Positions 1 to 64,000 of a stretch of DNA of 64,000 bases are shown in pieces. A program made the position numbers and the translations under genes. Origin of the DNA: a virus; IMG/VR virus record IMGVR_UViG_3300013132_005385, positions 1 to 64,000 of that record. One strand, 5' to 3'. The notes beneath the pieces were generated by a model, which was not told the origin of the DNA, did not search any database, and saw only the letters and a list, made by a program, of their open reading frames with translations. How positions within the stretch are numbered: the first letter of the stretch is position 1; the number at the start of each line of letters is the position of its first letter.

Positions 1-3000
1 CTGAGGGAAGGTCCGAATTTAAAGTCGTGTATAATCTCCAACTTTTTTCAGAAGCGCAATAAAATAAAAGCCCATTCTGTCCAGGAGATCCATACTCAGT
101 GCATGCAATAAAGAGATCATTTGTCGATGGATTTTCTTCCATGAGATTGAAATCTACTATGGACGATGAGAGCACAGTGTTACCTGCGTTATCAGTAAAA
201 TCCCCAATATTATAAACTAAATTCTGACTGGAGTCTCTTTCATCCCAGTAAACCAATGGTGTTCCTGTTCCTTTGATCCCTATGTACCTTGATCCATTTT
301 CGGTGATCTCTATAAATGATGTGGACATTCCATTAGATGGCAGAGGACTATTGGTGCTATCAAATGCGTCCATATTGAGTCCATCAAATCTAACCAGATC
401 AGTTCCAGATATCCAGATATCTCCATTTAAGTCCCATGCCAAGGAGTATGGAATTCCTGATGATGGCGAAGAGACTGCAAACGGAACTGTGAAATGTGAA
501 TATCCAACATTTCTAGGACCAGGAATTGTTGATAAATCAGGCGAAATAGAATTTCCTGCAACATCGAAATTAAAAGGAAGCTCTGAATAGTTTCTGATTA
601 TGTACTCGAATTTGGATATTCCGGAATCATTCGAAGCATTAAGCTGGTCTGCAGCTTCTTTTAGATCCAAATAGGTGTTAGGTGGGGAATCTGTCTCTCC
701 AAGAATTATTCCCTCTGTATCCTTACCCACTTTTATTCTGTCTCCGTATTGCAGGGAATACATATTAAATCCGCCCAGCCAATCGTTGTGATAGTCATAC
801 ATGTCCCAAGTGTGAGCATAAGCTCCATCAAATTGAAAATCTTCAAAGACGTCCCAGCATAATTTTTTAGTTCCCCAGTATGATGCGTTAACCGTGGGAG
901 GTGCAGTTGTAAAATCGTATGCAACATACTCATCTTTTGAATTTTCTCCCCCTGAGAATGACACATTCGCTGAATATGATGAAATACATCCCGATGTTGT
1001 AATAGTAAGGATTTTACCATTCCAGGTAGATCCCGTGTCATTTGGAGCTCTCACTATTAAAGTTTTAGCCCCTGTATTGATTGTTGAATCTATTAATTGA
1101 TAAACTGTATAGTCTGGATATGTTACCAATGAATTTATTGCCTGATAAATCAGGGAAGAAACTGAATTAAGACTTCCGTCAAAATTCACATTAGTTATTT
1201 CTACACCATCCGCCTGTATGGTTATGTTGCCCGGTCCGTAAACGTATCCTCCCACAATAGCGGTGTTAATTAATTGTGGTATAGTAAAAATAGTGGGACT
1301 AACGATTGACGAAACTGGAAATAGTCCATATGGATTTCCTAGAGGATCGTATATCCAAACATTCTGTCCGGTAGAATATCCATGAGGGGTTGTTGTTTGT
1401 ACCTCCGCAGGCATACCAGGTGAAGGACTTACAATTTGCACAATACTAAATGAAATTGCTGTATAGTCAAAACCTGCTGTTGCTCTTATTTCAGGCTTAG
1501 CCGTGAGAATTTCACAGTTTTGTCCCTCATTAAAATTATTAGAATATTCCGGAAAATTACTAATAAACTGGGATATTTCCTGATCTTTTTCTCTGTGTTC
1601 CACCGGCCAAATCCATTGGGACTCATAATCAGACCAGGAGAGAACGGTGTTGTTCCAATCGTACTTTTCCGACTCCCTAAATCTCGTTATTGTGTTTAGC
1701 TCTATATCCCTGGATTTTACCTCTATTATGGATTTTTGAATTCCCAATGATATTGAGTTCAAGGTGTCCCAGACTCGACACTGAACATCATATTTTCCAA
1801 CATAGGGTAGGAAGTGAGGAAGAATCTCAAGTTCATTAATTTTTCCCCTATATGTGAAATAGTAAGGTCGATCATCAGATTTAGAAATAGTCCATTCAAT
1901 TTCATAGAAATCTAGATACTTGATTTTGTCCCAAGAATACGATCCTCCCGGACTTGCAAAATTCTGATACCAATCAAAAATGTACGGGTCACTAAACACG
2001 TTTACTGGTGAAACATACCACGAGTTAAATGTCCCACTTCCCGATGTGTATATGATATTAATATCAATTTGACCCGTTATGGAGTTATATCCCCCTGAGA
2101 TCACATATCCCAGCATAAATTCAGTTCCCGATTGATTTTGCACTCGGACAAAAAGAATCTCGGAACCAACAGTGGAAAAATAATCTTGTCCGGTTGGAAT
2201 GAAGAAAGTCTGAAGCGAGGGAACCAAAGCGGGAATCGTGACACTGGTTGAAGATGACTGAACCGATAATGGATATCCTGGATAGGGTGAAACTGTGGAA
2301 GAGTAATTAGCAACACTTAGTGATGTTGCTGGATAAACAGGGTTTAATCCCTCCCAATCACCATTTATTTCATCCCAGGAAAGGTCGAATGTTGTATTAG
2401 TTAAAACTATAGGACATCCAGCAGGGAAAACATAATCATTGCCATTTTTGAATAATTTATATCCAGGCGGATCGTAATCGCCATCACCTAAAAATTTAGG
2501 CATCTTATCATATTCAACATCAATATAAAACTGCTTAATAGATTCAGAAAGTGAACTTATAGAAGGATATTGATATTCCTGAAATGATGAATAAGGCTCT
2601 ATTATATTTCCGTAATGGCTTAACTCTGGAGTCTCAGGTAATCCATCAATAACTGGGTACTGAAATATATTAGGATTATTTCTAAGATAAAAAGGTCTAA
2701 GGTCTTCAACGTATCCATTTTCGGGAAGAATGTCAAACTTTACTTCTATACCAAGCTTAACCTCATCTATTTTAAGCTCATCATTCCACGCCCTCGTTTT
2801 GTATATTCCAAAATAAACTCCTTCCCCTGTTATATCTATAATTCTAGCATTTAGTGGAAGGTAATCCCTCTTTAATCTTTCTTTAAGTCCAAAAAGTTTT
2901 AAAAGAACCTCCTCCGGAGAAAACATAAAGGCATTCTCAACTTCTGGGTACCCATATTGATCTTCAGATCCATCTTCTTTAGTTCTATTTATGTCATAGA

Positions 3001-4048
3001 ATAGTCCAAAAAGGGATGTTTTTTTATATGATACACTTGGAAATATTTCCTCATATTTCTCTTTAAGTCCATAGGTTCCGTCTTTCTTTTTTCCATAGAT
3101 TTCTATCTGTTTGTACTTCCTATGGTTTTCATCCTCAAGAATATTCTGGATGGATTGCACAGACTTCTGATTACCATATTTTTTAAGAAAATTTTTATTC
3201 TGTTGTAATGGTGTAAGAGTTTTTCCCTCGTCTGCTTTTAGATTTAGCCAGTACTCTTTTATTCTTAAATCATAATATCCAAAAAATCTTATTGCATTAA
3301 TAAGGGACTTATAAGATCCTAAATAAGAATATATCTTATCGCCTTCTAATAGTAATTCTTTTCTTTTCTCGTTAATCTTTAACCAGTCAGGAAGTCCCTC
3401 TTTAGGATCAGTTTCCCTTAATAATTTGGAATCATCTGCAGTGAATTTTCTTCCAAAATTAGATAACAGTACAGAAAATCTATCATCCTCTCCCTCGACT
3501 TCACCATGAAAATCTATAACAAGTATTGTTTTAATATTGGTTAAGTCACTGCAGTCTTCCAGAATAAGCCTTCTGTCATAAATTCCCTCCTCTGATGATC
3601 TCAAAGCCACATTAATTTGGGCAGTGGATGAATTTATAAGACCAGTTATTCTAATCCCATCTGGAGTGGAAAAAGACTCAGATGGATCCTCATCAGGATA
3701 GATGTTTATCACATCAATATTATTAAGTACAGGGCTATCCAGATCCGGATCTATAGAAAGATCGTAAGTGAAAATTATATCAGAGACGTCTTTTTTTCCA
3801 TCGTATATAGAATCCCATCTGGCTCTCCATTCGCTTGTGCTGGGAACTGCGGGCGTATTATGGGGAAAACCATACACCAGATTCGCAGATAGATCGTAAA
3901 ACTTTTCCAGAACAAAAATGTGTTCTATCTCAAAGAGTTCCTCTGAGACTTTAGGAAAAAGAACGGTACCTTCCCAATAATCTCCATTCCATGTGAGATT
4001 ATACTGCTCCCCTTTTTTATTAAAGAATAAAAGATTTTGATATGGCAT
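1..4048 (-). CDS. Baseplate wedge gp7-like protein, C-terminally cut by the window
   Basis: The minus strand is open without a stop from an ATG at 4048 to the first base, giving at least 1349 residues; the gene continues beyond the window. Its place directly after gp25-, gp6- and a small gene matches gp7 in T4-type baseplate operons. The middle part contains RFFGYYDLRIKEYWLN, which I associate with gp7-like proteins of marine T4-like phages. The distal part is rich in Tyr, Ser, Gly and beta strand. The last ~120 visible residues contain AWDLNGDIWISGTDLVRFDG and similar phrases resembling beta-propeller (Reg_prop-type) repeats. The ATG overlaps the preceding stop as TAATG. The gp7 role is inferred mainly from position and size; a tail-fibre-connecting or receptor-facing distal part is also possible. 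Confidence 0.6.
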   Translation of the reverse strand, partial: MPYQNLLFFNKKGEQYNLTWNGDYWEGTVLFPKVSEELFEIEHIFVLEKFYDLSANLVYGFPHNTPAVPSTSEWRARWDSIYDGKKDVSDIIFTYDLSIDPDLDSPVLNNIDVINIYPDEDPSESFSTPDGIRITGLINSSTAQINVALRSSEEGIYDRRLILEDCSDLTNIKTILVIDFHGEVEGEDDRFSVLLSNFGRKFTADDSKLLRETDPKEGLPDWLKINEKRKELLLEGDKIYSYLGSYKSLINAIRFFGYYDLRIKEYWLNLKADEGKTLTPLQQNKNFLKKYGNQKSVQSIQNILEDENHRKYKQIEIYGKKKDGTYGLKEKYEEIFPSVSYKKTSLFGLFYDINRTKEDGSEDQYGYPEVENAFMFSPEEVLLKLFGLKERLKRDYLPLNARIIDITGEGVYFGIYKTRAWNDELKIDEVKLGIEVKFDILPENGYVEDLRPFYLRNNPNIFQYPVIDGLPETPELSHYGNIIEPYSSFQEYQYPSISSLSESIKQFYIDVEYDKMPKFLGDGDYDPPGYKLFKNGNDYVFPAGCPIVLTNTTFDLSWDEINGDWEGLNPVYPATSLSVANYSSTVSPYPGYPLSVQSSSTSVTIPALVPSLQTFFIPTGQDYFSTVGSEILFVRVQNQSGTEFMLGYVISGGYNSITGQIDINIIYTSGSGTFNSWYVSPVNVFSDPYIFDWYQNFASPGGSYSWDKIKYLDFYEIEWTISKSDDRPYYFTYRGKINELEILPHFLPYVGKYDVQCRVWDTLNSISLGIQKSIIEVKSRDIELNTITRFRESEKYDWNNTVLSWSDYESQWIWPVEHREKDQEISQFISNFPEYSNNFNEGQNCEILTAKPEIRATAGFDYTAISFSIVQIVSPSPGMPAEVQTTTPHGYSTGQNVWIYDPLGNPYGLFPVSSIVSPTIFTIPQLINTAIVGGYVYGPGNITIQADGVEITNVNFDGSLNSVSSLIYQAINSLVTYPDYTVYQLIDSTINTGAKTLIVRAPNDTGSTWNGKILTITTSGCISSYSANVSFSGGENSKDEYVAYDFTTAPPTVNASYWGTKKLCWDVFEDFQFDGAYAHTWDMYDYHNDWLGGFNMYSLQYGDRIKVGKDTEGIILGETDSPPNTYLDLKEAADQLNASNDSGISKFEYIIRNYSELPFNFDVAGNSISPDLSTIPGPRNVGYSHFTVPFAVSSPSSGIPYSLAWDLNGDIWISGTDLVRFDGLNMDAFDSTNSPLPSNGMSTSFIEITENGSRYIGIKGTGTPLVYWDERDSSQNLVYNIGDFTDNAGNTVLSSSIVDFNLMEENPSTNDLFIACTEYGSPGQNGLLFYCASEKSWRLYTTLNSDLPS

Positions 4049-4296
4049 TATCTGACGTACTTGTTATTTTTAGGAACTGTATAGTTTATATAGTTCTTGA
4101 TGTATTTGGTAGTTTCAAAAATCTGATAAACTACAGCTTCTATGCTGGCTAGTATATCACTTCTGTCCTCATCTCCATTTAAAACCTGCGTTGATAAGGT
4201 GTTCTCAAATATTTTACCTTCATAGTCAAACCCTTTGTTTAGCCTAACATCATTTTGAGAATGTATAAAATCATATATGCTCTTTTTAGCTGCCAT
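4048..4296 (-). CDS. Small baseplate-operon protein, unknown
   Basis: An 82-residue protein lies between the gp6-like and gp7-like genes, ending in a one-base TAATG overlap with the latter. The start lies only a few bases after the gp6-like stop, so translation is probably coupled. It is mixed in charge, with a central helical stretch (SDILASIEAVVYQIFETTKYIKN) and no signal peptide or membrane segment. I do not recognise a family. By position it could be a small wedge component, but nothing in the sequence shows this. Confidence 0.65.
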   Translation of the reverse strand: MAAKKSIYDFIHSQNDVRLNKGFDYEGKIFENTLSTQVLNGDEDRSDILASIEAVVYQIFETTKYIKNYINYTVPKNNKYVR

Positions 4297-4299
4297 GTC

Positions 4300-5994
4300 T
4301 TACTTGTTTTTTAGCGCATTTTTATTAAACTGATTAACCTGAGTATTGTGAGTTTGAGGTACTATTCCTCTAATATCTATATTGATTGAAGAAAGATTAT
4401 TCATATCTGCTCCTAAATCATAATAAATACGATTTCTATCTTCCCACCCTCCAGATATTATCACTATCTCGTCTTTCTGCATAATAATATCACCGAAATC
4501 ATCAAAACCCACCTCTTCTGCGCTTGCATTTTCTTTTTTGACTTTCTCGTTATTTTCTCCAACAAAATATAAAGAAACTGAGTCAACCCCGGAAACACTT
4601 TCTATGATGGCGATTAAGTCAGATCTAGGTATTTTATCTCTTCTTCTGATTGATAAAAAGTAATCGCTCATTAATGAAACAACCTCCGCTTTAATCGTTT
4701 CAGGATTATATCCTTCAAACATAGTTAGAACTATATTTACCACATATCTGCTAATAACCGGATCTAATATCTTTACTTCGGTGGTGACAACCATTTGACC
4801 ACTTTCATCCAAAAGATTTATGATGCTTTCCCTCTGTGAATTAGTTAGCTTGAATTCGCTCAATCCAATATCAAAATATGTTTCATTTGACTTTAATTTC
4901 TGGTTGATGTCCGGTACCAATATCAAATAAATTATATTATCATCGTCTAAATAATCATCATTAAATGTGGTAAATGCTTCTATGATTGAAAAAGCACCAA
5001 ATTTCTCAAAGAAAGTAATGTAATTATCAGGATTAGCAAGAACGAAGCTTCTCGATGTTTTTGGCGCTAATATTCTCGTCAGATCGATTGGCTCTTGGCT
5101 TGCTCCTAATTGAGGTGCAATAGTACATTGTATTGCTAAAGAGTCCTTGAGAGTAACCGTATTTCCAAAAAGATCAGTTCCATCCGATGTAAATTCCATA
5201 AGAGCAAGATATGCGTCGCTAACATTAACATTTCCCACGGACCCCGTCGATTCTATATAGTTAACTTCTATGATAGATCCGAGTTGAGGAGCTCTACCAA
5301 AATTGAAATTACCGAAGAAAATATCTATCCCCGATATCAACGAGTTTTTAACAATGTAGCTGTTGGAATTACGGGGCATATCATATAGAGATTCGTATCT
5401 TTTCCATTTTTGTCCATTGACTAAAACCTCAACCTCAAAATTCTCTATATTAGATGTTCCTCTTGAAGAAACATTATAACTCTGAAGAAATCTTCCGGTC
5501 CCGGTAAACTGCTGGGTTTTTCTAACGCCCTCTATAATGGTAGCAGTTATTTTGGAAGAGTTATTTAGGTTTATTCTGACATAATCTGAGGTCAGCTTAA
5601 TAATATAATTTGATCCATTATTTAAGCATTTAAGTTCCGAGTAATTGGGCAGAAGAACTGCTCCCCCTCTAATATCATCAAAATTTTTACCATTCCATGA
5701 TATTTCTATTTCGCCTTTTGCTGATATTGCTCTGGAAGCCGTGTGTCCCGCCAAAGCTGCTAATCCATAGACCGAAGCTTCCCTAGTCGCCTGATTTATG
5801 TTAAGCTCCGATATTGAGTCCTCTATAAAAAACAGAACTAACTGGACTAAATTTTCCAGGACGAAGATGATTTGTCCCCAAACCGATGCAACCGTGAAAA
5901 GTTGGGCAGATTGTGCATACCTATTCTGAACAAGAGTTAGGGTTTCGGATAGTAGCTCCGATATTTTTGCCTTATTTTTAGATAAAAAATCCAT
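4300..5994 (-). CDS. gp6: Baseplate wedge protein, T4 gp6-like
   Basis: The 564-residue product has the layout of gp6/gpJ-type baseplate wedge proteins: a helical N-terminus, a region with RGGAVLLPNYSELK and IDIFFGNFNFGRAPQLGSIIEVNY, and a C-terminal part with repeated short beta-alpha units. In T4, gp6 dimers form the inner ring that joins the wedges. It directly follows the gp25-like gene, the T4 order 25-6-7. The reading frame is open up to 6054, but the ATG at 5994 lies two bases after the gp25 stop and begins MDFLSKNKAKI; it is preferred because the longer form would begin with a basic tract read out of frame from gp25. Confidence 0.8.
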   Translation of the reverse strand: MDFLSKNKAKISELLSETLTLVQNRYAQSAQLFTVASVWGQIIFVLENLVQLVLFFIEDSISELNINQATREASVYGLAALAGHTASRAISAKGEIEISWNGKNFDDIRGGAVLLPNYSELKCLNNGSNYIIKLTSDYVRINLNNSSKITATIIEGVRKTQQFTGTGRFLQSYNVSSRGTSNIENFEVEVLVNGQKWKRYESLYDMPRNSNSYIVKNSLISGIDIFFGNFNFGRAPQLGSIIEVNYIESTGSVGNVNVSDAYLALMEFTSDGTDLFGNTVTLKDSLAIQCTIAPQLGASQEPIDLTRILAPKTSRSFVLANPDNYITFFEKFGAFSIIEAFTTFNDDYLDDDNIIYLILVPDINQKLKSNETYFDIGLSEFKLTNSQRESIINLLDESGQMVVTTEVKILDPVISRYVVNIVLTMFEGYNPETIKAEVVSLMSDYFLSIRRRDKIPRSDLIAIIESVSGVDSVSLYFVGENNEKVKKENASAEEVGFDDFGDIIMQKDEIVIISGGWEDRNRIYYDLGADMNNLSSINIDIRGIVPQTHNTQVNQFNKNALKNK

Positions 5995-5996
5995 TC

Positions 5997-6368
5997 TTAT
6001 ATTATTTTTATTCCTAGTATTGGGTTTCCTTTTATAGCAAAATCTATAACGCAAGCATCCCTGTAATCTCCCTTAAAGAATCCCACCTTAAAATCCACTT
6101 GAAATGTCGATCTCGACAAGGGAACATATGTCATTAACTGCATTGCTATAGCTTGTTCAAGAGACGACTGATCCACTTCAAAATCAAAGATTAAAGATTC
6201 TAAGTCTATACCAAAATAAGGATCTCCCAGAACCTGTCCAGGTTTGGTGAGCATCACATTCTTGATCATACCAATAAGGATTTCGATCTCGTTGTTAGTC
6301 TCGAGATATCCCGGAGTATAATTAGGATCGTCCGGATTTCTTGGATATATTTCTACCATTCTAGCCAT
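5997..6368 (-). CDS. gp25: Baseplate wedge protein gp25 (GPW/gp25 family)
   Basis: A 123-residue protein, the usual size for gp25. It carries the family core: EIEILIGMIKNVMLTKPGQV followed by LGDPYFGIDLESLIFDF. Gp25-family proteins are structural wedge components, lysozyme-like in older descriptions but not catalytic, and help initiate sheath assembly. Two starts are possible, ATG at 6368 and an in-frame ATG three codons later; GAGAG lies just before the first. An AATATATAAG element lies immediately upstream. It leads the 25-6-7 set after a hairpin that ends the preceding gene. Confidence 0.9.
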   Translation of the reverse strand: MARMVEIYPRNPDDPNYTPGYLETNNEIEILIGMIKNVMLTKPGQVLGDPYFGIDLESLIFDFEVDQSSLEQAIAMQLMTYVPLSRSTFQVDFKVGFFKGDYRDACVIDFAIKGNPILGIKII

Positions 6369-6374
6369 AGCTCT

Positions 6375-6384
6375 CTTATATATT
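6375..6384 (-). promoter_or_regulatory. Late-promoter-like AATATATAAG element before gp25
   Basis: On the minus strand AATATATAAG lies seven bases before the gp25 ATG. The same ATATATA core recurs upstream of several other operons in this window and resembles the T4 late promoter TATAAATA. The very short distance to the ATG argues for caution. Confidence 0.35.
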
Positions 6385-6428
6385 TGTTTTATTTAGAGAG
6401 CACTTATTTTAATGAAAGAAACCAATAA

Positions 6429-6454
6429 CCTCGTTTGAATTAGTTTAAACGAGG
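6429..6454 (-). terminator. Hairpin overlapping the stop of the DUF932-like gene
   Basis: CCTCGTTT and AAACGAGG form an 8-bp stem around a 10-base loop that contains the TAA stop of the upstream gene. On the minus strand it is followed by TTATTGGTTTCTTT, a loosely T-rich tail. It separates the DUF932-like gene from the gp25-6-7 set and is a plausible intrinsic terminator. Confidence 0.5.
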
Positions 6455-7504
6455 AGCAACGTGCTGTAGATCAAGTTCATCCAATAGGGTTTTAGCAGCC
6501 AGTCTTTGAATTTTAAGAACCATGCTGGAAGACACATTGAATTCCTGTGGCCTACTTGTAATATATGTTGCTGAATTGATAAGGTCAAAAGAATTTATTC
6601 CGGAATCTGCGGTGGAAAGCCATCTGTCAGATTTTTCAATGAAATCTTCTCCATATGACTTAACCAGGCGCGAAATTGAAAATCCCCCCTGTTCACCTCC
6701 CGGATTTATCGATAGCATTCTTGAAATCTCTGTTGATTCAGATTCTTCTAAAAGATTTCTGAATCTCATAAACTCTCTCACACTAGCATTATTCTGTTTC
6801 AGTCTTACTATGCCAACTTTTATATCATCTACTATAGTATAATCGGTGGTTCCAAGCTTCATCTGAAATGCTTTTTTTGGGCAATTTCCGTGAGAAATAG
6901 AATACTTGTTAGTTTTTACTGGTCTTACCATCCCGTTAGTACATATTACCCTTTCCATGTATGGCTCTAACATAACACCAAATGGATCTATGGTAACTGA
7001 ATGTCCGGTCTTCCAAACCTCGCCATATGGTAATTCGTGCGAACTATCATTTGTAAATTGAAGCACCAGCTTACCCTCACTAAAAACGGATGAGCTTAGA
7101 TTGACCTTTCTATCAGTTATCTGCGAAACAGAATTGGCTAGGGATTTACCAGTTTCATGATATACATTGGAATTATATACGGAAGAGACAGTTCTAACTT
7201 TCCTAATAATTCCATCATCAACATACATGGCCAATTCTTGATCAGAAAACATCCCGCAAAGAGACGATTTAACATCATCCCAGTTTTCCATGTTCGGACC
7301 GACTTTTCTAATAAATCCTTTTTTTATCTGCATGTTTTCTAGAAGATGTCTTGCAGCATCATCATCAACAGGGACTCCCGTAATGTGAACTTTACCATTA
7401 ATAATATCTAATGACTTACCGGATTCGAATTGAACGCTACGTCCAGCTGCTTTGCTAATAGCATCTATTATCTGTCCTGCAACTTCAAAATTCTTGTAAC
7501 TCAT
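6440..7504 (-). CDS. DUF932-like protein
   Basis: The 354-residue product has the phrases MLEPYMERVICTNGMVRPVK and later RFRNLLEESESTEI, resembling the DUF932 phage/plasmid family, whose members often contain a CxNG[ML] motif and whose function is not established. There is no signal peptide or membrane segment. It lies between neck-like and baseplate genes on the same strand, but an internal terminator-like hairpin at its stop and an intergenic gap before gp25 suggest its own expression level. DUF932 membership is by eye and should be taken as moderate; a virion role is not shown. Confidence 0.55.
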   Translation of the reverse strand: MSYKNFEVAGQIIDAISKAAGRSVQFESGKSLDIINGKVHITGVPVDDDAARHLLENMQIKKGFIRKVGPNMENWDDVKSSLCGMFSDQELAMYVDDGIIRKVRTVSSVYNSNVYHETGKSLANSVSQITDRKVNLSSSVFSEGKLVLQFTNDSSHELPYGEVWKTGHSVTIDPFGVMLEPYMERVICTNGMVRPVKTNKYSISHGNCPKKAFQMKLGTTDYTIVDDIKVGIVRLKQNNASVREFMRFRNLLEESESTEISRMLSINPGGEQGGFSISRLVKSYGEDFIEKSDRWLSTADSGINSFDLINSATYITSRPQEFNVSSSMVLKIQRLAAKTLLDELDLQHVAPRLN

Positions 7505-7525
7505 ATTACAGAATCTGTATATTTT

Positions 7526-8302
7526 TTAATTCCATTGAAGGAAATAGCTTGGAGTATTCTCGTCTTTAATCTGAGCTAACACCTCAGCCTTCTCAGTTGT
7601 TCCTAAAGACTGTATGTTATTATAATTGATTCTAACCCCACCTGGAAGATTATATTCAAACATTCCTAAAAGACGTCCAATATTGATCTTGGCTTCGGCC
7701 AAGACATATCTCACGAAGAGTTCGTCATCATATAGTGATTCCTCAGGAATGTCGATAAAAGCCCTTATTCCAACATCTTTTCCGATAAGCTGAAAATTTT
7801 GGCTTCCGGTTCCAGCAGACGATCTCGATGGATCTCTTCCGAGTATCGTTAATCTCTTTGTATTTTTGTTATAGTTGAACGCAAACGTCTCTAAAAGGTA
7901 AGCCTTGGCTAGGTCAAAGAAAGAGTATAAAACTGTCCTATAAACTAAATTATCACCGACGAATGGAGATAACATAAGCTCAGATCCTAGAAGTTTAGAA
8001 TCACCGAAGTCTCTATCCGGGGTTCCTGTCAGACCGCTGGACTGTACTTCTCTTACATCATAGACAGATCTGACACAATCAGGAAGTTGTATCTGACGAG
8101 TTGCAGCAAAAGAAGGGGAAAGAAATAATTCTCTACCAAGAACGAATATTTTCTCTTCCACAGCATATTGGTAATTATCATACATAAAAGCCCGAGCTCT
8201 TTTGATGATCCTTTTAATTTCCTGCTCATTAAGATTATAAGGTAAAGCACATGAGTGTGAAAGCTCGTCCTTTACTTCCTGTATGAGTTGCTGTTCCGTC
8301 AT
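7526..8302 (-). CDS. Probable head-tail neck/connector protein
   Basis: A 258-residue protein with an alpha-helical N-terminus (NEQEIKRIIKRARAFMYDNY), a central strand-rich part with QIQLPDCVRSVYDVREV, and a C-terminal helical segment FVRYVLAEAKINIGRLLGMF. This helix-beta-helix layout resembles the gp13-like neck or adaptor proteins of T4-type and other phages, where LP..V.SVY... phrases are common. The start ATG overlaps the stop of the upstream gene by four bases. The neck assignment is an inference from layout and its place in a structural operon; no single diagnostic motif was seen. Confidence 0.5.
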   Translation of the reverse strand: MTEQQLIQEVKDELSHSCALPYNLNEQEIKRIIKRARAFMYDNYQYAVEEKIFVLGRELFLSPSFAATRQIQLPDCVRSVYDVREVQSSGLTGTPDRDFGDSKLLGSELMLSPFVGDNLVYRTVLYSFFDLAKAYLLETFAFNYNKNTKRLTILGRDPSRSSAGTGSQNFQLIGKDVGIRAFIDIPEESLYDDELFVRYVLAEAKINIGRLLGMFEYNLPGGVRINYNNIQSLGTTEKAEVLAQIKDENTPSYFLQWN

Positions 8303-9753
8303 TTTCTAAGATTATTTATCGGTCCCATTGCTCCGGGAATTCCGGTTGGTTTAGAATTTAAGTTCCTAAACATAGCACCCTGAGGTTTTTTAGCATCCTG
8401 GTAATTTCTATCTTTAAATTCCTGGGATATCTGTATTCCACTTTTCTTCTTTCCATCTGGTTTTTCCTCTACTATTTCCGTCTCGTCAGAAATAAAAGCA
8501 AGTTGGCCAATAAAACCAGATCTAATTATTCCTCCATTAACAGAGCAGTTAATTTCTTTTTCCCCGTTATCTATGTAAGAATCATTTATATCGTTTGTGA
8601 ATCTTAATTCACATTTAGAGAGCTTGCTCTTTGAGATCTTGTTATTCGTAATCACGTCACAATTTTCAAGATTTCCGCTTTCTATTTCACATCCAAAGAG
8701 TCTGCAATTGTATATGTTTCCCGCGATCTTACATTCAATTAGATCCATGTCTCTTAATAAATATGCCTTAGTGGTTTCGGCATCTTTAAGCTGAAATCTA
8801 GTGAGCTGCGTGTCATAATTCAGATATCCCTTAGTTATTTCATTTTCAACTATGACATCGTAAAGGACTTCCCTAATTTGGTTGAAATATGATTTGATGA
8901 TTTGTTGATCGGATTTGAGATCAACTAAAACACTAAGGCCCTGAAAATTCTTAAAAAATAATTCAGGTTCAACAAACGATGAAGACTCCTTGTAGATGTC
9001 ATTTAAGGATTTCTCAAGTTTGGAAGCCTCTGTCGGGGTAAACTCCTCATTAAAGAGAAGAACCTGGTGTGTATAGGAAACTATGTGATCCATAACTTCC
9101 TTGATTTGAATATACTTTCTTTGATAGTCCTTTCCTCCCAAGTATCTCACCTCAAAATATCCATCCTTAAGCTTAGTGAAATTAATTCCATTATTTTTTT
9201 CGGCAGGAACTTTATATTGGTTCTTATCAATATATGAAAGTTTACCCGGAGATAAAAACTTATTCGCAGGTACAACCTTTTTGATTGATTTAGCGTATAG
9301 AGAACCTTTTCTATTTGGAAACCTTTCCCAAATATAATCCTCATCAAAACCAAGTACGAATTTTAACAAATTGAGGGATTCTATACTAGGAAGGCTTGGG
9401 TATACGTCTTTATCAAAGCTAACTCCAAACTGAAATGCACATTTACTATCAGTATACCCATTTTCTTCTATCCATCTCAGTATTCTTATTAGGATAGGTA
9501 TAGCCTCAAAATAAGGAAGAGGACCCGTGATGAGTTCAGTCATCTTGGATCCTCCAGAATAATCAGGTTCTATTTTAAATTGTTCTCTTGTGGGAATAAA
9601 TCTCGAATGGTACTTTTTAAATACCCTAATCTTTTTTCCTATCTGTGGGGAAAGCTGCTCAGCGATCTCCTTTTTTGTGAAATGGGAATAGAATTCGAAT
9701 TCCATCCCAATCAGACAGGAACTAAAGAAATTATTGGCTAGTAGATTTTCCAA
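8299..9753 (-). CDS. Amidoligase-like protein with C-terminal beta-helical region
   Basis: The N-terminal 120 residues contain GMEFEF (16-21), EPDYSGGSKMTELITGPLP (62-80) and CAFQFGVSFD (105-114), the three-part signature of the Amidoligase_2 group of the glutamine-synthetase/ATP-grasp-like COOH-NH2 ligases (G.E.Ef, D.S...E...gP, cG.Hvh). The usual HxH of the third motif reads QFGVSF here, so activity is uncertain. Residues ~328-415 form short repeated strands rich in Cys, Asn and Ile (CKIAGNIYNCRLFGCEIE), like a right-handed beta-helix or pentapeptide-repeat fold. The C-terminus is basic and disordered-looking. It overlaps the S1-like gene by 23 bases and the neck-like gene by four. Confidence 0.55.
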   Translation of the reverse strand: MENLLANNFFSSCLIGMEFEFYSHFTKKEIAEQLSPQIGKKIRVFKKYHSRFIPTREQFKIEPDYSGGSKMTELITGPLPYFEAIPILIRILRWIEENGYTDSKCAFQFGVSFDKDVYPSLPSIESLNLLKFVLGFDEDYIWERFPNRKGSLYAKSIKKVVPANKFLSPGKLSYIDKNQYKVPAEKNNGINFTKLKDGYFEVRYLGGKDYQRKYIQIKEVMDHIVSYTHQVLLFNEEFTPTEASKLEKSLNDIYKESSSFVEPELFFKNFQGLSVLVDLKSDQQIIKSYFNQIREVLYDVIVENEITKGYLNYDTQLTRFQLKDAETTKAYLLRDMDLIECKIAGNIYNCRLFGCEIESGNLENCDVITNNKISKSKLSKCELRFTNDINDSYIDNGEKEINCSVNGGIIRSGFIGQLAFISDETEIVEEKPDGKKKSGIQISQEFKDRNYQDAKKPQGAMFRNLNSKPTGIPGAMGPINNLRK

Positions 9754-10858
9754 TTTCGGCCTCTCTCAGATGTATTTTGAGAGTTGATGTATCAACGCTC
9801 AAAACCGAGCAAGATACCTCTTGTCCCGGAGAATATTCATTGACAGGCTCGAGTAGCTCTTCCCTTTCTATGAGTCCATTAAATCCATTTTCTAATTTAA
9901 CAAACACACCAAAGGTCTTAACTTTACTAACCTGTCCTTTATATATTTTATTTTCTCCAGGTTCCACCGAAATGTCCTTCATTTCTTGTAGAAATTTGTT
10001 TTTCTGAGAGGGTTCGTTTAGTGTTAATCCTATTCTGGATGGGTTTTTAATATCAGAGACCCAGAATTCAATAGAAGTCCCGGGGCTTAGTAAAGATGTG
10101 TCCCCGTTAACTTGATCCGTAGGAATTAAACCCGTGTATATCTCGTCCCATTCAACAAAAAGTCCCAAGCTCTCTGCATATCCAGTAACAACACCATTAT
10201 ATTTTTCGGTAAATGATAGTTCTTGTACTTTTTCAAATATAATTTTTTTGAGGTATTTCTTAAACGAAACCACAAAAATATCTCTCTTTTCATCATACAT
10301 TTCAACCATGACGTTAATCTTCTTACCAAGATATGAAGAAAAATCCATAATTCTGTTGGCTGCCGCAAGACTACCTGGAAGGAAACATCTAACACCAGAA
10401 AGATTAACCATAAATCCTCCGTTACATAGGGACTCTATTTTTGCACTGAAAGCAACATTATTGGTTTCTAAAGCTTTTCCAAGCTCCTTCTTGACTGATT
10501 GTTCGTGTCCCGCTGAAAGTGACCCAAAATAAGTTCCGGTCTTATCCTTTAATACCACTATATCAATAACATCGCCTATGTTAAGGTCATACTCTGTATA
10601 TCCCAAGTTTCTAATAGATCTTAGTTCTTTCTCCAAGTTTATTACTATGGATTGACCCATGGATGATTCGCAAACTGCAACCCCATTGTTTATATGATCA
10701 ACTCTGACTCTTACGGTGCTTCCGCTGTCAAATTCCTTACCGTTGTGATAATTTCCTTCGGGGAAAGATCTTGAGAAACTCTCGTTATAGAGTTCATCGA
10801 GTAACGATCTTTCTTCTGAGGTGTAGTCATCGCAGGTATAATTCTTTTTTCTTGCCAT
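9731..10858 (-). CDS. Multi-domain ribosomal protein S1-like protein
   Basis: A 375-residue protein made of about four S1/OB-fold RNA-binding repeats (roughly 45-115, 130-200, 212-290, 300-370). Diagnostic phrases are GGFMVNLSGVRCFLPGS in repeat 2 and FGVFVKLENGFNGLI in repeat 4, both close to bacterial S1. Bacterial S1 binds mRNA 5' regions on the 30S subunit and is usually longer, with six repeats. The phage version could compete with or replace host S1, or act on phage RNA. It is co-oriented with structural genes and preceded by a 68-base AT-rich gap. Identification of the domains is firm; the role is unknown. Confidence 0.85.
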   Translation of the reverse strand: MARKKNYTCDDYTSEERSLLDELYNESFSRSFPEGNYHNGKEFDSGSTVRVRVDHINNGVAVCESSMGQSIVINLEKELRSIRNLGYTEYDLNIGDVIDIVVLKDKTGTYFGSLSAGHEQSVKKELGKALETNNVAFSAKIESLCNGGFMVNLSGVRCFLPGSLAAANRIMDFSSYLGKKINVMVEMYDEKRDIFVVSFKKYLKKIIFEKVQELSFTEKYNGVVTGYAESLGLFVEWDEIYTGLIPTDQVNGDTSLLSPGTSIEFWVSDIKNPSRIGLTLNEPSQKNKFLQEMKDISVEPGENKIYKGQVSKVKTFGVFVKLENGFNGLIEREELLEPVNEYSPGQEVSCSVLSVDTSTLKIHLREAEIGKSTSQ

Positions 10859-10926
10859 TTTTTTTAATTTAATAAACTTATTGTTCTTCTTTTTATCCTG
10901 AAATGTGGAAAGAATTTCAACTATTG
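10859..10926 (-). promoter_or_regulatory. AT-rich gap upstream of the S1-like gene
   Basis: This 68-base stretch precedes the S1-like ATG and follows the stop of the 1574-aa gene. It is A-rich on the coding strand close to the start, with no clear Shine-Dalgarno and no hairpin. It is a plausible site for a promoter, but no recurring ATATATA element is present. Confidence 0.25.
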
Positions 10927-13900
10927 TCAGAATTTTTTATAGTCCTCATTAAAAGCTTTTTGAAGCTCCGATGGAAGTTCCGGGATAGGATAAACAGGAT
11001 CTGCGGTTCCAAAACAAAACTTAAATAGTCCAGAAACGTCAGCTGCACTCCTTAAAAATTCATCCAAGTAAACCACAAAATAAGCATTTTTTAAGGAGAG
11101 TCTTTTCCAATCTGGTAAATCGTCAGAAAGTGCTATTGGACTAAGGAGATTAATCACATGCCTTCCTAATAGGGGAATAATAGGCCATGGAATGTAACTT
11201 AATATTTTTGAAGCAACCTCTATGACTGGATTAATTATCATATCAGCCAGAGGTATTTTTGGCGATCCCATCCAGTTTTTCCACAATAAGCTTAGAGGTA
11301 ATCTCGCTGGGGGAGGAGCACCAAGAGACATAACTGCCATTTCAGCTATTCCAGTGGGCCTTGCTGGGGGTATTACAGGTATTTGGGTAGCTGAGAGGAA
11401 AGAAGGTATAGCTCCATTAGGATCTGTAGCCTTATTAAGTATCTTTCTGGTTATTTTTACTATATCCTGTGAATTAAGATTCATAAATTTAGGTGAATCT
11501 ATATCATTAATCTCCGGCATTATGGTCTCAATGCTATTCTCGACAAATTCTTCTATGAAGCTGGACAGAAAAGATTTTATTACACTTCCGGGTATAGTAA
11601 TCCTTGGAATTCCGCCCGCAAGGAGAGTTTGCGAAATCTGATCCTGTTTGGGTGGAAAAACCTGAGGGAACTCAAACATCATAAATGCAGTTCCGTAACT
11701 TATACAAGCGGGCTCTAAGCATCCAAACAGCCCCTGAGGATGTGGATATTTGGATATTAAAGGCTCCTCCCTGTCTATTATATCTTTGGGAGAAAGTATA
11801 GGAATAGTAGCAGTAATTATGTTCTGGTTAGTGGGTTCTTTTACTGCTTTTTCCACCGCTATTGGATTATTTTTCGTGGCCTTGCCTAAACCCATTTTTT
11901 TAGCCAGAAGCTTTTTAAAATCTTTAACTCTCATCACTACCGCAGAAGAAGGAATATTAAGAATTTCTTGTGCGTTATTTTCTACTGCTCCTGGTATAGA
12001 TGAAATTATAGTGGTAAGCTCCGGTGTGATGTTTCTCGTGTATTCCGCGAAATCATTTCTCTCCAATTCTATTCCCGCGACCCCGGCCATAATTCTAAGG
12101 TACATCGCCTCTAATTGGGGATCTGGAAATGTCTTAAATTTTAATGTTCCTGGTGCTCCGTCGGTTATTTTAAATTCGGGAAAATTAAATATACCGGTAT
12201 AATTAGCGGAGGACACCAATGAAAATGCTCCCTCCCTTAGTCTTTTACTAATTGATTTTTTATTCCCCTTCATTATTTTATGAGATGTCACTGCCATTTG
12301 AGTTTTAACCTGAGCAACAAGAGAAATAAATTCATCTCTGGACATCTGCTGAGGATCACCAGGGAATAAAATAAGTACAGAATTTGAATTGGTTAAATTT
12401 CTATTTATGGGGTACAATAAGGGGTTAAGTCCTATCCTCATTTCTCTAAGAACAGATTTCATCTCACTTCTTAAATTAACAAACTTGGGGCATTCAGTTG
12501 GACTTAAATCTTTCGCTATGTTCTCCCTATTGGCCTTAAAATTAAGAGCGCTCGGAATACCAAATTTAAGTTTATCCTTATCCTTTGGAAAATAGATATC
12601 TCTAGGAGATGGCATTTTCTTATCAAAGAATTCCTTTATTGTTTTAGATAAGGCATCTTTTCTAGCATTTATTATTTGATCTATCTCTTCCTGCGGGATT
12701 TTATCTATGGGCTTTTCATCATCATATAATGCTGCTCTTTTTTTATACTCCTTCTGATTTTGGTCTATTAAATTTTTAATTTCCTTCTCTTTTTCCTGAG
12801 CTCCATTAAGAATACTTGTGTTTTTAAGAGGCTCTACTCTGTCCATAATCTTATTGATATTGGAATTCATTTCACCCATAATATTTTTTGGGGTATCCAA
12901 TATTTCTTTTCCGAATCCGGGAAGAGGAATTAGCTTGTCTGGTATACCATGAGTTATTTTTTCTTTTAACTTTTGGAGAATGTCCATTATTTTAGGATCG
13001 GATTTTCTTGGAATAAATCTTGGCCCCCTAATTCCGGTCAGAAATAGAGAAGTTCCAAAAAGATTTTCTTTAAGATAAACCAGAGGGGTAGGCATGAACC
13101 CTCCTATAAAAGGAATAAAAATAACAAGTATACCAAGTCCAAAAGGCAGCGGTATAACTATAGGATCTATTATGGTCCATATCATAGGAAGAGGAATCCT
13201 GAGGTATGGTAATCCATCGATCGGGTTAACAGCTGGAGATATCGGGATGAATGCAGGTGGGATATATCCCACTGGCCAATATCTAAATCCAAATCTAACA
13301 GATGGTCCTGGGGTTAAAAAGAAATTAACATCTTCGACCGGTGGAATTCCATTAGGATACGGCAAAAGTCCTAAAAGAGTGGCTTTTTTACAGAATTCTT
13401 TCCACCAGCAAACCTGGTAAATTGTAGGACAATCCGATGATCCCGAAGAAGACTGTAGATAATTATCCTTCTGGAAGTCACTTCCCGCGGGTCCACAACA
13501 GGGAGGGGGGCAAGAAGGGCTTCTTCTAGGAAATGGAGCAGGAGCTTGTCCTCCCGGTGCAGGAGCCCCTCCTGAACATGACACATTGAAGTCATTTTTA
13601 AGTTTTTCAGGAGATGTAGCATTATTCAGTTCATTGATTTTCGTTCCTATAAAAATCAAAAGATCCTCAACCTCATTCATCTTTGATCTAATTGAGTTTC
13701 TTCTGGATTGAATATATTGGGTTAAATCAAAGTCTTCAGGTTCTTCAGCGCCGGATATTGCTAATGATGCAATTGAAACGCATAATGCAGCAGCAGACCT
13801 TCCAGACGAAATTATAGAATTTATTCTGGGCTCTATTAAAGCATTATAAGTTTGTTGATATCTCTCATCCCATTTGCTCTTATAATTTCCCCAAAAATCA

Positions 13901-15651
13901 AGAAAATTAGAATTAGGTTCACCGTCAGGATTAAAAGACGATGGTTTGAGTTTGGAAGGATCTCTTGCATCATTATCTCCTCTTTCTTCTGGGGTAAAAA
14001 ATAGCCACGGAAGTGCGGATTTTTCAATTAGCTGTCCATATAAAAATCCCCTCTTAGATTGGATTTCAGAAATTATTTGGCTCTTTGATTTTGATGATCC
14101 CTGAACATCTCCGGCAAAATCATAAAAATCAGCAATCTCTGAAATTCCTCCAGCACCAGTGTGAATAAAATTCAAGGCTTTATTTACTCCATCGAAAAAA
14201 TTATTAGGTCTTCCAAATAATACTCCGTCTTGTTTGTATTCCTGTCCTATTTTTATTTTTTTCTTGTCAACCTTAATTACCTTGTTAGTGGCTTGGGATA
14301 TTCCTCCACTTAAATTTGGCATTTGAGGCTCGTCCACCTCTTCGTACGGAACATCATCTTGTCTTAATGTTGGATATGAAAATGTAAAATTTACAGTTCT
14401 GTTTGCATTTTCCAATGTTCCCTTAAATCTAACGGAGAATGAATTGAGTGATGATATGTAATTGAATATGGAGGAAGAATTAAATACAGAAAGAGGATTT
14501 CCCTGCTTATATTTGTTCCATTCCAAAAAAAGATCCTCATAATATCTGTCTATTATTCTATAATGAATATGAATTTCCTCAACCTGTTGTTCTAATTTTA
14601 TGAATCTTGATAAAAGATCGACATTGTTTATCAATTCTTTCTGTTTATTGGATACCTGATCTAAGCACTGATCTATTTGTCCTATAATATCAACTTCGGG
14701 CAGGGTAATGGGAGAAGCCTCTTTTTCCCTGGTTGGAAAATCAACAGGTTCGACGCATGTTTCCTCCTTGATTCTTTCGAGATCCTCTATATTAAACAAT
14801 GGTTCACCCGTTAAAGGGTCCTGAGGGTATGGAGGATCACAATCTCTTTCATCTATTAATGGTGGCTCGTCTATAGTAAAATCTCTTCCTGAATCTGGGT
14901 AGTCGCTATCGAGATCAGAGAATTCTCTTTCCTGTGCCTCTAGATCATCCGGGTAAATAGAGACATCATCAGGAAGCTCCCCCTCATTGGTGTCTTCATT
15001 TTCACACGGCTTTCTTCCTGATTTTCTTTTGGATAATATTTCTTTTATTTCCCTCGATGCTTCAGAAGCAGATTTTCCACTAGATTTTAAAGAAAAATGA
15101 ACGGGCTGATTGCCACTCATTATTATATCAAAAGAGATAGGTAGACCTAAAACATTTACGGTTCTGGATTTTTTATTGGCGTAATTAAAAGGTTTACCTA
15201 AAACGGATGGACTTATATTATCAAATATTTCCTCCTTAATTTCCTGTAAAATATCAGGGGAATCCGTCGCAATTTTTCTTTCGGCCTGTTTAGAATTGGT
15301 AAATCCTGATAGGGTTTTTCCAGGGTTCTTTTTCTCGTATATTTGCTTTAATATCTCAGAGTATAACTCATCCCCCTGCATTTTACAAGAAAGATCCTCA
15401 ACTTTTTCTATTGGTATAGATAAAGGCTTGGGCTTTAATGATTCAACCATTGCATTTATGGCGGTTTCAAATATTTCCGTTTCTTTTTGTATTTCTACTT
15501 CAGGATCAACGTCAGTAATTTCAGGAATTTGATAGTCAGGACCAAATATAGTCTTCAAAACGAATGAGTTGTTAAGCTGTGTTGGGTCGGCGCTTAACAA
15601 CGCTTCCATTATGGTATCAATAGATCCGTTTATTTTTGGCGGTTCGTTCAT
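10927..15651 (-). CDS. Very large tail/baseplate-operon protein, unknown (1574 aa)
   Basis: The product is not recognised. The first ~300 residues are acidic and low in complexity, followed by predicted helical stretches. A Pro/Cys-rich linker with APAPGGQAPAPF and CPPPCCGPAG lies near residues 690-720. Residues ~760-870 form a Pro-, Gly- and aromatic-rich hydrophobic zone including LPLPFGLGILVIFIPFIGG-type stretches, and another hydrophobic zone lies near 1440-1530 (ILSYIPWPIIPLLGRHVINL). It begins a few bases after the gp5-like gene, so it is probably co-expressed with the baseplate hub. A tail-tip, tape-measure-related or membrane-contacting role would fit but is speculative; no enzymatic motif was seen. 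Confidence 0.7.
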   Translation of the reverse strand: MNEPPKINGSIDTIMEALLSADPTQLNNSFVLKTIFGPDYQIPEITDVDPEVEIQKETEIFETAINAMVESLKPKPLSIPIEKVEDLSCKMQGDELYSEILKQIYEKKNPGKTLSGFTNSKQAERKIATDSPDILQEIKEEIFDNISPSVLGKPFNYANKKSRTVNVLGLPISFDIIMSGNQPVHFSLKSSGKSASEASREIKEILSKRKSGRKPCENEDTNEGELPDDVSIYPDDLEAQEREFSDLDSDYPDSGRDFTIDEPPLIDERDCDPPYPQDPLTGEPLFNIEDLERIKEETCVEPVDFPTREKEASPITLPEVDIIGQIDQCLDQVSNKQKELINNVDLLSRFIKLEQQVEEIHIHYRIIDRYYEDLFLEWNKYKQGNPLSVFNSSSIFNYISSLNSFSVRFKGTLENANRTVNFTFSYPTLRQDDVPYEEVDEPQMPNLSGGISQATNKVIKVDKKKIKIGQEYKQDGVLFGRPNNFFDGVNKALNFIHTGAGGISEIADFYDFAGDVQGSSKSKSQIISEIQSKRGFLYGQLIEKSALPWLFFTPEERGDNDARDPSKLKPSSFNPDGEPNSNFLDFWGNYKSKWDERYQQTYNALIEPRINSIISSGRSAAALCVSIASLAISGAEEPEDFDLTQYIQSRRNSIRSKMNEVEDLLIFIGTKINELNNATSPEKLKNDFNVSCSGGAPAPGGQAPAPFPRRSPSCPPPCCGPAGSDFQKDNYLQSSSGSSDCPTIYQVCWWKEFCKKATLLGLLPYPNGIPPVEDVNFFLTPGPSVRFGFRYWPVGYIPPAFIPISPAVNPIDGLPYLRIPLPMIWTIIDPIVIPLPFGLGILVIFIPFIGGFMPTPLVYLKENLFGTSLFLTGIRGPRFIPRKSDPKIMDILQKLKEKITHGIPDKLIPLPGFGKEILDTPKNIMGEMNSNINKIMDRVEPLKNTSILNGAQEKEKEIKNLIDQNQKEYKKRAALYDDEKPIDKIPQEEIDQIINARKDALSKTIKEFFDKKMPSPRDIYFPKDKDKLKFGIPSALNFKANRENIAKDLSPTECPKFVNLRSEMKSVLREMRIGLNPLLYPINRNLTNSNSVLILFPGDPQQMSRDEFISLVAQVKTQMAVTSHKIMKGNKKSISKRLREGAFSLVSSANYTGIFNFPEFKITDGAPGTLKFKTFPDPQLEAMYLRIMAGVAGIELERNDFAEYTRNITPELTTIISSIPGAVENNAQEILNIPSSAVVMRVKDFKKLLAKKMGLGKATKNNPIAVEKAVKEPTNQNIITATIPILSPKDIIDREEPLISKYPHPQGLFGCLEPACISYGTAFMMFEFPQVFPPKQDQISQTLLAGGIPRITIPGSVIKSFLSSFIEEFVENSIETIMPEINDIDSPKFMNLNSQDIVKITRKILNKATDPNGAIPSFLSATQIPVIPPARPTGIAEMAVMSLGAPPPARLPLSLLWKNWMGSPKIPLADMIINPVIEVASKILSYIPWPIIPLLGRHVINLLSPIALSDDLPDWKRLSLKNAYFVVYLDEFLRSAADVSGLFKFCFGTADPVYPIPELPSELQKAFNEDYKKF

Positions 15652-15655
15652 TTAA

Positions 15656-16519
15656 TTAAAATACGCAGCTACCATCATCTATAGTGGCATCTGGGTTAAA
15701 GTTTTTAGCATCAGGATCTGTACATCCATAAATATCGTTTTCCCTTGTTACCCTGACAGTCTTGCTGGTTGACAAGGATTCATACAATGAAGCTAGCGTG
15801 GAATTAACACCAGGGGTTGCAGGCTGCTTTGAATCAACTGCTGACGAAAGCTTCTTTAAAAAGTCCCAAAGTGGTTCGGCACAAATAGCAGAGAAAACTG
15901 GGTTGTGACCCAGATTAGTAGTTTTACCGTCAACATGAACCTCTTCAGAGGAATATTTAATTTTATTGACACCTACTGCGTTAATCTCCTGGTCCGCATA
16001 TTTAGTAATTACTCCCCCACGAAATTCCATTGCACTAGTATCTTCTGCATGGGATATTAAAATTGAATTGTCATTTCTTATTATTATTCTAGATTCCTTA
16101 AGATCTATAACCAACCCCTTTTCAACGGTGTAATATATTTTTAGTTTCTCTATCCCGTCATAGATTAAAGAATGAGCACCATCATAGCTTCTACTTATCT
16201 CGGTAACTAAGTCGGGGGAAAGCTCCTGAATAGCTTTATATTCAGGGCTATAATAGTTTTTATTGTTGAATTGGACATGCACAACAGATCCTAATTTTGG
16301 AATAGAAACTCTTCCACTTCCTCCCCCGTCTCCATACGACATTTCGAATCTTTGATGAGCCCACGGAATTTCTTTATCATTAAGATCATCAAATACTCCA
16401 AAAACTTTAACCTTGGCCCTGCCCTTAAATTCGGGGTCCTTGTTATCAACAACAACGCCTAAATAATGTGTTACTTCAGCATTGGATTTTTTAAGATTTT
16501 CTCTGGTTACTAGTGCCAT
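15656..16519 (-). CDS. gp5: Baseplate spike/hub protein with gp5-type OB fold
   Basis: The N-terminal ~110 residues match the gp5 OB-fold of T4-type spikes: HYLGVVVDNKDPEFKGRAKV, then KEIPWAHQRFEM and LGSVVHVQF. This domain joins the hub to the spike. No lysozyme domain is present, unlike T4 gp5. The middle part has short beta repeats ending in NHNPV-like turns, suggesting a small beta-prism. The final ~20 residues read GCTDPDAKNFNPDATIDDGS plus C, a short motif with two Cys common in Bacteroidota surface proteins. At 287 residues it is much shorter than T4 gp5. The gene follows the repeat-containing protein and precedes the 1574-aa protein. Confidence 0.8.
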   Translation of the reverse strand: MALVTRENLKKSNAEVTHYLGVVVDNKDPEFKGRAKVKVFGVFDDLNDKEIPWAHQRFEMSYGDGGGSGRVSIPKLGSVVHVQFNNKNYYSPEYKAIQELSPDLVTEISRSYDGAHSLIYDGIEKLKIYYTVEKGLVIDLKESRIIIRNDNSILISHAEDTSAMEFRGGVITKYADQEINAVGVNKIKYSSEEVHVDGKTTNLGHNPVFSAICAEPLWDFLKKLSSAVDSKQPATPGVNSTLASLYESLSTSKTVRVTRENDIYGCTDPDAKNFNPDATIDDGSCVF

Positions 16520-16538
16520 ATAGATTATACAGGATTTA

Positions 16539-19502
16539 TCAGATCAAGTTCCCAAATTGATCAGTGGTAGGATAAACCCTTCCCAGCTGTTTTTGAGTAG
16601 TCTGCGGTTCCTGTATATACTCATCCCCGTTACTATCCATATAATTTCTCTCTGGAGGACCTAATGATTCACCGGGTACCTTCGGGTAAACATCTCCTAG
16701 TGTCGACGGGTTTTGCGAAGCATTTATGGATGATGTTCCGGATTGTACGCTGTTGTTATAAACTGGATCCTTAGATGCTAATGGATCGGGGGGCGGAACA
16801 CTATTTTGTGTGTAATTCAATTCTCTTGGAAGCCTACTTCTGGTAGTTATGCTTCCGGGTAATGAATTATCCATATAAACATCCTCGTTTGGCTCTGGGT
16901 ATATTCTATCTGGTACCCCAAGATTTACTCCTGGGTTATTTTCATATTCATCACCTCCTGAAGGTGGATATGTTCTATTAGGTAGACCCAGATCCCGTCC
17001 AGGGACGTCGCTATATTCATCCAGAGAAGGCTGCGGATAGATTCTATTTGGGGCACCTAAATCTGTTCCTGGAACATTAGTATATTCATCACCTCCTGAA
17101 GGTGGATATGTTCTATTAGGTAGACCCAAATCTTGACCGGGTGTGTCTGGGTATTCATCCAATATTGGCTGTGGATAAATTCTATTCGGAACTCCTAAAT
17201 CAGATCCTGGAACATTAGAATATTCATCTCCCCCTGCGGCTGGATAAGCTCTGTTAGGTAGACCCAAATCTTGACCAGGTGTGTCTGGGTATTCATCTCC
17301 ATTTGGCTGTGGATATACTCTGCCAGGGGTTCCTAAATCTTGACCCGGAACATCTGGAAATTCGTCACCATTCACGGGTGGATATGATCTATTAGGAAGC
17401 CCAAGGTCTGATCCAGGAACATCCAAATATTCATCCCCGTTTGGTGTGCTATAAACTCTTCCAGGTACGCCTAACTCCTGTCCAGGAACATTAGAGTATT
17501 CATCCCCATTTGCCGGGGGGTAAGCTCTATTAGGAAGTCCAAGGTCTGATCCAGGAACATCCGGATACGAATCAGAATTAACGGGCGTATAAACTCTTCC
17601 AGGAACACCCAGATCTGCTCCAGGTACTCCGCTGTATTGATCATCATTATTCGTTTGGTATGTCCTATCGGGAAGTCCCAGATCGGATCCAGGAACATTT
17701 CCATAAACATCGTCCGTCGGCTGAACATAAACTCTTCCGGGTAGGCCTAAATCCTGTCCGGGAACCGTACTATATTGGTCGTTATTATTAGATGGATATG
17801 ATCTATTAGGAAGTCCTAGATCAGATCCAGGAACGTTTCCATAAACATCATTAGGACCAAGGGATCCTGAAGGAGCTCCTGGACCAAGAACATTACCAAG
17901 ATTCTGAGCTGGGTTTTCAGGTACAGTTAAATACACATCTTCATTAACTCTTGGGTACTGTCTTTGCCCTGGTCCTCCCAATCCAGTAGATTGGGGATCA
18001 GCTTTTTTAAACGGATTTGGTATTCCAGACTTTAGTGAATTTACCAAACTGAAAGCATCGTTAGTTGCTTGAGCTAACTGGGAAGGCTGAAATCCGTATA
18101 TGTTTCCCAAAAGTTTAGACTCTATAAACGAAACGGCTTCATTTTTAATGGTCGCCACTGTGTTAGTAACGAAATTTGAAGCAAGCTGAGCAAAATAATC
18201 TCCTGCACTAGGTTTATCATCAAAAGTTAATTTTTCAAGACCCGATGTTAAATCATAATCCATCGCAGTATAATTTTCAACCCCTCCCCAGGTGTCGCTT
18301 ATGATCATGCCCTTGATTCCATTATCGTCCTTATATTCATTCAATTCTGTGAATTGCAATTTATAATCTTTAACCCTTCCCACTTGGATTTTAAATGACG
18401 TTGAAACCATTTGTCCTCCGGTGTTATTGATTGTATCGAAAGATGGATATGTTGAATCAAAATCAAATTCACATTGATCAAGCTGATAAATGTATACATA
18501 GGGCTGTAGATTATAAAGTCCCGATTGGACATCACCTGGTCCTCCAGCTTTTAAGTCCGGTCTAGTAGATCTGTTAAGAAATTTTTCTGTGCTGTCAAGC
18601 AATCCAGTCTGTGAATTAAAATCAGATAAAACATTGGCCACTTTTGCCACTGCAGGCACGGAAAATGGATTTAAAACATCACTCATATTAAAATCCAATT
18701 GAATATTTCTCATCTCCGTTACAACGATCCACATTCTAAATTTTCTTAGGTTTTCGGGGAGCATCACTCTATGGTGGGTATAATCATAAACTGCTTTTCT
18801 ATATAGTTCAGCAAGTGCAGAAACCCTCATATCGATAGATTCCAAACAATTTATAGTGAGTTCTCCAGCTCTCTGCGGTTTTCCAGCAGCTTTCCCATAT
18901 CTAGGTATCGAAGATGCAACTAAATTGTTTAGCCCGGAAACGGTTTGAAAATACCATGGAGAATTTTTATTCAAATACTCTATCCCGTTACCAAAAGCTT
19001 TAAGCATTTGATATCTTTTTTCGGATCTAGTTCTTAAGAAAGCTTGTGCGCCTAAATAGCCAACACCCCCCTGCATATTAAAAAGATTTCTTCTTCCGTT
19101 TTCAGATTTTAATTTTGATCCATAGAAGAAATCAGTATTTGTTTTATATGCTCCATCGACGTTTAATTGATAATCAACAAATAGATTTTTTGATCCCATT
19201 TCTCTGGATAATTGCTGTTTGATTCTATCAGCCATATCGTCATCCCCTCCTACTCCTTCCATTTTTTTAAATAGTGGAGATATAGGAAGAAATGTTTCTT
19301 CCTCCAATAGACTGGAATTTCCAAAATCAAAAATAAATCTGAAAGAGATATATGTGGGGTCCTCTTTTTTTCCAGATCTAGTTGTTTTTAGTCCCTTAAG
19401 AAATTTTTCCCTCTGAAAGTCTATCTTCCTGTCAAGTGCAGATTCGTCAGGAACTAATCTATTTTTAAGGCCAGAGCCTAATTCGCTTCCAAAGTTTGCC
19501 AT
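16539..19502 (-). CDS. Baseplate protein (gp48/gp54-like head) with 14 tandem 23-aa repeats
   Basis: Of 987 residues, the first ~500 look like a tail-tube-related baseplate protein: MRMWIVVTEMR-type strands, YVYIYQLDQCEFDFDSTYP and MVSTSFKIQVGRVKDYK. These resemble the tube-initiator proteins gp48/gp54. The following part (about residues 554-876) consists of 14 tandem 23-residue units of the form DEYxxVPGxDLGLPNRxYPxxxG, with a degenerate copy near the C-terminus. Odd units carry LGLP[ND]R and even units LG[LVTA]P[GND]R[VI]Y, so the period is really 46. The repeats are Pro/Gly/Asn-rich and probably extended. Position next to the hub genes supports a baseplate role; the exact T4 counterpart is inferred. 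Confidence 0.6.
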   Translation of the reverse strand: MANFGSELGSGLKNRLVPDESALDRKIDFQREKFLKGLKTTRSGKKEDPTYISFRFIFDFGNSSLLEEETFLPISPLFKKMEGVGGDDDMADRIKQQLSREMGSKNLFVDYQLNVDGAYKTNTDFFYGSKLKSENGRRNLFNMQGGVGYLGAQAFLRTRSEKRYQMLKAFGNGIEYLNKNSPWYFQTVSGLNNLVASSIPRYGKAAGKPQRAGELTINCLESIDMRVSALAELYRKAVYDYTHHRVMLPENLRKFRMWIVVTEMRNIQLDFNMSDVLNPFSVPAVAKVANVLSDFNSQTGLLDSTEKFLNRSTRPDLKAGGPGDVQSGLYNLQPYVYIYQLDQCEFDFDSTYPSFDTINNTGGQMVSTSFKIQVGRVKDYKLQFTELNEYKDDNGIKGMIISDTWGGVENYTAMDYDLTSGLEKLTFDDKPSAGDYFAQLASNFVTNTVATIKNEAVSFIESKLLGNIYGFQPSQLAQATNDAFSLVNSLKSGIPNPFKKADPQSTGLGGPGQRQYPRVNEDVYLTVPENPAQNLGNVLGPGAPSGSLGPNDVYGNVPGSDLGLPNRSYPSNNNDQYSTVPGQDLGLPGRVYVQPTDDVYGNVPGSDLGLPDRTYQTNNDDQYSGVPGADLGVPGRVYTPVNSDSYPDVPGSDLGLPNRAYPPANGDEYSNVPGQELGVPGRVYSTPNGDEYLDVPGSDLGLPNRSYPPVNGDEFPDVPGQDLGTPGRVYPQPNGDEYPDTPGQDLGLPNRAYPAAGGDEYSNVPGSDLGVPNRIYPQPILDEYPDTPGQDLGLPNRTYPPSGGDEYTNVPGTDLGAPNRIYPQPSLDEYSDVPGRDLGLPNRTYPPSGGDEYENNPGVNLGVPDRIYPEPNEDVYMDNSLPGSITTRSRLPRELNYTQNSVPPPDPLASKDPVYNNSVQSGTSSINASQNPSTLGDVYPKVPGESLGPPERNYMDSNGDEYIQEPQTTQKQLGRVYPTTDQFGNLI
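16874..17842 (-). repeat. Tandem 69-bp coding repeats, 14 copies, with 138-bp higher-order period
   Basis: Direct repeats encode the 23-residue VPGxDLGLPNR units of the baseplate protein. Copies are diverged at the DNA level (roughly alternate copies look most alike), so they arose by old duplication of a two-unit block and not by recent slippage alone. Confidence 0.85.
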
Positions 19503-19504
19503 TT

Positions 19505-21034
19505 TTATTCTTCGTTAATTCCGTCTAGAATGTCGGGATCCGATGCAAGACCAGCATTCAATGACCATTCTTTTTTTCCAAGTACTAATGTTTGATATAT
19601 TCCCTCGCTTTTTCTATAATTTATTTCGATTCCCAAAACAACATAATTTCCAGAGAGAAAGAGATTATTTTTTCTCGACTCCGAATCCTTCATAGAATTT
19701 GCAACCGGATCTTTACTAAAAGAATTTTTAGAGTCCGCAGTGACAGTGGAACTTCCCTCGTGAACTATGTTTACCACAATATTTTGTCCTCTATATATGA
19801 AAGGAGTCCATGCTCTGTTTTTTATCTTCAATAGCATTTTATAATTATCATTCTTATTCAGAATGTTTTGAACCATTGCCTGTTGGATGTTTTCATGAGC
19901 ATTTTCGTGGTAAACAGTACCAATGTATGTTTTTTTGATTTCCTCCTTGTAAATGTCTTCACCCAATCTTCCTTTGTTTATAGTTGCTCTTGCACCCAAT
20001 CTTTTATTTGTTATGCTTTCTATTGGATAGGTAACAAATTTATTTTTAGGCTTATCAGATTCAAGCTTAGAATCATAAAACTGTATATTTTGAAAGTATC
20101 CAAGGTCATTGTTAATTCTTCCCGCATTATGTTCCACAGAGAAAGCGGTAATAAATGTTGGGTATTTTTTAAAATTATTGGAATTAGAAAACATCAGGGG
20201 AAAGTCTCCTTCAAATGGTTTAGTTCCGCCCATAATAGATTTATTTTCATCTACCCCATAGGGAAGCTTTAAAGTCTCCATCTCGTTTTTATCATCGAAT
20301 TGCTTTCTCATATTGACAAAGTTCAGATTATAATATTGATCTATCCAGCAGTCGAAATAATCCTCGTCAGAAAGCCAAGAAGCATTAGATACATTTTTTA
20401 TAAATGAATAGTAGTCAAGGTTGGGGGAAATCCAAGTCATCTGGTCTGATGTTTTCTTCTCGTTACATGCAAATCCTAACCCCAGATCATTAGATATTTG
20501 TAATAAAGCATCGTATGAAGAACCGTTTATAGCCTTACAGATATGCTTGTATATTTTGGGAATTCTCGTTTCTCCCCTAATAGTAAAACTTATATATTTT
20601 CCAGTTGACCCGTCACTATCATTTCCTCCCAAATTACTAGAAAAGGTAGAAATTACCTCGGTAACTATAAAGTCCATTCTGATTGGCTTATATTCCTCTC
20701 CTAGTGCTCTTATATACAGCGAAATTATATCTCCGTCTTTGGGATATGATGTATAAATAAATCTTTCATCCAACGTCTGAAATCTAAATATAATAGTGGG
20801 TAAAAAAGTGCTTAGATCAAGAGTAAATGTTTGTATTCCGCTAACAAAAATATTATTTATTTTAATCAGCGGTTGATCCAATCCAGATGAGTTTTTCTGT
20901 GTGTTATTGGAAGCAAGATCTTGTTCCCCCTGATCCCCTTCCCCTTTGGATGTGTTGACTGTGGAGAGTTCATCCAATATTATTTCAGGCTTGGTGATTT
21001 GCAGTATGGTCTTATTTAGATTTATGTCCGCCAT
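19505..21034 (-). CDS. Baseplate hub protein, gp27/GpD-like
   Basis: A 509-residue protein with an N-terminal beta domain (FVSGIQTFTLDLSTFLPTII) and a central module SYDALLQISNDLGLGFACNE...SFIKNVSNASW, which matches the pattern seen in hub proteins of the gp27/VgrG/late-control-D group, where S.y..L..ia..lgl and W....y..l lines recur. These proteins form the trimeric hub around the spike. The C-terminal part has LFLSGNYVVLGIEINYRKSEG, another typical strand set. It lies between the LysM protein and the repeat-bearing baseplate protein, and two genes before the gp5-like spike, which fits a hub role. The family call is by pattern, not by a diagnostic motif. Confidence 0.6.
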   Translation of the reverse strand: MADINLNKTILQITKPEIILDELSTVNTSKGEGDQGEQDLASNNTQKNSSGLDQPLIKINNIFVSGIQTFTLDLSTFLPTIIFRFQTLDERFIYTSYPKDGDIISLYIRALGEEYKPIRMDFIVTEVISTFSSNLGGNDSDGSTGKYISFTIRGETRIPKIYKHICKAINGSSYDALLQISNDLGLGFACNEKKTSDQMTWISPNLDYYSFIKNVSNASWLSDEDYFDCWIDQYYNLNFVNMRKQFDDKNEMETLKLPYGVDENKSIMGGTKPFEGDFPLMFSNSNNFKKYPTFITAFSVEHNAGRINNDLGYFQNIQFYDSKLESDKPKNKFVTYPIESITNKRLGARATINKGRLGEDIYKEEIKKTYIGTVYHENAHENIQQAMVQNILNKNDNYKMLLKIKNRAWTPFIYRGQNIVVNIVHEGSSTVTADSKNSFSKDPVANSMKDSESRKNNLFLSGNYVVLGIEINYRKSEGIYQTLVLGKKEWSLNAGLASDPDILDGINEE

Positions 21035-21627
21035 TATCTAAAAATGTTTTTTTGAGCTAATTTAGATTTCAATTGGGTCAAAGATACGTTTCTATTGGAT
21101 TTAGTTCGACATTGACCTATATCAGGGCCAAAAATTAATTTGCCATCCCCAATTTGTATTTGTTGCTCTCCATCCGCAAGAATATTAGGAGGTAAAGCTT
21201 GAGCTGCATTGGATATATTTTTTGAGTTTAAATACTCCAATCTATCATTACTGATCTTAGATATCTTATCTTGTAGCTCCTTTCTAAAAGTCTTGGATTT
21301 ATTGTTCTCCTTAATTCTTCCGCTATTGGAAAGATCAGTAACTGTTTGATCTCCCGGTATTGCTAATATTTCTCCTCTTTCCAAACTTAATGGATTGGAG
21401 ATATTATTGATTTTCAGCATTGTTCCCAGGCTTGCTTGGGATTTCATATAAAGAAGAGCAACCAAATCTGCTCTCATCTCGGTTTCTTCAGTCACTAGAG
21501 CTATGGATCTGAGGGTAAATCTAACTCTTCTTGGATCCCATTCAGCGGGAACAAGGTCTATCATTTTAGCACCAGTTCTTGGATCTATTCTCTCTAGTTT
21601 TTTTTCTATGATATCTATACCTAACAT
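21034..21627 (-). CDS. Baseplate wedge protein with LysM-like domain, gp53-like
   Basis: A 197-residue protein. Residues ~50-92 read MRADLVALLYMKSQASLGTM...LSLERGEILAIPG, the canonical layout of a LysM-type domain (aDliA..Y....~l..il..N...p..l..G..l.iP). T4 gp53 carries such a domain and joins wedges around the hub, so the match in domain and context supports a gp53-like role. The C-terminal half is Lys/Asn/Gln-rich and likely flexible. The start overlaps nothing; the stop shares a base with the next gene's ATG. Confidence 0.6.
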   Translation of the reverse strand: MLGIDIIEKKLERIDPRTGAKMIDLVPAEWDPRRVRFTLRSIALVTEETEMRADLVALLYMKSQASLGTMLKINNISNPLSLERGEILAIPGDQTVTDLSNSGRIKENNKSKTFRKELQDKISKISNDRLEYLNSKNISNAAQALPPNILADGEQQIQIGDGKLIFGPDIGQCRTKSNRNVSLTQLKSKLAQKNIFR

Positions 21628-21642
21628 CTTTTAATTTTTTTA

Positions 21643-23493
21643 TTAATTACCAGGAAGATTTTCACCCGCAATTTGTCCCTGAACAACAGAAAGGGTTCCG
21701 TTTCCAGTTTTTCCTTCGGCAGTGATTTCAGCAAGGGATTTTCCGGTGATATCCTGGAATGCTCTAAGAGCTTCTTCCGATGTCGGGAGATTACCAAGGT
21801 ACATCCTTCCATTTCCCCTATTAAGCTGGGACTCAAAGTCTCCTTTGTGTCTTTGCCTAGCGTGTTGCATTTGGAAAGTTGCTTTAAATCCTATCGGGAA
21901 ATCATCAGGACCTAATGTTTCATCAAAATCTATAGTGACACTGGAGCAAATTAGATTTCCGACCATTGCAATTGGATTCAAAGGATTTCCCACAACCATA
22001 TGCCAATCTCCGGTTGGATATCCGCTTAACATCATAGGTTTAAAGTAGATTGTTCTTAGAAACTGGTCCGAAATAAAAACAGAAAGGGATTTCATAAATT
22101 TAGAATTAGGATCAACCCCTTTGGATGGATCCTCTATAAATCTTTTCAAGTCATCTGCAGCCTCCTTGGCGTATTTTTCAAACTCCTGTAGTCTATTCAC
22201 CGTATTTTGGCTTAGTACACCGCTGACCGCTTCCCTAATATATTGTAATGGATTTGTTAGAAGTTTAGCGTACCCCTCTCCTCCTCCAGGAAATCCGATT
22301 CCCACATTGGTCTGTTCAAGCCTAACCTCAGGAGATAAAAAGGTGCCATAATCTGATCCTAGCACTAAAATATTGGTCATTAAATCCAGAAATAAAAGCT
22401 TGGTGTTCATCTGACCAACGGAGGTTAAATTGTAATCAAACGCAAGAGTAAATGTCTCCATACCTCCGCTAAATCCTCTTCCTCTAACCATCATTTTATC
22501 TACAGTATTAAGATTAACAAATATTTTTTTAGATAACGGTCCACCAGCACTCGTTTCAAGATCTAGAAAGAATCTTCTCAATCTGTTAATCTGCCTCTCC
22601 GGATTCTCCAATGTTCCTAAAATTTTATCTATATCAGATGATGCCTGGGCAAGAGGATCAGAAAGTGCAGATTTTAAAACGTCTCCAAATGGTGTATTCA
22701 TTAATCCTATGTCACCCGTTTTCATGTTAAGCATGTCGGGCTGACTTTCTGGATTAAAATTTAAACCAGTGGTAAATTTTAATATTCCTCCTAGAGTGTT
22801 TCCCGTTCCCTCGCCAAAGTATGTTACAGCTTGGGCAACGGGTAAAGCTACGTTCAGTTCCCCTTTATCACTTATGATTTTTTGGATATGGTCTTTGGGT
22901 CCTTGATCCATAGACACGCTTTGTCCCGAAACATCAACTCTAAGATTTGATGTTGGAACTCTTAATGAGTCTAAAACAGGACTTGGAAATCTTCTTAAAG
23001 TAATCATTCTATTATTAGGAATAACACCATAATGCTTGCAAAATATAAAGTCCTTAACATTATAAGGCTGGGATCTATATTGGCTGTTCTGAAAGTCCAT
23101 AAATGCTGGAACCCCTTGTGAATTAGGTTCAGAAACAGCTTTGATGATATTAGCAGCAGTGGGATTTCTAGAAATTGCCGGGGTTATAATTCTGGCTGCG
23201 CTGGTTGTTTCGGATTTATGATATCTGACTCCGCTTTTTCCAAGAACATAATAAGCAAAAAGTCCAGTCAGTGGATTATTAGCTGAAGAAGCTTCATAAA
23301 ACAAACTTTTAGGAAGTTTATCTCTTTCACTAAGCTCAAATGTGCCAAAAACTTTATCACCAGCATTCTGAAAAGTAGGAGAATTAGTAGATTGTATTCC
23401 AGGTTCAATTACTGATCCTCCAGATCCAGCATTTGATACCGAAGGTGGATTTAATACCTGTCCCGTTTGATTTACTGGATTTTCGCCTGCCAT
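21643..23493 (-). CDS. Baseplate/tail-tube-initiator-like structural protein
   Basis: A 616-residue protein. The C-terminal third contains SGYPTGDWHMVVGNPLNPIA, then SSVTIDFDETLGPDDFPIG and FQMQHARQRHKGDFESQ, a pattern I associate with baseplate proteins of marine T4-like phages that share the tail-tube fold (gp48/gp54 type). The N-terminus is Gly/Ser/Asn-rich and probably flexible. It is the first gene of the baseplate run, preceded by an AAATATATAA element and an AAGAAAGG purine tract. It and the 987-aa protein may be the two tube-cap partners; the assignment between gp48 and gp54 is not possible by eye. Confidence 0.55.
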   Translation of the reverse strand: MAGENPVNQTGQVLNPPSVSNAGSGGSVIEPGIQSTNSPTFQNAGDKVFGTFELSERDKLPKSLFYEASSANNPLTGLFAYYVLGKSGVRYHKSETTSAARIITPAISRNPTAANIIKAVSEPNSQGVPAFMDFQNSQYRSQPYNVKDFIFCKHYGVIPNNRMITLRRFPSPVLDSLRVPTSNLRVDVSGQSVSMDQGPKDHIQKIISDKGELNVALPVAQAVTYFGEGTGNTLGGILKFTTGLNFNPESQPDMLNMKTGDIGLMNTPFGDVLKSALSDPLAQASSDIDKILGTLENPERQINRLRRFFLDLETSAGGPLSKKIFVNLNTVDKMMVRGRGFSGGMETFTLAFDYNLTSVGQMNTKLLFLDLMTNILVLGSDYGTFLSPEVRLEQTNVGIGFPGGGEGYAKLLTNPLQYIREAVSGVLSQNTVNRLQEFEKYAKEAADDLKRFIEDPSKGVDPNSKFMKSLSVFISDQFLRTIYFKPMMLSGYPTGDWHMVVGNPLNPIAMVGNLICSSVTIDFDETLGPDDFPIGFKATFQMQHARQRHKGDFESQLNRGNGRMYLGNLPTSEEALRAFQDITGKSLAEITAEGKTGNGTLSVVQGQIAGENLPGN

Positions 23494-23509
23494 CTAATAA
23501 AACCTTTCT

Positions 23510-23520
23510 TTTATATATTT
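23510..23520 (-). promoter_or_regulatory. Late-promoter-like AAATATATAA element
   Basis: AAATATATAA followed by AAGAAAGG lies 17-27 bases before the ATG of the first baseplate gene on the minus strand. The spacing suits a short leader, and the element matches other ATATATA elements in this window. Confidence 0.45.
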
Positions 23521-23528
23521 AGATTCGA

Positions 23529-23843
23529 TTACTGGACGTAAATGAACTCCAGATTGTCTCTCTCAAAATGTATAGAAAGATTTTTTCCTAAATTCCTGAT
23601 GGATGCCTGAGTGGAATCAGTAAATATCATGCAAACGTACTCTTCTTTGCACTTTTTTGATGTGTAGGATGCTATTTTTTTATTTACCCACTCCACAAAG
23701 ATCCATTCCCTTACGGGGTTCATTTCTTTATGGGTAAATCCGTTTGCTTCAAACCAACTATTCACATCGATAAGATAAGTAGGACCCGAATTGGGATTCA
23801 GGCTTTTCATCGATTCTATTGATTTGACAACATATACGGTCAT
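23529..23843 (-). CDS. Small protein, unknown (104 aa)
   Basis: Not recognised. The product is a compact alpha/beta-like protein with SGPTYLIDVNSWFEANGF, VREWIFVEWVNKKIASY and a C-terminal strand LEFIYVQ. It has one Cys pair (CKEEYVC). No signal peptide or membrane segment is visible. The gene is on the same strand as, and seven bases after, the small basic gene upstream, suggesting co-expression. Confidence 0.6.
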   Translation of the reverse strand: MTVYVVKSIESMKSLNPNSGPTYLIDVNSWFEANGFTHKEMNPVREWIFVEWVNKKIASYTSKKCKEEYVCMIFTDSTQASIRNLGKNLSIHFERDNLEFIYVQ

Positions 23844-23850
23844 CCAGATA

Positions 23851-24033
23851 TTAATCGTTTTGTTTTTCGGAGTTTTGGTTCGCCTGACGTGTTAAATGCT
23901 GTAGATGCAACATTTCTCCATATTCTTTAGCCCTTCTGGTTCTTTCCAGTGTTTGATTCAGGGTTTCTTTTTTTCCAAGAAGTCCCATTTGTTTGGCCAG
24001 CTTTCTTCTTTCTCTTCTAGATTGAGATTGCAT
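23851..24033 (-). CDS. Small basic protein, unknown (60 aa)
   Basis: A highly charged helical protein beginning MQSQSRRERRKLAKQMG, with an Arg/Lys-rich first third and a Gln/Asn-rich end. It may bind nucleic acid or be a small core protein, but there is no recognised domain. It begins a few bases after the Nudix stop and is followed closely by the 104-aa gene. Confidence 0.5.
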   Translation of the reverse strand: MQSQSRRERRKLAKQMGLLGKKETLNQTLERTRRAKEYGEMLHLQHLTRQANQNSEKQND

Positions 24034-24038
24034 ATAAA

Positions 24039-24569
24039 TTAAAAATTATTCTTGAAGTGTTTAATAAAAAGGGTAGACACTAAAGCATCGTCCAATGATA
24101 AAGCATCTGAAACGCTCAGCATTTCAAAATTTGTGTCTCTCTCGTTTTCTGAACCGTCAGTTGTTTTTTCTTCTTTTGCTAGTCCGGTCACATCAACAGA
24201 AAAACATGGATTAGGGGTTGAGATCATCTTTGATGTGTAGATGTTACCTAAAAACTTCCATCTTTTAACATCTTCTGCCGATATTCCAGATTCTTCTTTT
24301 AGTTCTCTTATAGCAGTTTGTAAAATATTGGCATCATGATCATCTGGGGATCCAGTAATTAGGGTTTTTGTTATCCCTCCTGGTCTTGCTGAGCTAATTT
24401 CAGATATTATACCAATCATAGTTGGATTTGAATCTTCGTCCATGATATATGGCATGATCACAACAGAAGGCTCTCTCTGCTCTAAATAAATAGATCCGTT
24501 GTTCTCAATTACATTGAGATATCCATTACTGTGAATCGTCTTCTTGGATTGATTGTCTATTGTCTGCAT
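24039..24569 (-). CDS. Nudix hydrolase-like protein
   Basis: A 176-residue protein with a Nudix box core AIRELKEESGI preceded by GSPDDHDAN. The REL.EE.G catalytic part is intact and should bind the metal; the leading part has one extra residue and an Asp where Glu is usual. Nudix enzymes hydrolyse nucleoside diphosphates linked to another group. The substrate (oxidised dNTP, NAD-like cofactor, ADP-ribose, RNA cap) cannot be told. The ATG at 24569 lies 44 bases inside the upstream gene; internal Met codons would remove the first strands, so the overlap is probably real. Confidence 0.75.
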   Translation of the reverse strand: MQTIDNQSKKTIHSNGYLNVIENNGSIYLEQREPSVVIMPYIMDEDSNPTMIGIISEISSARPGGITKTLITGSPDDHDANILQTAIRELKEESGISAEDVKRWKFLGNIYTSKMISTPNPCFSVDVTGLAKEEKTTDGSENERDTNFEMLSVSDALSLDDALVSTLFIKHFKNNF

Positions 24570-25131
24570 TCTTCTTATATATCTCCCTAATATTTTTTCT
24601 TAGGGCCTCCTTAATTAGTTCCAAATCCATATCATCAACCACAAAATTTATTATTTCTTTTTCAGCATCTTCAAAAGAACTATTCAGAACATCATATAAA
24701 CTTTTTGGAGGAAGATTAAGTTTCAATTTAAAATTCACATCAACCCAGTTGGGCTTCTGCTTTTGTAACAGGGATCTAATAGGAGAATCTATTATATACT
24801 GAGAATTCCCGGATGTATCGTCTATCAATTGTATATTTCGGCTTCTTCTGGAAGTTTCCCTTTCTCCAGGCGGATTTAATTCTCTTTCCCTGATTTCCCT
24901 GGCTTCGCTTCCATCCAATCTGAGCATAAACTCATCAATAATGGAGTAGTTTATTCTGGACCCATCTGTGAAATAAACCCAGAATATTCCTGTGGTTTCA
25001 TCGAATATAACATCTTGAAGATCAGTTATTGATCCTTTCTGCTCCCCTTTTAACCATTTAAAAGAAAATCCCTGGAGATCTTCTTTAGCCTTAATTAAAT
25101 CTTGGTTTATCGCTTCAATTTGTTCTTCCAT
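24526..25131 (-). CDS. Hypothetical protein, unknown (201 aa)
   Basis: The frame is open from 25173, but the ATG at 25131 lies one base after the upstream TAA and begins MEEQIEAINQDLIK; the longer form would start inside the Lys-rich tail of the preceding gene, so 25131 is chosen. The protein has a helical start, a short beta pair (GIFWVYFTDGSRINY), a charged linker with many Arg/Glu and a helical end. No family is recognised. Confidence 0.6.
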   Translation of the reverse strand: MEEQIEAINQDLIKAKEDLQGFSFKWLKGEQKGSITDLQDVIFDETTGIFWVYFTDGSRINYSIIDEFMLRLDGSEAREIRERELNPPGERETSRRSRNIQLIDDTSGNSQYIIDSPIRSLLQKQKPNWVDVNFKLKLNLPPKSLYDVLNSSFEDAEKEIINFVVDDMDLELIKEALRKNIREIYKKNADNRQSIQEDDSQ

Positions 25132-25132
25132 A

Positions 25133-25420
25133 TTATTGCTTTTTTTTAGAAGATTTTTTATCCATTTTATCATTATCTTCTATTATTTTAATTTCAGTGA
25201 ATCCGTCATTGGAATGGTAGCTAAGGTGGTCCTCGAGATCCTTCTCAATAATCCAGTGCTCCTCTTTTTTCTCTTTACCCTTGCCCTTTGGTATTATTCT
25301 TTCCCATATAATTATGTTATCCATAATCGGGTCAGGATGTCTATAAAATCTGTGATATGATTTCATAGATGTTCCTGGGGCTCTAACCTCTATAATTTGT
25401 CCATATTGCAACTTTTCCAT
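25133..25420 (-). CDS. Small charged protein, unknown (95 aa)
   Basis: Not recognised. It starts MEKLQYGQIIEVRAPGTSMK, has a His/Arg/Pro-containing turn (YHRFYRHPDP) and ends in a Lys-rich tail (DKKSSKKKQ). The first half could be a small beta barrel. Two AT-rich elements, TATATTTG and TATAAAATA, lie upstream in the gap before the glycosyltransferase gene's stop. Confidence 0.55.
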   Translation of the reverse strand: MEKLQYGQIIEVRAPGTSMKSYHRFYRHPDPIMDNIIIWERIIPKGKGKEKKEEHWIIEKDLEDHLSYHSNDGFTEIKIIEDNDKMDKKSSKKKQ

Positions 25421-25457
25421 TTTACTCTATTTTATAGGGCAAATATATGGGATTATT
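25421..25457 (-). promoter_or_regulatory. AT-rich promoter-like gap before the 95-aa gene
   Basis: On the minus strand this gap reads CCATATATTTGCCCTATAAAATAGAGTAAA before the ATG. TATATTTG fits the Bacteroidota -7 pattern TAnnTTTG, and TATAAAATA resembles the T4 late promoter. Either could serve; no clear -33 TTG at the right spacing was found. Confidence 0.3.
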
Positions 25458-26162
25458 TCAAATTCCATTTATCACTAAAAATTTTTCTTCTCCGTATGTT
25501 ATTCTATCGAGCTCTTCTCTGTTTTCTATAACAACCTCAGTTGTTCTTCCAAGTGTATTACTATGATGCTCAACTATGGAATTAGTCACAAGAAAATGAT
25601 TGATCCCCTTTTTATTTAAAGTCATTACATAATCATTGTCGCTATACCAATGTGTGTATCTTTCATCCAAATCCCCTATAATATCGTAAATTTTTCTTTT
25701 CTGTACTATACACCAGCCGGATATAGTTTCACGAATAACAAGTCCCGCATAAATACCGGTATTGATCCCGATTCCAATTTTAGGCTGGGTCATAGGACAA
25801 ATCGGGTAAAAAGACATAAAATCAGGATTGGAATCTCCAAATTCCATTATATTAGAGATCCAATTCTCCTTAAAGATCAGGTCGTTATTACAAAGAGCAA
25901 CATATTCCGATTTTCCATGTTTTCTGCCAAAATTTAAAAATTTATGGTAACTATATGGCATTGGAGATTTTAAAGTCTCTATATTTTCATACTGAGTAAA
26001 CTCTCTCTTCCAATCTATGCCCTCCTGAGATTCAACCACTATTGCATTAATATTGACATCAGATTCGGATTTAAAAAGGGAATCCAAACAATTACGGGTC
26101 AGACTAAAACATTCATCGTTCTTTGCGTAACTGACTATGATAACGTCTACATTTCTCATCAT
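25458..26162 (-). CDS. Family 2 (GT-A) glycosyltransferase
   Basis: A 234-residue GT-A protein starting VDVIIVSYAKNDECFSLTRN, with SEYVALCNNDLIF in the place of the metal-binding DxD and a later HWYSDNDYVMTLNKKG segment typical of GT2 acceptor-side residues. The predicted role is transfer of a sugar from a nucleotide sugar onto a glycan. The ATG overlaps the KdsA stop by four bases (ATGA), so it is translationally coupled to the Kdo genes. Donor and acceptor are unknown. Confidence 0.8.
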   Translation of the reverse strand: MMRNVDVIIVSYAKNDECFSLTRNCLDSLFKSESDVNINAIVVESQEGIDWKREFTQYENIETLKSPMPYSYHKFLNFGRKHGKSEYVALCNNDLIFKENWISNIMEFGDSNPDFMSFYPICPMTQPKIGIGINTGIYAGLVIRETISGWCIVQKRKIYDIIGDLDERYTHWYSDNDYVMTLNKKGINHFLVTNSIVEHHSNTLGRTTEVVIENREELDRITYGEEKFLVINGI

Positions 26163-26965
26163 GATTGGTATGCGTCTCTGATTCTAGAGGATTGTTCAAG
26201 AAAAGGTCCAAGCCTATCCAACTGCAGAATTGATTCGCTGTCGGATGCGGACATAGATGGAACTGGATGGACTTCAACAAATATTCCGTCTGCACCTGTT
26301 GCCATAGCAAAATTCATCATAGTTGAGACTAGGTCAGGATCTCCTCCTGTTGTACCAGAGCTTCTGTTAGGTTTTTGAAGACTGTGGGTGCAGTCAATAA
26401 TGACCTTAGTGCCAATTGATCTTTTTATTCTGGGTACCACAGTGGCGTCGACTATTAATTCATTATATCCAAACGTTGTTCCTCTTTCACAGATCATATC
26501 TCCAATACCTCCAAAAGCCCTATATTTTTCAATCACATGAGCACACGATTCAGGCGAAAGGAATTGTCCTTTCTTGATATTTGTTGGTTTGCCAGATTGG
26601 GCACAAGCTTTAATCAATTCAGTCTGTCTGCATAAAAAAGCAGGGATTTGGAGATGTGTGACGTACGGATCTACTAATTCAACATCAGTGGTTTCATGCA
26701 CATCGGTCATCACAGGAATCTGATATTTTTTACCTATTTCATGTAGAATGCGCAGTGCTTCTCTCTCGTCTATGCCGGTAAAGCTCTTAGAAGATGTTCG
26801 GTTAGCCTTCTTATAGCTTCCCTTAAAAATGAGATCGAATCCGAATTGATTGGATTTTTTAATCAGATATTCTGCAATGATTGAAGAGGTGAAATAATCC
26901 TCAATCACACATGGACCTGCTATTAAAATTTTAGCCTCTTGAGACCTCGCCGAGATATCCTCCAT
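26159..26965 (-). CDS. kdsA: 3-deoxy-D-manno-octulosonate 8-phosphate synthase
   Basis: A 268-residue enzyme, close to the usual ~270-280. It condenses arabinose 5-phosphate with phosphoenolpyruvate to Kdo 8-phosphate, an early step to the inner-core sugar of lipopolysaccharide. Motifs include ILIAGPCVIED (Cys19), FKGSYKKANRTS, PVMTDVHE, IKKGQFLSP, CERGTTFGYN, DCTHSLQKP and IFVEVHP. The Cys in AGPC points to the metal-dependent class. All expected substrate-binding motifs appear intact. It overlaps the kdsD-like gene by 35 bases and the GT2 gene by four. Confidence 0.93.
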   Translation of the reverse strand: MEDISARSQEAKILIAGPCVIEDYFTSSIIAEYLIKKSNQFGFDLIFKGSYKKANRTSSKSFTGIDEREALRILHEIGKKYQIPVMTDVHETTDVELVDPYVTHLQIPAFLCRQTELIKACAQSGKPTNIKKGQFLSPESCAHVIEKYRAFGGIGDMICERGTTFGYNELIVDATVVPRIKRSIGTKVIIDCTHSLQKPNRSSGTTGGDPDLVSTMMNFAMATGADGIFVEVHPVPSMSASDSESILQLDRLGPFLEQSSRIRDAYQS

Positions 26966-27515
26966 GGTGAAATTTGCTATATTGTTCTTTAGTGAATTTT
27001 CTTTTTTCTATGAGTCCTGCAACTATCATATCACAGATCACTGACATACACGTGGTTGATGTTGTTGGGGTTAATCCTAAAGGACACACTTCCTCAACTG
27101 GCCCAAACTGAACGACTTCGGCGCACTTAATTTCAAAATGATAACTCCTATTTCCAACTATGGCAACAATCAGATTTTTATATTCAAGGTTTTGCTGGAT
27201 TAGCTCCACCAGCTGAATTATTTCGGTGGTTTTTCCTGAGTTTGAAAATACAAACACTATATCACCTGGCTGAATAATTCCAAGATCCCCATGCTGTGCT
27301 TCTGAAGGGTGCATGAAGGATGCAGATATTCCGGTTGAACATAAAGTTGTTGCAAAAGCATGTGCGACCTGTCCAGCCTTTCCCATACCAGAAGTTATTA
27401 TTCTAGTTCTCTGGGTCATTCTTAAATCCAGCCAGTGCACTAGTTCGTCTATTCTTCTGACTGGTATCTTACTTATTGCATCAATTTCTTTCTGAATTAT
27501 CTCGTGGTAGTTCAT
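26931..27515 (-). CDS. kdsD: Arabinose 5-phosphate isomerase-like SIS protein
   Basis: A 194-residue single SIS domain without the two C-terminal CBS domains of cellular KdsD. It has GMGKAGQVAHAFATTLCSTG, HPSEAQHGDLG, FSNSGKTTEI and LGLTPTTSTT, the KdsD-type motifs, and ends near FHHGGYLGE, corresponding to HPGG.LG. The enzyme converts ribulose 5-phosphate to arabinose 5-phosphate, the substrate of the adjacent KdsA, which supports the call over other SIS sugar isomerases. Its ATG overlaps the gmd stop by four bases and its end overlaps kdsA by 35. Confidence 0.85.
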   Translation of the reverse strand: MNYHEIIQKEIDAISKIPVRRIDELVHWLDLRMTQRTRIITSGMGKAGQVAHAFATTLCSTGISASFMHPSEAQHGDLGIIQPGDIVFVFSNSGKTTEIIQLVELIQQNLEYKNLIVAIVGNRSYHFEIKCAEVVQFGPVEEVCPLGLTPTTSTTCMSVICDMIVAGLIEKRKFTKEQYSKFHHGGYLGEVSRG

Positions 27516-28522
27516 GCTTTTCTTTTATTAATTTGAAAATCAATCATCTCCTTTAGAATATCATATATCGTCATTTTAGATTCCCAGCCTAGATCATTCA
27601 GGGCTTTTGTGGAATCGCCGATTAAAAGGTCGACTTCCGCGGGCCTAAAATATTTTGGATCTATTGATATTATTGTTTTTCCCTGGTATAAGCATATTTC
27701 TGTAGCACCTTCTCCCTCCCATTCGATGTCCATACCTAATAAGAAAGCAGTTTTGTTCACTATTTCCCTAACAGTGTGGGTTTTTCCAGTGGATAGAACA
27801 TAATCTTCAGGGGTTTCCCTCTGTAGCATTCTCCACATACCTTCGACATATTCTCTGGCGTGTCCAATATCCCTCTGCGCATCAAGATTGCCCAGCTGGA
27901 ATGAATCCAATAGTCCAAGAGAAACATCGACCATGGAATCAACTATTTTCTTCTCCATGAAGTTTTCACCTCTTCTGGGTGAAGTGTGATTAAACAGAAT
28001 TCCATTACAAGCAAAAAGACCGTAGGATTCTTTATAATTCTTGATAATCCAATATCCATAGAGTTTTGCAACTCCGTAAGGGGATCTGGGATAGAATGGG
28101 GTCTTCTCCGTCTGGGGAACCTCCTGAACCATCCCGAAAAGTTCAGATGTTGAAGCCTGATACAATTTAGTTTTTGGGGAATGAGTTTTAATAGCCTCTA
28201 GAATATTTAGTGTTCCTATTGCATCAACCTGTCCAGTATAATATGGAATCTCAAAAGAGATCTTCACATGACTCTGTGCAGCTAAATTATATAATTCATC
28301 AGGTTGTAAATTGGAGACAAGATTGGATATGCTTACAGGATCCGTAATATCTGCATAGTGCCAATAAAAATTGGGATGTTCTCTAAGATGATCTATTCTC
28401 CATGTATTAAATGATGACGATCTACGAATTGTACCATGAACCTCGTAGCCTTTTTTAAGGAGAAGTTCCGCTAAATAACTACCATCCTGACCGTTAATTC
28501 CCGTGACTAAAGCTACTTTCAT
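27512..28522 (-). CDS. gmd: GDP-mannose 4,6-dehydratase
   Basis: A 336-residue short-chain dehydrogenase with TGINGQDGSYLAELLL (NAD(P) binding), TSELFG, the YGVAK catalytic Tyr/Lys and RRGENF, all typical of Gmd. It makes GDP-4-keto-6-deoxymannose from GDP-mannose, the first step to GDP-L-fucose. The frame is open to 28612, but the ATG at 28522 begins MKVALVTG directly before the Rossmann motif and is chosen. It overlaps the end of fcl by 29 bases, and the following kdsD-like gene by four. Confidence 0.95.
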   Translation of the reverse strand: MKVALVTGINGQDGSYLAELLLKKGYEVHGTIRRSSSFNTWRIDHLREHPNFYWHYADITDPVSISNLVSNLQPDELYNLAAQSHVKISFEIPYYTGQVDAIGTLNILEAIKTHSPKTKLYQASTSELFGMVQEVPQTEKTPFYPRSPYGVAKLYGYWIIKNYKESYGLFACNGILFNHTSPRRGENFMEKKIVDSMVDVSLGLLDSFQLGNLDAQRDIGHAREYVEGMWRMLQRETPEDYVLSTGKTHTVREIVNKTAFLLGMDIEWEGEGATEICLYQGKTIISIDPKYFRPAEVDLLIGDSTKALNDLGWESKMTIYDILKEMIDFQINKRKA

Positions 28523-29435
28523 ACATTTTTTTATAGAATTCATATGTGCTTTTAATTCCGTTTTCCAAAGAAATTTTTGGAAACCATCCGGTGGAAAATA
28601 TTCTACTAACATCCATAACCTTTCTCATTGTTCCGTCGGGATATGCAGGGTTAAATCTAATGCTGCCTTCATATCCGATTATTTCCTGGATTTTATATGC
28701 TAACTCTCTAATCGAAATGTCCTCGCCAGGACCAACATTGATTATTTCAGATCCTGAGTAATTTTCGGAGAGAAATATTAGGGCATCCGCTAAATCATCA
28801 ACATGTAGAAATTCTCTCATTGGCGTTCCTGTGCCCCAAATTTCAACTTCAGGTGATCCTGAGATTTTTGCCTCATGAAATTTTCGGATTAAAGCGGGGA
28901 AAACATGACTAGTATTAAGATCGAAATTATCTCCAGGTCCATATAAATTAGATGGCATTACTGAGATAAAGTCGCATCCATATTGTTGATTGTATGATTG
29001 ACACATTTTTATTCCAGCAATCTTGGCAATTGCGTAAGCATCATTTGTGGTTTCTAATGGTCCAGTTAAAAGGTATTCCTCCTTGATAGGTTGGGGACAT
29101 TCGCGAGGATAAATGCAAGACGATCCAAGAAATACCAATTTTTTGATTTCGTATCTATGACAGGCTTCTATGACATTAGTCTGTATACGAAGATTCTGTG
29201 TGATGTAGTCAGCCTTATAGTCATTGTTAGCCTTAATTCCACCAACTTTTGCTGCACAAAGAAATACCAGATCTGGCCTAAAATTTCTGAAATATTCGAA
29301 GACCCTTTCCCTCTTGGTTAGATCCAAATCATTTCTAACCGGATGGAGAATCTCATGATTGGACCTTGTATTTTTATATTTTGCGAGTAGATTTGATCCA
29401 ACTAAACCCCTAGATCCTAAAATTAATGTCCTCAT
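28494..29435 (-). CDS. fcl: GDP-L-fucose synthase
   Basis: A 313-residue enzyme converting the Gmd product to GDP-L-fucose by epimerisation and reduction. Recognisable motifs are GSRGLVGSNLL, AAKVGGIKANN, LGSSCIYPRECPQPI, the catalytic YAIAK, MPSNLYGPGDNF and REFLHVDDLADA. Its length is the usual ~310-320. It overlaps both neighbours (FkbM gene start region and gmd), so the pair is translated together. With a GT10-type transferase in the same island the fucose it makes has a probable use. Confidence 0.94.
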   Translation of the reverse strand: MRTLILGSRGLVGSNLLAKYKNTRSNHEILHPVRNDLDLTKRERVFEYFRNFRPDLVFLCAAKVGGIKANNDYKADYITQNLRIQTNVIEACHRYEIKKLVFLGSSCIYPRECPQPIKEEYLLTGPLETTNDAYAIAKIAGIKMCQSYNQQYGCDFISVMPSNLYGPGDNFDLNTSHVFPALIRKFHEAKISGSPEVEIWGTGTPMREFLHVDDLADALIFLSENYSGSEIINVGPGEDISIRELAYKIQEIIGYEGSIRFNPAYPDGTMRKVMDVSRIFSTGWFPKISLENGIKSTYEFYKKMYESSFSHGN

Positions 29436-30210
29436 ACATCTTAATTAAAATTTCATCCGGGATTATTATACTCTCGTCTTTTTTTCCAATATCAATTGTC
29501 ATTTTGGGTAGATCTGGACTGCTGGCAACTATAATCCCGTCACAACAATACGTGTTATCTAGATCCACTTCGGATATGATGTGATAATTATTATTCAGCA
29601 ATCTATCTATACAAGAATAATGTATTTGATTGGAATGCGTTGATATAAAAAAATAGTCTATAATACATTTTTTCATTGAATCCATGGATCCATCTAACAT
29701 CTCTACTTCATTTCCTTGTATATCCGAATGTAGTATATCAACTCTTTCTATTTTTTGTTCATTTAAAAATTTATCTATAATTATCCCATCTTTGCCAACA
29801 TGTGAATTAACGAAATTTCCTTTAAAATGATTAAGATCAAAGTTTCTTATACCACTTTCTATTTCTTCTTTGCCAGGTTCTATCATTATAGATTTTCCCT
29901 TGTTAAATTTTTTCAAAAAAAGCATTGAATAAAAAGCCCAATAAGATCCCAGTTCTATCATTATAGGATTTTCTTTCTTAATATTTTCTAGTATAACGGA
30001 AAAAAGATACTCCTCCTGCGGCTCATGAACCCCCCTGTTTAATAAAAATATCTCAGAGAATTCATCATAGTAACAATTCTTGTATACCTTTAATCCATTA
30101 TACATATGGACTATATCTTTCTCGCAGAATCCGGATATTTTATCCCTTACAATCTTTTTATTTATAGGGTCCGAAATAATCTCCTTAAATCTGTTAAAAT
30201 AAGCATTCAT
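29410..30210 (-). CDS. FkbM-type methyltransferase
   Basis: A 266-residue SAM-dependent methyltransferase. NPIMIELGSYWAFYSMLFLK is the SAM-binding motif I (GxY variant) with an acidic IMIEPG after the second strand. IDKFLNEQKIERVDILHSDI followed by QGNEVEMLDG is the FkbM-family signature. FkbM enzymes O-methylate sugars or polyketides, so methylation of a glycan hydroxyl is likely. It lies directly after the second FkbM-type gene with a near-contact junction and overlaps fcl by 26 bases. Confidence 0.75.
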   Translation of the reverse strand: MNAYFNRFKEIISDPINKKIVRDKISGFCEKDIVHMYNGLKVYKNCYYDEFSEIFLLNRGVHEPQEEYLFSVILENIKKENPIMIELGSYWAFYSMLFLKKFNKGKSIMIEPGKEEIESGIRNFDLNHFKGNFVNSHVGKDGIIIDKFLNEQKIERVDILHSDIQGNEVEMLDGSMDSMKKCIIDYFFISTHSNQIHYSCIDRLLNNNYHIISEVDLDNTYCCDGIIVASSPDLPKMTIDIGKKDESIIIPDEILIKMYEDINFRI

Positions 30211-30837
30211 CTAATATGAAGGATATTTGGCATAAATTAAATTTATAGAATTCTTATGAATAAGTTCTAGAGAATAATTTTTGCAATAATCACTAAAAAA
30301 TATTTCTCTTTCGGGCTCAGAATTCCATTCAATACAAACGATCCACGTTTTTTCTAAATTTATATGGGGAAGTATAATTTCGTCCATTCCTTCTGCATCC
30401 ATGCTGATGAAATCAAAATTAATATCGGTAAATGGGTACTTTTTAACAGCGACATCTATTACTTCCCATTTTTCGTCTCCCCATCTTTTTGTTTCTTTTT
30501 CTAATATTGTAGATAAAAGTCCAGTGTCGTTGGATGATAGGTGGCTCCCGTTGCAATACATTTTAGAAATTCCATCTATATCTCCTATTGCAAAATTAAA
30601 AAGCATGTGGTTCTCTGGATAGAGTAGGCTAAGTTTTTTATAACATGCTGGGTTCGGTTCAATGAAATATCCGGTTATATCCGGATATTTAACAATCAAT
30701 GCCCGGGAATTAGATATCGTTTCGCCGTCATTTGCTCCTATATCTAATATTTTATTAGAAAGAAATTGTGGATATTTATTTTTTAGCTCCTCATAAAATT
30801 TAAGGATAATCTCATCTTCGTCTAATTGGCTGTACAT
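30211..30837 (-). CDS. FkbM-type methyltransferase, second copy
   Basis: A 208-residue protein with ILDIGANDGETISNSRALI (SAM motif I), GYFIEPNP and FDFISMDAEGMDEIILPH, an FkbM-type arrangement. It shares the fold but little sequence with the neighbouring 266-aa FkbM protein, so the pair is more likely two different enzymes than a fresh duplication. The stop touches the start of that neighbour. The likely job is O-methylation of the island's glycan. Confidence 0.75.
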   Translation of the reverse strand: MYSQLDEDEIILKFYEELKNKYPQFLSNKILDIGANDGETISNSRALIVKYPDITGYFIEPNPACYKKLSLLYPENHMLFNFAIGDIDGISKMYCNGSHLSSNDTGLLSTILEKETKRWGDEKWEVIDVAVKKYPFTDINFDFISMDAEGMDEIILPHINLEKTWIVCIEWNSEPEREIFFSDYCKNYSLELIHKNSINLIYAKYPSY

Positions 30838-30843
30838 AATTTA

Positions 30844-31500
30844 TTAAATTTTTATTATTCCCATACCACACGTATTACCGTAGATGAAATCTTCGCTTTT
30901 ATGGGTATTTTTGATTTCATTCCAAAATTGGACAACACCAGGTGCACCTATCGATGCTATATCATGAAATATCATAATACCATCCTTATTAAGAAGAGGA
31001 ATAGAATTTATATAATCAGATTTTACACCTTCGTAACTATGATCCCCATCTATAAATATAACGTCATATTTTGTTTTACATCCTAATAAATATTGATCGG
31101 AATTCATATTAAAAAATTTTACATCCTCTATATCTTTAGATAGAAAATCTTTTATAAATTCTATCTCTTCTATTTTCTGTCCTATTGCTTGATAGTAAGA
31201 AAGATTATCTACAGCATGACTTACCAGTAAAGATTTTTTATTTATATGGGAAAAGGTCATCCATGATCCGCCGTTTCCTATTCCAATCTCTAAATAAGAC
31301 TTAGGCTGTTTCTCCAGTATTTTTAGAATCACATTAGAATACTCCTCCGGAACTTGCTGAAGTTTAAGATCCCCTGATTTTTCACATTTAAAATAATCCT
31401 TGTTGGAAGATCCCGCTTTATTTCTTACCCAATCAATTAGAAATTCAGAATTAATATTTTCTGGAATCTCATTTAAGATATTTACACATTTCTGATTCAT
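30844..31500 (-). CDS. Class I SAM methyltransferase (Methyltransf_24-like)
   Basis: A 218-residue protein with SYLEIGIGNGGSWMTF (SAM motif I), YDVIFIDGDHSYEGVKSDY and LLNKDGIMIFHDI, the pattern of Methyltransf_24/cephalosporin-hydroxylase-like methyltransferases that often sit in surface polysaccharide clusters. The substrate is unknown. It lies six bases before the FkbM pair and four bases after the GT17-like gene, on the most AT-rich stretch of the island. Confidence 0.75.
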   Translation of the reverse strand: MNQKCVNILNEIPENINSEFLIDWVRNKAGSSNKDYFKCEKSGDLKLQQVPEEYSNVILKILEKQPKSYLEIGIGNGGSWMTFSHINKKSLLVSHAVDNLSYYQAIGQKIEEIEFIKDFLSKDIEDVKFFNMNSDQYLLGCKTKYDVIFIDGDHSYEGVKSDYINSIPLLNKDGIMIFHDIASIGAPGVVQFWNEIKNTHKSEDFIYGNTCGMGIIKI

Positions 31501-31504
31501 ATTT

Positions 31505-32263
31505 TTAATTTTTTATTAGATGCTGATATTTTTCGATATTGTTAATTATGTATTCAGGAAAAGATTCATCTATTTCAACTATGTGGTATTTAATATAATC
31601 TCTTCCAAATATATCTTTAAGATCGTCTACATTTTTTTCTATAGTAGCGTTGTTAATCTTCTCTGGGTCATTCATATCTTGGTGAGCATAAGCATCTACT
31701 TTATCCTTGATTTTTTGAGCCCCTCCTAAAAAACTCCAGTGCCATCCAGCATCTCTTATTATTGTTTTTTGCATGCCAGCACAGGCTCTCATTCTATAAG
31801 TTTCTATTTTTTTTAATTCGCTAATTTTAAACATAGAAACAATTTGAAAATCTATACTTTGTTTACAATTAAGATAATAGTAATATCCCTTAGTTTCTAT
31901 GATAGCTGGTAATTCCTCGGTAAAGGTGACTTTTCTATAGTCCGGTATTTCGTCGCAATCAGCAAGAATCATTATATCATTATTCGAGAAATTGGATAAA
32001 ACATATCTACCTAAACTATTTCTCGATTCAAACTCGTTGTGCCAAGCACTTGTGCCACAATTATATTCTACTATTTTTATTCTATCCCTGTATTTAGAAA
32101 ATCTACTTTCTAAATTTTCACTTAGATATAAGGGTTTATCCTTGCCAGAAAATGTTTTTCTGGATTCACTTATCACCCAATAATCAATATAAGGAGAAGT
32201 TATCTCCAGTCTAATTTCTAATAAATCCAGTTCATTGAAAAAAGGGAAACATTCTATTTTCAT
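31505..32263 (-). CDS. Family 17-like glycosyltransferase
   Basis: A 252-residue protein with the GT17 (MGAT3-type) pattern: CFPFFNELDLLEIRLEI, ESRKTFSGKDKPLYL, NDIMILADCDEIPD and WHWSFLGGAQKI. Cellular GT17 members add beta-1,4-GlcNAc to a core mannose. Bacterial and phage versions have untested donors. The DCDE acidic motif is intact. It starts one base after the DUF5672-like stop. Confidence 0.82.
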   Translation of the reverse strand: MKIECFPFFNELDLLEIRLEITSPYIDYWVISESRKTFSGKDKPLYLSENLESRFSKYRDRIKIVEYNCGTSAWHNEFESRNSLGRYVLSNFSNNDIMILADCDEIPDYRKVTFTEELPAIIETKGYYYYLNCKQSIDFQIVSMFKISELKKIETYRMRACAGMQKTIIRDAGWHWSFLGGAQKIKDKVDAYAHQDMNDPEKINNATIEKNVDDLKDIFGRDYIKYHIVEIDESFPEYIINNIEKYQHLIKN

Positions 32264-32264
32264 A

Positions 32265-32924
32265 TTATTTACAATTATTTATATAATTAACAGCGTTATC
32301 CAAAAGTGATTTTGCATGGAAGCCAAAACAATTATTTATATTATGCTGATCGTCGAGGGGAAATTCTATTGCAAATTTTCTAGCAACTTCCACTGGAGCT
32401 ATCTTTATGCCTTGGGATTCGAGAATATGTCTATTAGTACAAACTAGGTAGGTGTCTTCATTAGACATAGTTCTTGGAAGTTTACTGGAGGCTTCTAAAA
32501 ACTTTTTGCTTCTCAAAGAGAATCCGCCGTTTCCAACCTGTTGTCCCTCCTTGGGCCACCCGATATAAAGAGGCCATGGGGCTCCAATATAATCATAATC
32601 ATAAAAAGAATCTTCCCATAGATATGGATTTAGAATAAATCCATCATCTTGAAAAACAAGACAGTAATCACTATCTATGTGATTATTTAATTCGGTAACG
32701 CAAAAATTGGAGTATTGTCCAATTCCCATTGGATCTATTAAGGTATTTTTAATTCCATCAATATTAAGATCAAATGTAGTAAAAACTTTTACATCATAGA
32801 AATTTACCCGGTTAATCATAAAATCAATGATTTTTTGGTATCTTAGGGTTCTTTCAGAATCTTCTATCCTGCCATCCAAGCAGAATAGTGTTACATTACT
32901 AAGATCTATTTTTGAGAAATCCAT
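32265..32924 (-). CDS. DUF5672-family glycosyltransferase-like protein
   Basis: A 219-residue protein with YCLVFQDDGFILNP, DYDYIGAPWPLY, VGNGGFSLRSKKFL and NEDTYLVCTN, all typical of DUF5672, a family that lies in glycan clusters and has a GT-A-like fold. QDDGF serves as the probable metal site. It overlaps the preceding GT2-like gene by 19 bases. Confidence 0.75.
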   Translation of the reverse strand: MDFSKIDLSNVTLFCLDGRIEDSERTLRYQKIIDFMINRVNFYDVKVFTTFDLNIDGIKNTLIDPMGIGQYSNFCVTELNNHIDSDYCLVFQDDGFILNPYLWEDSFYDYDYIGAPWPLYIGWPKEGQQVGNGGFSLRSKKFLEASSKLPRTMSNEDTYLVCTNRHILESQGIKIAPVEVARKFAIEFPLDDQHNINNCFGFHAKSLLDNAVNYINNCK

Positions 32925-33628
32925 TCTATTATTTTTTTAGGAACTTCCCCTCTAAAATCCTCGGGGGATAGATCAAAATTATTCTGCAATCTGCCTTTAA
33001 AAACATCCATTCCTCTATAAAAAGTAGATTGATTTTTATCATCAATGGCATCCTTATCGTGATAAAGCTTAGTATAATGAAGATGAGCAAATTCCACATC
33101 TGATGCCTCAACAACACATCCTAAAATACTGGCAACGCATGTGAGTTCGGTATCACAGAACATATGTTCATAGGATGGATTATATATGTAGGGAAAGCTA
33201 TCAAGATATTCCCTCGAAAATATAGGCATTGTGATAAGGTCATTACTCATCCCATCCGATGTTTTAATTACATATTTTCCCGACAATTCAGAAGCAATAT
33301 CTCTCAGTTTATCATCCCAGTATTCAAAGCAATCTGTATCATCGGAAAAAACCAAAATTAAATCTCCATCTATATGTGGTTTAATAGAATTTATAGCCTC
33401 TACCGTACATGTATTAGGATTAATTACTACATCGATTCTCGTATTATATTCAACTGATAATTTATCCATTAACTCCAAATATTGATTAGTGGTAGGATCG
33501 CTGTTATCTATGGATATAATCACTCTTATAGATTCCGTGTTATTTGCATTTTCCAGCCATTTCTTAACAACCCTATACATTCTTACGGGCCTTTGCCTGG
33601 ATGCAGCAACTATGTTTATTTTAATCAT
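32906..33628 (-). CDS. GT-A fold glycosyltransferase-like protein
   Basis: A 240-residue protein starting INIVAASRQRPVRMYRVVKK and carrying DGDLILVFSDDTDCFEYWD, where SDDTD should be the metal/donor site of a GT2-like GT-A fold. The C-terminal HLHYTKLYHDKDAIDD segment may bind the acceptor. It overlaps the GT10-like gene by eight bases. Donor and acceptor are unknown. Confidence 0.65.
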   Translation of the reverse strand: MIKINIVAASRQRPVRMYRVVKKWLENANNTESIRVIISIDNSDPTTNQYLELMDKLSVEYNTRIDVVINPNTCTVEAINSIKPHIDGDLILVFSDDTDCFEYWDDKLRDIASELSGKYVIKTSDGMSNDLITMPIFSREYLDSFPYIYNPSYEHMFCDTELTCVASILGCVVEASDVEFAHLHYTKLYHDKDAIDDKNQSTFYRGMDVFKGRLQNNFDLSPEDFRGEVPKKIIEWISQK

Positions 33629-34466
33629 AATTTTTCACTTTATTAAAAATCAAAGAATCCGCAGAATGTAATTTAGTAACAATCTCCAGGTTTTCCCTGA
33701 TATATTCGATTTTTGAATCGTAAAGATCTTTATTGAGAAGACTCAAATTAAAATTATCACTCCATTTAATTATTCCGTTAATATTAAAGTCTTCCTCTAT
33801 TTTATCAGTTCCCCAGTATATCGGAATTACACCCAAAGCAAAGCAATCGGTTATTTTTTCGGTATAATACTTATCAATTTTTGCATTCTCAAAAACTATA
33901 GAGAACATATACGGAGCAAGGGCTTCTTCCTTGGATCTCCACCAGTCTCCGTTAGGCCCTATTCCCGTTCCTATCCTTGTAGTTCCAGCTGCTCCCCCAA
34001 AAACATCTGCAGAATTTTTTAATCTCGATGCTATCTCCAGTCTTTTTTTATGCCCCGTGGTCATATTCTTGGAGCTGGCTATCATTGAGCAAATCCTACT
34101 CTTCTCTGGTATTCTATAATTTTCCGGTCTAGTCCAAGGAAGATTAGAGCCAGGAGGATTAAAGATAAAAAAGCTAGGATCCCTAGATATGATCTCGTGA
34201 TCACAGGTAAAAATAGCAGTATAATGATTTTTATATCTTGGGTAATTATGTATTAGATCATTTTTAAGAGATGGAAGGACCTCAGAAGATTCGCAGAACC
34301 ATCCAAAATTACCTCTGGCTGGACCTGTGTGATTCGTCATATTATTATCAATCCATACCGTTGCTATTCCTTCTCCTTTTGACCATTCAAAATTGCTAGG
34401 TTTAAAAGATGAGCAGGACGAGTACTCAACAGGAAATGGAGACCACGTTGTTTTTAGTTTATTCAT
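33621..34466 (-). CDS. GT10-like alpha-fucosyltransferase
   Basis: A 281-residue protein whose C-terminal half has APYMFSIVFENAKIDKYYTE, then KITDCFALGVIPIYWG, the hallmark of GT10 alpha-1,3/1,4-fucosyltransferases. These use GDP-L-fucose, exactly the product of gmd and fcl in the same island. KKRLEIASRLKN in the middle is also typical. It overlaps the 276-aa gene by four bases. The donor is inferred with fair confidence; the acceptor is unknown. Confidence 0.85.
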   Translation of the reverse strand: MNKLKTTWSPFPVEYSSCSSFKPSNFEWSKGEGIATVWIDNNMTNHTGPARGNFGWFCESSEVLPSLKNDLIHNYPRYKNHYTAIFTCDHEIISRDPSFFIFNPPGSNLPWTRPENYRIPEKSRICSMIASSKNMTTGHKKRLEIASRLKNSADVFGGAAGTTRIGTGIGPNGDWWRSKEEALAPYMFSIVFENAKIDKYYTEKITDCFALGVIPIYWGTDKIEEDFNINGIIKWSDNFNLSLLNKDLYDSKIEYIRENLEIVTKLHSADSLIFNKVKNYD

Positions 34467-35293
34467 ACGATTATAAAATCTTTATTAGTGTAATTAAATG
34501 GGCGATGGGGATTAAGTTCCTTCATTATATTCATTATAGATCTCTTATTAGGGGCTTCTGAATTGATATTTTCTAAAAATCTTCCATTATGAAAATCAGA
34601 TCCGCTAAGTTTAATTTTGACAGTGGATCTAAATTGGGGTATTATTGAATGCTTTATGGCATCATGATCTAATTCCGGCTGTCCAGTTTCAACTTTTTCT
34701 GTGCAATGATCAGCCCATGCAGTTATAACTCTAAAAGCTTCACTAGTGTTTCTTATAAATATAGGGGATGCAACAAATCCATTTATATCGTTAGTATACG
34801 ACACAAGACCAAGATCAAATTCATCTGATAAATTACAAAAGGAAGCTAGGGATTCTTTTAAATTTGTGTCTCCGTCCACCCAAACAACGTCTTTTGAATA
34901 TTTTTTGATTATCTCTTGTATGAAAACGGGTTTGTAACAGCAATTCTGAAAATATTCCCTATCTGATTCATATTGTCTAATTAGATAATTTAATCCAAAA
35001 AAATGAACTTTTCTTACCAGTTCTGTTATGCGGGAGGAATAGAAATTTGATCCTATAGGATCAGATATAAATGATATGATCATAGGTCCATCATTGTCTA
35101 TCCTACTCCATTCATTCAATATATTTCTATCCCTTGAATTTTTTAAGGGCGGAAATAAACTCATGTTTTCTTTTTTATTTGTTAAGGAATTTGGGAGTTC
35201 ATTATTTGGGACGTTAGAAATATTTCTGTGATTTTTATTTGAAATTTCCCTGGTTACCCTCATTCTTCTTCTTGATTCAAAATCCATAATCAT
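34463..35293 (-). CDS. Nucleotide-sugar transferase-like protein with basic N-terminal tag
   Basis: A 276-residue protein. After a ~65-residue basic, disordered-looking leader beginning MIMDFESRRRMRVTREISN comes a GT-A-like domain with DVVWVDGDTNLKESLASF as the metal/donor site and a conserved ELDHDAIKHSIIPQF end. The domain is paralogous to the 213-aa and 204-aa proteins of the island (DVVWIDVDTQ and LVYVDVDAAF). The leader RRRM....EI is shared with the 262-aa protein at 58.6-59.3 kb. The substrate is unknown. Confidence 0.65.
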   Translation of the reverse strand: MIMDFESRRRMRVTREISNKNHRNISNVPNNELPNSLTNKKENMSLFPPLKNSRDRNILNEWSRIDNDGPMIISFISDPIGSNFYSSRITELVRKVHFFGLNYLIRQYESDREYFQNCCYKPVFIQEIIKKYSKDVVWVDGDTNLKESLASFCNLSDEFDLGLVSYTNDINGFVASPIFIRNTSEAFRVITAWADHCTEKVETGQPELDHDAIKHSIIPQFRSTVKIKLSGSDFHNGRFLENINSEAPNKRSIMNIMKELNPHRPFNYTNKDFIIV

Positions 35294-35918
35294 TAATGTT
35301 TAATTTGTTAAAATTTAAGCTTCTAGAACTATTTTTATTAATTACCACTCTCATCTGGACATCTTTATCGGGAATTCTTGATATTCCATTCATAATAATA
35401 GATCCATCCGTATAGTCTATATACCTCTCCCCGCTACCAAGGATCTGCGCGGAAATTTTTCCAGCATATTTAGGCATGATCTCATACTTTAGAACGTCAT
35501 GATCGAAATCTATTTCTCCTCCTCTAATTTTACTAGAACACACATCGCCCCAATCTTTTAGAAATTCCAAACACTTGCCATTATACTTGAATCCCAATGG
35601 TGATGCCTTTATTCCATTTATTTCACCTGTGTGAGAGGCAAAAAGAATATCAGAGTCCCACTTTTTTAGATTATTGGGAGCTGAGAAAATTTGTGTATCA
35701 ACATCTATCCAAACAACGTCTCTATTAAACTCCATGATTTTTTCAAGTATGTATAGGGGCTTATAAAGAGTGTTCTTCCAGTATGCACCTAAATCCTTTA
35801 CATTTTCAATATGAATATTTAAACCTAATGATTCACATGATTTTTTTAGTGATTCTGATGCTGTCTTATAATATTGGTTCCCAGTATAATAAGAGATGCA
35901 AATAGCATTATTCTCCAT
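35277..35918 (-). CDS. Nucleotide-sugar transferase-like protein
   Basis: A 213-residue GT-A-like protein: ISYYTGNQYYKTASESLKKS, a KPLYILEKI helix, DVVWIDVDTQIFSAP as the acid site and EIDFDHDVLKYEIMPKY near the end. It is a paralogue of the neighbouring 276-aa protein and of the 204-aa protein at 36.9-37.5 kb. The start overlaps the 85-aa gene's stop by 11 bases. Confidence 0.65.
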   Translation of the reverse strand: MENNAICISYYTGNQYYKTASESLKKSCESLGLNIHIENVKDLGAYWKNTLYKPLYILEKIMEFNRDVVWIDVDTQIFSAPNNLKKWDSDILFASHTGEINGIKASPLGFKYNGKCLEFLKDWGDVCSSKIRGGEIDFDHDVLKYEIMPKYAGKISAQILGSGERYIDYTDGSIIMNGISRIPDKDVQMRVVINKNSSRSLNFNKLNINDYGF

Positions 35919-36165
35919 CGATAATAGTTTTTAAATATTCATCCAAGCTCATCTCAGCTCCCATGAATAGAACTCTATGTAGCATTTCTCCCCTGTCCAT
36001 CATTTCGGGTGTAGTGACATCAATTAGTCTTGGAAAAGCTGATATATCTATAAGATATTGATTTATATCAGACAAAATTGATTTTCTGGTATCATCATTA
36101 TTAGTCTCGAAGGCATAACCACTTAGTATGTCATTGATGTCCTGATAAATTTTAAATTTTTCCAT
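35908..36165 (-). CDS. Small protein in the glycan island, unknown (85 aa)
   Basis: Not recognised. The product is acidic and helical, starting MEKFKIYQDINDILSGYAFE and containing DVTTPEMMDRGEMLHRVLFM. It lies between glycosyltransferase-like genes and overlaps one by 11 bases. It could be a small partner protein; no catalytic motif is visible. Confidence 0.55.
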   Translation of the reverse strand: MEKFKIYQDINDILSGYAFETNNDDTRKSILSDINQYLIDISAFPRLIDVTTPEMMDRGEMLHRVLFMGAEMSLDEYLKTIIDGE

Positions 36166-36180
36166 TATATTGGTTTTTTA

Positions 36181-36912
36181 TTATAGTCCTAATCTTCTGA
36201 AAAGATCCCCGCAAATTTCCCTATTGTTTGAAAGGGGTCTGGGAATATGACAGTCAATATAATCATATGGATTATAATCACCCTTCGGCCAGATAGCCTT
36301 ATCCAGTCTCCTAGTAGCATATTTTTCTTCGATCCAGCCCCTTTCAAGATGTTTGATTTGTATACCCGGTTTAATTCTGGATTGGTTATAAAAAAACTTT
36401 TGATCCGTACCAAACCTGATATTCATTCTCATTAATCTCCTGAGAAAAACCTTATGATCCGAATCACTAAGATCCAGCAAATCAGTAAAACTCCGTGGAT
36501 CACCAGCGAGATAACACATGGGGTACTGTGGATTAGTTCTGTACCATCTATATTGAATAACATCAGAGCTGTATGACACTATACCCCTATCTCCTATCTG
36601 GCTCGCACCATTTTCATAATACTCCCGAGATATAGGAAGCATATCCATATCTGAAATGATAAAAGGTGCATCTAATATTCTTGCACCCCAAAATCTTATG
36701 CACTGAGCTTGTTGGGCAATATTCCATTCTGGGATCGATTCCAGATAAATTGTTCTACCATATTCCGTCACATTTTGGGAAGGACCTTGGGAATCAATAT
36801 AAATTAGAACTGGTTCTATTCCAAGCTTCTGCCACATAGCTGCCACATAGGGCCAAAAATCCAGATACTCGGGATTAGCATTAGAACTCACTACGGCGTA
36901 CTTAATCTTCAT
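36181..36912 (-). CDS. GT-A fold glycosyltransferase-like protein
   Basis: A 243-residue protein with a GT-A start (YAVVSSNANPEYLDFWPYVA), an acid metal site DAPFIISDMDMLPISREYY and a later GTDQKFFYNQSRI. SDMDMLP is typical of nucleotide-diphospho-sugar transferases. It overlaps the 204-aa gene by four bases. Donor and acceptor are unknown. Confidence 0.65.
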   Translation of the reverse strand: MKIKYAVVSSNANPEYLDFWPYVAAMWQKLGIEPVLIYIDSQGPSQNVTEYGRTIYLESIPEWNIAQQAQCIRFWGARILDAPFIISDMDMLPISREYYENGASQIGDRGIVSYSSDVIQYRWYRTNPQYPMCYLAGDPRSFTDLLDLSDSDHKVFLRRLMRMNIRFGTDQKFFYNQSRIKPGIQIKHLERGWIEEKYATRRLDKAIWPKGDYNPYDYIDCHIPRPLSNNREICGDLFRRLGL

Positions 36913-37523
36913 CTACGGATTATATTTCTGGCAGGTCTTTTATGAACGTTACGGCTCTCCTGAAAGTGTTCTATGATAGGTTTAAGCCCAGGGTACATAT
37001 TTCGTGTGTGATCGAAGATATAAGTGTACTCCGGAGGAAGATTACAATAAACTAGATCTGGATTCTCCCGAACAGCAGTTTGCATGTGTTTTTGCTCCCA
37101 TGTTTCGGGCTTAGATCTCTCGGCGGGTATTTTTGAGTTGATCTCTATCCACCTTTTTACCAGTGACACAGTCTTAAGATTGTTTCTTAAAAAAATTGTC
37201 CCTGATAATGCTTCGTCCTTTCTCCATCTAAAATCTTCCGTCCTATATGCTATATCACAATCTAGAGAATTAAAAAGATCTGGAAAGCTTCTAAAGGCAG
37301 CGTCAACATCCACATAGACTAAATTTTGATCTAGCTTCTCGAGACACTCCAGAATGAAATGTGCTTTATAATGTGTGTTCTTTTCCCAGCTTCCAAGGTC
37401 TCCTATGGGTTTAATGTAATGCGGAATTGAAAAGTTTTGGAGAGATTCCCGTAGTCTACCAGCTAAACTTTGGTAGTTTGAGTTTTGGGTGTAATAAGCT
37501 ATAACTAAAAATTGGGGGCTCAC
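36909..37523 (-). CDS. Nucleotide-sugar transferase-like protein, first gene of the glycan island
   Basis: A 204-residue GT-A-like protein with YYTQNSNYQSLAGRLRES, THYKAHFILECLEKL and LVYVDVDAAFRSF as acid site; a paralogue of the 213-aa and 276-aa proteins. The likely start is GTG at 37523. It stands first in a ~12-kb minus-strand operon, behind an AT-rich promoter-like block (TATTATATAATATATTAC). Confidence 0.65.
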   Translation of the reverse strand: MSPQFLVIAYYTQNSNYQSLAGRLRESLQNFSIPHYIKPIGDLGSWEKNTHYKAHFILECLEKLDQNLVYVDVDAAFRSFPDLFNSLDCDIAYRTEDFRWRKDEALSGTIFLRNNLKTVSLVKRWIEINSKIPAERSKPETWEQKHMQTAVRENPDLVYCNLPPEYTYIFDHTRNMYPGLKPIIEHFQESRNVHKRPARNIIRR

Positions 37524-37525
37524 AA

Positions 37526-37543
37526 GTAATATATTATATAATA
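37526..37543 (-). promoter_or_regulatory. AT-rich promoter-like element before the glycan island
   Basis: TATTATATAATATATTAC lies immediately upstream of the GTG start on the minus strand, within the 154-base divergent gap. It contains overlapping TATAAT- and ATATATA-like elements, so host-type and late-type recognition are both possible. Confidence 0.35.
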
Positions 37544-37647
37544 GAATTCATCCCCGGGATTTACTTCGTAAAAATTTTAGTCTGCCCTGGGTGGAAAGTT
37601 TCAGTTTCTTGAAAATTTTTTTTAGAAAGAAATAAAACCGCTCTTTC

Positions 37648-37658
37648 TATATATAATA
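37648..37658 (+). promoter_or_regulatory. TATATATAATA element before the 242-aa gene
   Basis: TATATATAATA lies 20-30 bases before the ATG at 37678 on the plus strand, at the far side of the divergent gap. It matches the recurring ATATATA element. No Shine-Dalgarno sequence is seen. Confidence 0.4.
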
Positions 37659-37677
37659 CGTATCATCCTAATGAACA

Positions 37678-38406
37678 ATGAAAATACTAAAGCCTTATTG
37701 GTTTCTAGAGAAGCCGGTCGATAAAGAACACAAATATTATGTGTTAATGGCTTATTTGCAATCCATTGAAAAGGACTTCTCCAATGGAGAATATGTTAAA
37801 CAGCTAACTAATGTACTTAGAATTCAAAAGGATCTTTGGAGCTTTAAGAACAAGGGTGTGCTATCAGTGAAATCAAATTCACATTTAACCGAAAGGGAAT
37901 TGGAAAAAACCCACGATCTCATAGATGATTTTTTACTTTCAGATGAAAGAGATGAAATAATAGAGGAGTCATTATCCACTATAGAAAAGTTTCTAGGAAA
38001 ACATGACTCAGTAATTAGAGAATATGATCAAATGGTAGAGGTAACTCATTCAGGATCTATAAATCAGACATGGGATAGGGGATTTCTCATTATCAGAAAA
38101 AACCTGGAGAGTATGCTTAGAATATTTTCTTGGAGTTTTTCTATTATTAAGATAGACGGGAATGAAAGCGTAGCCCTATTAATGACCGAGCTTCTTGATC
38201 CTGTGTGTGGATTTACCGAGGATGACAGAGAAGTTAAGAAGTTTTTAATACAGAATTTAAAATCTTCTATAATTAGTCCCAATGATGCTATTCTTTTTGG
38301 AAAAATCACTGAAGAGCTAGAACTGGATCTTGGTGTGGATCTATCCAAAGAAAAAGCTGTTGATATAATAGTGAAAAACTATAAGAAATCAATCGATCTC
38401 CTTTAG
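37678..38406 (+). CDS. Hypothetical protein, unknown (242 aa)
   Basis: Not recognised. The product is mostly helical with many Glu/Lys/Leu (LTERELEKTHDLIDDFLLSDE), and short apolar helices near SMLRIFSWSFSIIKI. No catalytic motif, signal peptide or coiled-coil repeat stands out. The gene is one of few on the plus strand and overlaps the convergent 180-aa gene by 18 bases at their 3' ends. Confidence 0.6.
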   Translation: MKILKPYWFLEKPVDKEHKYYVLMAYLQSIEKDFSNGEYVKQLTNVLRIQKDLWSFKNKGVLSVKSNSHLTERELEKTHDLIDDFLLSDERDEIIEESLSTIEKFLGKHDSVIREYDQMVEVTHSGSINQTWDRGFLIIRKNLESMLRIFSWSFSIIKIDGNESVALLMTELLDPVCGFTEDDREVKKFLIQNLKSSIISPNDAILFGKITEELELDLGVDLSKEKAVDIIVKNYKKSIDLL

Positions 38407-38931
38407 CAGTAGGAATTTTTCTAAATTTTCCCCCTCAATACCGAAGCTCCCTGGATTGAACTGATCAATCTTAAAGATTAGACTTTCTTCTTCCCCTCCC
38501 GCTTCTGTTGTCACAACCTCTATCTTAGTTTTCTTTCTGTTTATGTAAAAGTCGCACGATTTACCATCCGGCGAAATGTGGTCTCTAAGAAATAAAAAAG
38601 ATCCGCTAGGCATTTCTATCAATTCTGGAGCTCCCCCCGTTTCTATTACTTTTTCCACCTTAGATATAAATTCTTTTAGTGCTGTTGAATCTAGATCCCT
38701 TATCGAAGAAGCACCAAACGATTCTGCATATTTACTTATTATCTGAGAGATCATTTTCTTTATTTGTGGGGTTTTATCTCCATAAAAATGAATGTCATTT
38801 ATCAGATCATCTATAAAATATCCATCCCTAAGATCTTTCTTAGCAAATTTGAATGATATGGACTCCTTAAATTTTGACCCTGCACTGGAGCTTTCCAAAA
38901 TAAATTTTGAGAAGTTGGAGATTCTATTCAT
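38389..38931 (-). CDS. Probable internal head protein with T4-IP-like N-terminus (180 aa)
   Basis: The N-terminus MNRISNFSKFILESS resembles the capsid-targeting peptide of T4 IPII/IPIII (MKTYQEFIAEA) with a following LE/S that fits the gp21 cleavage pattern (L/I-x-E). The rest is helical, then has a short beta part (GSFLFLRDHI, CDFYINRKK). No enzymatic family is recognised. It overlaps the 138-aa gene by eight bases. Packaging into the head is a prediction from the N-terminus. Confidence 0.55.
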   Translation of the reverse strand: MNRISNFSKFILESSSAGSKFKESISFKFAKKDLRDGYFIDDLINDIHFYGDKTPQIKKMISQIISKYAESFGASSIRDLDSTALKEFISKVEKVIETGGAPELIEMPSGSFLFLRDHISPDGKSCDFYINRKKTKIEVVTTEAGGEEESLIFKIDQFNPGSFGIEGENLEKFLLLKEID

Positions 38932-39340
38932 GATTTGATTTCTTTTTTTGTAATTTTTGCGCCTCGGTATATGAAGAAAATCTAAAATCTTGAATATTCA
39001 GCGGCATTTCTATTTGTTCTAATAAATCTGGACCAAATTCAGGCCTATCCAAATTAGATATTCTGATTAAATTGGGATCAAATGCTGGCTCATAGGGCTT
39101 ACATTCCACTAATATTTCATCCTCTAGAGTTGAAAAAAATAGGCCATTTTTTAGAATAAAAAGATAATCTCCCAGATTTGCTGAAATTTTATTCCATACG
39201 GGTCTAAGAATTTTATATCCTCTATAAACAAAAGTTGTATCCTCATCACCTGTTCTTATCCACACATCAGTTTTGTGTGTGAATTTGTAATAGGATGGAG
39301 ATTCATAGGATTCCCCCGATAGCGATGAAAAATTACTCAT
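38924..39340 (-). CDS. Hypothetical protein, unknown (138 aa)
   Basis: Not recognised. Its sequence suggests a small beta-rich domain (VWIRTGDEDTTFVYRGYKIL, DYLFILKNGLFFSTL) and a charged tail. The gene starts behind an ATATATA element in the 52-base divergent gap and ends inside the start of the 180-aa gene. Confidence 0.55.
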   Translation of the reverse strand: MSNFSSLSGESYESPSYYKFTHKTDVWIRTGDEDTTFVYRGYKILRPVWNKISANLGDYLFILKNGLFFSTLEDEILVECKPYEPAFDPNLIRISNLDRPEFGPDLLEQIEMPLNIQDFRFSSYTEAQKLQKKKSNHE

Positions 39341-39342
39341 TA

Positions 39343-39354
39343 GGATATATATTC
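39343..39354 (-). promoter_or_regulatory. GAATATATATCC element before the 138-aa gene
   Basis: The element lies three bases before the ATG on the minus strand, very close for a promoter. It mirrors a similar element on the opposite strand 22 bases away. Confidence 0.3.
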
Positions 39355-39375
39355 AATGACAGAATCTGTTAAATA

Positions 39376-39388
39376 GATATATATAAAG
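39376..39388 (+). promoter_or_regulatory. GATATATATAAAG element before the 240-aa gene
   Basis: GATATATATAAAG lies on the plus strand just before the ATG at 39393. Together with the minus-strand element it makes a compact divergent control region of 52 bases. Confidence 0.4.
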
Positions 39389-39392
39389 ACAA

Positions 39393-40115
39393 ATGATAGA
39401 AATAATCAAATTTGAGGAATTTAGATCAAAAAACGCTCCTATAGACAGGGAGGTTTTTGAACATCAGGTCGAGTTCATAGAAAGCGAGATCAGAAGAATG
39501 CGCAGGGAGGGATTAAGTGCAGATGAAATTAACGAAAACGTATTTTCCGATATTCTTTCCGGACTAGGAGGGGGTTTTTCCGATATTGTTAAGGATTACG
39601 TTATAGATTGGGCAGCTCAAAAAATGGGAGTCCAAACCCATGACGAAGCTGGTCAACCAACCATATTTTATCAGATGATACGTAATATCATAGAAAAAAT
39701 GGAATGGACCAAAATAGGATCGTATTTCGGAAAAGGATCATGTTCTCATTGGGCTAAAGCTATCGTTTTGGGTCTTGCTGATACCATAGAAGAAAAAGCC
39801 ATAGCTGCTATTCTTGGTGCTTTAGGTATGCAAATAGATGAAAGGGGGGGATTAGCTACAACACTAGCATTGTCTATAAGACAAGGATTACAGAACGCGG
39901 TTAATAACACAGATTTCATGAAGAATATAGAAAAAATGATATCAGGTAAATTGTGTGGAGCTAATTTTGGTGACATACTAAGTGGTATAACCAGATCTGA
40001 TCAAGATAAAGTGACTGACCAGATTCAGAGAGCTGCAGAAGATGACCCAAATATACTTAAAAAAGTAGCAACATCCGGGATAATGGATGTATTAACAAAA
40101 ACAGTTGCACCATGA
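39393..40115 (+). CDS. Probable internal head protein with T4-IP-like N-terminus (240 aa)
   Basis: The start MIEIIKFEEFRSKNAP fits the [IK]..F.EF targeting-peptide pattern. The rest is mostly helical, with Gly-rich apolar helices such as DILSGLGGGFSDIVKDYVID and KAIAAILGALGMQ that might touch a membrane. No known enzyme family is seen. It is the first of three small plus-strand genes with similar N-terminal or near-N-terminal motifs and overlaps the next ATG by four bases. Confidence 0.55.
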   Translation: MIEIIKFEEFRSKNAPIDREVFEHQVEFIESEIRRMRREGLSADEINENVFSDILSGLGGGFSDIVKDYVIDWAAQKMGVQTHDEAGQPTIFYQMIRNIIEKMEWTKIGSYFGKGSCSHWAKAIVLGLADTIEEKAIAAILGALGMQIDERGGLATTLALSIRQGLQNAVNNTDFMKNIEKMISGKLCGANFGDILSGITRSDQDKVTDQIQRAAEDDPNILKKVATSGIMDVLTKTVAP

Positions 40116-40363
40116 ACGTAAAAAACGTAAAAAAAAGAGAAATTCTAGATTACAAGCAATTCATTAAGGTTGCTTCGGATCCATTCAATAAACAAAACTT
40201 GAGCAAGGAGGACAGAACGGGTTTTAATAAAATTAAACCGGAAAAGCCATATGCTTATGTTGGATTTCAAGACCCTATATTTAATAAGGTATCAAAAATA
40301 GATTATCCAGGGAAAGGAGCTACAGAAAGCGGGATCACTGCTGAATTTGGAACTAGCGAATAA
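40112..40363 (+). CDS. Small basic protein with F-motif near N-terminus (83 aa)
   Basis: Not recognised. A basic start (MNVKNVKKREILDYKQFIK) includes YKQFI, close to the QEFIA of T4 internal proteins. The remainder is polar with several Lys, Pro and Gly. It overlaps the end of the 240-aa gene by four bases and is followed 16 bases later by the acidic repeat gene. Confidence 0.5.
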   Translation: MNVKNVKKREILDYKQFIKVASDPFNKQNLSKEDRTGFNKIKPEKPYAYVGFQDPIFNKVSKIDYPGKGATESGITAEFGTSE

Positions 40364-40379
40364 AAAATAAAAAATAAAA

Positions 40380-40979
40380 ATGGGAACTAAAATATTATCA
40401 TGGGAGGAATTCAGTAAGGAAAAAAAACAGCCTGATGTACCTCTTTTTAGCGACGATAACATGGCTAAAATACCTACTGAAGAAATCGATGGAATTGAAG
40501 AGGAGGAGGACGAGGATGCCATAGATTCTGAAGAAGTAAAGACGTTAAAGAATCAAACCGATGTCCAATCGGACGAGGACGATACTGAGGAAGAAGATAC
40601 TGAGGAAGAAGATACTGAGGAAGAAGATACTGAAGAGGAAGACGAGGACGATACTGAGGAGGAAGATACTGAGGAAGAAGATACTGAAGAGGAAGACGAG
40701 GACGATACTGAGGAAGAAGACGATACTGAGGAAGAAGACGAGGACGATACTGAGGAAGAAGATACTGAGGAAGAAGACGAGGACGATACTGAGGAAGAAG
40801 ATACTGAGGAAGAAGATACTGAAGAGGAAGACGAGGACGATACTGAGGAAGAAGATACTGAAGAGGAAGACGAGGACGATACTGAGGAAGAAGACGAGGA
40901 CGACCAGACCGAAGATGAAGATAGCGCGGAATCTACGGAGGAGCCAGTGGTAATAAGATTTGATACCTTTTTAGATTAA
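40380..40979 (+). CDS. Extremely acidic Asp/Glu/Thr repeat protein (199 aa)
   Basis: The N-terminus MGTKILSWEEFSKEKK fits the targeting-peptide pattern. Residues ~65-180 are repeats of DTEEED and DEDD with almost no other residue, giving an exceptionally acidic, unstructured chain. The last 11 residues VVIRFDTFLD plus preceding P repeat an F..F motif seen inside two head proteins. It is preceded by A-rich sequence without Shine-Dalgarno. The same DNA read in another frame gives an RKK-rich chain, which is a by-product. A role in charge balance, DNA mimicry or as a partner of the RimK-type ligase is possible but untested. Confidence 0.7.
   Translation: MGTKILSWEEFSKEKKQPDVPLFSDDNMAKIPTEEIDGIEEEEDEDAIDSEEVKTLKNQTDVQSDEDDTEEEDTEEEDTEEEDTEEEDEDDTEEEDTEEEDTEEEDEDDTEEEDDTEEEDEDDTEEEDTEEEDEDDTEEEDTEEEDTEEEDEDDTEEEDTEEEDEDDTEEEDEDDQTEDEDSAESTEEPVVIRFDTFLD
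40571..40905 (+). repeat. Imperfect 15/18-bp tandem repeats encoding DTEEED/DEDD
   Basis: Repeats of GATACTGAGGAAGAA with GACGAGGAC spacers, in more than 15 partial copies. Near-identical DNA suggests recent expansion by slippage or recombination; copy number is likely to vary between close relatives. Confidence 0.85.
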
Positions 40980-40999
40980 AAAAATAAATATCGGCAGGA

Positions 41000-41028
41000 A
41001 AAAGCCTACCCTCGGTAGGCTTTTATTT
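41000..41028 (+). terminator. Rho-independent terminator after the acidic repeat gene
   Basis: AAAAGCCTACC pairs with GGTAGGCTTTT around a CTC loop, followed by TATTTTGTTT. The 11-bp stem and T-rich tail make a convincing intrinsic terminator on the plus strand. Confidence 0.9.
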
Positions 41029-41037
41029 TGTTTGCGA

Positions 41038-41045
41038 ATATATAC
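41038..41045 (+). promoter_or_regulatory. ATATATAC element before the RimK-like gene
   Basis: GAATATATACATTATG: the element ends four bases before the ATG at 41049. It fits the window's repeated pattern but the spacing is too short for an ordinary leader, so read-through or a nearby start should be considered. Confidence 0.25.
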
Positions 41046-41048
41046 ATT

Positions 41049-42533
41049 ATGCCTATAGAACAGTTATCGGATTTTAAATTTAAGGGAATAAAGGGTAAGG
41101 AAAAAATGCCAACCGTTATAATACTAACGGGTAGACTTGGCAAAAATGGAAAAGCCCCAACTACCGATAAGATAGCAAAAATTTGCGAGTCTAAAGGAGC
41201 TCCTTGTATAATAGTGAATTCTGAAAAGGGAGTGGTTGAAAAAACACAGAGCGGAATAGTTTTGGTTGGAAATAAGAACGAGAAGCTCAGAGAAATATAT
41301 CTAGATAACACTGTGGTTCTAGCCAGAAGAACAGCCATAAACAATAATGCCTCCAAGACATTTTTTAAAAAATTGGAAGAATTAGGACTTCCGTGCGTTA
41401 ATACATACGATGCGGTCAATCTTTGTGAGGATAAATTACAAACCACAAGGGCATTACAAAGAAACAAGATCCCTGTACCCAAAACAGCCTTGGTTTCTGG
41501 AGAAGATGATATTGACAAATCAGTTAAGGAGGTAGGAGGAAAATTCCCGATTGTTTGTAAATTTATCTCCGGTACTAAAGGTATTGGAGTATTCAGCGTT
41601 GATTCAAGACCTAGCTTAGTTTCTACCCTTCAAGCAATGTGGAATTTATCTCCATCAACGGAGATAGTTATGCAAGAGAAGATAGAAGCTGATTATGACC
41701 TTAGAATACATGTTTTAGGAACAAGTGATGGAATGGGAGGCAGAGAATATAAAGTTATTGCCGCTATGAAAAGATTAAAAATAGAGGGTGATTTTAGAAC
41801 TAATTTTTCATTAGGCGGAGAAATAGAAGCTGTTGAGCTTGACAAAAAAACAAAAAAGATAGCAATAGAATCAGCTAAGGCAGTCGGCTGTCTTTGGGCA
41901 GGAGTTGATATCATTATAGATAAAAATACTGGAGATCCATATGTTCTAGAAGTTAACTCTTCCCCTGGAACGGATGGCATAGAAAAAGCCACGGGGATGA
42001 ATATTAGCCAAATTATTGCCGACTTTTTGGCTAATAAAGATAACTGGCTAAAACCTAAAAAAATTAGCGGATTTAGAGAAATAGTAACGATCCCGGGTGT
42101 TGGAAGCTTTGTAGCAAAACTAGACACCGGAAACGGAGCAGCGTCATGTTCCTTGCATGCTGATACTGTTGATGAAGAAGATGGATACCTAATATGGAGC
42201 ATGGGGGGAGAAACATATAGAAATAAAATACTAGGAACCTCAAGAGCTGAAGTTGGAAAAAATCTTCATATTAGGCCAATCATATCTTTAGATGTTGAAT
42301 TTAATGGTGCCAATTATAGAAAAATAAGATTCTCTTTGGTCGATAGAACAGAAAAGAGTACCCCTGTACTATTAAACAGAGATTTTATGTCTCTCGCAGG
42401 AATAGTAGTTGATCCCTCAGAAGATTTTATATTAACAGATCGTCCCGATGGATATTCGCCAAAAGACGCCAAGGGTAATCCAAAAGCAGGAGTTGTTATG
42501 GGAGACGACTCAGATGAGGATAATGACAATTAA
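41049..42533 (+). CDS. RimK-like ATP-grasp ligase fused to RimK-associated aspartyl-protease domain
   Basis: A 494-residue protein. The first ~320 residues are a RimK-type ATP-grasp ligase: VNTYDAVNLCEDKLQTTRAL, PIVCKFISGTKGIGVFSV, DLRIHVLGT, KRLKIEGDFRTNFSLGG and VLEVNSSPG. RimK adds Glu residues to protein C-termini or makes peptide-like amides. The C-terminal part has VGSFVAKLDTGNGAASCSLH, then KIRFSLVDRTEKSTPVLLNR, matching the RimK-associated (retropepsin-like) protease family with LDTG as active-site Asp. The end is acidic (GDDSDEDNDN). ATG at 41049 is chosen because the alternative TTG lies in the terminator tail. Confidence 0.88.
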   Translation: MPIEQLSDFKFKGIKGKEKMPTVIILTGRLGKNGKAPTTDKIAKICESKGAPCIIVNSEKGVVEKTQSGIVLVGNKNEKLREIYLDNTVVLARRTAINNNASKTFFKKLEELGLPCVNTYDAVNLCEDKLQTTRALQRNKIPVPKTALVSGEDDIDKSVKEVGGKFPIVCKFISGTKGIGVFSVDSRPSLVSTLQAMWNLSPSTEIVMQEKIEADYDLRIHVLGTSDGMGGREYKVIAAMKRLKIEGDFRTNFSLGGEIEAVELDKKTKKIAIESAKAVGCLWAGVDIIIDKNTGDPYVLEVNSSPGTDGIEKATGMNISQIIADFLANKDNWLKPKKISGFREIVTIPGVGSFVAKLDTGNGAASCSLHADTVDEEDGYLIWSMGGETYRNKILGTSRAEVGKNLHIRPIISLDVEFNGANYRKIRFSLVDRTEKSTPVLLNRDFMSLAGIVVDPSEDFILTDRPDGYSPKDAKGNPKAGVVMGDDSDEDNDN

Positions 42534-43933
42534 GAAAGGAAGATATCCACTGCTTTTTTTCTATAGTCCATAGGATCTTCCACTATTTTAGAATTTTTAA
42601 GGGCAAGTTTTTTTCTATCAATAACACAATCGGGCACCAATCCTCTGAAAGTGTCTTTAAGAATCTTTTTATTTTTTCTTTCTTCAAAAGGCAGAGACAT
42701 TGCAAATCTCACAATGTCCAGATTTAAAAAAGGATTTCTAAGCTCTAGAGTGTGCGCCATTGAAAGTTTATCCAGTCTTGGAAGATGATAATATGTCAGT
42801 TCGTGAAATATATCGGATAATTGGGAGTCATACTCATTTATCCTTCTATATCCTCCAAACAGTTCGTCTGCACCGTCACCTGAAATGACTATTCTAGTCT
42901 TTGATCCTTTTTTAATAGCATCAAATAGATGATATTGGGGAATAACGCTACCAAGATCTACTGGACTTTCATTCCATTTCCGATAGACCTCTTTCAAAAA
43001 GTCTAAATTATTTGCATCATCTGTGTCCATTGAATATTTTAGCCTATGTGATGATATTTCCCAGTAATTTTCACACGCTTTTATGTGCTCCTCGTCTTCT
43101 CCATTTTCTATTGAATAGAATTGAACGTCTGCACCTAGCTTGAGAAGCAATCCACCAATTATAGATGAATCCAGGCCTCCAGACAGAAGAAGAGAAGTTG
43201 GATAGTTTTTAGAGAGAAGTCTTGCCCTTGTTGCAGACTCTAATTTCTCCCAAAGCCAGTCCATTTTAGCTTCGTAGTTTTCAAACTCTATGTCGAAGGC
43301 GCTAAAATTGTAATATAGCGCGCTTTTATGGGTAAATGATGGATTATCCAAGTTCCAATAAACAAATGTGTTATTGGGCAGTTTAGCGATGTTTTTGAAG
43401 GGGGTTTCATCCGATACCAAGTAGCCACTTTTTAAAACTCCGCTGATGAAGGCCCCATTAGAAATTTCATCCCCTTTTAATAGGCCTTTTATCTCTGAGC
43501 AGACTGATCCGTCGCTACTTTTATAAAGGGATTTTTTACCTAGCGGATCGGTGAAGGCATAGACATCTTTAGTTTTTGTGTCAACCAAAACAATCGCCCA
43601 AAATCCGTCCCACGAACAGATATGTGGCTTAAATATTGCCTCAAACATGGGTAATCCCCCAAAATGAAAATTTGAAAACAACTTTTGTAAATATTCAGTG
43701 TCCGAATCATATCCCGAAGGGTAATTAAATATCTCCCCATTAAAAAGCATATACCTGTTTTCCCCGATTGGAACTGGCTGAGACCATCCATCTCCATCTA
43801 GAGTCTGTATAGGAAGTCTATGATGACACATGGTTATTCCATTTTCCCTGATAGTCTTATGCTCAATACCTCTATGGGAGATAGATTTTATTTGGCTCTC
43901 GGAAAGGTCTTTTCCTATTAAGATCCCGCACAT
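42530..43933 (-). CDS. asnB: Asparagine synthetase-like glutamine amidotransferase
   Basis: A 467-residue protein starting MCGI, with Cys2 as the glutaminase nucleophile, FNGEIFNY in the amidotransferase domain, and SGGLDSS (251-257) as the ATP-pyrophosphatase loop, followed by ISGDGADELFGGYRR. It is shorter than E. coli AsnB (~550). The reaction is glutamine-dependent amidation, of aspartate or of another carboxylate. AsnB-like proteins also act in surface glycan clusters. Its stop overlaps the convergent RimK-like gene by four bases; its start overlaps the kinase gene by 16. Confidence 0.85.
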   Translation of the reverse strand: MCGILIGKDLSESQIKSISHRGIEHKTIRENGITMCHHRLPIQTLDGDGWSQPVPIGENRYMLFNGEIFNYPSGYDSDTEYLQKLFSNFHFGGLPMFEAIFKPHICSWDGFWAIVLVDTKTKDVYAFTDPLGKKSLYKSSDGSVCSEIKGLLKGDEISNGAFISGVLKSGYLVSDETPFKNIAKLPNNTFVYWNLDNPSFTHKSALYYNFSAFDIEFENYEAKMDWLWEKLESATRARLLSKNYPTSLLLSGGLDSSIIGGLLLKLGADVQFYSIENGEDEEHIKACENYWEISSHRLKYSMDTDDANNLDFLKEVYRKWNESPVDLGSVIPQYHLFDAIKKGSKTRIVISGDGADELFGGYRRINEYDSQLSDIFHELTYYHLPRLDKLSMAHTLELRNPFLNLDIVRFAMSLPFEERKNKKILKDTFRGLVPDCVIDRKKLALKNSKIVEDPMDYRKKAVDIFLS

Positions 43934-44481
43934 ATTAATTTATCAATTAGTTTTAGAAAATTTTCTTCGGATTGCGGGTCGAAGTGATTGCTGAATTGGT
44001 GTACTCTGATTCCCGCATCCGACATATAATCGGAAACCTTTTCAAATATTGAAAGCTCCTTTAGCCTTTCCTCGTTGTTTTCTAAATGATCCCAATGATC
44101 TTTATTTTTTCTAAATTTCATCGGAACATCCGATTTGATCAATATGATATCCACATCGTCAAATAATCCGCTAGAGATCATAAAATCTATTTCTGAGAAA
44201 ACATGGGCGTAGCTTACTCTTTCCTGATATATTCCCCATACCTCGTTGGTTAATATACCTCGATCTACTATCAGATTGTTTCCGAGGAATCCCTTAGAAT
44301 AGAGCTGATGCAGCATTATTTCCTTTCCCAGACCTAAAGAATGTGTTGTTTTTCCGTTAGTGGGAAGATTAAGCCCGCCATAAACTCCAGTAAAATCAAA
44401 CTTGAATTTTGACTGTGTAATTTTATCGGAAAGATGGGTTTTTCCTGAATTTCTTGGTCCTTCTAAAAGAATAAGGGGCAT
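43918..44481 (-). CDS. P-loop nucleoside/nucleotide kinase-like protein
   Basis: A 187-residue protein with Walker A LLEGPRNSGKTHLS (5-18), VDRGILTNEVWGIYQER as the DR. nucleoside-kinase motif and a late Lys/Arg-rich lid (KFRKNKDHW). This pattern resembles thymidylate or deoxynucleoside kinases, but the substrate is not clear. It is co-transcribed with the AsnB-like gene. An AT-rich leader (CATAAAATAGGATT) precedes it. Confidence 0.65.
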   Translation of the reverse strand: MPLILLEGPRNSGKTHLSDKITQSKFKFDFTGVYGGLNLPTNGKTTHSLGLGKEIMLHQLYSKGFLGNNLIVDRGILTNEVWGIYQERVSYAHVFSEIDFMISSGLFDDVDIILIKSDVPMKFRKNKDHWDHLENNEERLKELSIFEKVSDYMSDAGIRVHQFSNHFDPQSEENFLKLIDKLICAGS

Positions 44482-44535
44482 AATCCTATTTTATGATTAT
44501 ACCCCAAATTTAATAAAAATTCCGAATTTATTATC

Positions 44536-46734
44536 TTATAATGATTGGGAAAACTTTTTAATTACTTTTTTGATCTCTTCTGTGTTTGTCCATTCATCAG
44601 ATAGATCATCAAAAAGATTGCTTGACTTTCCTTTAGAGTTTAAAAAACTTTTATATCCGCTGGCGAGTAGCTTAATCTCTTCTGGCTTCCATTTTAAAAG
44701 CTCGTTATATAGCTTTTTATCTCTAAAGCTTGAACCATAAATATCCCTGTAAAGAGCGGTTATTTTTTTAGCATACTTATCGGGAGTTATTTTAGAAGCT
44801 AAGACTGAAAGCTTATCTGTTGATCCATCATTGCCTTTAAAAGAGTCATTTTCAGTGTCATAATATCCCATAACTTTGTCCCATAATCTGAGAGCCACCC
44901 CATTTTCATAGAATCTCAATCCTGGACAAGTTGCTATGGCCATATTTGTTCCTCCGTTATAGCCTTCGTTCTTTTTAACACCCTTTATTTTAACCAATTC
45001 CTGAACCTTTTTCTCTCTGTTGAAATCGCCTTTAACTTTGTTTACTGCGTCCTCAACGGCTTTTTTAATATCATCCGATGATATTTTTTTATCCGTTCCT
45101 GACTCTTTAGCAGCGGACTTTACTTCACCTTTGTTGACCTCTTCTGTTTTTCCTCTTGATCCCCCAGATTCTACAGTTTTCTTGAAAGCATCTCCATTAA
45201 AAGCTTCTAGGATTCCTTTATTTAACCTTTCAAAATCTCTAAAAGTAAGGACAGGAGATTTAGATTCCGTGAGTTTTTCGGTCTCTATTTTGTTTACTAA
45301 TTCTGCAGTTATGTCGGAAGATGAGTCTTTTAAATCAAATCCCGCCTTTAACCCTTGTATAATTCCAGCAGTAGACGATCCAAAAAGTCCATCCGCTCCA
45401 TATTTAGAAAATTTCTTCCAAATATCTGTTTCTGTTACCGCCTTTACATTTTTAAATTTGTTCAATATCAATTTTTGAAAAGCCTCAACATCTGGATTTT
45501 TCTTTCCGCCGGATTCTGATCTTTTAATTGGTTTTTTAAGATCTATTTCGGATTTAGTCTCCTTCTTTTCTCCCTCTCCTTCTTTCTTGGATGCTTCTGC
45601 TGCTTTTAGGATCTCCTCTGTTGCTGCTCCCCTTTCCTCATCGCCCTTATTTTTTAATTCCACTGCCTTGGAAAGAATCTCAGCCACTTTGGAATACTTA
45701 AGACTTTTAAGATAATTTATTCTTTCGTCTTTTATTTTGGAATCAAAATTGGATGAGCTCTCTTCAAGTTCCGATTTAATCTCAGTGTAAAGATCATTAT
45801 ATTTAGAGATAAGATCATCATCTTTGATCTTTCTTCCGTCTTCTTTTCTAGTTGTTTTTGCATCATTCATAAGCTCATTAGCTCTGTTAAGAAGCTGCTT
45901 GAATTTCTCCTCGTATTGACCTGGAGTTTTTAACTCCGGAGATGCTGAACTGTAGGTAGCTGCCTGATCTATTTTTGATTGAATTTGCGAGATCATGGTC
46001 TTACAGTTGTTTATAAAAGAAACCATATTTCCTTTCTTAGAAAATCTCTCCGCCCTTTTGCTCTCCAACGATTCAATAATAAATAATGACTCTTTTACCT
46101 CGCCTTTATTGGAAGAAAGAATCTTGATGGTTTCATCTAAAATGGATGCTATCTTATCACCTAAGAACTTCTTGGTTGATTCCGAGTCAAATTTATCGGG
46201 ATCTTGTTTTTTGAGCTCGTCTAGTGCCTGCTTATAAAGATCCATAGAAAGTTCATAGTTCTTAAAAGCCTGTTCAAATCCCTTACCCCCCGGATCCTTT
46301 ATTGCTCCCGCAAGAAAGTCTGTAAAAGCATTAGAGATCTTATCCATCACCGATTTTGGTGCTGAATCTGACTTAAGTCCCTGTAAAGCTGCATTAAATT
46401 TTGAACTAAACTCATCTTTAAATTTACCAGCAGGAAAAGAAACAACTGTAGATGTCATTATTGCATATGCACCAAAGATGATTTCGCTTAGAATTTTCTC
46501 CAAATCACTAATTTTCTTCTCGGCGGGTGCGGTAGAAGTTTTGGTTGTCTCTTCCTTTTTAGCCGTGGAGTCTCCTGGTTTTGCTGCTGTTTCTGGCTTA
46601 GCAGGATCAGCAGGCTTTTTCTCTGCCCCCGCTGCTTCCTGTTCATTCAAAGATGAATTCAAAGTCTGATATCTTTGAGCCTTTTCAAGAAGCTGATTAA
46701 ATAGCGGGTTTTGTATAAGATCTTGTTTTCTCAT
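44536..46734 (-). CDS. Large internal head-type protein with PG_binding-like domain (732 aa)
   Basis: The protein has a helical N-terminus with LNEQEAAG, then a low-complexity Ala/Pro/Lys/Glu linker (residues ~30-75). A long charged helical part follows. Residues ~408-463 contain DVEAFQKLILNKFKNV and GADGLFGSSTAGIIQGLKAGF, like a PG_binding_1 domain that binds peptidoglycan. Around residue 493 it has SPVLTFRDFERL, an internal F..F motif shared with other head proteins. The end is helical and rich in Lys. There is no signal peptide. Its place after gp21-, gp23- and IP-like genes suggests that it is packaged or is a core protein, but this is inferred. Confidence 0.55.
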   Translation of the reverse strand: MRKQDLIQNPLFNQLLEKAQRYQTLNSSLNEQEAAGAEKKPADPAKPETAAKPGDSTAKKEETTKTSTAPAEKKISDLEKILSEIIFGAYAIMTSTVVSFPAGKFKDEFSSKFNAALQGLKSDSAPKSVMDKISNAFTDFLAGAIKDPGGKGFEQAFKNYELSMDLYKQALDELKKQDPDKFDSESTKKFLGDKIASILDETIKILSSNKGEVKESLFIIESLESKRAERFSKKGNMVSFINNCKTMISQIQSKIDQAATYSSASPELKTPGQYEEKFKQLLNRANELMNDAKTTRKEDGRKIKDDDLISKYNDLYTEIKSELEESSSNFDSKIKDERINYLKSLKYSKVAEILSKAVELKNKGDEERGAATEEILKAAEASKKEGEGEKKETKSEIDLKKPIKRSESGGKKNPDVEAFQKLILNKFKNVKAVTETDIWKKFSKYGADGLFGSSTAGIIQGLKAGFDLKDSSSDITAELVNKIETEKLTESKSPVLTFRDFERLNKGILEAFNGDAFKKTVESGGSRGKTEEVNKGEVKSAAKESGTDKKISSDDIKKAVEDAVNKVKGDFNREKKVQELVKIKGVKKNEGYNGGTNMAIATCPGLRFYENGVALRLWDKVMGYYDTENDSFKGNDGSTDKLSVLASKITPDKYAKKITALYRDIYGSSFRDKKLYNELLKWKPEEIKLLASGYKSFLNSKGKSSNLFDDLSDEWTNTEEIKKVIKKFSQSL

Positions 46735-46745
46735 TTTTTTATTTT

Positions 46746-46997
46746 TTATTTTTTTTCCAGGTCCTCCATTTTTTTAACGGCCACAGATTTTTTTTGGAGT
46801 GCAGCTACTTTCTTTTGTAGTTCCATAGCTTGTTGACGCAAAGACTCTGATTGGGTTATTTCTTTCTTATTGACTCTGTCTTTAAGATAAGAAACAGCAA
46901 GATCGGCTTTAGATATTTCCTTATCTATATTTTGGATCTCGAGGTCTATCGATGATTCCTCGTTCAGTAAAAAATCATTAATTCTCTTGAGCTGCAT
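46746..46997 (-). CDS. Small coiled-coil head-core-like protein (83 aa)
   Basis: The start MQLKRINDFLLNEESS resembles the targeting peptide, with LNE before a polar residue as a cleavage-like site. The rest is a single charged coiled coil. The 279-aa gene overlaps its start by 20 bases. In T4, small core proteins gp67/gp68 lie beside the protease and capsid genes; this could be an equivalent, but similarity is only in size and style. Confidence 0.55.
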   Translation of the reverse strand: MQLKRINDFLLNEESSIDLEIQNIDKEISKADLAVSYLKDRVNKKEITQSESLRQQAMELQKKVAALQKKSVAVKKMEDLEKK

Positions 46998-47817
46998 ACT
47001 TTCTTTTACTTACTTTTTCTACCCTATATATCTTATCCCTAGTATCTTTGTGCTCCTTTCTATATGAGGATTCTATTTCTCTAATCTCCTTCCTAATGAC
47101 AGATTCAGCATACACATCATCTTCCTTTCTAGCTCTTGTCAATTGTTTTCTAAGGTTTAGAGTTGCATTGTCCATTAGCTTTTGAAGAGACCAGGTGTAT
47201 TTCTTTAGTGATCTCTCAAGGGAATCTAGTTCCCTGGTGGAGATGCTTTGTATGTGTGATTCAAATTCTCCGGTAGACATAGATAAAACTCTTTCAACCT
47301 CAGGATCAACATCTATAGGGGATGAATCAGGTAAGGAGTAAATAGATGAATCATCCTTCATTTTTTTATCCGCTATTGCGGTCATTCTTTCTAGGTCAGA
47401 TGTCAATTTTCTAAGCGTTTCATCCGATTCATATCCCTTTGATTTTTTTAGGGTCTCTTCGGCAGCTTCTATTTCTATTTTTGCCAATTTAGATTGGAAG
47501 TGACTTAGAAGATCCGATTTGTTTCCTATGATTTCATATGCTTCTTTTTTCAGATTCTCCGCCTCTCTATTCTTTGCTAGCTGATAATTACTAAGAGATT
47601 TTTTAAGCATCTCCACTTCAAAAGATGATTCTTCTCCCGATTTGTACAGGTCGAAAATTTCTTTTTTTATCTTACCTGACTCCTTAACAAAATCCATCCT
47701 GGATTCTTTAATTTTATTAAGTATAGAGTCCAATTTTGATTTTTTACCCATAATAGATGAGAACAATCCGCTTAGAATTCCCTCACTTACAAACTCTTCA
47801 AATCTGTATATCTTCAT
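46978..47817 (-). CDS. Coiled-coil internal head-type protein with T4-IP-like N-terminus (279 aa)
   Basis: MKIYRFEEFVSEG is the closest match in this window to T4 IPII/IPIII MKTYQEFIAEA, including the probable cleavage site after Glu12. The remainder is almost entirely charged coiled coil with several LxE-like sites. It starts one base inside the stop of the 326-aa gene. A scaffold-like core protein or a packaged internal protein would both fit. Confidence 0.6.
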   Translation of the reverse strand: MKIYRFEEFVSEGILSGLFSSIMGKKSKLDSILNKIKESRMDFVKESGKIKKEIFDLYKSGEESSFEVEMLKKSLSNYQLAKNREAENLKKEAYEIIGNKSDLLSHFQSKLAKIEIEAAEETLKKSKGYESDETLRKLTSDLERMTAIADKKMKDDSSIYSLPDSSPIDVDPEVERVLSMSTGEFESHIQSISTRELDSLERSLKKYTWSLQKLMDNATLNLRKQLTRARKEDDVYAESVIRKEIREIESSYRKEHKDTRDKIYRVEKVSKRKYAAQEN

Positions 47818-48797
47818 TATGATACTTTAACTTCCGTCATTTTAATTTTACCTCCGTCCTTGGCTTTAAGAAGAAATTTCACTACCTTTTGATTCTCCTC
47901 GTTAAGATCTAGAAATTTTTCGACCATATCTGGTGAATATTCTCCTCCTGATATTTCTTCCACAACTTGCTTGTGTAGGGAGTCCAATTTTTTAACTGCA
48001 TCTTCTATTTTTCCTCCCGATGTTTTTATCTGTTGGAATTTTTTAGTGAAAACAGACAACATATCATCACTTATAGGATGTATATTAGCTGCTTCTCTTT
48101 GAGCATCTTCCTCTGCTTTTTTAGCGAGCTCTCTTGATTTATCCACATCTTTACTTATCTTATCAAAATCAACACCAAAGAATTTTTCAAGCTGATCAAC
48201 ATCTTCTTTATACATCTTGCTGAGTTCCTTTGATTTATTATATCTGTCGATCTGAGTTTCTAAAACATCAGAAGCTCTCTGTACGTTGAAATACTTCTTT
48301 TTTCTGTTACTGTCCTTTGTTAGGGATTTAACCTTTTCTTCCAATGAATTAAATATGGTATCGTGGGTTTTTACGAGTTCTTTTAGGGTGTTATTTAGCA
48401 TTCTTCTGGAATCAGTTATTGCCTTTAGCATTTCATCTCTCTTTGGATTTGTGCTGTCTTTTTCAAGTGCTTTTTGCTTTTTTATCAACCCGTAAAAATC
48501 CTTGAATATAGTGAATTCTTCCTTATTAAACTTTAATTCCTGTTCTTTCATCTGGGTTAAGGCTGTCTTTAACTTGCTGATATCCCCACCAATTTTGCTG
48601 CTGATAAAATTTATGATGGAATCTTTTAATCCCTCATTAATTAAAGATAGCTCAGCTGCAAGGTCATCTGTGTTAGCTGATTCAAATAAAGGCCCCTGGT
48701 ACTTTCTTAGGACGTTAATTGCAGCTTTGATATCACCTTTACTTTCCATAAGGGCTTTTTCTGCTGCTTCAAATTTATCAAAGGAATCGATTATCAT
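47817..48797 (-). CDS. Coiled-coil internal head-type protein with several LxE sites (326 aa)
   Basis: N-terminus MIIDSFDKFEAAEKALMESK. Within 60 residues come three putative gp21-type sites: LME/S, LFE/S and INE/G. The remaining sequence is a long charged helix bundle. It is the first gene after the strong terminator of the capsid gene and has its own GGATATATAG element. No enzyme motif is visible. It is probably a scaffold/core or packaged protein. Confidence 0.6.
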   Translation of the reverse strand: MIIDSFDKFEAAEKALMESKGDIKAAINVLRKYQGPLFESANTDDLAAELSLINEGLKDSIINFISSKIGGDISKLKTALTQMKEQELKFNKEEFTIFKDFYGLIKKQKALEKDSTNPKRDEMLKAITDSRRMLNNTLKELVKTHDTIFNSLEEKVKSLTKDSNRKKKYFNVQRASDVLETQIDRYNKSKELSKMYKEDVDQLEKFFGVDFDKISKDVDKSRELAKKAEEDAQREAANIHPISDDMLSVFTKKFQQIKTSGGKIEDAVKKLDSLHKQVVEEISGGEYSPDMVEKFLDLNEENQKVVKFLLKAKDGGKIKMTEVKVS

Positions 48798-48813
48798 TGT
48801 TTTTTTCTTTTAT

Positions 48814-48823
48814 CTATATATCC
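48814..48823 (-). promoter_or_regulatory. GGATATATAG element before the 326-aa gene
   Basis: GGATATATAGATAAAAG lies 17-26 bases before the ATG, between the capsid terminator and the next minus-strand gene. A fresh promoter is expected here because the terminator separates the two genes, which makes this one of the best-supported examples. Confidence 0.55.
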
Positions 48824-48853
48824 AAAAAATGGATAGTAAACCCAACAAACAAA

Positions 48854-48882
48854 AAAGAGCCCTGAAAAATTCAGGGCTCTTT
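48854..48882 (-). terminator. Strong intrinsic terminator after the major capsid gene
   Basis: A perfect 13-bp stem AAAGAGCCCTGAA / TTCAGGGCTCTTT with a three-base loop lies 22 bases after the capsid stop and is followed on the minus strand by TTTGTTTGTTGGG. This fits the very high, gene-specific expression usual for capsid genes. Confidence 0.93.
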
Positions 48883-48903
48883 GATATACCGATTCTAATA
48901 AGA

Positions 48904-50625
48904 TTAGACGATACCACCAGTTGGCATTGAAACGTACAATGTCAAGTACATGGACTGTGGGTGGTGACCAGCCTCTACAAGCGCATATCTTGATTTGACA
49001 GCGATTTTTGGAGACATAGTACCTTCTGAGATAGTCTGGATAGATTCAGCCATCATGTAAGGCATGAATTTCAATCCTGGCTCATCATCAGCACCTTTTC
49101 TACCAACAAGCACTCTAGTGTCGTTGAAGTTCATGTTTTGATCAACATAAACGGTCATACCAGCAAGAGAACCTACAGGGTACAAAGTACCGTTGTTCTG
49201 AGTAAGAGTGTTAGTGAAAGGAGCGAAAGTGAACTGGCTGATATCTTGCAACGCAGACGCAACTTGTGAGTTGGTAACGATGAAGTTAGCAGGACCTCTT
49301 CTTCCTCTGTTAGCTACTACGTTAGCAGCTGCAAGGACTCTAGAGAACAATCTTCTTTGTAGAGTAGATTGGTTTTCGAAAGAAGTACCTGAAGGACCAG
49401 CTGGGATAGCCATTGTGAATCCAGTGTTGTCTTTTCCGATGTAAGCAGATGTAACAGAAGCACTACCAGACAACTGAAGATTAAGGTTAAGGTTTGTTCC
49501 CTCTGTGTTCTTAAACTCGTTGTGGTTTGACCAACCAAGTGCAAAAGCTCTTGAAAGGATGTGCTTGTTGATCGCCTGAGAAACCTCGTTAACGAGAGCG
49601 TTTTCGATCATAGAAACTACGTCAATACCGAATTGCTTGTTAAGGTCTTGGATTTGCTCAGTTGTTACAGAAGCAGCAACTTGGAAAGTACCAGCTTCTA
49701 CGAACTTAGTGAAAGTAGAAAGACCAAGTGACTTGTAGTAAGTGCTTTCTCCTATTCCTCTGCTCATTGGATCATAAACCTGAGTTCCGTCTACGTAAGG
49801 ACCTTGGAAATTAGCGGTATTGTTAACTCCAGCACCACTAAATCCTTGGATGTGATCTTCTAAGGTTTTAACCAATTGAGCAGCTGCAGATACGAAAGAT
49901 AATGCTGAACCTGTAGATCCAGAAGAAGCTGTAGTATCGTTATCCAGCGCGGCTCTAATTTCAGAGTTAGCAGTAACTGCATCAGCAATAGAATCGTTAT
50001 TTGTTAAAGCTGTAACTTTGAAGATAGGGAATCCGTCGATACGAGAATATCCTACGAATGCACCTTTAAGAGTTGGGTCTGTACCTGCGGTTGTTCCTGT
50101 TACGAAGATAACATATTGAGTACCAACAGTTAAAGTACCAAATACCGGAGATGCAGCAGATACTGGAACTTTGATTAAATCTGGGGAGTTCGCAGTGAAA
50201 GGTGAAGTTGTATCACTTCCTGTAAGTTTTCCACCTGCATAAACATAGTCAAGGTAGGAAAGAACTCCAGTTGGACCGCTCATAGGAATAACCGGAACGA
50301 TGTCAAAACCGATAGTTTTTGCAGCTACCTGAATAGCTAGAGGAAGAAGGGATGGGAATTTGTCGCCAGATCCAAGACCAGTTCCTGAATATGTTCCACC
50401 AGCGTAGAATCCAGCAGGACCTTGTCCAAGATTTCCGGCAGCAGTGATTGCGCCCATACCATTGAGTACGCCAAGAGAGTTATACGCTCCGGCAGACTCG
50501 TTAAGAGAGTGGAAGTGGCAGTAAGTTGAAAGCCATTCTACTTTACCTCTCTCAGTGAGACCTGTTTTGCTCTCGATTATCGGAGCCCAGGTTTCATAAA
50601 TTTCATGTTGATTAATTAGTTGCAT
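48904..50625 (-). CDS. gp23: Major capsid protein, T4 gp23-like
   Basis: A 573-residue protein of gp23 size. The N-terminus contains YETWAPIIES, typical of gp23, and FHSLNESAGAYNS, a likely maturation site after Glu43 (T4 gp23 is cut at Glu65). IGFDIVPVIPMSGPTGVLSY corresponds to the gp23 IPMxGPTG motif. Later come MSRGIGESTYYKSLGLSTFTK and an Ala/Asn-rich P-domain with FIVTNSQVASALQDI. Its coding DNA looks richer in G+C than that of its neighbours, probably from selection for efficient translation. It is followed by a strong terminator. Confidence 0.93.
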   Translation of the reverse strand: MQLINQHEIYETWAPIIESKTGLTERGKVEWLSTYCHFHSLNESAGAYNSLGVLNGMGAITAAGNLGQGPAGFYAGGTYSGTGLGSGDKFPSLLPLAIQVAAKTIGFDIVPVIPMSGPTGVLSYLDYVYAGGKLTGSDTTSPFTANSPDLIKVPVSAASPVFGTLTVGTQYVIFVTGTTAGTDPTLKGAFVGYSRIDGFPIFKVTALTNNDSIADAVTANSEIRAALDNDTTASSGSTGSALSFVSAAAQLVKTLEDHIQGFSGAGVNNTANFQGPYVDGTQVYDPMSRGIGESTYYKSLGLSTFTKFVEAGTFQVAASVTTEQIQDLNKQFGIDVVSMIENALVNEVSQAINKHILSRAFALGWSNHNEFKNTEGTNLNLNLQLSGSASVTSAYIGKDNTGFTMAIPAGPSGTSFENQSTLQRRLFSRVLAAANVVANRGRRGPANFIVTNSQVASALQDISQFTFAPFTNTLTQNNGTLYPVGSLAGMTVYVDQNMNFNDTRVLVGRKGADDEPGLKFMPYMMAESIQTISEGTMSPKIAVKSRYALVEAGHHPQSMYLTLYVSMPTGGIV

Positions 50626-50637
50626 GATATTTTAGAG

Positions 50638-52638
50638 TTATTTTTTGAATTTCTTTTCCAATTCAGCTGCTATGTTTGTCAGATAATCTGATCCATAACC
50701 TTTAGCTGGCTGTGATTGGTTCTGAGATTCGTCTAATTTTTGAACGTTAGATGATTGGTTTCTAAATCCTCTAGTAGCCCAGAAGTTATTGATCTGATAA
50801 GGGGTTTCAAGTTTATAAAACTTGCTTTGAGCAATAACCGAAGCTTTTTGAGTTTGGTTTAAGCTTTCCCAAATTGGAACGATATCCTTTGGCATCATAT
50901 CTAGGAATTTTTCGCCAGATTTAACTTGTTCAGTTAGAGCGGATCCCATAATTTGAATTACATCCGTACCCGAATTGTAATTCTGCTCGTTTAGAGCCTT
51001 AACGACCTTGTGTTTTTCGGCCTCGTTGAGAGATAAAAATCCTTTTTTAGTCTGATCGTCGACCAGTTTTAGGAAAGAATATTTATTCTCATTTATGATC
51101 TCATCTGTTTTTTGTTTGTTAACAGATTCTATGAGTTGATCTACTTTTTCAGTTAATGAAGAGTAATCTCCAGAAAGTTTTGAGGTTCTTTTTCCTTCTT
51201 TAACAGATTCTGAAACCTCTTCAACCAAAGAATTTTCTTTGGACTTTTTACCTTTATTTAAAGATTCTGCTACATATTCAGTGAATCCTATATTAGTAGA
51301 AAGTTTTTCAGCTAAATAGTCAGAATAGGAAATAGTTCTATCAAGGTTTTCTGCGATATACTCAGAGTATGAAATGTTTTTGTCTAAGTTTTCAGCAAGA
51401 TACTCAGAGTATGAAATATTCTTATCAAGGTTTTCTGCGATATACTCAGAGTATGAAATGTTTTTGTCTAAGTTTTCAGCAAGATACTCAGTGTAGGAAA
51501 TATTTTGGTCTAAACTCTCAGCAAGATACTCAGAGTATGAAATATTTTTATCCAAGTTCTCAGCAAGGTATTTGCTATAAGAAATATTTTTATCTAAATT
51601 TTCTCCCAAATACTCAGAGTAGGAGATGTTATTATCTACGTGCTCTGCTATGTACTTAGAATACGAAATTGCCTTATCTAGGTTTTCAGCTAAATACTTG
51701 TTATATGATATGGATCCTTCTAGATTCTCAGCAAGATAATCACCATATTTAATAGCAGTTTCTAAATTTTCAGCAAGATAATCTGCGTATTTTTCTAGCT
51801 TCGCCACTCTCGCTGCTAACTTGGAATCTGTTCCTGCTTGTGAACTTTCGTTTAGTGGAGCAGTTTTTAATTTGGCAACCTGACTTTTGATACCCTCCAT
51901 TTCTTTTTTCAAAATGAGAGAATATTCATTAAGCTCTTCGGCTGTAACAAAATTTTGGTCCATATTTTTTGGTTTATTTGAGCTTTCTTTTAGTAGTTTC
52001 TCTATCTTTTCTACGTCTTTGATTCTATATATCTGAACGTTTGAATTTTTCTCCAGCCCCATGCTTTCATTGATATTGGAGAGAGACGATATAATAGAAG
52101 ATTCCATTGATCCTTGAAGAGCCTGCATTCCTAAGCTTTCATATACTCTTTCAAGTTCAGCTGCTTTTCCAAATCCGCCATCAGCAACAAGATCATAAGT
52201 AAAGATCTTTTTAATCTCTACCTTTTTATTCTCTTGTACTGATCCAGCTGCTCTGGATGAAATAGAGATAGGAATTCCTGCATCAACTAGGCTTTTAGCA
52301 ATTTTACCAGCAGGGGTATCGAGCAATTTCACTCTAATTCTTACTGTTCTGTCACCTTTGTTATATTTAAGATCCTGTACTATGTGTGAGATATTCTTAA
52401 GTGAAACATCGAATTCTTTAGGGTGATCCAATTCACCAACTAATCTTTTGGAATTAATTTTATCTTGAAGATATTCCATATGAGGAAGGTATTCTTGCTC
52501 CTCATATATTCTTCTGTTTTCGTTCTCTTTCCCAAAAACAGCAGCTACACCTTCAAGGATGTAATCTTTGCCGCTTTTTTTAGCAGTCAAATTAGAGCTT
52601 GACTTTTCGAGAATCAGTATGTAATCCTTATCTTTCAT
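50638..52638 (-). CDS. gp21: Prohead protease (gp21-like) fused to scaffold-like repeat region
   Basis: A 666-residue protein. Residues 1-~185 match the T4 gp21 serine-type prohead protease: RRIYEEQEYLP, LVGELDHPKEF (His72), LLDTPAGKIAKSLVDAG and ISISSRAAGSV (Ser127/128). In T4 gp21 is ~212 residues and stands alone. Here it continues into a coiled-coil region with 13 tandem 14-residue units of the form SYSEYLAENLDKNI, then a basic, Gln-rich end. T4 gene order is 21-22-23; the C-terminal part may therefore be a fused gp22-like scaffold. An AAAGATATATAATC element precedes it, and the capsid gene follows after 12 bases. Confidence 0.85.
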   Translation of the reverse strand: MKDKDYILILEKSSSNLTAKKSGKDYILEGVAAVFGKENENRRIYEEQEYLPHMEYLQDKINSKRLVGELDHPKEFDVSLKNISHIVQDLKYNKGDRTVRIRVKLLDTPAGKIAKSLVDAGIPISISSRAAGSVQENKKVEIKKIFTYDLVADGGFGKAAELERVYESLGMQALQGSMESSIISSLSNINESMGLEKNSNVQIYRIKDVEKIEKLLKESSNKPKNMDQNFVTAEELNEYSLILKKEMEGIKSQVAKLKTAPLNESSQAGTDSKLAARVAKLEKYADYLAENLETAIKYGDYLAENLEGSISYNKYLAENLDKAISYSKYIAEHVDNNISYSEYLGENLDKNISYSKYLAENLDKNISYSEYLAESLDQNISYTEYLAENLDKNISYSEYIAENLDKNISYSEYLAENLDKNISYSEYIAENLDRTISYSDYLAEKLSTNIGFTEYVAESLNKGKKSKENSLVEEVSESVKEGKRTSKLSGDYSSLTEKVDQLIESVNKQKTDEIINENKYSFLKLVDDQTKKGFLSLNEAEKHKVVKALNEQNYNSGTDVIQIMGSALTEQVKSGEKFLDMMPKDIVPIWESLNQTQKASVIAQSKFYKLETPYQINNFWATRGFRNQSSNVQKLDESQNQSQPAKGYGSDYLTNIAAELEKKFKK
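51250..51797 (-). repeat. 13 tandem 42-bp repeats (SYSEYLAENLDKNI) in the protease-scaffold gene
   Basis: Direct coding repeats in near-perfect 14-residue register, two heptads each, with little variation in the middle copies. The period of 14 is expected for a coiled coil and not for a CRISPR or regulatory array. Confidence 0.88.
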
Positions 52639-52650
52639 TTTCTGTAATTA

Positions 52651-52664
52651 GATTATATATCTTT
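52651..52664 (-). promoter_or_regulatory. AAAGATATATAATC element before the prohead protease gene
   Basis: The element lies 13-26 bases before the ATG on the minus strand, in a 54-base gap. It matches the recurring ATATATA element and is well placed to drive the protease-capsid pair. Confidence 0.5.
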
Positions 52665-52692
52665 AGATCTTTGGATTTCTTTCCTTAGATTA

Positions 52693-55083
52693 TTATTCTT
52701 CTGTTTCTTCTACTTCTCCGGATACCCCGTCAGTTAATTCTTCCATGGCCTCCGATAATTTTTCCAGATCTTCTTCCTTAAGATCCTTAATATTTTCTTC
52801 TACCTTAGAATTATTTTTATTAAGCATAGCCAATCCTTGTTTACAAGCATCCAGGGCGTTATCAAAATCTGCTGGACTGCCAGTTAAAGGATCTTTAGTT
52901 TTAAATCTAGGAAGAGCGGGAATTTCGTCCATGTCTGTTACGATATCTTTGAAGAATCCTGCTATACCTTCTTCGCCAACTATTCCCTGTATACTCGATT
53001 CTATCGATTCACCAGCATAGGTTTGAAAATTTTTCTTAATCTGACTCCATGCCGAAACTGCCTTACCGTCTCCATTGTCGGTATAAGTACCTCTACAAAG
53101 AACTAATGTAGACATTATTGCAAGGAGATCCTGTGATGATACCGTTCCTTTTAAACTGTTGGATAATCCCCTAGCCATAGCATTAACAGCAATATTTTCA
53201 ATATAGCCATTAAAGACTAAAACAGTAACCGGCTGTCTATCTGATCCTACCCATTTAGCTATTGTAGATCCACCTACAGCGCCAGAAGCGAGAGTAATAG
53301 CTCCAGCAGTAGTTCCTAAACTACCCGCTGCTCCAACTGCTCCTGCGAGACCGCTTGCCCCTAGAGAAGATGCTCCGAGTAGGGTTCCTCCAACAGGTAT
53401 AGCAATGCCAGCAGCTCCAGCAGTGACAATTACTGCACCAACTAGAATTCCAGCAACAATTGCTCCTTTAGAGAAATCCCCCCACCATTCACTCCAGCTT
53501 TCATCGTAATACACTGTATATGCACCATTTCTAACTGGCTTATATCCTTTCCAGATTATTTCCTCATTTTTCTTTTCCCCTTCCCCGCCTTCGTCTTTTT
53601 TAGCTTTGATACACTCGAGATCTATTTGTTCAGTTTCTATTGATTTATTCAAACACTCTTCAGGAATTTTATATCCTATAGTTTTGCTTTTATCCTCTTC
53701 CGCTACCAGTTTATATGACGGATTTTTTGAAATAGTTTGCGCAAATGAATCAAATCTTAGCACCGGAACTCCCTCGTTGAACTCAGCTTCAAATATTCTA
53801 TCTTTTAAATACTTATCAAATCCGATGGATTCTTTTGCTGCGCTGTCTATTGTTTTTATCTTTCTTTCGATGTCTTTTTCTTCCAGAGCCATAATGGAAT
53901 CATATCCGTCTTTGGTTAGATCTCCAACTAGACTGATGTCTTTGTTTTTATTGAGATATCCAAGAATTATATTTACACATTTGGATGTTCCCTTTCCATA
54001 TTTACCATCGGCTTTTCCTCTTGATTCTAGGAAAGTAGCAATTGCAGGAAATAACTCCATTATTTTAGTTTGAAGCTTTTGTACTTCTTCACACTTTGCT
54101 GATCCCACTCTAACAGGAAAAGTACATTTACCTGTCGGTGTTGGTGTTGGTGTTGGTTTTGTTTCGTCTTTAACTTCCGGTTTTGGAACCACAACAACAG
54201 GAATTGGCTGAGGTGTATAAGAGATCTCTGCTTTAGTTAGCAATAAATCTTTTATTCTTCTGTACTCTTTTTTCTGTCTGATTATTTCGTTAATTAATGA
54301 ATCAATCTTAACCTTATAATCTTTTCTTTTATATTGTGTTCCTCCTGCTGTAACTATCTTAAGTCCTTTCCTGTCTACCAGTTGAAGATTCTTGGCTTGA
54401 ACTAGTAGATCGTTTGCAGTTTTTTCAAATTTCTGAACCTGAGGATCCTCAGCCATTAATTTTGTGTATTTGTCTCTAGTGATTTCACCAGTGAATGCTA
54501 ATGCAGCATCCATCGCTTCTTTTGATCTATCAAAAGCAGGGCCTTCAAATTGACCAGACTCAACATTTGATTCCTCGCCTGTTTTACGATCCTGTTCGAG
54601 TATAGATGATTCTTTTATATTTGATATCTTGGTCTTCTTTAGATCGTTAGCCCTATTTTGAAGGTCAGCCTTAAAATTTCTGACCATTTCACCTATAGTT
54701 TGGCTAACTTTAGAAAATGCCTTTTCATCTTTCAGTATTGGCTCTAGAGGAATTAAATTTGATTCTATGAATTTTACGTTCTGCTCCGCATAATTTTTAT
54801 CGATCTTTCCTGATACAGCCAAGCTTTTTGCTGATTGCATTACGGAATTTTTAAACGATGCAAAATCCTTGGAAGATACAATTTTACTACCAACAAAAGA
54901 TTCAAATCCTTCCGGAGTTTTATATGCTTCCTCTTTTGAATCTAATACCATGGTGAATAGAGTACTAAGTGATGCAGTTAAATTCACTGCGGGATCCACT
55001 TTAGTGTCCTTCTCATAAAGTTTAGATGTTTTGAGCATGCTCTCAAATACTGGATTAGCCCCCTTGTAAATGTTTTGATTCAT
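52693..55083 (-). CDS. Large head-module protein with PG_binding-like and Gly/Ala-rich apolar regions (796 aa)
   Basis: Residues 1-~320 are charged helices containing a likely cleavage site LEQDRK...SG. Around 325-380 lies CEEVQKLQTKIMELF...ADGKYGKGTSKCVNIILGYL, a PG_binding_1-like domain with a pair of Cys. Residues ~439-447 VPVLRFDSF carry the shared F..F motif. Residues ~534-610 form a long Gly/Ala/Val-rich apolar block (VAGILVGAVIVTAGAAGIAI), able to insert in or cross a membrane. The acidic end is Glu-rich. It is not recognised as a family; DNA-ejection or membrane-acting roles would fit the parts. It starts 30 bases before the nucleotidyltransferase's stop. Confidence 0.6.
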   Translation of the reverse strand: MNQNIYKGANPVFESMLKTSKLYEKDTKVDPAVNLTASLSTLFTMVLDSKEEAYKTPEGFESFVGSKIVSSKDFASFKNSVMQSAKSLAVSGKIDKNYAEQNVKFIESNLIPLEPILKDEKAFSKVSQTIGEMVRNFKADLQNRANDLKKTKISNIKESSILEQDRKTGEESNVESGQFEGPAFDRSKEAMDAALAFTGEITRDKYTKLMAEDPQVQKFEKTANDLLVQAKNLQLVDRKGLKIVTAGGTQYKRKDYKVKIDSLINEIIRQKKEYRRIKDLLLTKAEISYTPQPIPVVVVPKPEVKDETKPTPTPTPTGKCTFPVRVGSAKCEEVQKLQTKIMELFPAIATFLESRGKADGKYGKGTSKCVNIILGYLNKNKDISLVGDLTKDGYDSIMALEEKDIERKIKTIDSAAKESIGFDKYLKDRIFEAEFNEGVPVLRFDSFAQTISKNPSYKLVAEEDKSKTIGYKIPEECLNKSIETEQIDLECIKAKKDEGGEGEKKNEEIIWKGYKPVRNGAYTVYYDESWSEWWGDFSKGAIVAGILVGAVIVTAGAAGIAIPVGGTLLGASSLGASGLAGAVGAAGSLGTTAGAITLASGAVGGSTIAKWVGSDRQPVTVLVFNGYIENIAVNAMARGLSNSLKGTVSSQDLLAIMSTLVLCRGTYTDNGDGKAVSAWSQIKKNFQTYAGESIESSIQGIVGEEGIAGFFKDIVTDMDEIPALPRFKTKDPLTGSPADFDNALDACKQGLAMLNKNNSKVEENIKDLKEEDLEKLSEAMEELTDGVSGEVEETEE

Positions 55084-55086
55084 GAT

Positions 55087-55848
55087 TTATTCATTATATA
55101 TTTTCGAATAGGCCTTAGAAATTAGATCTATTAGTTTTTCTATATATCCTTCATTCCTTAACTTTTTAAAGGCTAGATTTTCCACTGAAAATTCCCCGCT
55201 GTTAGCTAGTCCCTCTTTTCTTGATTTTAAAATTCTAGACTTTACCCTCTGCGTGTGATCATATAATTCCCTGGCTTCTTCCTCTGAGGATACTGATGTT
55301 GAAAGCTTATTTTCCAGTTCGTGTATATCATTTACGAAGCCATGAAATTTCACGTCAACGTCTCTGTAGTCTATTTGGGGATCTGTTGGTTTTGGGACTC
55401 TGATCCATTCATTACGTAGGAGTGAAAAAAGTCCAGAAGATGTGTGTGGTTCTTCTATATCCTGCACGTAAAGCTCAACGTCATGAGATCTGATAATCAC
55501 ATCATGCCTTAGATTCCAGATAAACCTCTGTCCATCTAATCCCTTTTTAACTAGTTCCACATTAGGATCTACCCTAGAAAAATCTATTAGAACGTGAATA
55601 TCAAGGTCTGAATATTTGGTCCAATTATAGTTTGCTAATGACCCCGTTAATTGTATATCAGCTATAGGAACATCGACTTTCATATCGCCAAAAAAATCTT
55701 TGGCTATTTCCAATAATTTTTTTCTTACCCCCTGGTCAAATTCGCCATCTTCAGTCCAGAAAGAAGAATTCAATTCTTTTTTATAGAATTCATCCCTGAC
55801 CTCTTCCTGTTCTATGATCCATGATTCTAATTTTGCTATATGTGACAA
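55087..55848 (-). CDS. Pol-beta-type nucleotidyltransferase
   Basis: A 253-residue protein with LTGSLANYNWTKYSDLDIHV (GS at 69-70, Asp81 and Asp83) and DVELYVQD as third acid strand. These are the catalytic parts of the minimal nucleotidyltransferase fold. Such proteins transfer NMP to proteins, RNAs or small molecules; the target is unknown. The first residues IAKLESWIIEQEE resemble a targeting peptide slightly. The start is TTG at 55848, since no ATG precedes the conserved part; a GGATATATAG element lies 16-25 bases upstream. Confidence 0.75.
   Translation of the reverse strand: MSHIAKLESWIIEQEEVRDEFYKKELNSSFWTEDGEFDQGVRKKLLEIAKDFFGDMKVDVPIADIQLTGSLANYNWTKYSDLDIHVLIDFSRVDPNVELVKKGLDGQRFIWNLRHDVIIRSHDVELYVQDIEEPHTSSGLFSLLRNEWIRVPKPTDPQIDYRDVDVKFHGFVNDIHELENKLSTSVSSEEEARELYDHTQRVKSRILKSRKEGLANSGEFSVENLAFKKLRNEGYIEKLIDLISKAYSKIYNE
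55092..55102 (-). promoter_or_regulatory. AATATATAATG element before the 796-aa gene
   Basis: The element lies inside the last codons of the nucleotidyltransferase gene, nine bases before the next ATG, on the minus strand. Confidence 0.35.
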
Positions 55849-55863
55849 TGCTGGAATTTTTTT

Positions 55864-55873
55864 CTATATATCC
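55864..55873 (-). promoter_or_regulatory. GGATATATAG element before the nucleotidyltransferase gene
   Basis: Identical in its ten bases to the element before the 326-aa gene at 48.8 kb, and likewise directly after a terminator and at nearly the same distance to the start codon. The repeat of sequence and context supports a real promoter. Confidence 0.55.
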
Positions 55874-55893
55874 ATATTGTCTAACCAAAGGCC

Positions 55894-55918
55894 GCAAAAA
55901 AAGCGGCAGAAGCCGCTT
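55894..55918 (-). terminator. Intrinsic terminator after the exonuclease gene
   Basis: AAGCGGC and GCCGCTT form a 7-bp GC-rich stem with a TTCT loop, followed on the minus strand by seven T. The tail is followed by GCGGCC, which could form an alternative stem with GCCGC; this may modulate efficiency. It ends the gene whose stop is at 55940. Confidence 0.82.
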
Positions 55919-55939
55919 GATGTGAATACTGGGTGTAAA

Positions 55940-56638
55940 TTAAAAGCTCATTTTAAGAAAGCATTCCATCGTCACCCTTACGTCTCCCTCGCAGTATTTT
56001 TTAATTCCCTCAAAATTCTTATTGTTCCAAAATTCCCCATGTACCATTGCCCCGTTCATTTCGTCTTTAGGAGAGCTTACTCCTAGAACGCATGACATCA
56101 GATCCAGTGATGTGTATGTCTGACCCCAAGCTCCAAAGGAGAATATTTCTGCAATATCCAGAAATCCAGTTTCCCATGGTTTTTTACTCCAGACTTGAAT
56201 CAGAGACGATGGCTCTATACTATTAATTAGCATCCTTTTCCCTAGAGTGGGGATATCAAAGTTTTTGATGGTGTGTCCCCCCAGTCTCCATCCTTTTCCC
56301 CGGGAATTCTCTAACACCTTATTGGTCTTATTTAGAATATCCGACTCATCGTCAGAACAAAAAGAATTTATTCTAATGTTCATATTTTGATCAAAAGCTC
56401 CCATAGAAACACAAACGACCCTTGAGAATTCCGCATGTAGTGCTGATTTTTTAAGCCAAAATTCGTCATCGGATGAATTTTGATCCTCTGGAGAATTTTT
56501 TCTTAGCCATACGCTTCTTTTTAACCAAAGTTCGTATAGTCTTGGGTCTGATGCTTCTAGATCTCTTAATGTCTGATATGCACCCGTAGTCTCTATGTCA
56601 AAAAATAGAGTGGTTTGAAGATGTTGCTTCGTTATCAT
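55940..56638 (-). CDS. DEDD 3'-5' exonuclease-like protein
   Basis: A 232-residue protein with FFDIETTG (Asp14, Glu16), GGHTIKNFDIPTLGKRM and YCEGDVRVTMECF, giving the four acidic residues and Tyr of a DEDDy exonuclease, like the predicted PolB-related exonucleases. It may trim DNA or RNA. The gene begins only 24 bases from a divergent plus-strand gene and has a clean terminator at its end. Confidence 0.82.
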   Translation of the reverse strand: MITKQHLQTTLFFDIETTGAYQTLRDLEASDPRLYELWLKRSVWLRKNSPEDQNSSDDEFWLKKSALHAEFSRVVCVSMGAFDQNMNIRINSFCSDDESDILNKTNKVLENSRGKGWRLGGHTIKNFDIPTLGKRMLINSIEPSSLIQVWSKKPWETGFLDIAEIFSFGAWGQTYTSLDLMSCVLGVSSPKDEMNGAMVHGEFWNNKNFEGIKKYCEGDVRVTMECFLKMSF

Positions 56639-56639
56639 T

Positions 56640-56651
56640 GATATATAAAAT
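56640..56651 (+). promoter_or_regulatory. GATATATAAAAT element in a 24-base divergent gap
   Basis: The plus strand has GATATATAAAAT 12-23 bases before the ATG of the 77-aa gene. The same bases on the minus strand read ATTTTATATATC directly before the exonuclease ATG. The gap may serve both genes, or only the plus-strand one. Confidence 0.45.
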
Positions 56652-56662
56652 TAAAAATTACA

Positions 56663-56896
56663 ATGTCTGAATATTCTAAACTTGGATATAAAAACATATC
56701 CGCTCAAGATTCTATATCCAGGGGAGAGACTTTTGTTTCGGATACTCCTTCAGGTGATCAATTAACATATGGAAATTTTGTTAACCTTAAGAAGGTCGGA
56801 AACTGGGGAATGCCTGGACAAACTCTACAGAATATGAAAACAATAGAGGAGTTTTTAAAATCTGGAGAGATTGCGGGAAAGATAGTGGAAAAATAA
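56663..56896 (+). CDS. Small protein, unknown (77 aa)
   Basis: Not recognised. The product is polar with Gly/Ser/Asn turns (SISRGETFVSDTPSGDQLTYG) and a helical end IEEFLKSGEIAGKIVEK. The plus-strand gene lies alone between minus-strand genes and ends one base from the convergent Fpg/Nei stop. Confidence 0.55.
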   Translation: MSEYSKLGYKNISAQDSISRGETFVSDTPSGDQLTYGNFVNLKKVGNWGMPGQTLQNMKTIEEFLKSGEIAGKIVEK

Positions 56897-56897
56897 A

Positions 56898-57698
56898 TTA
56901 TTTTCTCCATTTTTTATCGATCCAAAATCTTCTTCCTGTCTTATCCACTATCCCAATCGCTCTATCTTTCCTTTGATAGAATTGGACCCAATCCTGGAAA
57001 GTATTCCACTTTTCTCCCTGTTGATCCTCGTAATTATACCAGTCCTTAAATTGCCCGCCTCCTAGAACATAGGCTTCCTGTGGTATTTGTTTACAGAGAT
57101 GAAAAAGCTCATCTCCATGTTTTTCTATATAGACACAAGCAGGCCAAGTGGGATCGCAATCTATTCTTCCCAGAATCTCTGCTCTAAGATAATTTCCTAT
57201 GCCATTAAACCATTTTTGATTCATGATTAGTTCTAATATTGGTTTTTTGAAATCCCTATTTGAGATGCTGGATATAATGTTACTGATAAACTCGGGATGT
57301 TCTTTAACTGGATCTGGACCTCTATCCTGACTCCAAGAATCTGACCATTTCCATCTTGCGAATCTTCTCACATCATGAAGACATAATGTTCCAGCGTTCG
57401 AAGAAAAAATTAAATGGGAGTGTTTTGGATAGATCTCGCCTGGAGCGACGAATGCCCAATTGGCTGACATTCCCATCATGAAAAACATCGAGAGATTTTT
57501 GCCTCCAAAATCAAAGGTCATTCTGAGTTCTTTTCCTCTGCTGTCAGCTTTAATCTTAAATTGTAAGTTTTCGTTGAGCGGGGAAAGATCTGTATTAGAC
57601 TTCTTTTCTTCGCTTTTTCTGGCAGATCTGTAATAGATCCCAGAGGATTTGGAGTTGATGAACTCCGACATAATTCTTATCTCTGATAGTTCGGGCAT
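56898..57698 (-). CDS. Fpg/Nei-family DNA glycosylase, zincless type
   Basis: A 266-residue protein with MPELSEI (Pro2 nucleophile, Glu3), DSRGKEL (Lys56), and the helix-two-turn-helix NQKWFNGIGNYLRAEIL. These enzymes excise oxidised bases and nick the strand. The C-terminal end reads YQRKDRAIGIVDKTGRRFWI with no Cys, so the zinc finger is replaced by a zincless finger, as in NEIL1. The second residue is in the normal MPELPE place except Ser for Pro5. Its neighbour is a UVDE-like protein, suggesting a small repair pair. Confidence 0.9.
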   Translation of the reverse strand: MPELSEIRIMSEFINSKSSGIYYRSARKSEEKKSNTDLSPLNENLQFKIKADSRGKELRMTFDFGGKNLSMFFMMGMSANWAFVAPGEIYPKHSHLIFSSNAGTLCLHDVRRFARWKWSDSWSQDRGPDPVKEHPEFISNIISSISNRDFKKPILELIMNQKWFNGIGNYLRAEILGRIDCDPTWPACVYIEKHGDELFHLCKQIPQEAYVLGGGQFKDWYNYEDQQGEKWNTFQDWVQFYQRKDRAIGIVDKTGRRFWIDKKWRK

Positions 57699-57731
57699 AG
57701 TAATTTTTTACCCAAATATAGATTAAAAAAA

Positions 57732-58511
57732 TTAAATTTTATCAGGATCCGGTAAACTATTATCAAAAATTATATCAAGATTTATCCCATATGGATTCAT
57801 TTCGTCTCTGGTTAGAGTGGTTCCATGTGGGAGATAAATGATCATAGGGGAAGTACCCTTTGGCCAGGAAGAAGCCGCTAGAAAGAGAGATTCTTTATAT
57901 GTCAAGCTTCCCTGGTTTGTTGGAAATGATGTGCTGCGAAAAATTATAGGGATTTTATTTGATGCTGTTACACCGGGTAGCAGATCCTTAACTGAAAAAA
58001 GACTTGGCTTATCATCATTAATCACGCAGATCCTATTCTTCAATGAGTCCGGAAGAAGATAATGGAATTCGCAAAATCTCTCCATAATACCTTTTCTATC
58101 ACCCTGTGCACTACCAATATGGATTATTAGGGGCGATACGAAATCGGAAGGAAGCTTAAGTAGATCCATCATTCCACCTATAAGTTTGATCTCGCTAACT
58201 GCCTTTTCCTCTGTATTGGTATCAGTGGTTGAAAAGTAGTTACCTGATTTAATATAGAATCCAATTCTAAATTTTAGATCCTCAATAAAATGATTTATTC
58301 TTTCGATTTCAGAATCCGACGGAATGAAAGATTTTTCAAAGTCCCAATCAGTGATCTCAAAAATAAAACATGTGTGTCCAGTGGGGATTAGCTCCTTGAT
58401 CTTATCACAGATCTCTCTGGTGAGATTGACGGGTTTAGACCTCGACGGCCTTTCCAGTCTGATAATTATTCCCGTCCTCGTTTTTATTCCGTTATAAATG
58501 TTTCCAAGCAT
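57732..58511 (-). CDS. UVDE-like TIM-barrel protein, possibly degenerate
   Basis: A 259-residue protein. IIHIGSAQGDRKGIMERF and ICVINDDKPSLFSVKDLLP correspond to the IHvGg.ygdk and lvlENDdk..s..dlL motifs of UV damage endonuclease. The RIGFYIKSGNYFST part corresponds to the early R.s.HP.qf..l.s motif, but its His-Pro is absent, the Glu of END reads Ile, and the late Asp-x-x-His pair is not evident. It may have lost metal-dependent cleavage, or use another metal set. The start is ATG at 58511 with AGGGAAAAT before it. Confidence 0.65.
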   Translation of the reverse strand: MLGNIYNGIKTRTGIIIRLERPSRSKPVNLTREICDKIKELIPTGHTCFIFEITDWDFEKSFIPSDSEIERINHFIEDLKFRIGFYIKSGNYFSTTDTNTEEKAVSEIKLIGGMMDLLKLPSDFVSPLIIHIGSAQGDRKGIMERFCEFHYLLPDSLKNRICVINDDKPSLFSVKDLLPGVTASNKIPIIFRSTSFPTNQGSLTYKESLFLAASSWPKGTSPMIIYLPHGTTLTRDEMNPYGINLDIIFDNSLPDPDKI

Positions 58512-58559
58512 TATTTTCCCTGTATAATACTTTCTATTGGAAAATTAATAAATGTTTCT

Positions 58560-59348
58560 CTAAAACGCTTTAAATTCGTCTATAGACATCTTAGGCCATG
58601 ATTCAATTGCACTCGATGGAGATAGGTTAGCTATTTTTATTCCCCTATTACTTAGCTCTCTCCCTAACTGGGCATATTCATCATCAATGAGTTTCGTATT
58701 TCTAGATAAAACATGGTTTCCTGTTTTTGAAAAGAAGTGATTTGGTGTGAAATCAACACCGACCAAACCAATCTTTGATGCCCCCAACTGGTAAGCAACT
58801 ATCACCGCCATATATGGGGAATTCATGGTGTAGTCAACTTTGCTTCTGTCATCTAAATTTAATTTTCCTCTGGATCCAAGGTTAATCTTTACTAATGATC
58901 TTCTATTGTTTAATACTCCAGGATCTATATGACTAAGAATAACCGGGGATTTTGATCTCGTGACCCATTCGAATCTTCCCCTAGAAAATGTTCTTTGGTG
59001 ATTAACAACAACCAAATAATTTGGCGTTAAAATTCTTTCAACATCATTAATCCCAACAACCAAAAAATCAGAGAAATCATTAAATTGGTTTAACGACTCC
59101 CCACACCCAGCAACTATAAAAGGTTTCCCCTTTTGCGAGTCTATATAATCTGGGGAAAAATTAGCCCCAATGTAAGTGTTTATGTTTTGTGTTTGTATTC
59201 TGCCTTCCAGTGGAACTAATGATTCATTTAAACCTTCTGTGGGAATTGAATCATTTTGAACTTCATTCTTTCTACCAAACAAGAATGAATTTCCTCTAAA
59301 TATCTCTTTGGAAATCTGCATTCTTCTTCTTTTCTCTTCTATATTCAT
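58560..59348 (-). CDS. DUF115/sialyltransferase-like protein with basic N-terminal tag
   Basis: A 262-residue protein. KPFIVAGCGESLNQFNDFSD, VVGINDVERILTPNYLVVVN and SPYMAVIVAYQLGASKIGLV resemble the MptE/DUF115/sialyltransferase-like Rossmann proteins that use nucleotide sugars. The first residues MNIEEKRRRMQISKEIFRG match the leader RRRM....EI of the 276-aa glycan-island protein 24 kb away. The leader is otherwise not needed for the fold. The stop codon of the upstream gene overlaps its ATG. Confidence 0.55.
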   Translation of the reverse strand: MNIEEKRRRMQISKEIFRGNSFLFGRKNEVQNDSIPTEGLNESLVPLEGRIQTQNINTYIGANFSPDYIDSQKGKPFIVAGCGESLNQFNDFSDFLVVGINDVERILTPNYLVVVNHQRTFSRGRFEWVTRSKSPVILSHIDPGVLNNRRSLVKINLGSRGKLNLDDRSKVDYTMNSPYMAVIVAYQLGASKIGLVGVDFTPNHFFSKTGNHVLSRNTKLIDDEYAQLGRELSNRGIKIANLSPSSAIESWPKMSIDEFKAF

Positions 59349-60187
59349 TACTTGAAAAGGCTTAACATATTATAGACTTTTTCTCCGTAAGTATCCTTAG
59401 CTTCTCCATAAGAGATGGAGTTTTTTTCTGGAAATCTAGAGACTAGAATACTATATGCTCCCTTTTCATTTCTATTATGAAGGGTTGCTATCGACATAAG
59501 ATCCTTAATTAATGGCCCGCATTCATTCAGATCTGGATGATTATTAAAGAATGTTTCTATCTCCGTGGCCTTTATATGATCGATTAAATCTTTCCCGTGT
59601 GTAGGTTTTGATATGTGTATACAATCCCCCTTTAATTCGGTTTGGTAATCAGAATCTTCTTCAAGCTTTATGAAATACCCAGTCCCCATAGGACCGACTA
59701 TTCTACCATTTTGATCCTCGGATAACTCTGAGTCCCAATCTTTCGATTCCATTGATCCCCAAACTATTTTTCCACCGGAATACTTTGCGTTCTGAGCAAC
59801 CCTTTCCCCTGCAGTGATATTTGCTTTCATCGGGGACTTAATATTCCCAGTGTCCAGGTTAAATTCTATTGTTCCGGGGATTGTTTCGTAAACCTTTTTA
59901 GTTTTAACACTCTGAATTGTAACCAGTGAATATTTTCCATCCTCAGATATCTTAGCGGAAATAACTTGACCCAAAACTTTATTCTTAAGTCCTTTAACAT
60001 TAGCTTTCACATAGTCTCCATTTCTAAAAGCAGAATCTTTTATGTCCTTCGTGGGATCCACCGTGATTTCTGAACTTCTGGAAAGATCCCTATATGGATG
60101 ATAATTAACCTTGAAAACCCCATTAGAACTATTAAATGAGGATCCTGTTAGGGTTTGTGAAAAAAACTCATATAATCTCTTGATCAT
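59348..60187 (-). CDS. Hypothetical protein, unknown (279 aa)
   Basis: Not recognised. The N-terminus MIKRLYEFFSQTLTGSS has an F motif similar to the targeting peptides. Residues ~60-130 look like one or two small beta barrels (GDYVKANVKGLKNKVLGQVI), and the end is helical. No catalytic motif stands out. Its ATG lies four bases from the stop of the upstream gene. Confidence 0.55.
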   Translation of the reverse strand: MIKRLYEFFSQTLTGSSFNSSNGVFKVNYHPYRDLSRSSEITVDPTKDIKDSAFRNGDYVKANVKGLKNKVLGQVISAKISEDGKYSLVTIQSVKTKKVYETIPGTIEFNLDTGNIKSPMKANITAGERVAQNAKYSGGKIVWGSMESKDWDSELSEDQNGRIVGPMGTGYFIKLEEDSDYQTELKGDCIHISKPTHGKDLIDHIKATEIETFFNNHPDLNECGPLIKDLMSIATLHNRNEKGAYSILVSRFPEKNSISYGEAKDTYGEKVYNMLSLFK

Positions 60188-60190
60188 TTC

Positions 60191-60727
60191 TTAGTTCTTT
60201 TTTTTATATGAATCCATTAGATCCTTAATCTTTGAGGCCAACTCATAGTTCTCTTCCTTAATGGCTTCTTCCAGCCTCATATTCAAATCCTTCTGACTAT
60301 CCTGAGGAGATTCATTTTTTCTAATAGGTTCAACTCTTTCCTGTGAAATTGCTATGATTGGTGAAAATAAAATTTCTAGTACAGAATCATTTATGGGAAC
60401 GTATATTCTGTCTTCCTCGTGTACATCGTCATTTTCAGATTCCTCTGAAATATCAATTTCCCATTCCCCGTTAACCCATATGATGCTCCATGGTCCATAA
60501 TTTAATTCAGGGAGGTCATTATCTATGGCGTAATTTATTATGGCCAAAACCTCTTCCTTTATTAATTCACTAGACATTTTCTCTCCTTTGACAATCTTTT
60601 TTATTCCCGGAATTTTAGTTGGCTCTACACCAACGCTTCTCTTTAGCATTTTATAGATCTTTAGAACTAAGTCCCAATCAATAGAATCTATTACCCTGTC
60701 TACTAAAATCTTGTTTTTTGGATTCAT
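60191..60727 (-). CDS. Protein with C-terminal UVR-motif-like helix pair (178 aa)
   Basis: A 178-residue protein. The last ~30 residues, RLEEAIKEENYELASKIKDL, match the UVR motif (L...l..AI..E.yE.AA.IrD.i) by which UvrB and UvrC pair. The middle is acidic (SEESENDDVHEEDR) and holds a short strand set GPWSIIWVNGEWEIDI. The presence of UVR-type helices near the two repair-like genes may be meaningful, but such helices also serve as generic protein contacts. Confidence 0.6.
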   Translation of the reverse strand: MNPKNKILVDRVIDSIDWDLVLKIYKMLKRSVGVEPTKIPGIKKIVKGEKMSSELIKEEVLAIINYAIDNDLPELNYGPWSIIWVNGEWEIDISEESENDDVHEEDRIYVPINDSVLEILFSPIIAISQERVEPIRKNESPQDSQKDLNMRLEEAIKEENYELASKIKDLMDSYKKKN

Positions 60728-60739
60728 GCAATTGTTTTT

Positions 60740-63700
60740 TTATGCGTCTATATCATCGATCACAAGAGCCTCCGAATCGTCGAAGAATCTTAATCTCAAA
60801 GGTTGACCAGTTGAGTAATTCTTTTTATATATGGTACAGGAATAATCCTGATACACGTAGGTAGCTGGGGTGAAATCTATATTGCTAACTTGACATTCCG
60901 TAATATTATATTGGAAATTATTTAATATGATATTGCCATCTCCAGGAGATCCTGATCCAGCACCAAATAAATGCCTGATTGTGTTATTAGTGAAATTATC
61001 TTCTATTGAATTAAGATTAAAAAGCCCTCTAATTTCATTTTCTAAGAAATCATTTCCAATTGAATTGTGAGCAAAATCATTATCAATATAATTGGACGAA
61101 AATCCGCTTCCTATCCTATTATTGTAAAATGTCCCATATATTCTGTTATTATAGGCTCCGTCACCTATAATATTAAACTGCATCTCAAATTTAACTGTAT
61201 TTTCCCCTATTATGCCGAAGGAGTTATTTGCGGACAAACTTCCGAGATCATTCGAATAAGAAATGTTATAGAACACATTATTGGAGAGGAGAAATGTTCC
61301 GGAATTGAGAGCAAAAATTGAGTGGTTACCAATCTTATTATCCGCTGTTAAATATAGATTATTAAAAGTGGTAAATTCACTATATGATCCCGTGTTGTTG
61401 TCATATGAAAGTATATAATCACCAGTGGGAACTGCAGCATAATAATTTACCCCTGTTGATGCGTATGAATAATTATTCGACACCAAAGTTGCCGATGTGT
61501 TTGTTGTAATTAACGAGATCTTAAAGCTTAACCCCCCAACTAAAATTACGTCTCCATTAGAAAGTTCTGTTGTAAAAAGGGTTCCAACCCCAGTCAACGA
61601 TGTACCCGAAATGGTAACGGTGCCCGTTTTTACCGAACCTTGTGAGTAATTCTCATATCTTTTAAACTCAACACTTCGGTGATCATAATCCGTTCTGTTG
61701 CCAAGATCGTCTATTCTTTCTGTGATCCTGCCCTTCGCTGGAGCTCCCATAACCTCAGTTGTATTAAAGAATATGTCATATTTTAATTCGTCTGCTGGAT
61801 AAATTAAAGACCAAGCATTAGGAGCTAATGTGCTTCCGCTAGTTGCCAGCACACAAATAGGTTCAATCGATGATGTTTTCGTCGTAACTGATCCTTTTGG
61901 TGTGTATGTTAAAGAGCCATCGAAAGTAAAATCTGGCTGGTCGTAAACTGTCTGATAGTCGCTGATAACATATAACGTTCCCGGAGATAAAGATCCAGGA
62001 CTGGAAGTTATAGTATTGTATAAAGCGCTGTATGTGGTGACGATAATTCCTCCTAAGCTTCCTGGACCTGTCATACCTGTGGGTCCAGTGGGTCCGATGT
62101 TTCCTTGTAATGTAACTATTGAAATAGAAGTAGATCCAGATCCCTTAATTTCAATGTTGCTCCCAGATCCCACCGTGTAATCTACTCTAACCCAGAATCT
62201 TTCCCCCGCCTGTACATCTAATATTGCATTAGCTGTTATGACTTCGTCGGGTGTATATGATGCTTCAGACAGAATTGAATTATACCCTCTGAATCCATCA
62301 ACAGCCAATGGCCCTGATGTATTCTTCATTAAATCCGTTACGATTTTAGATTCCCCTCCTGTTACAGAATGTGTGACTGTAACCCTATATGAAATTAGGT
62401 ATCTTCCACTTTGAAGTATTTCCACGTATGTTCCAGTCTGTCCGGAATTGGTAAAGTTATTATATGAGTAATATGAACCATCTACTATTGGGTATGTGTC
62501 CAATAAAACCGGGGATGTTGATCCTGAAGATAGTGCAGGCTGAGATCCTAATCTATATCCATTAAATGAATATAAACTTGTGGGAATTCCTATAGGACCT
62601 GTGGGACCAATATTCCCGATAGGACCAATATCCCCAGTTGGTCCAGAATCACCTGTGGGACCAACACTCCCTGTTGGGCCTGTCTCTCCAGTAGATCCCG
62701 ATATTCCCGTAGGACCAGTAGCACCAGTAGTCCCTGTAGGTCCAAATATGGTGTAACCTGCATAAACCCACGAGGATGTTCCAGAATTCCACTGGTAAAC
62801 TTGTCCGTCGTTACCGTCTATATAAAGATCCCCGTCTATGCCCGAAAATATAGGCATACCAAATCCTGTGTATATCCCAGGTCCTTTATCTCCGGTTGGG
62901 CCTGTCTCTCCGGTGGCACCAAATCCAGTCATACCCGTGGGACCTGTTGATCCGGTAAACCCTGTTTGTCCTTGAGCTCCGGTAAACCCTGTTTGTCCTT
63001 GAGCTCCGGTAGGTCCAATAGTACCAACAGATCCTATTGGTCCTTGTGCTCCTGTTGGACCTGTTGATCCAGTAAAACCAGTAGTTCCTGCAGTTCCTGC
63101 TGCTCCGGTTGGTCCAGTTACCCCAGTAGCTCCAGTTGGCCCGGTTGGCCCAGTTGGCCCGGTTGACCCAGTTGTGCCAGTGTCGCCTGTGGGTCCTCCA
63201 GAAGGTCCAGTTGGACCTGTAAGTCCTGTAGCACCAGTTGATCCATTAGATCCAGTTGTTCCCGATAGAAAAGAAACCCAAGCATCAAATCCGTCTATGC
63301 CTCCAGAAAGACTTCCAGACGAGATGTTTGTTGACACAGTTCCCGTAATCAGTACAGCGTGTGAATTGGCAGATGCTCCTAAACCAGCATTTGCTATGAT
63401 GGTAACGGTGTTAAGAGAAAATGAGGCAAGACAGGGAACTGATAAATTTTGGAGAATATTAGTTACTAAAAGCTCCGCCGTGGTCACATTATCAATAGTC
63501 CAGGAAGCTGTTCCTGCTAAAACCGGACCTCCACCATTATCATAGTAAACCGATATGGTTTGTCCAGATGATCCCCCTGAATTAATATCAAATTGAAAAG
63601 TTGCCTTAGTCTCGCCAAAACTTAAATATCCTTGGTAGTCGTCGCCAGTAAATCTGACCTGTCCGACCAATCCAGGCTGAAGAGTTGGAAGAGGAGCAGT

Positions 63701-64000
63701 CCTATCCTCTATGAGTCTAAGTCTTCCCCCTGAATTTTTATTTCCAACCACGGCATGCCTGCCTATGAATATATCATTAATAAGGTTAATTCCCGATGCG
63801 AGAATTTCGCCATTATCTCCTTTAATCTCTATAGATGGATTTCCCGAGACCGGCAAATTAATAAGGTTTGCCTTAATAATGTTAGTGTTAAGCCTGCCCG
63901 TGGGAAAATTCAAGGATTTATCCTGAATGCTTATTCCAAAAGCTTTATTTAGAATAGCAAATCCTTGTCTTAATTGATCAAAATTACTATTTGAAACCTG
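60740..64000 (-). CDS. Collagen-like and beta-helical tail fibre, N-terminally cut by the window
   Basis: The frame is open from the window end to 60740 (1086 residues visible), so the true start lies outside; the codon at 63913 is an internal TTG. An N-terminal ~250-residue part includes small beta domains. Two stretches of G-x-y collagen triplets rich in GPTG and GATG are interrupted by a domain containing [18 protein letters not shown]. Then come a TNF/C1q-like beta part ([19 protein letters not shown]) and a C-terminal beta-helix of Asn-rich turns ([20 protein letters not shown]). This modular build is typical of tail fibres or receptor-binding proteins. Confidence 0.85.
62580..63260 (-). 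repeat. Collagen-like Gly-x-Thr/Pro coding repeats, two blocks
   Basis: Nine-base periodic repeats of the form GGT CCA/CCT ACA/ACT, coding GPTG-type triplets. They are part of the tail fibre. Variation between copies is large, but blocks such as GAQGQTGFT are repeated exactly, indicating recent local duplication. Confidence 0.85.

Follow-up and report, generated by a model that had tools for sequence, protein, structure and literature searches.

Why does one short peptide recur at the N-termini of several unrelated proteins in this Bacteroidota-type giant-phage relative, and could that peptide direct them into the phage head? An earlier note on this DNA had pointed to six genes at 38389-48797 with a shared N-terminal peptide, had likened it to the start of the T4 internal proteins IPII and IPIII, and had proposed a set of head-packaged effectors or core proteins. 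All six ORFs were present in the window (the whole 64,000-nucleotide stretch analysed), with the starts given there and each with an N-terminal [FYWL]xx[FYW]-like peptide; gene starts were taken from a simple caller. Further carriers were the gene at 40112-40363, a nucleotidyltransferase gene at 55087-55848 and a 92-aa gene beyond the 64-kb window, so that the set extends past the span in which the six named genes lie. The carriers in the window are as follows (↓, putative cut):

38389-38931, minus strand: orphan protein of 180 aa; tag MNRISNFSKFILE↓S at 38893-38931
39393-40115, plus strand: helical protein of 240 aa; tag MIEIIKFEEF
40112-40363, plus strand: protein of 83 aa; motif REILDYKQF at residues 9-17 (40136-40162), without a cut site close to it
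40380-40979, plus strand: very acidic protein of 199 aa; tag MGTKILSWEEF
46746-46997, minus strand: protein of 83 aa; tag MQLKRINDFLLNE↓E at 46959-46997
46978-47817, minus strand: predicted core protein of 279 aa; tag MKIYRFEEFVSE↓G at 47782-47817
47817-48797, minus strand: predicted prohead-core protein of 326 aa, coiled-coil-like, tagged
48744-48797, minus strand: N-terminal tag of the 326-aa protein, MIIDSFDKFEAAEKALME↓S
55087-55848, minus strand: polymerase-beta-type nucleotidyltransferase (PF01909, 5.2e-5); tag MSHIAKLESWIIE↓Q at 55810-55848

From Pfam and PHROGs, no family could be assigned with confidence to the tagged 326-, 279-, 240-, 180- and 83-aa proteins, and megablast against named phages gave no match. 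The 240-aa protein was modelled with a pLDDT of 72.7, and structure searches of PDB and BFVD with this model returned no relative. The earlier statement that none of the proteins has a known function did not hold for the whole set, in which one carrier is a nucleotidyltransferase, nor for the relatives, in which recognisable enzymes are tagged. The nucleotidyltransferase model matched aminoglycoside adenylyltransferases and MntA-type enzymes too weakly (best E 2e-3, TM about 0.25) for a substrate to be called. In the acidic 199-aa protein, a tag-like stretch (VVIRFDTFLD, 40947-40976) was also seen at the C-terminus.

The peptide was more frequent at N-termini than expected by chance. Among 467 non-redundant proteins of relatives, [FYW]xxF starting at residues 5-8 occurred at 34.8 per 1000 positions, versus 4.4 beyond residue 40; the corresponding values in the genome itself were 22.5 versus 5.3 (10 carriers, P=1.6e-4). 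A position-specific scoring matrix (PSSM) built from relatives only placed the starts of 39393, 40112, 38389, 40380 and 47817 at ranks 1-5 of 33,619 own-proteome positions (39393 first; 38389 third, although the training set contained no homologue of it) and that of 46978 at rank 8. The motif itself had seeded the training set, and therefore only the held-out and own-genome tests are clean: when the homologues of each gene were excluded from training, the ranks of 39393, 40112, 38389, 40380, 47817 and 46978 were 1, 6, 3, 7, 16 and 6. The 83-aa MQLKRINDFLLNE protein (46746) ranked only 141 and is supported by its syntenic slot, in which relatives carry MLKFKEFVINEE (motif and site in 31/32; null for the motif 1%). 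The motif was not equally common in other genes: N-termini scoring at least 9 were found in 6 of the 23 genes at 38-60.2 kb versus 0 of 88 elsewhere (P=4.5e-5), all six at 38.4-47.8 kb. The strict T4-spaced form, [FYW]xx[FYW][LIVMFA]xE, was not significantly enriched in this genome (2 versus 1.1 expected) and was enriched in three large relatives (13, 9 and 12 versus 2.3, 2.2 and 3.3 expected).

In six families, the motif was present in 83-100% of orthologues versus nulls of 1-25%, orthologues down to about 20% identity still retained the peptide, and most neighbouring families that lack the tag were near or below their null. Motif and site occurred together in 33/38 relatives of the 326-aa protein (null for the motif 13%), whose gene is the first after the capsid gene, and in 25/30 of the nucleotidyltransferase family, where, in those aligned rows whose N-terminus is complete, [LIVF]xE came after the tag. 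The counterpart tag of the 279-aa protein in relatives was MTLKFKEWDSLNEA.

A gp21-like protease had been reported in the window, and the prohead protease was recovered as an S77 domain (PF03420, 3.5e-9, 36.9 bits, cut-off 27; phrog_207, 6.2e-33). It lies among the following head genes and elements:

44536-46734, minus strand: head protein of 732 aa; N-terminal peptide of another type, NPLFxxLL...SLNE↓Q
about 45205-45252, minus strand: internal motif of the 732-aa protein, VLTFRDFERLNKGILE↓A
48904-50625, minus strand: major capsid protein, gp23 family (PF07068, 9.5e-41, 140.9 bits, cut-off 24.4)
50497-50625, minus strand: capsid propeptide, ending SLNE↓SAG
50638-52638, minus strand: prohead protease with scaffold-like region; S77 domain at 52222-52560
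about 51247-51807, minus strand: scaffold-like region of the fusion, 13 repeats of 14 aa, ISYSEYLAENLDKN
52693-55083, minus strand: head protein of 796 aa; N-terminal peptide NPVFESM
about 53719-53766, minus strand: internal motif of the 796-aa protein, VLRFDSFAQTIS

The tag was thus found inside large core proteins as well as at N-termini, and an alignment of 25 homologues of the 796-aa protein showed a conserved xxE site behind the internal motif.

Behind the peptides, where LxE-type sites had been noted, stood [LI]xE and chiefly [LI]NE sites. The [LI]NE string occurred after the motif at 10.7 per 1000, versus 0.62 in the remainder of the same proteins (17-fold), and equals the near-invariant end of the capsid propeptide (HSLNE before SAG in 56/57 capsid homologues). 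The Glu was most often 3-4 residues past the last aromatic, +3 being the T4 spacing, and its distance from the motif ranged from 2 to about 29 residues. Among the carriers of this genome, an [LI]xE site was clear in 38389, 46746, 47817 and 55087 and plausible in 46978 and 39393; in the latter, INE↓N aligned with the NE column of its family (residues 46-48). No clear site was found near the tag of 40112 or of the 199-aa protein (40380).

The records of relatives contained 5-29 tagged proteins each. In a 348-kb record, 29 of 382 genes carried the N-terminal tag (1.6 expected), 25 of them with a site after it; two other relatives had 18/304 and 27/487 tagged genes (1.3 and 2.5 expected). Tagged enzymes included adenylate kinase, a RimK-like ligase, CHAP/SLT hydrolases and a phosphodiesterase. 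Tag plus [LI]NE stood at the N-terminus of 39/39 RimK-like and 8/8 adenylate kinase homologues, and tag plus [IV]xE at that of 17/17 CHAP homologues. Full-genome controls showed tagged genes of the large relatives scattered far from the head cluster, so proximity to head genes, tried as a general rule, failed there. A RimK-like homologue annotated as a structural protein in Yersinia phage YerA41 (virion proteome: PMC7354516) has an N-terminus without the tag, and thus at most supports the presence of RimK-like enzymes in virions, not the tag.

Conserved, N-terminal, enriched, accompanied by cut-site sequences and, in this genome, adjacent to head genes, these peptides are very probably capsid-targeting sequences of the T4 type, which the prohead core would read and the S77 protease would remove. 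During prohead assembly, a tagged protein would be docked onto the core, here the protease-scaffold fusion with coiled-coil proteins, by a short N-terminal stretch in which two hydrophobic and mostly aromatic residues stand three apart ([FYWL]xx[FYW]). Once activated, the protease would cut tags, scaffold repeats and capsid propeptide alike after [LIV]xE, with Asn favoured before Glu; the tags would exit together with pieces of the core, and the tagged bodies would remain in the head with the DNA. The earlier alternative of effectors or core proteins can be divided: the coiled-coil-like 326-, 279- and 83-aa carriers are more likely core proteins, and would be core builders, than effectors, and the nucleotidyltransferase and the 240-aa, 180-aa and acidic 199-aa proteins are candidate cargo, which could pass into the next host cell.

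The comparison with T4 held in its main points. T4 ipII and ipIII do start MKTYQEFIAEA; an N-terminal peptide of 10-19 residues carries an aromatic pair three apart (T4 Y4 and F7, which match here) with a Glu site soon after, unrelated bodies stand behind one tag, and a gp21-family protease and a gp23-family capsid protein occur in the same phage. In contrast to T4, the docking consensus is looser, the site is [LI]NE rather than IAE at variable spacing, and tags also lie inside large core proteins. New relative to T4 are the fusion of the protease to repeats that resemble the tag, the internal tags, and up to tens of predicted tagged proteins in relatives, recognisable enzymes included, versus a handful in T4.

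It is improbable that the peptide is no more than an extended site at which the prohead protease recognises and cuts its substrates, with the proteins entering the head by other contacts and the peptide itself not targeting. The same aromatic-xx-aromatic-hydrophobic-x-Glu string does occur at cut sites of the scaffold repeats (YSEYLAE) and of T4 gp23 (FGSFLTE↓A); however, residues 4 and 7 of the T4 capsid-targeting sequence affect targeting and residues 8 and 10 processing (PMC9026906), the motif-to-Glu distance varies widely, and in the 40112 family the motif is retained by 26/26 relatives, a site by only 2/26. Targeting elsewhere (replication compartment, sliding clamp, membrane), with incidental [LI]NE strings, is more improbable still. 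Short peptides with aromatic residues often serve for docking to other hubs, and the tagged set of the large relatives includes enzymes encoded away from the head genes; yet the enriched [LI]NE equals the capsid propeptide end, the carriers here adjoin the capsid gene, and the tagged set of phage PAU includes annotated internal capsid proteins.

A profile search connected the 326-aa with the 279-aa protein, and paralogues may therefore be present among the carriers. As an account of the whole set, diverged paralogues with an inherited N-terminus, chance, or a by-product of amphipathic first helices are hardly credible: the bodies are unrelated (nucleotidyltransferase, adenylate kinase, RimK-like, CHAP, coiled coils), residue shuffling expects 0.4 carriers versus 6 observed in this genome and 1.5 versus 29 in the 348-kb relative, and the crAss001 control gave 1 match versus 0.3 expected.

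Targeting to the capsid is also consistent with other phages. In PAU (a Sphingomonas/Sphingobacterium phage), whose capsid protein is related (34% identity), 17 proteins share the N-terminal peptide MKT[LI]xxLYE, several running on to LNE↓A/S, and many of their genes lie close to those of the protease and capsid. Three of the five PAU proteins annotated 'internal capsid protein' are tagged (P=0.002; the record states no basis for the annotation), and a fourth, gp270 (MKGLHNLYEAKLNEA), falls just outside the pattern. The PAU capsid protein is shortened from 585 to 520 aa according to N-terminal sequencing (PMC5646251), at most one residue from ALME↓N. PAU differs in a consensus without the FxxF core and in separate protease and scaffold genes. 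P1 DarB likewise has an N-terminal packaging signal, its first 30 residues sufficing to bring a reporter into the capsid, but the Dar proteins have no common consensus and P1 no separate scaffold (PMC9024508). In phiKZ and SPN3US, many head proteins are cut after Glu by a gp21 relative and their propeptides have been proposed to target (PMC5694885); these often exceed 100 residues, and no short consensus across many proteins was reported.

A tentative and rather doubtful extension is that the scaffold repeat itself, present as a single orphan copy, forms the tag, and that phages would thereby load tens of enzymes into one head. The protease-scaffold fusions of relatives hold 9-14 copies of ISYSEYLAEN, which resembles the tag, and cargo proteins hold one (e.g. 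MKKYSEFITEN in a relative); by mimicking the repeat, such cargo would assemble together with the scaffold, and one enzyme would cut both at the same position. With a scaffold-repeat profile, 23 of the top 100 matches fell in residues 4-16 (4.6 expected), and a count of 21 was attained by one or more of 40 profiles with permuted columns, so this test is only suggestive of mimicry. If true, the resemblance would give a simple account of targeting, and the head load would include murein hydrolases, adenylate kinase, a glutamate-ligase-like enzyme and a nucleotidyltransferase.

If the tag predicts head cargo, hypothetical proteins from a large group of Bacteroidota phages would become a testable list of virion, possibly injected, proteins, and the T4 mechanism would extend to phages with about 5-30 tagged proteins each, enzymes included. 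Packaging tags might be used for delivering proteins into Bacteroidota. The same kind of capsid/protease neighbourhood occurs in freshwater Bacteroidetes phages encoding bS21, in whose description the neighbouring hypothetical proteins are left unexplained and, in the parts consulted, no tag is mentioned (PMC9723584). A bS21-like gene is also present here, at 105172-105357 of the record.

The window covers the first 64 kb of a virus record of 119,741 bases. The short N-terminal [FYWL]xx[FYW]-like peptide (tag) was assessed in relatives, at 72 loci encoding 467 non-redundant proteins: [FYW]xxF starting at residues 5-8 occurred at 34.8 per 1000 positions, versus 4.4 past residue 40. The corresponding rates in the own genome were 22.5 and 5.3 (P=1.6e-4). 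A position-specific matrix, trained on relatives only, carried information at I/V (-3), L (-2), F/Y/L (0), D/E (+2) and F/W (+3), and ranked the own sites as follows.

Tagged genes by their lower coordinate, with matrix rank among 33,619 own positions (in brackets, rank with homologues removed from training)
38389, 180-aa protein, an orphan with no homologue in the training set: 3 (3)
39393, 240-aa protein: 1 (1)
40112, 83-aa protein: 2 (6)
40380, acidic 199-aa protein: 4 (7)
46978, 279-aa protein: 8 (6)
47817, 326-aa protein: 5 (16)

Own N-termini scoring at least 9 were found in 6/23 genes at 38-60.2 kb versus 0/88 other genes (P=4.5e-5), and shuffled own N-termini gave a mean of 0.4; this check of motif frequency across the other genes upheld the earlier note, which had proposed a family of head-packaged proteins here. 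The negative control, crAss001, gave 1 N-terminal match (0.3 expected). All the genes of that proposal were found at the coordinates given, beside capsid and protease genes, and the gp21-like protease it placed in the window is of the S77 family:

48904-50625, major capsid gene, gp23 family (PF07068, 9.5e-41)
50638-52638, S77 prohead protease

LxE-type sites had also been noted behind several of the peptides, and were supported across the set as a whole: the 30 residues past the motif contained [LI]NE at 10.7 per 1000, versus 0.62 elsewhere in the same proteins, matching the end of the capsid propeptide (SLNE preceding SAG in 56/57 homologues). The Glu lay most commonly 3 or 4 residues beyond the second aromatic, and the residue after [LI]NE was mostly A, S, G or D. 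T4 gp21 cleaves after [L/I]xE, and residues 4 and 7 of the T4 tag serve targeting, 8 and 10 processing (PMC9026906). The T4 ipII/ipIII N-terminus was verified in sequence as MKTYQEFIAE/A (slash, cut or predicted cut), which the gp23 site FGSFLTE/A resembles. N-terminal sequencing showed that the PAU capsid protein is shortened from 585 to 520 residues (PMC5646251), a boundary at most 1 residue from ALME/N.

The peptide is retained by orthologues though their bodies diverge (MKNLPSFNDF, MTLKFKEWDSLNEA, MLKFKEFVINEE, MSRIIKNFDSF...NE, REILDFKKFL). Motif rates were 83-100% in six tagged families (nulls, 1-25%), and at or under null in others, such as the 242-aa, amidotransferase and protease families. 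In the alignment of the 240-aa family (~20% identity), motif and NE rank among the best conserved N-terminal features; in the nucleotidyltransferase family (55087-55848), the tag is followed by [LIVF]xE and the conserved enzyme start FYxDELNPxFW. Most relatives share one order of genes: capsid, 326, 279, 83, large protein, kinase, amidotransferase, 240, 83. Within this head-core cluster lie a small P-loop kinase-like gene and an asparagine-synthase-like amidotransferase gene (42530-44481), both syntenic across most relatives.

Relatives use the tag much more widely: 29/382 in a 348-kb record (1.6 expected; site following in 25/29), 18 in a 270-kb record (1.3 expected) and 27 in the 400 kb examined of a 430-kb record (2.5 expected). 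Other relatives' records had smaller excesses (10 vs 0.7, 9 vs 0.5 and 5 vs 1.3 expected). An adenylate kinase (PF00406, 3.1e-40; its domain begins at residue 27, past the tag) is among the proteins tagged in relatives, as are a GDPD phosphodiesterase, a RimK-like ligase (PF08443), SLT and CHAP domains, a peptidoglycan-binding protein and, weakly, cell-wall hydrolase domains. Among the homologues found, near-identical sequences counted, tag plus [LI]NE was present in 39/39 RimK-like and 8/8 adenylate kinase proteins, and tag plus [IV]xE in 17/17 CHAP proteins. The own gene 114847-115125 (MKHLYEYESFVQNTNESFW) has same-tag orthologues in two of the relatives' records above.

The peptides are conserved, biased in position, enriched and matched to cut sites. 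On the best reading, the tag would dock on the prohead core, the S77 protease would cut after [LIV]xE, and the protein body would then stay in the head; we infer that tagged proteins are present in virions and may be injected. In the 40112 family the motif persists without the cut site, a hint that docking can be uncoupled from cutting. The proteins of 326, 279 and 83 aa (the last at 46746-46997) more probably build the core, and the nucleotidyltransferase (model pLDDT 87; polymerase-beta-type by Pfam, structural matches only weak) and the 240-, 180- and 199-aa proteins are candidate cargo. The acidic protein (40380-40979; D+E = 62%) has a tag-like motif at each end, and its relatives terminate in ILNPAFNRFFN. 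Directly after it, 41049-42533 encodes a RimK-like ATP-grasp ligase whose C-terminal domain is zinc-protease-like. The homologue of this ligase bears a head tag in larger relatives; a head protein may be polyglutamylated. The head-targeting principle is already known from T4; no earlier description for this phage group was found in the open-access literature searched. The scale, enzyme cargo, internal copies and repeat-bearing protease would be new relative to T4.

The own protease and a scaffold-like region with 13 repeats of fourteen residues, ISYSEYLAENLDKN, form one fused protein; relatives carry 9-14 copies of the repeat. The YSEYLAE of the repeat is like the T4 tag YQEFIAE and a relative's tag MKKYSEFITEN. 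The repeat profile picked N-termini at five times expectation; because a permuted profile came nearly as high, the likeness is suggestive only. Large head proteins carry a conserved internal motif and site, VLSFSDFSEVLSE/A and VFSFTDFIKESGINE/N (own copy, VLRFDSFAQTIS), as if an excisable linker. Two of them (44536-46734 and 52693-55083) share a second N-terminal peptide type, NPxxESL...E, to which WAPIIES in the capsid propeptide is similar, and by eye both have peptidoglycan-binding-like segments; the latter (796 aa) has a hydrophobic glycine-rich stretch.

A separate line of support comes from phage PAU, in which MKT[LI]xxLYE or a near form begins 17/264 called proteins (0.03 in shuffles), most of them hypothetical. 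Three of the five depositor-named internal capsid proteins are tagged (P=0.002); a fourth, gp270 (MKGLHNLYEAKLNEA), falls narrowly outside the pattern. Since one annotated protein lacks the tag, the annotation, whose grounds are unstated in the record, was probably not derived from it. The matrix trained on these phages flagged T4 gene 61.1 (18966-19130 of the T4 locus), whose product begins MKTFKEFIKED and could be an internal protein of T4 that has been overlooked.

The host is likely a member of the Bacteroidota, because the named-phage capsid relatives are Prevotella Lak phages, Tenacibaculum, Flavobacterium and Chryseobacterium phages, and PAU. A bS21-like ribosomal protein gene, spotted by eye outside the window (record 105172-105357), has no clear head tag; it agrees with the freshwater Bacteroidetes phage group described in PMC9723584. 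Collagen-like GPTG repeat proteins occur at two sites (window 60740-64000; record 119460-119741). Relatives also have a second short (~300 aa) gp23-family protein, distant from the capsid gene:

G008 (relative's record, as are those below), 73823-74635
G001, 129580-130146
G003, 178465-179139
G002, 180999-181247
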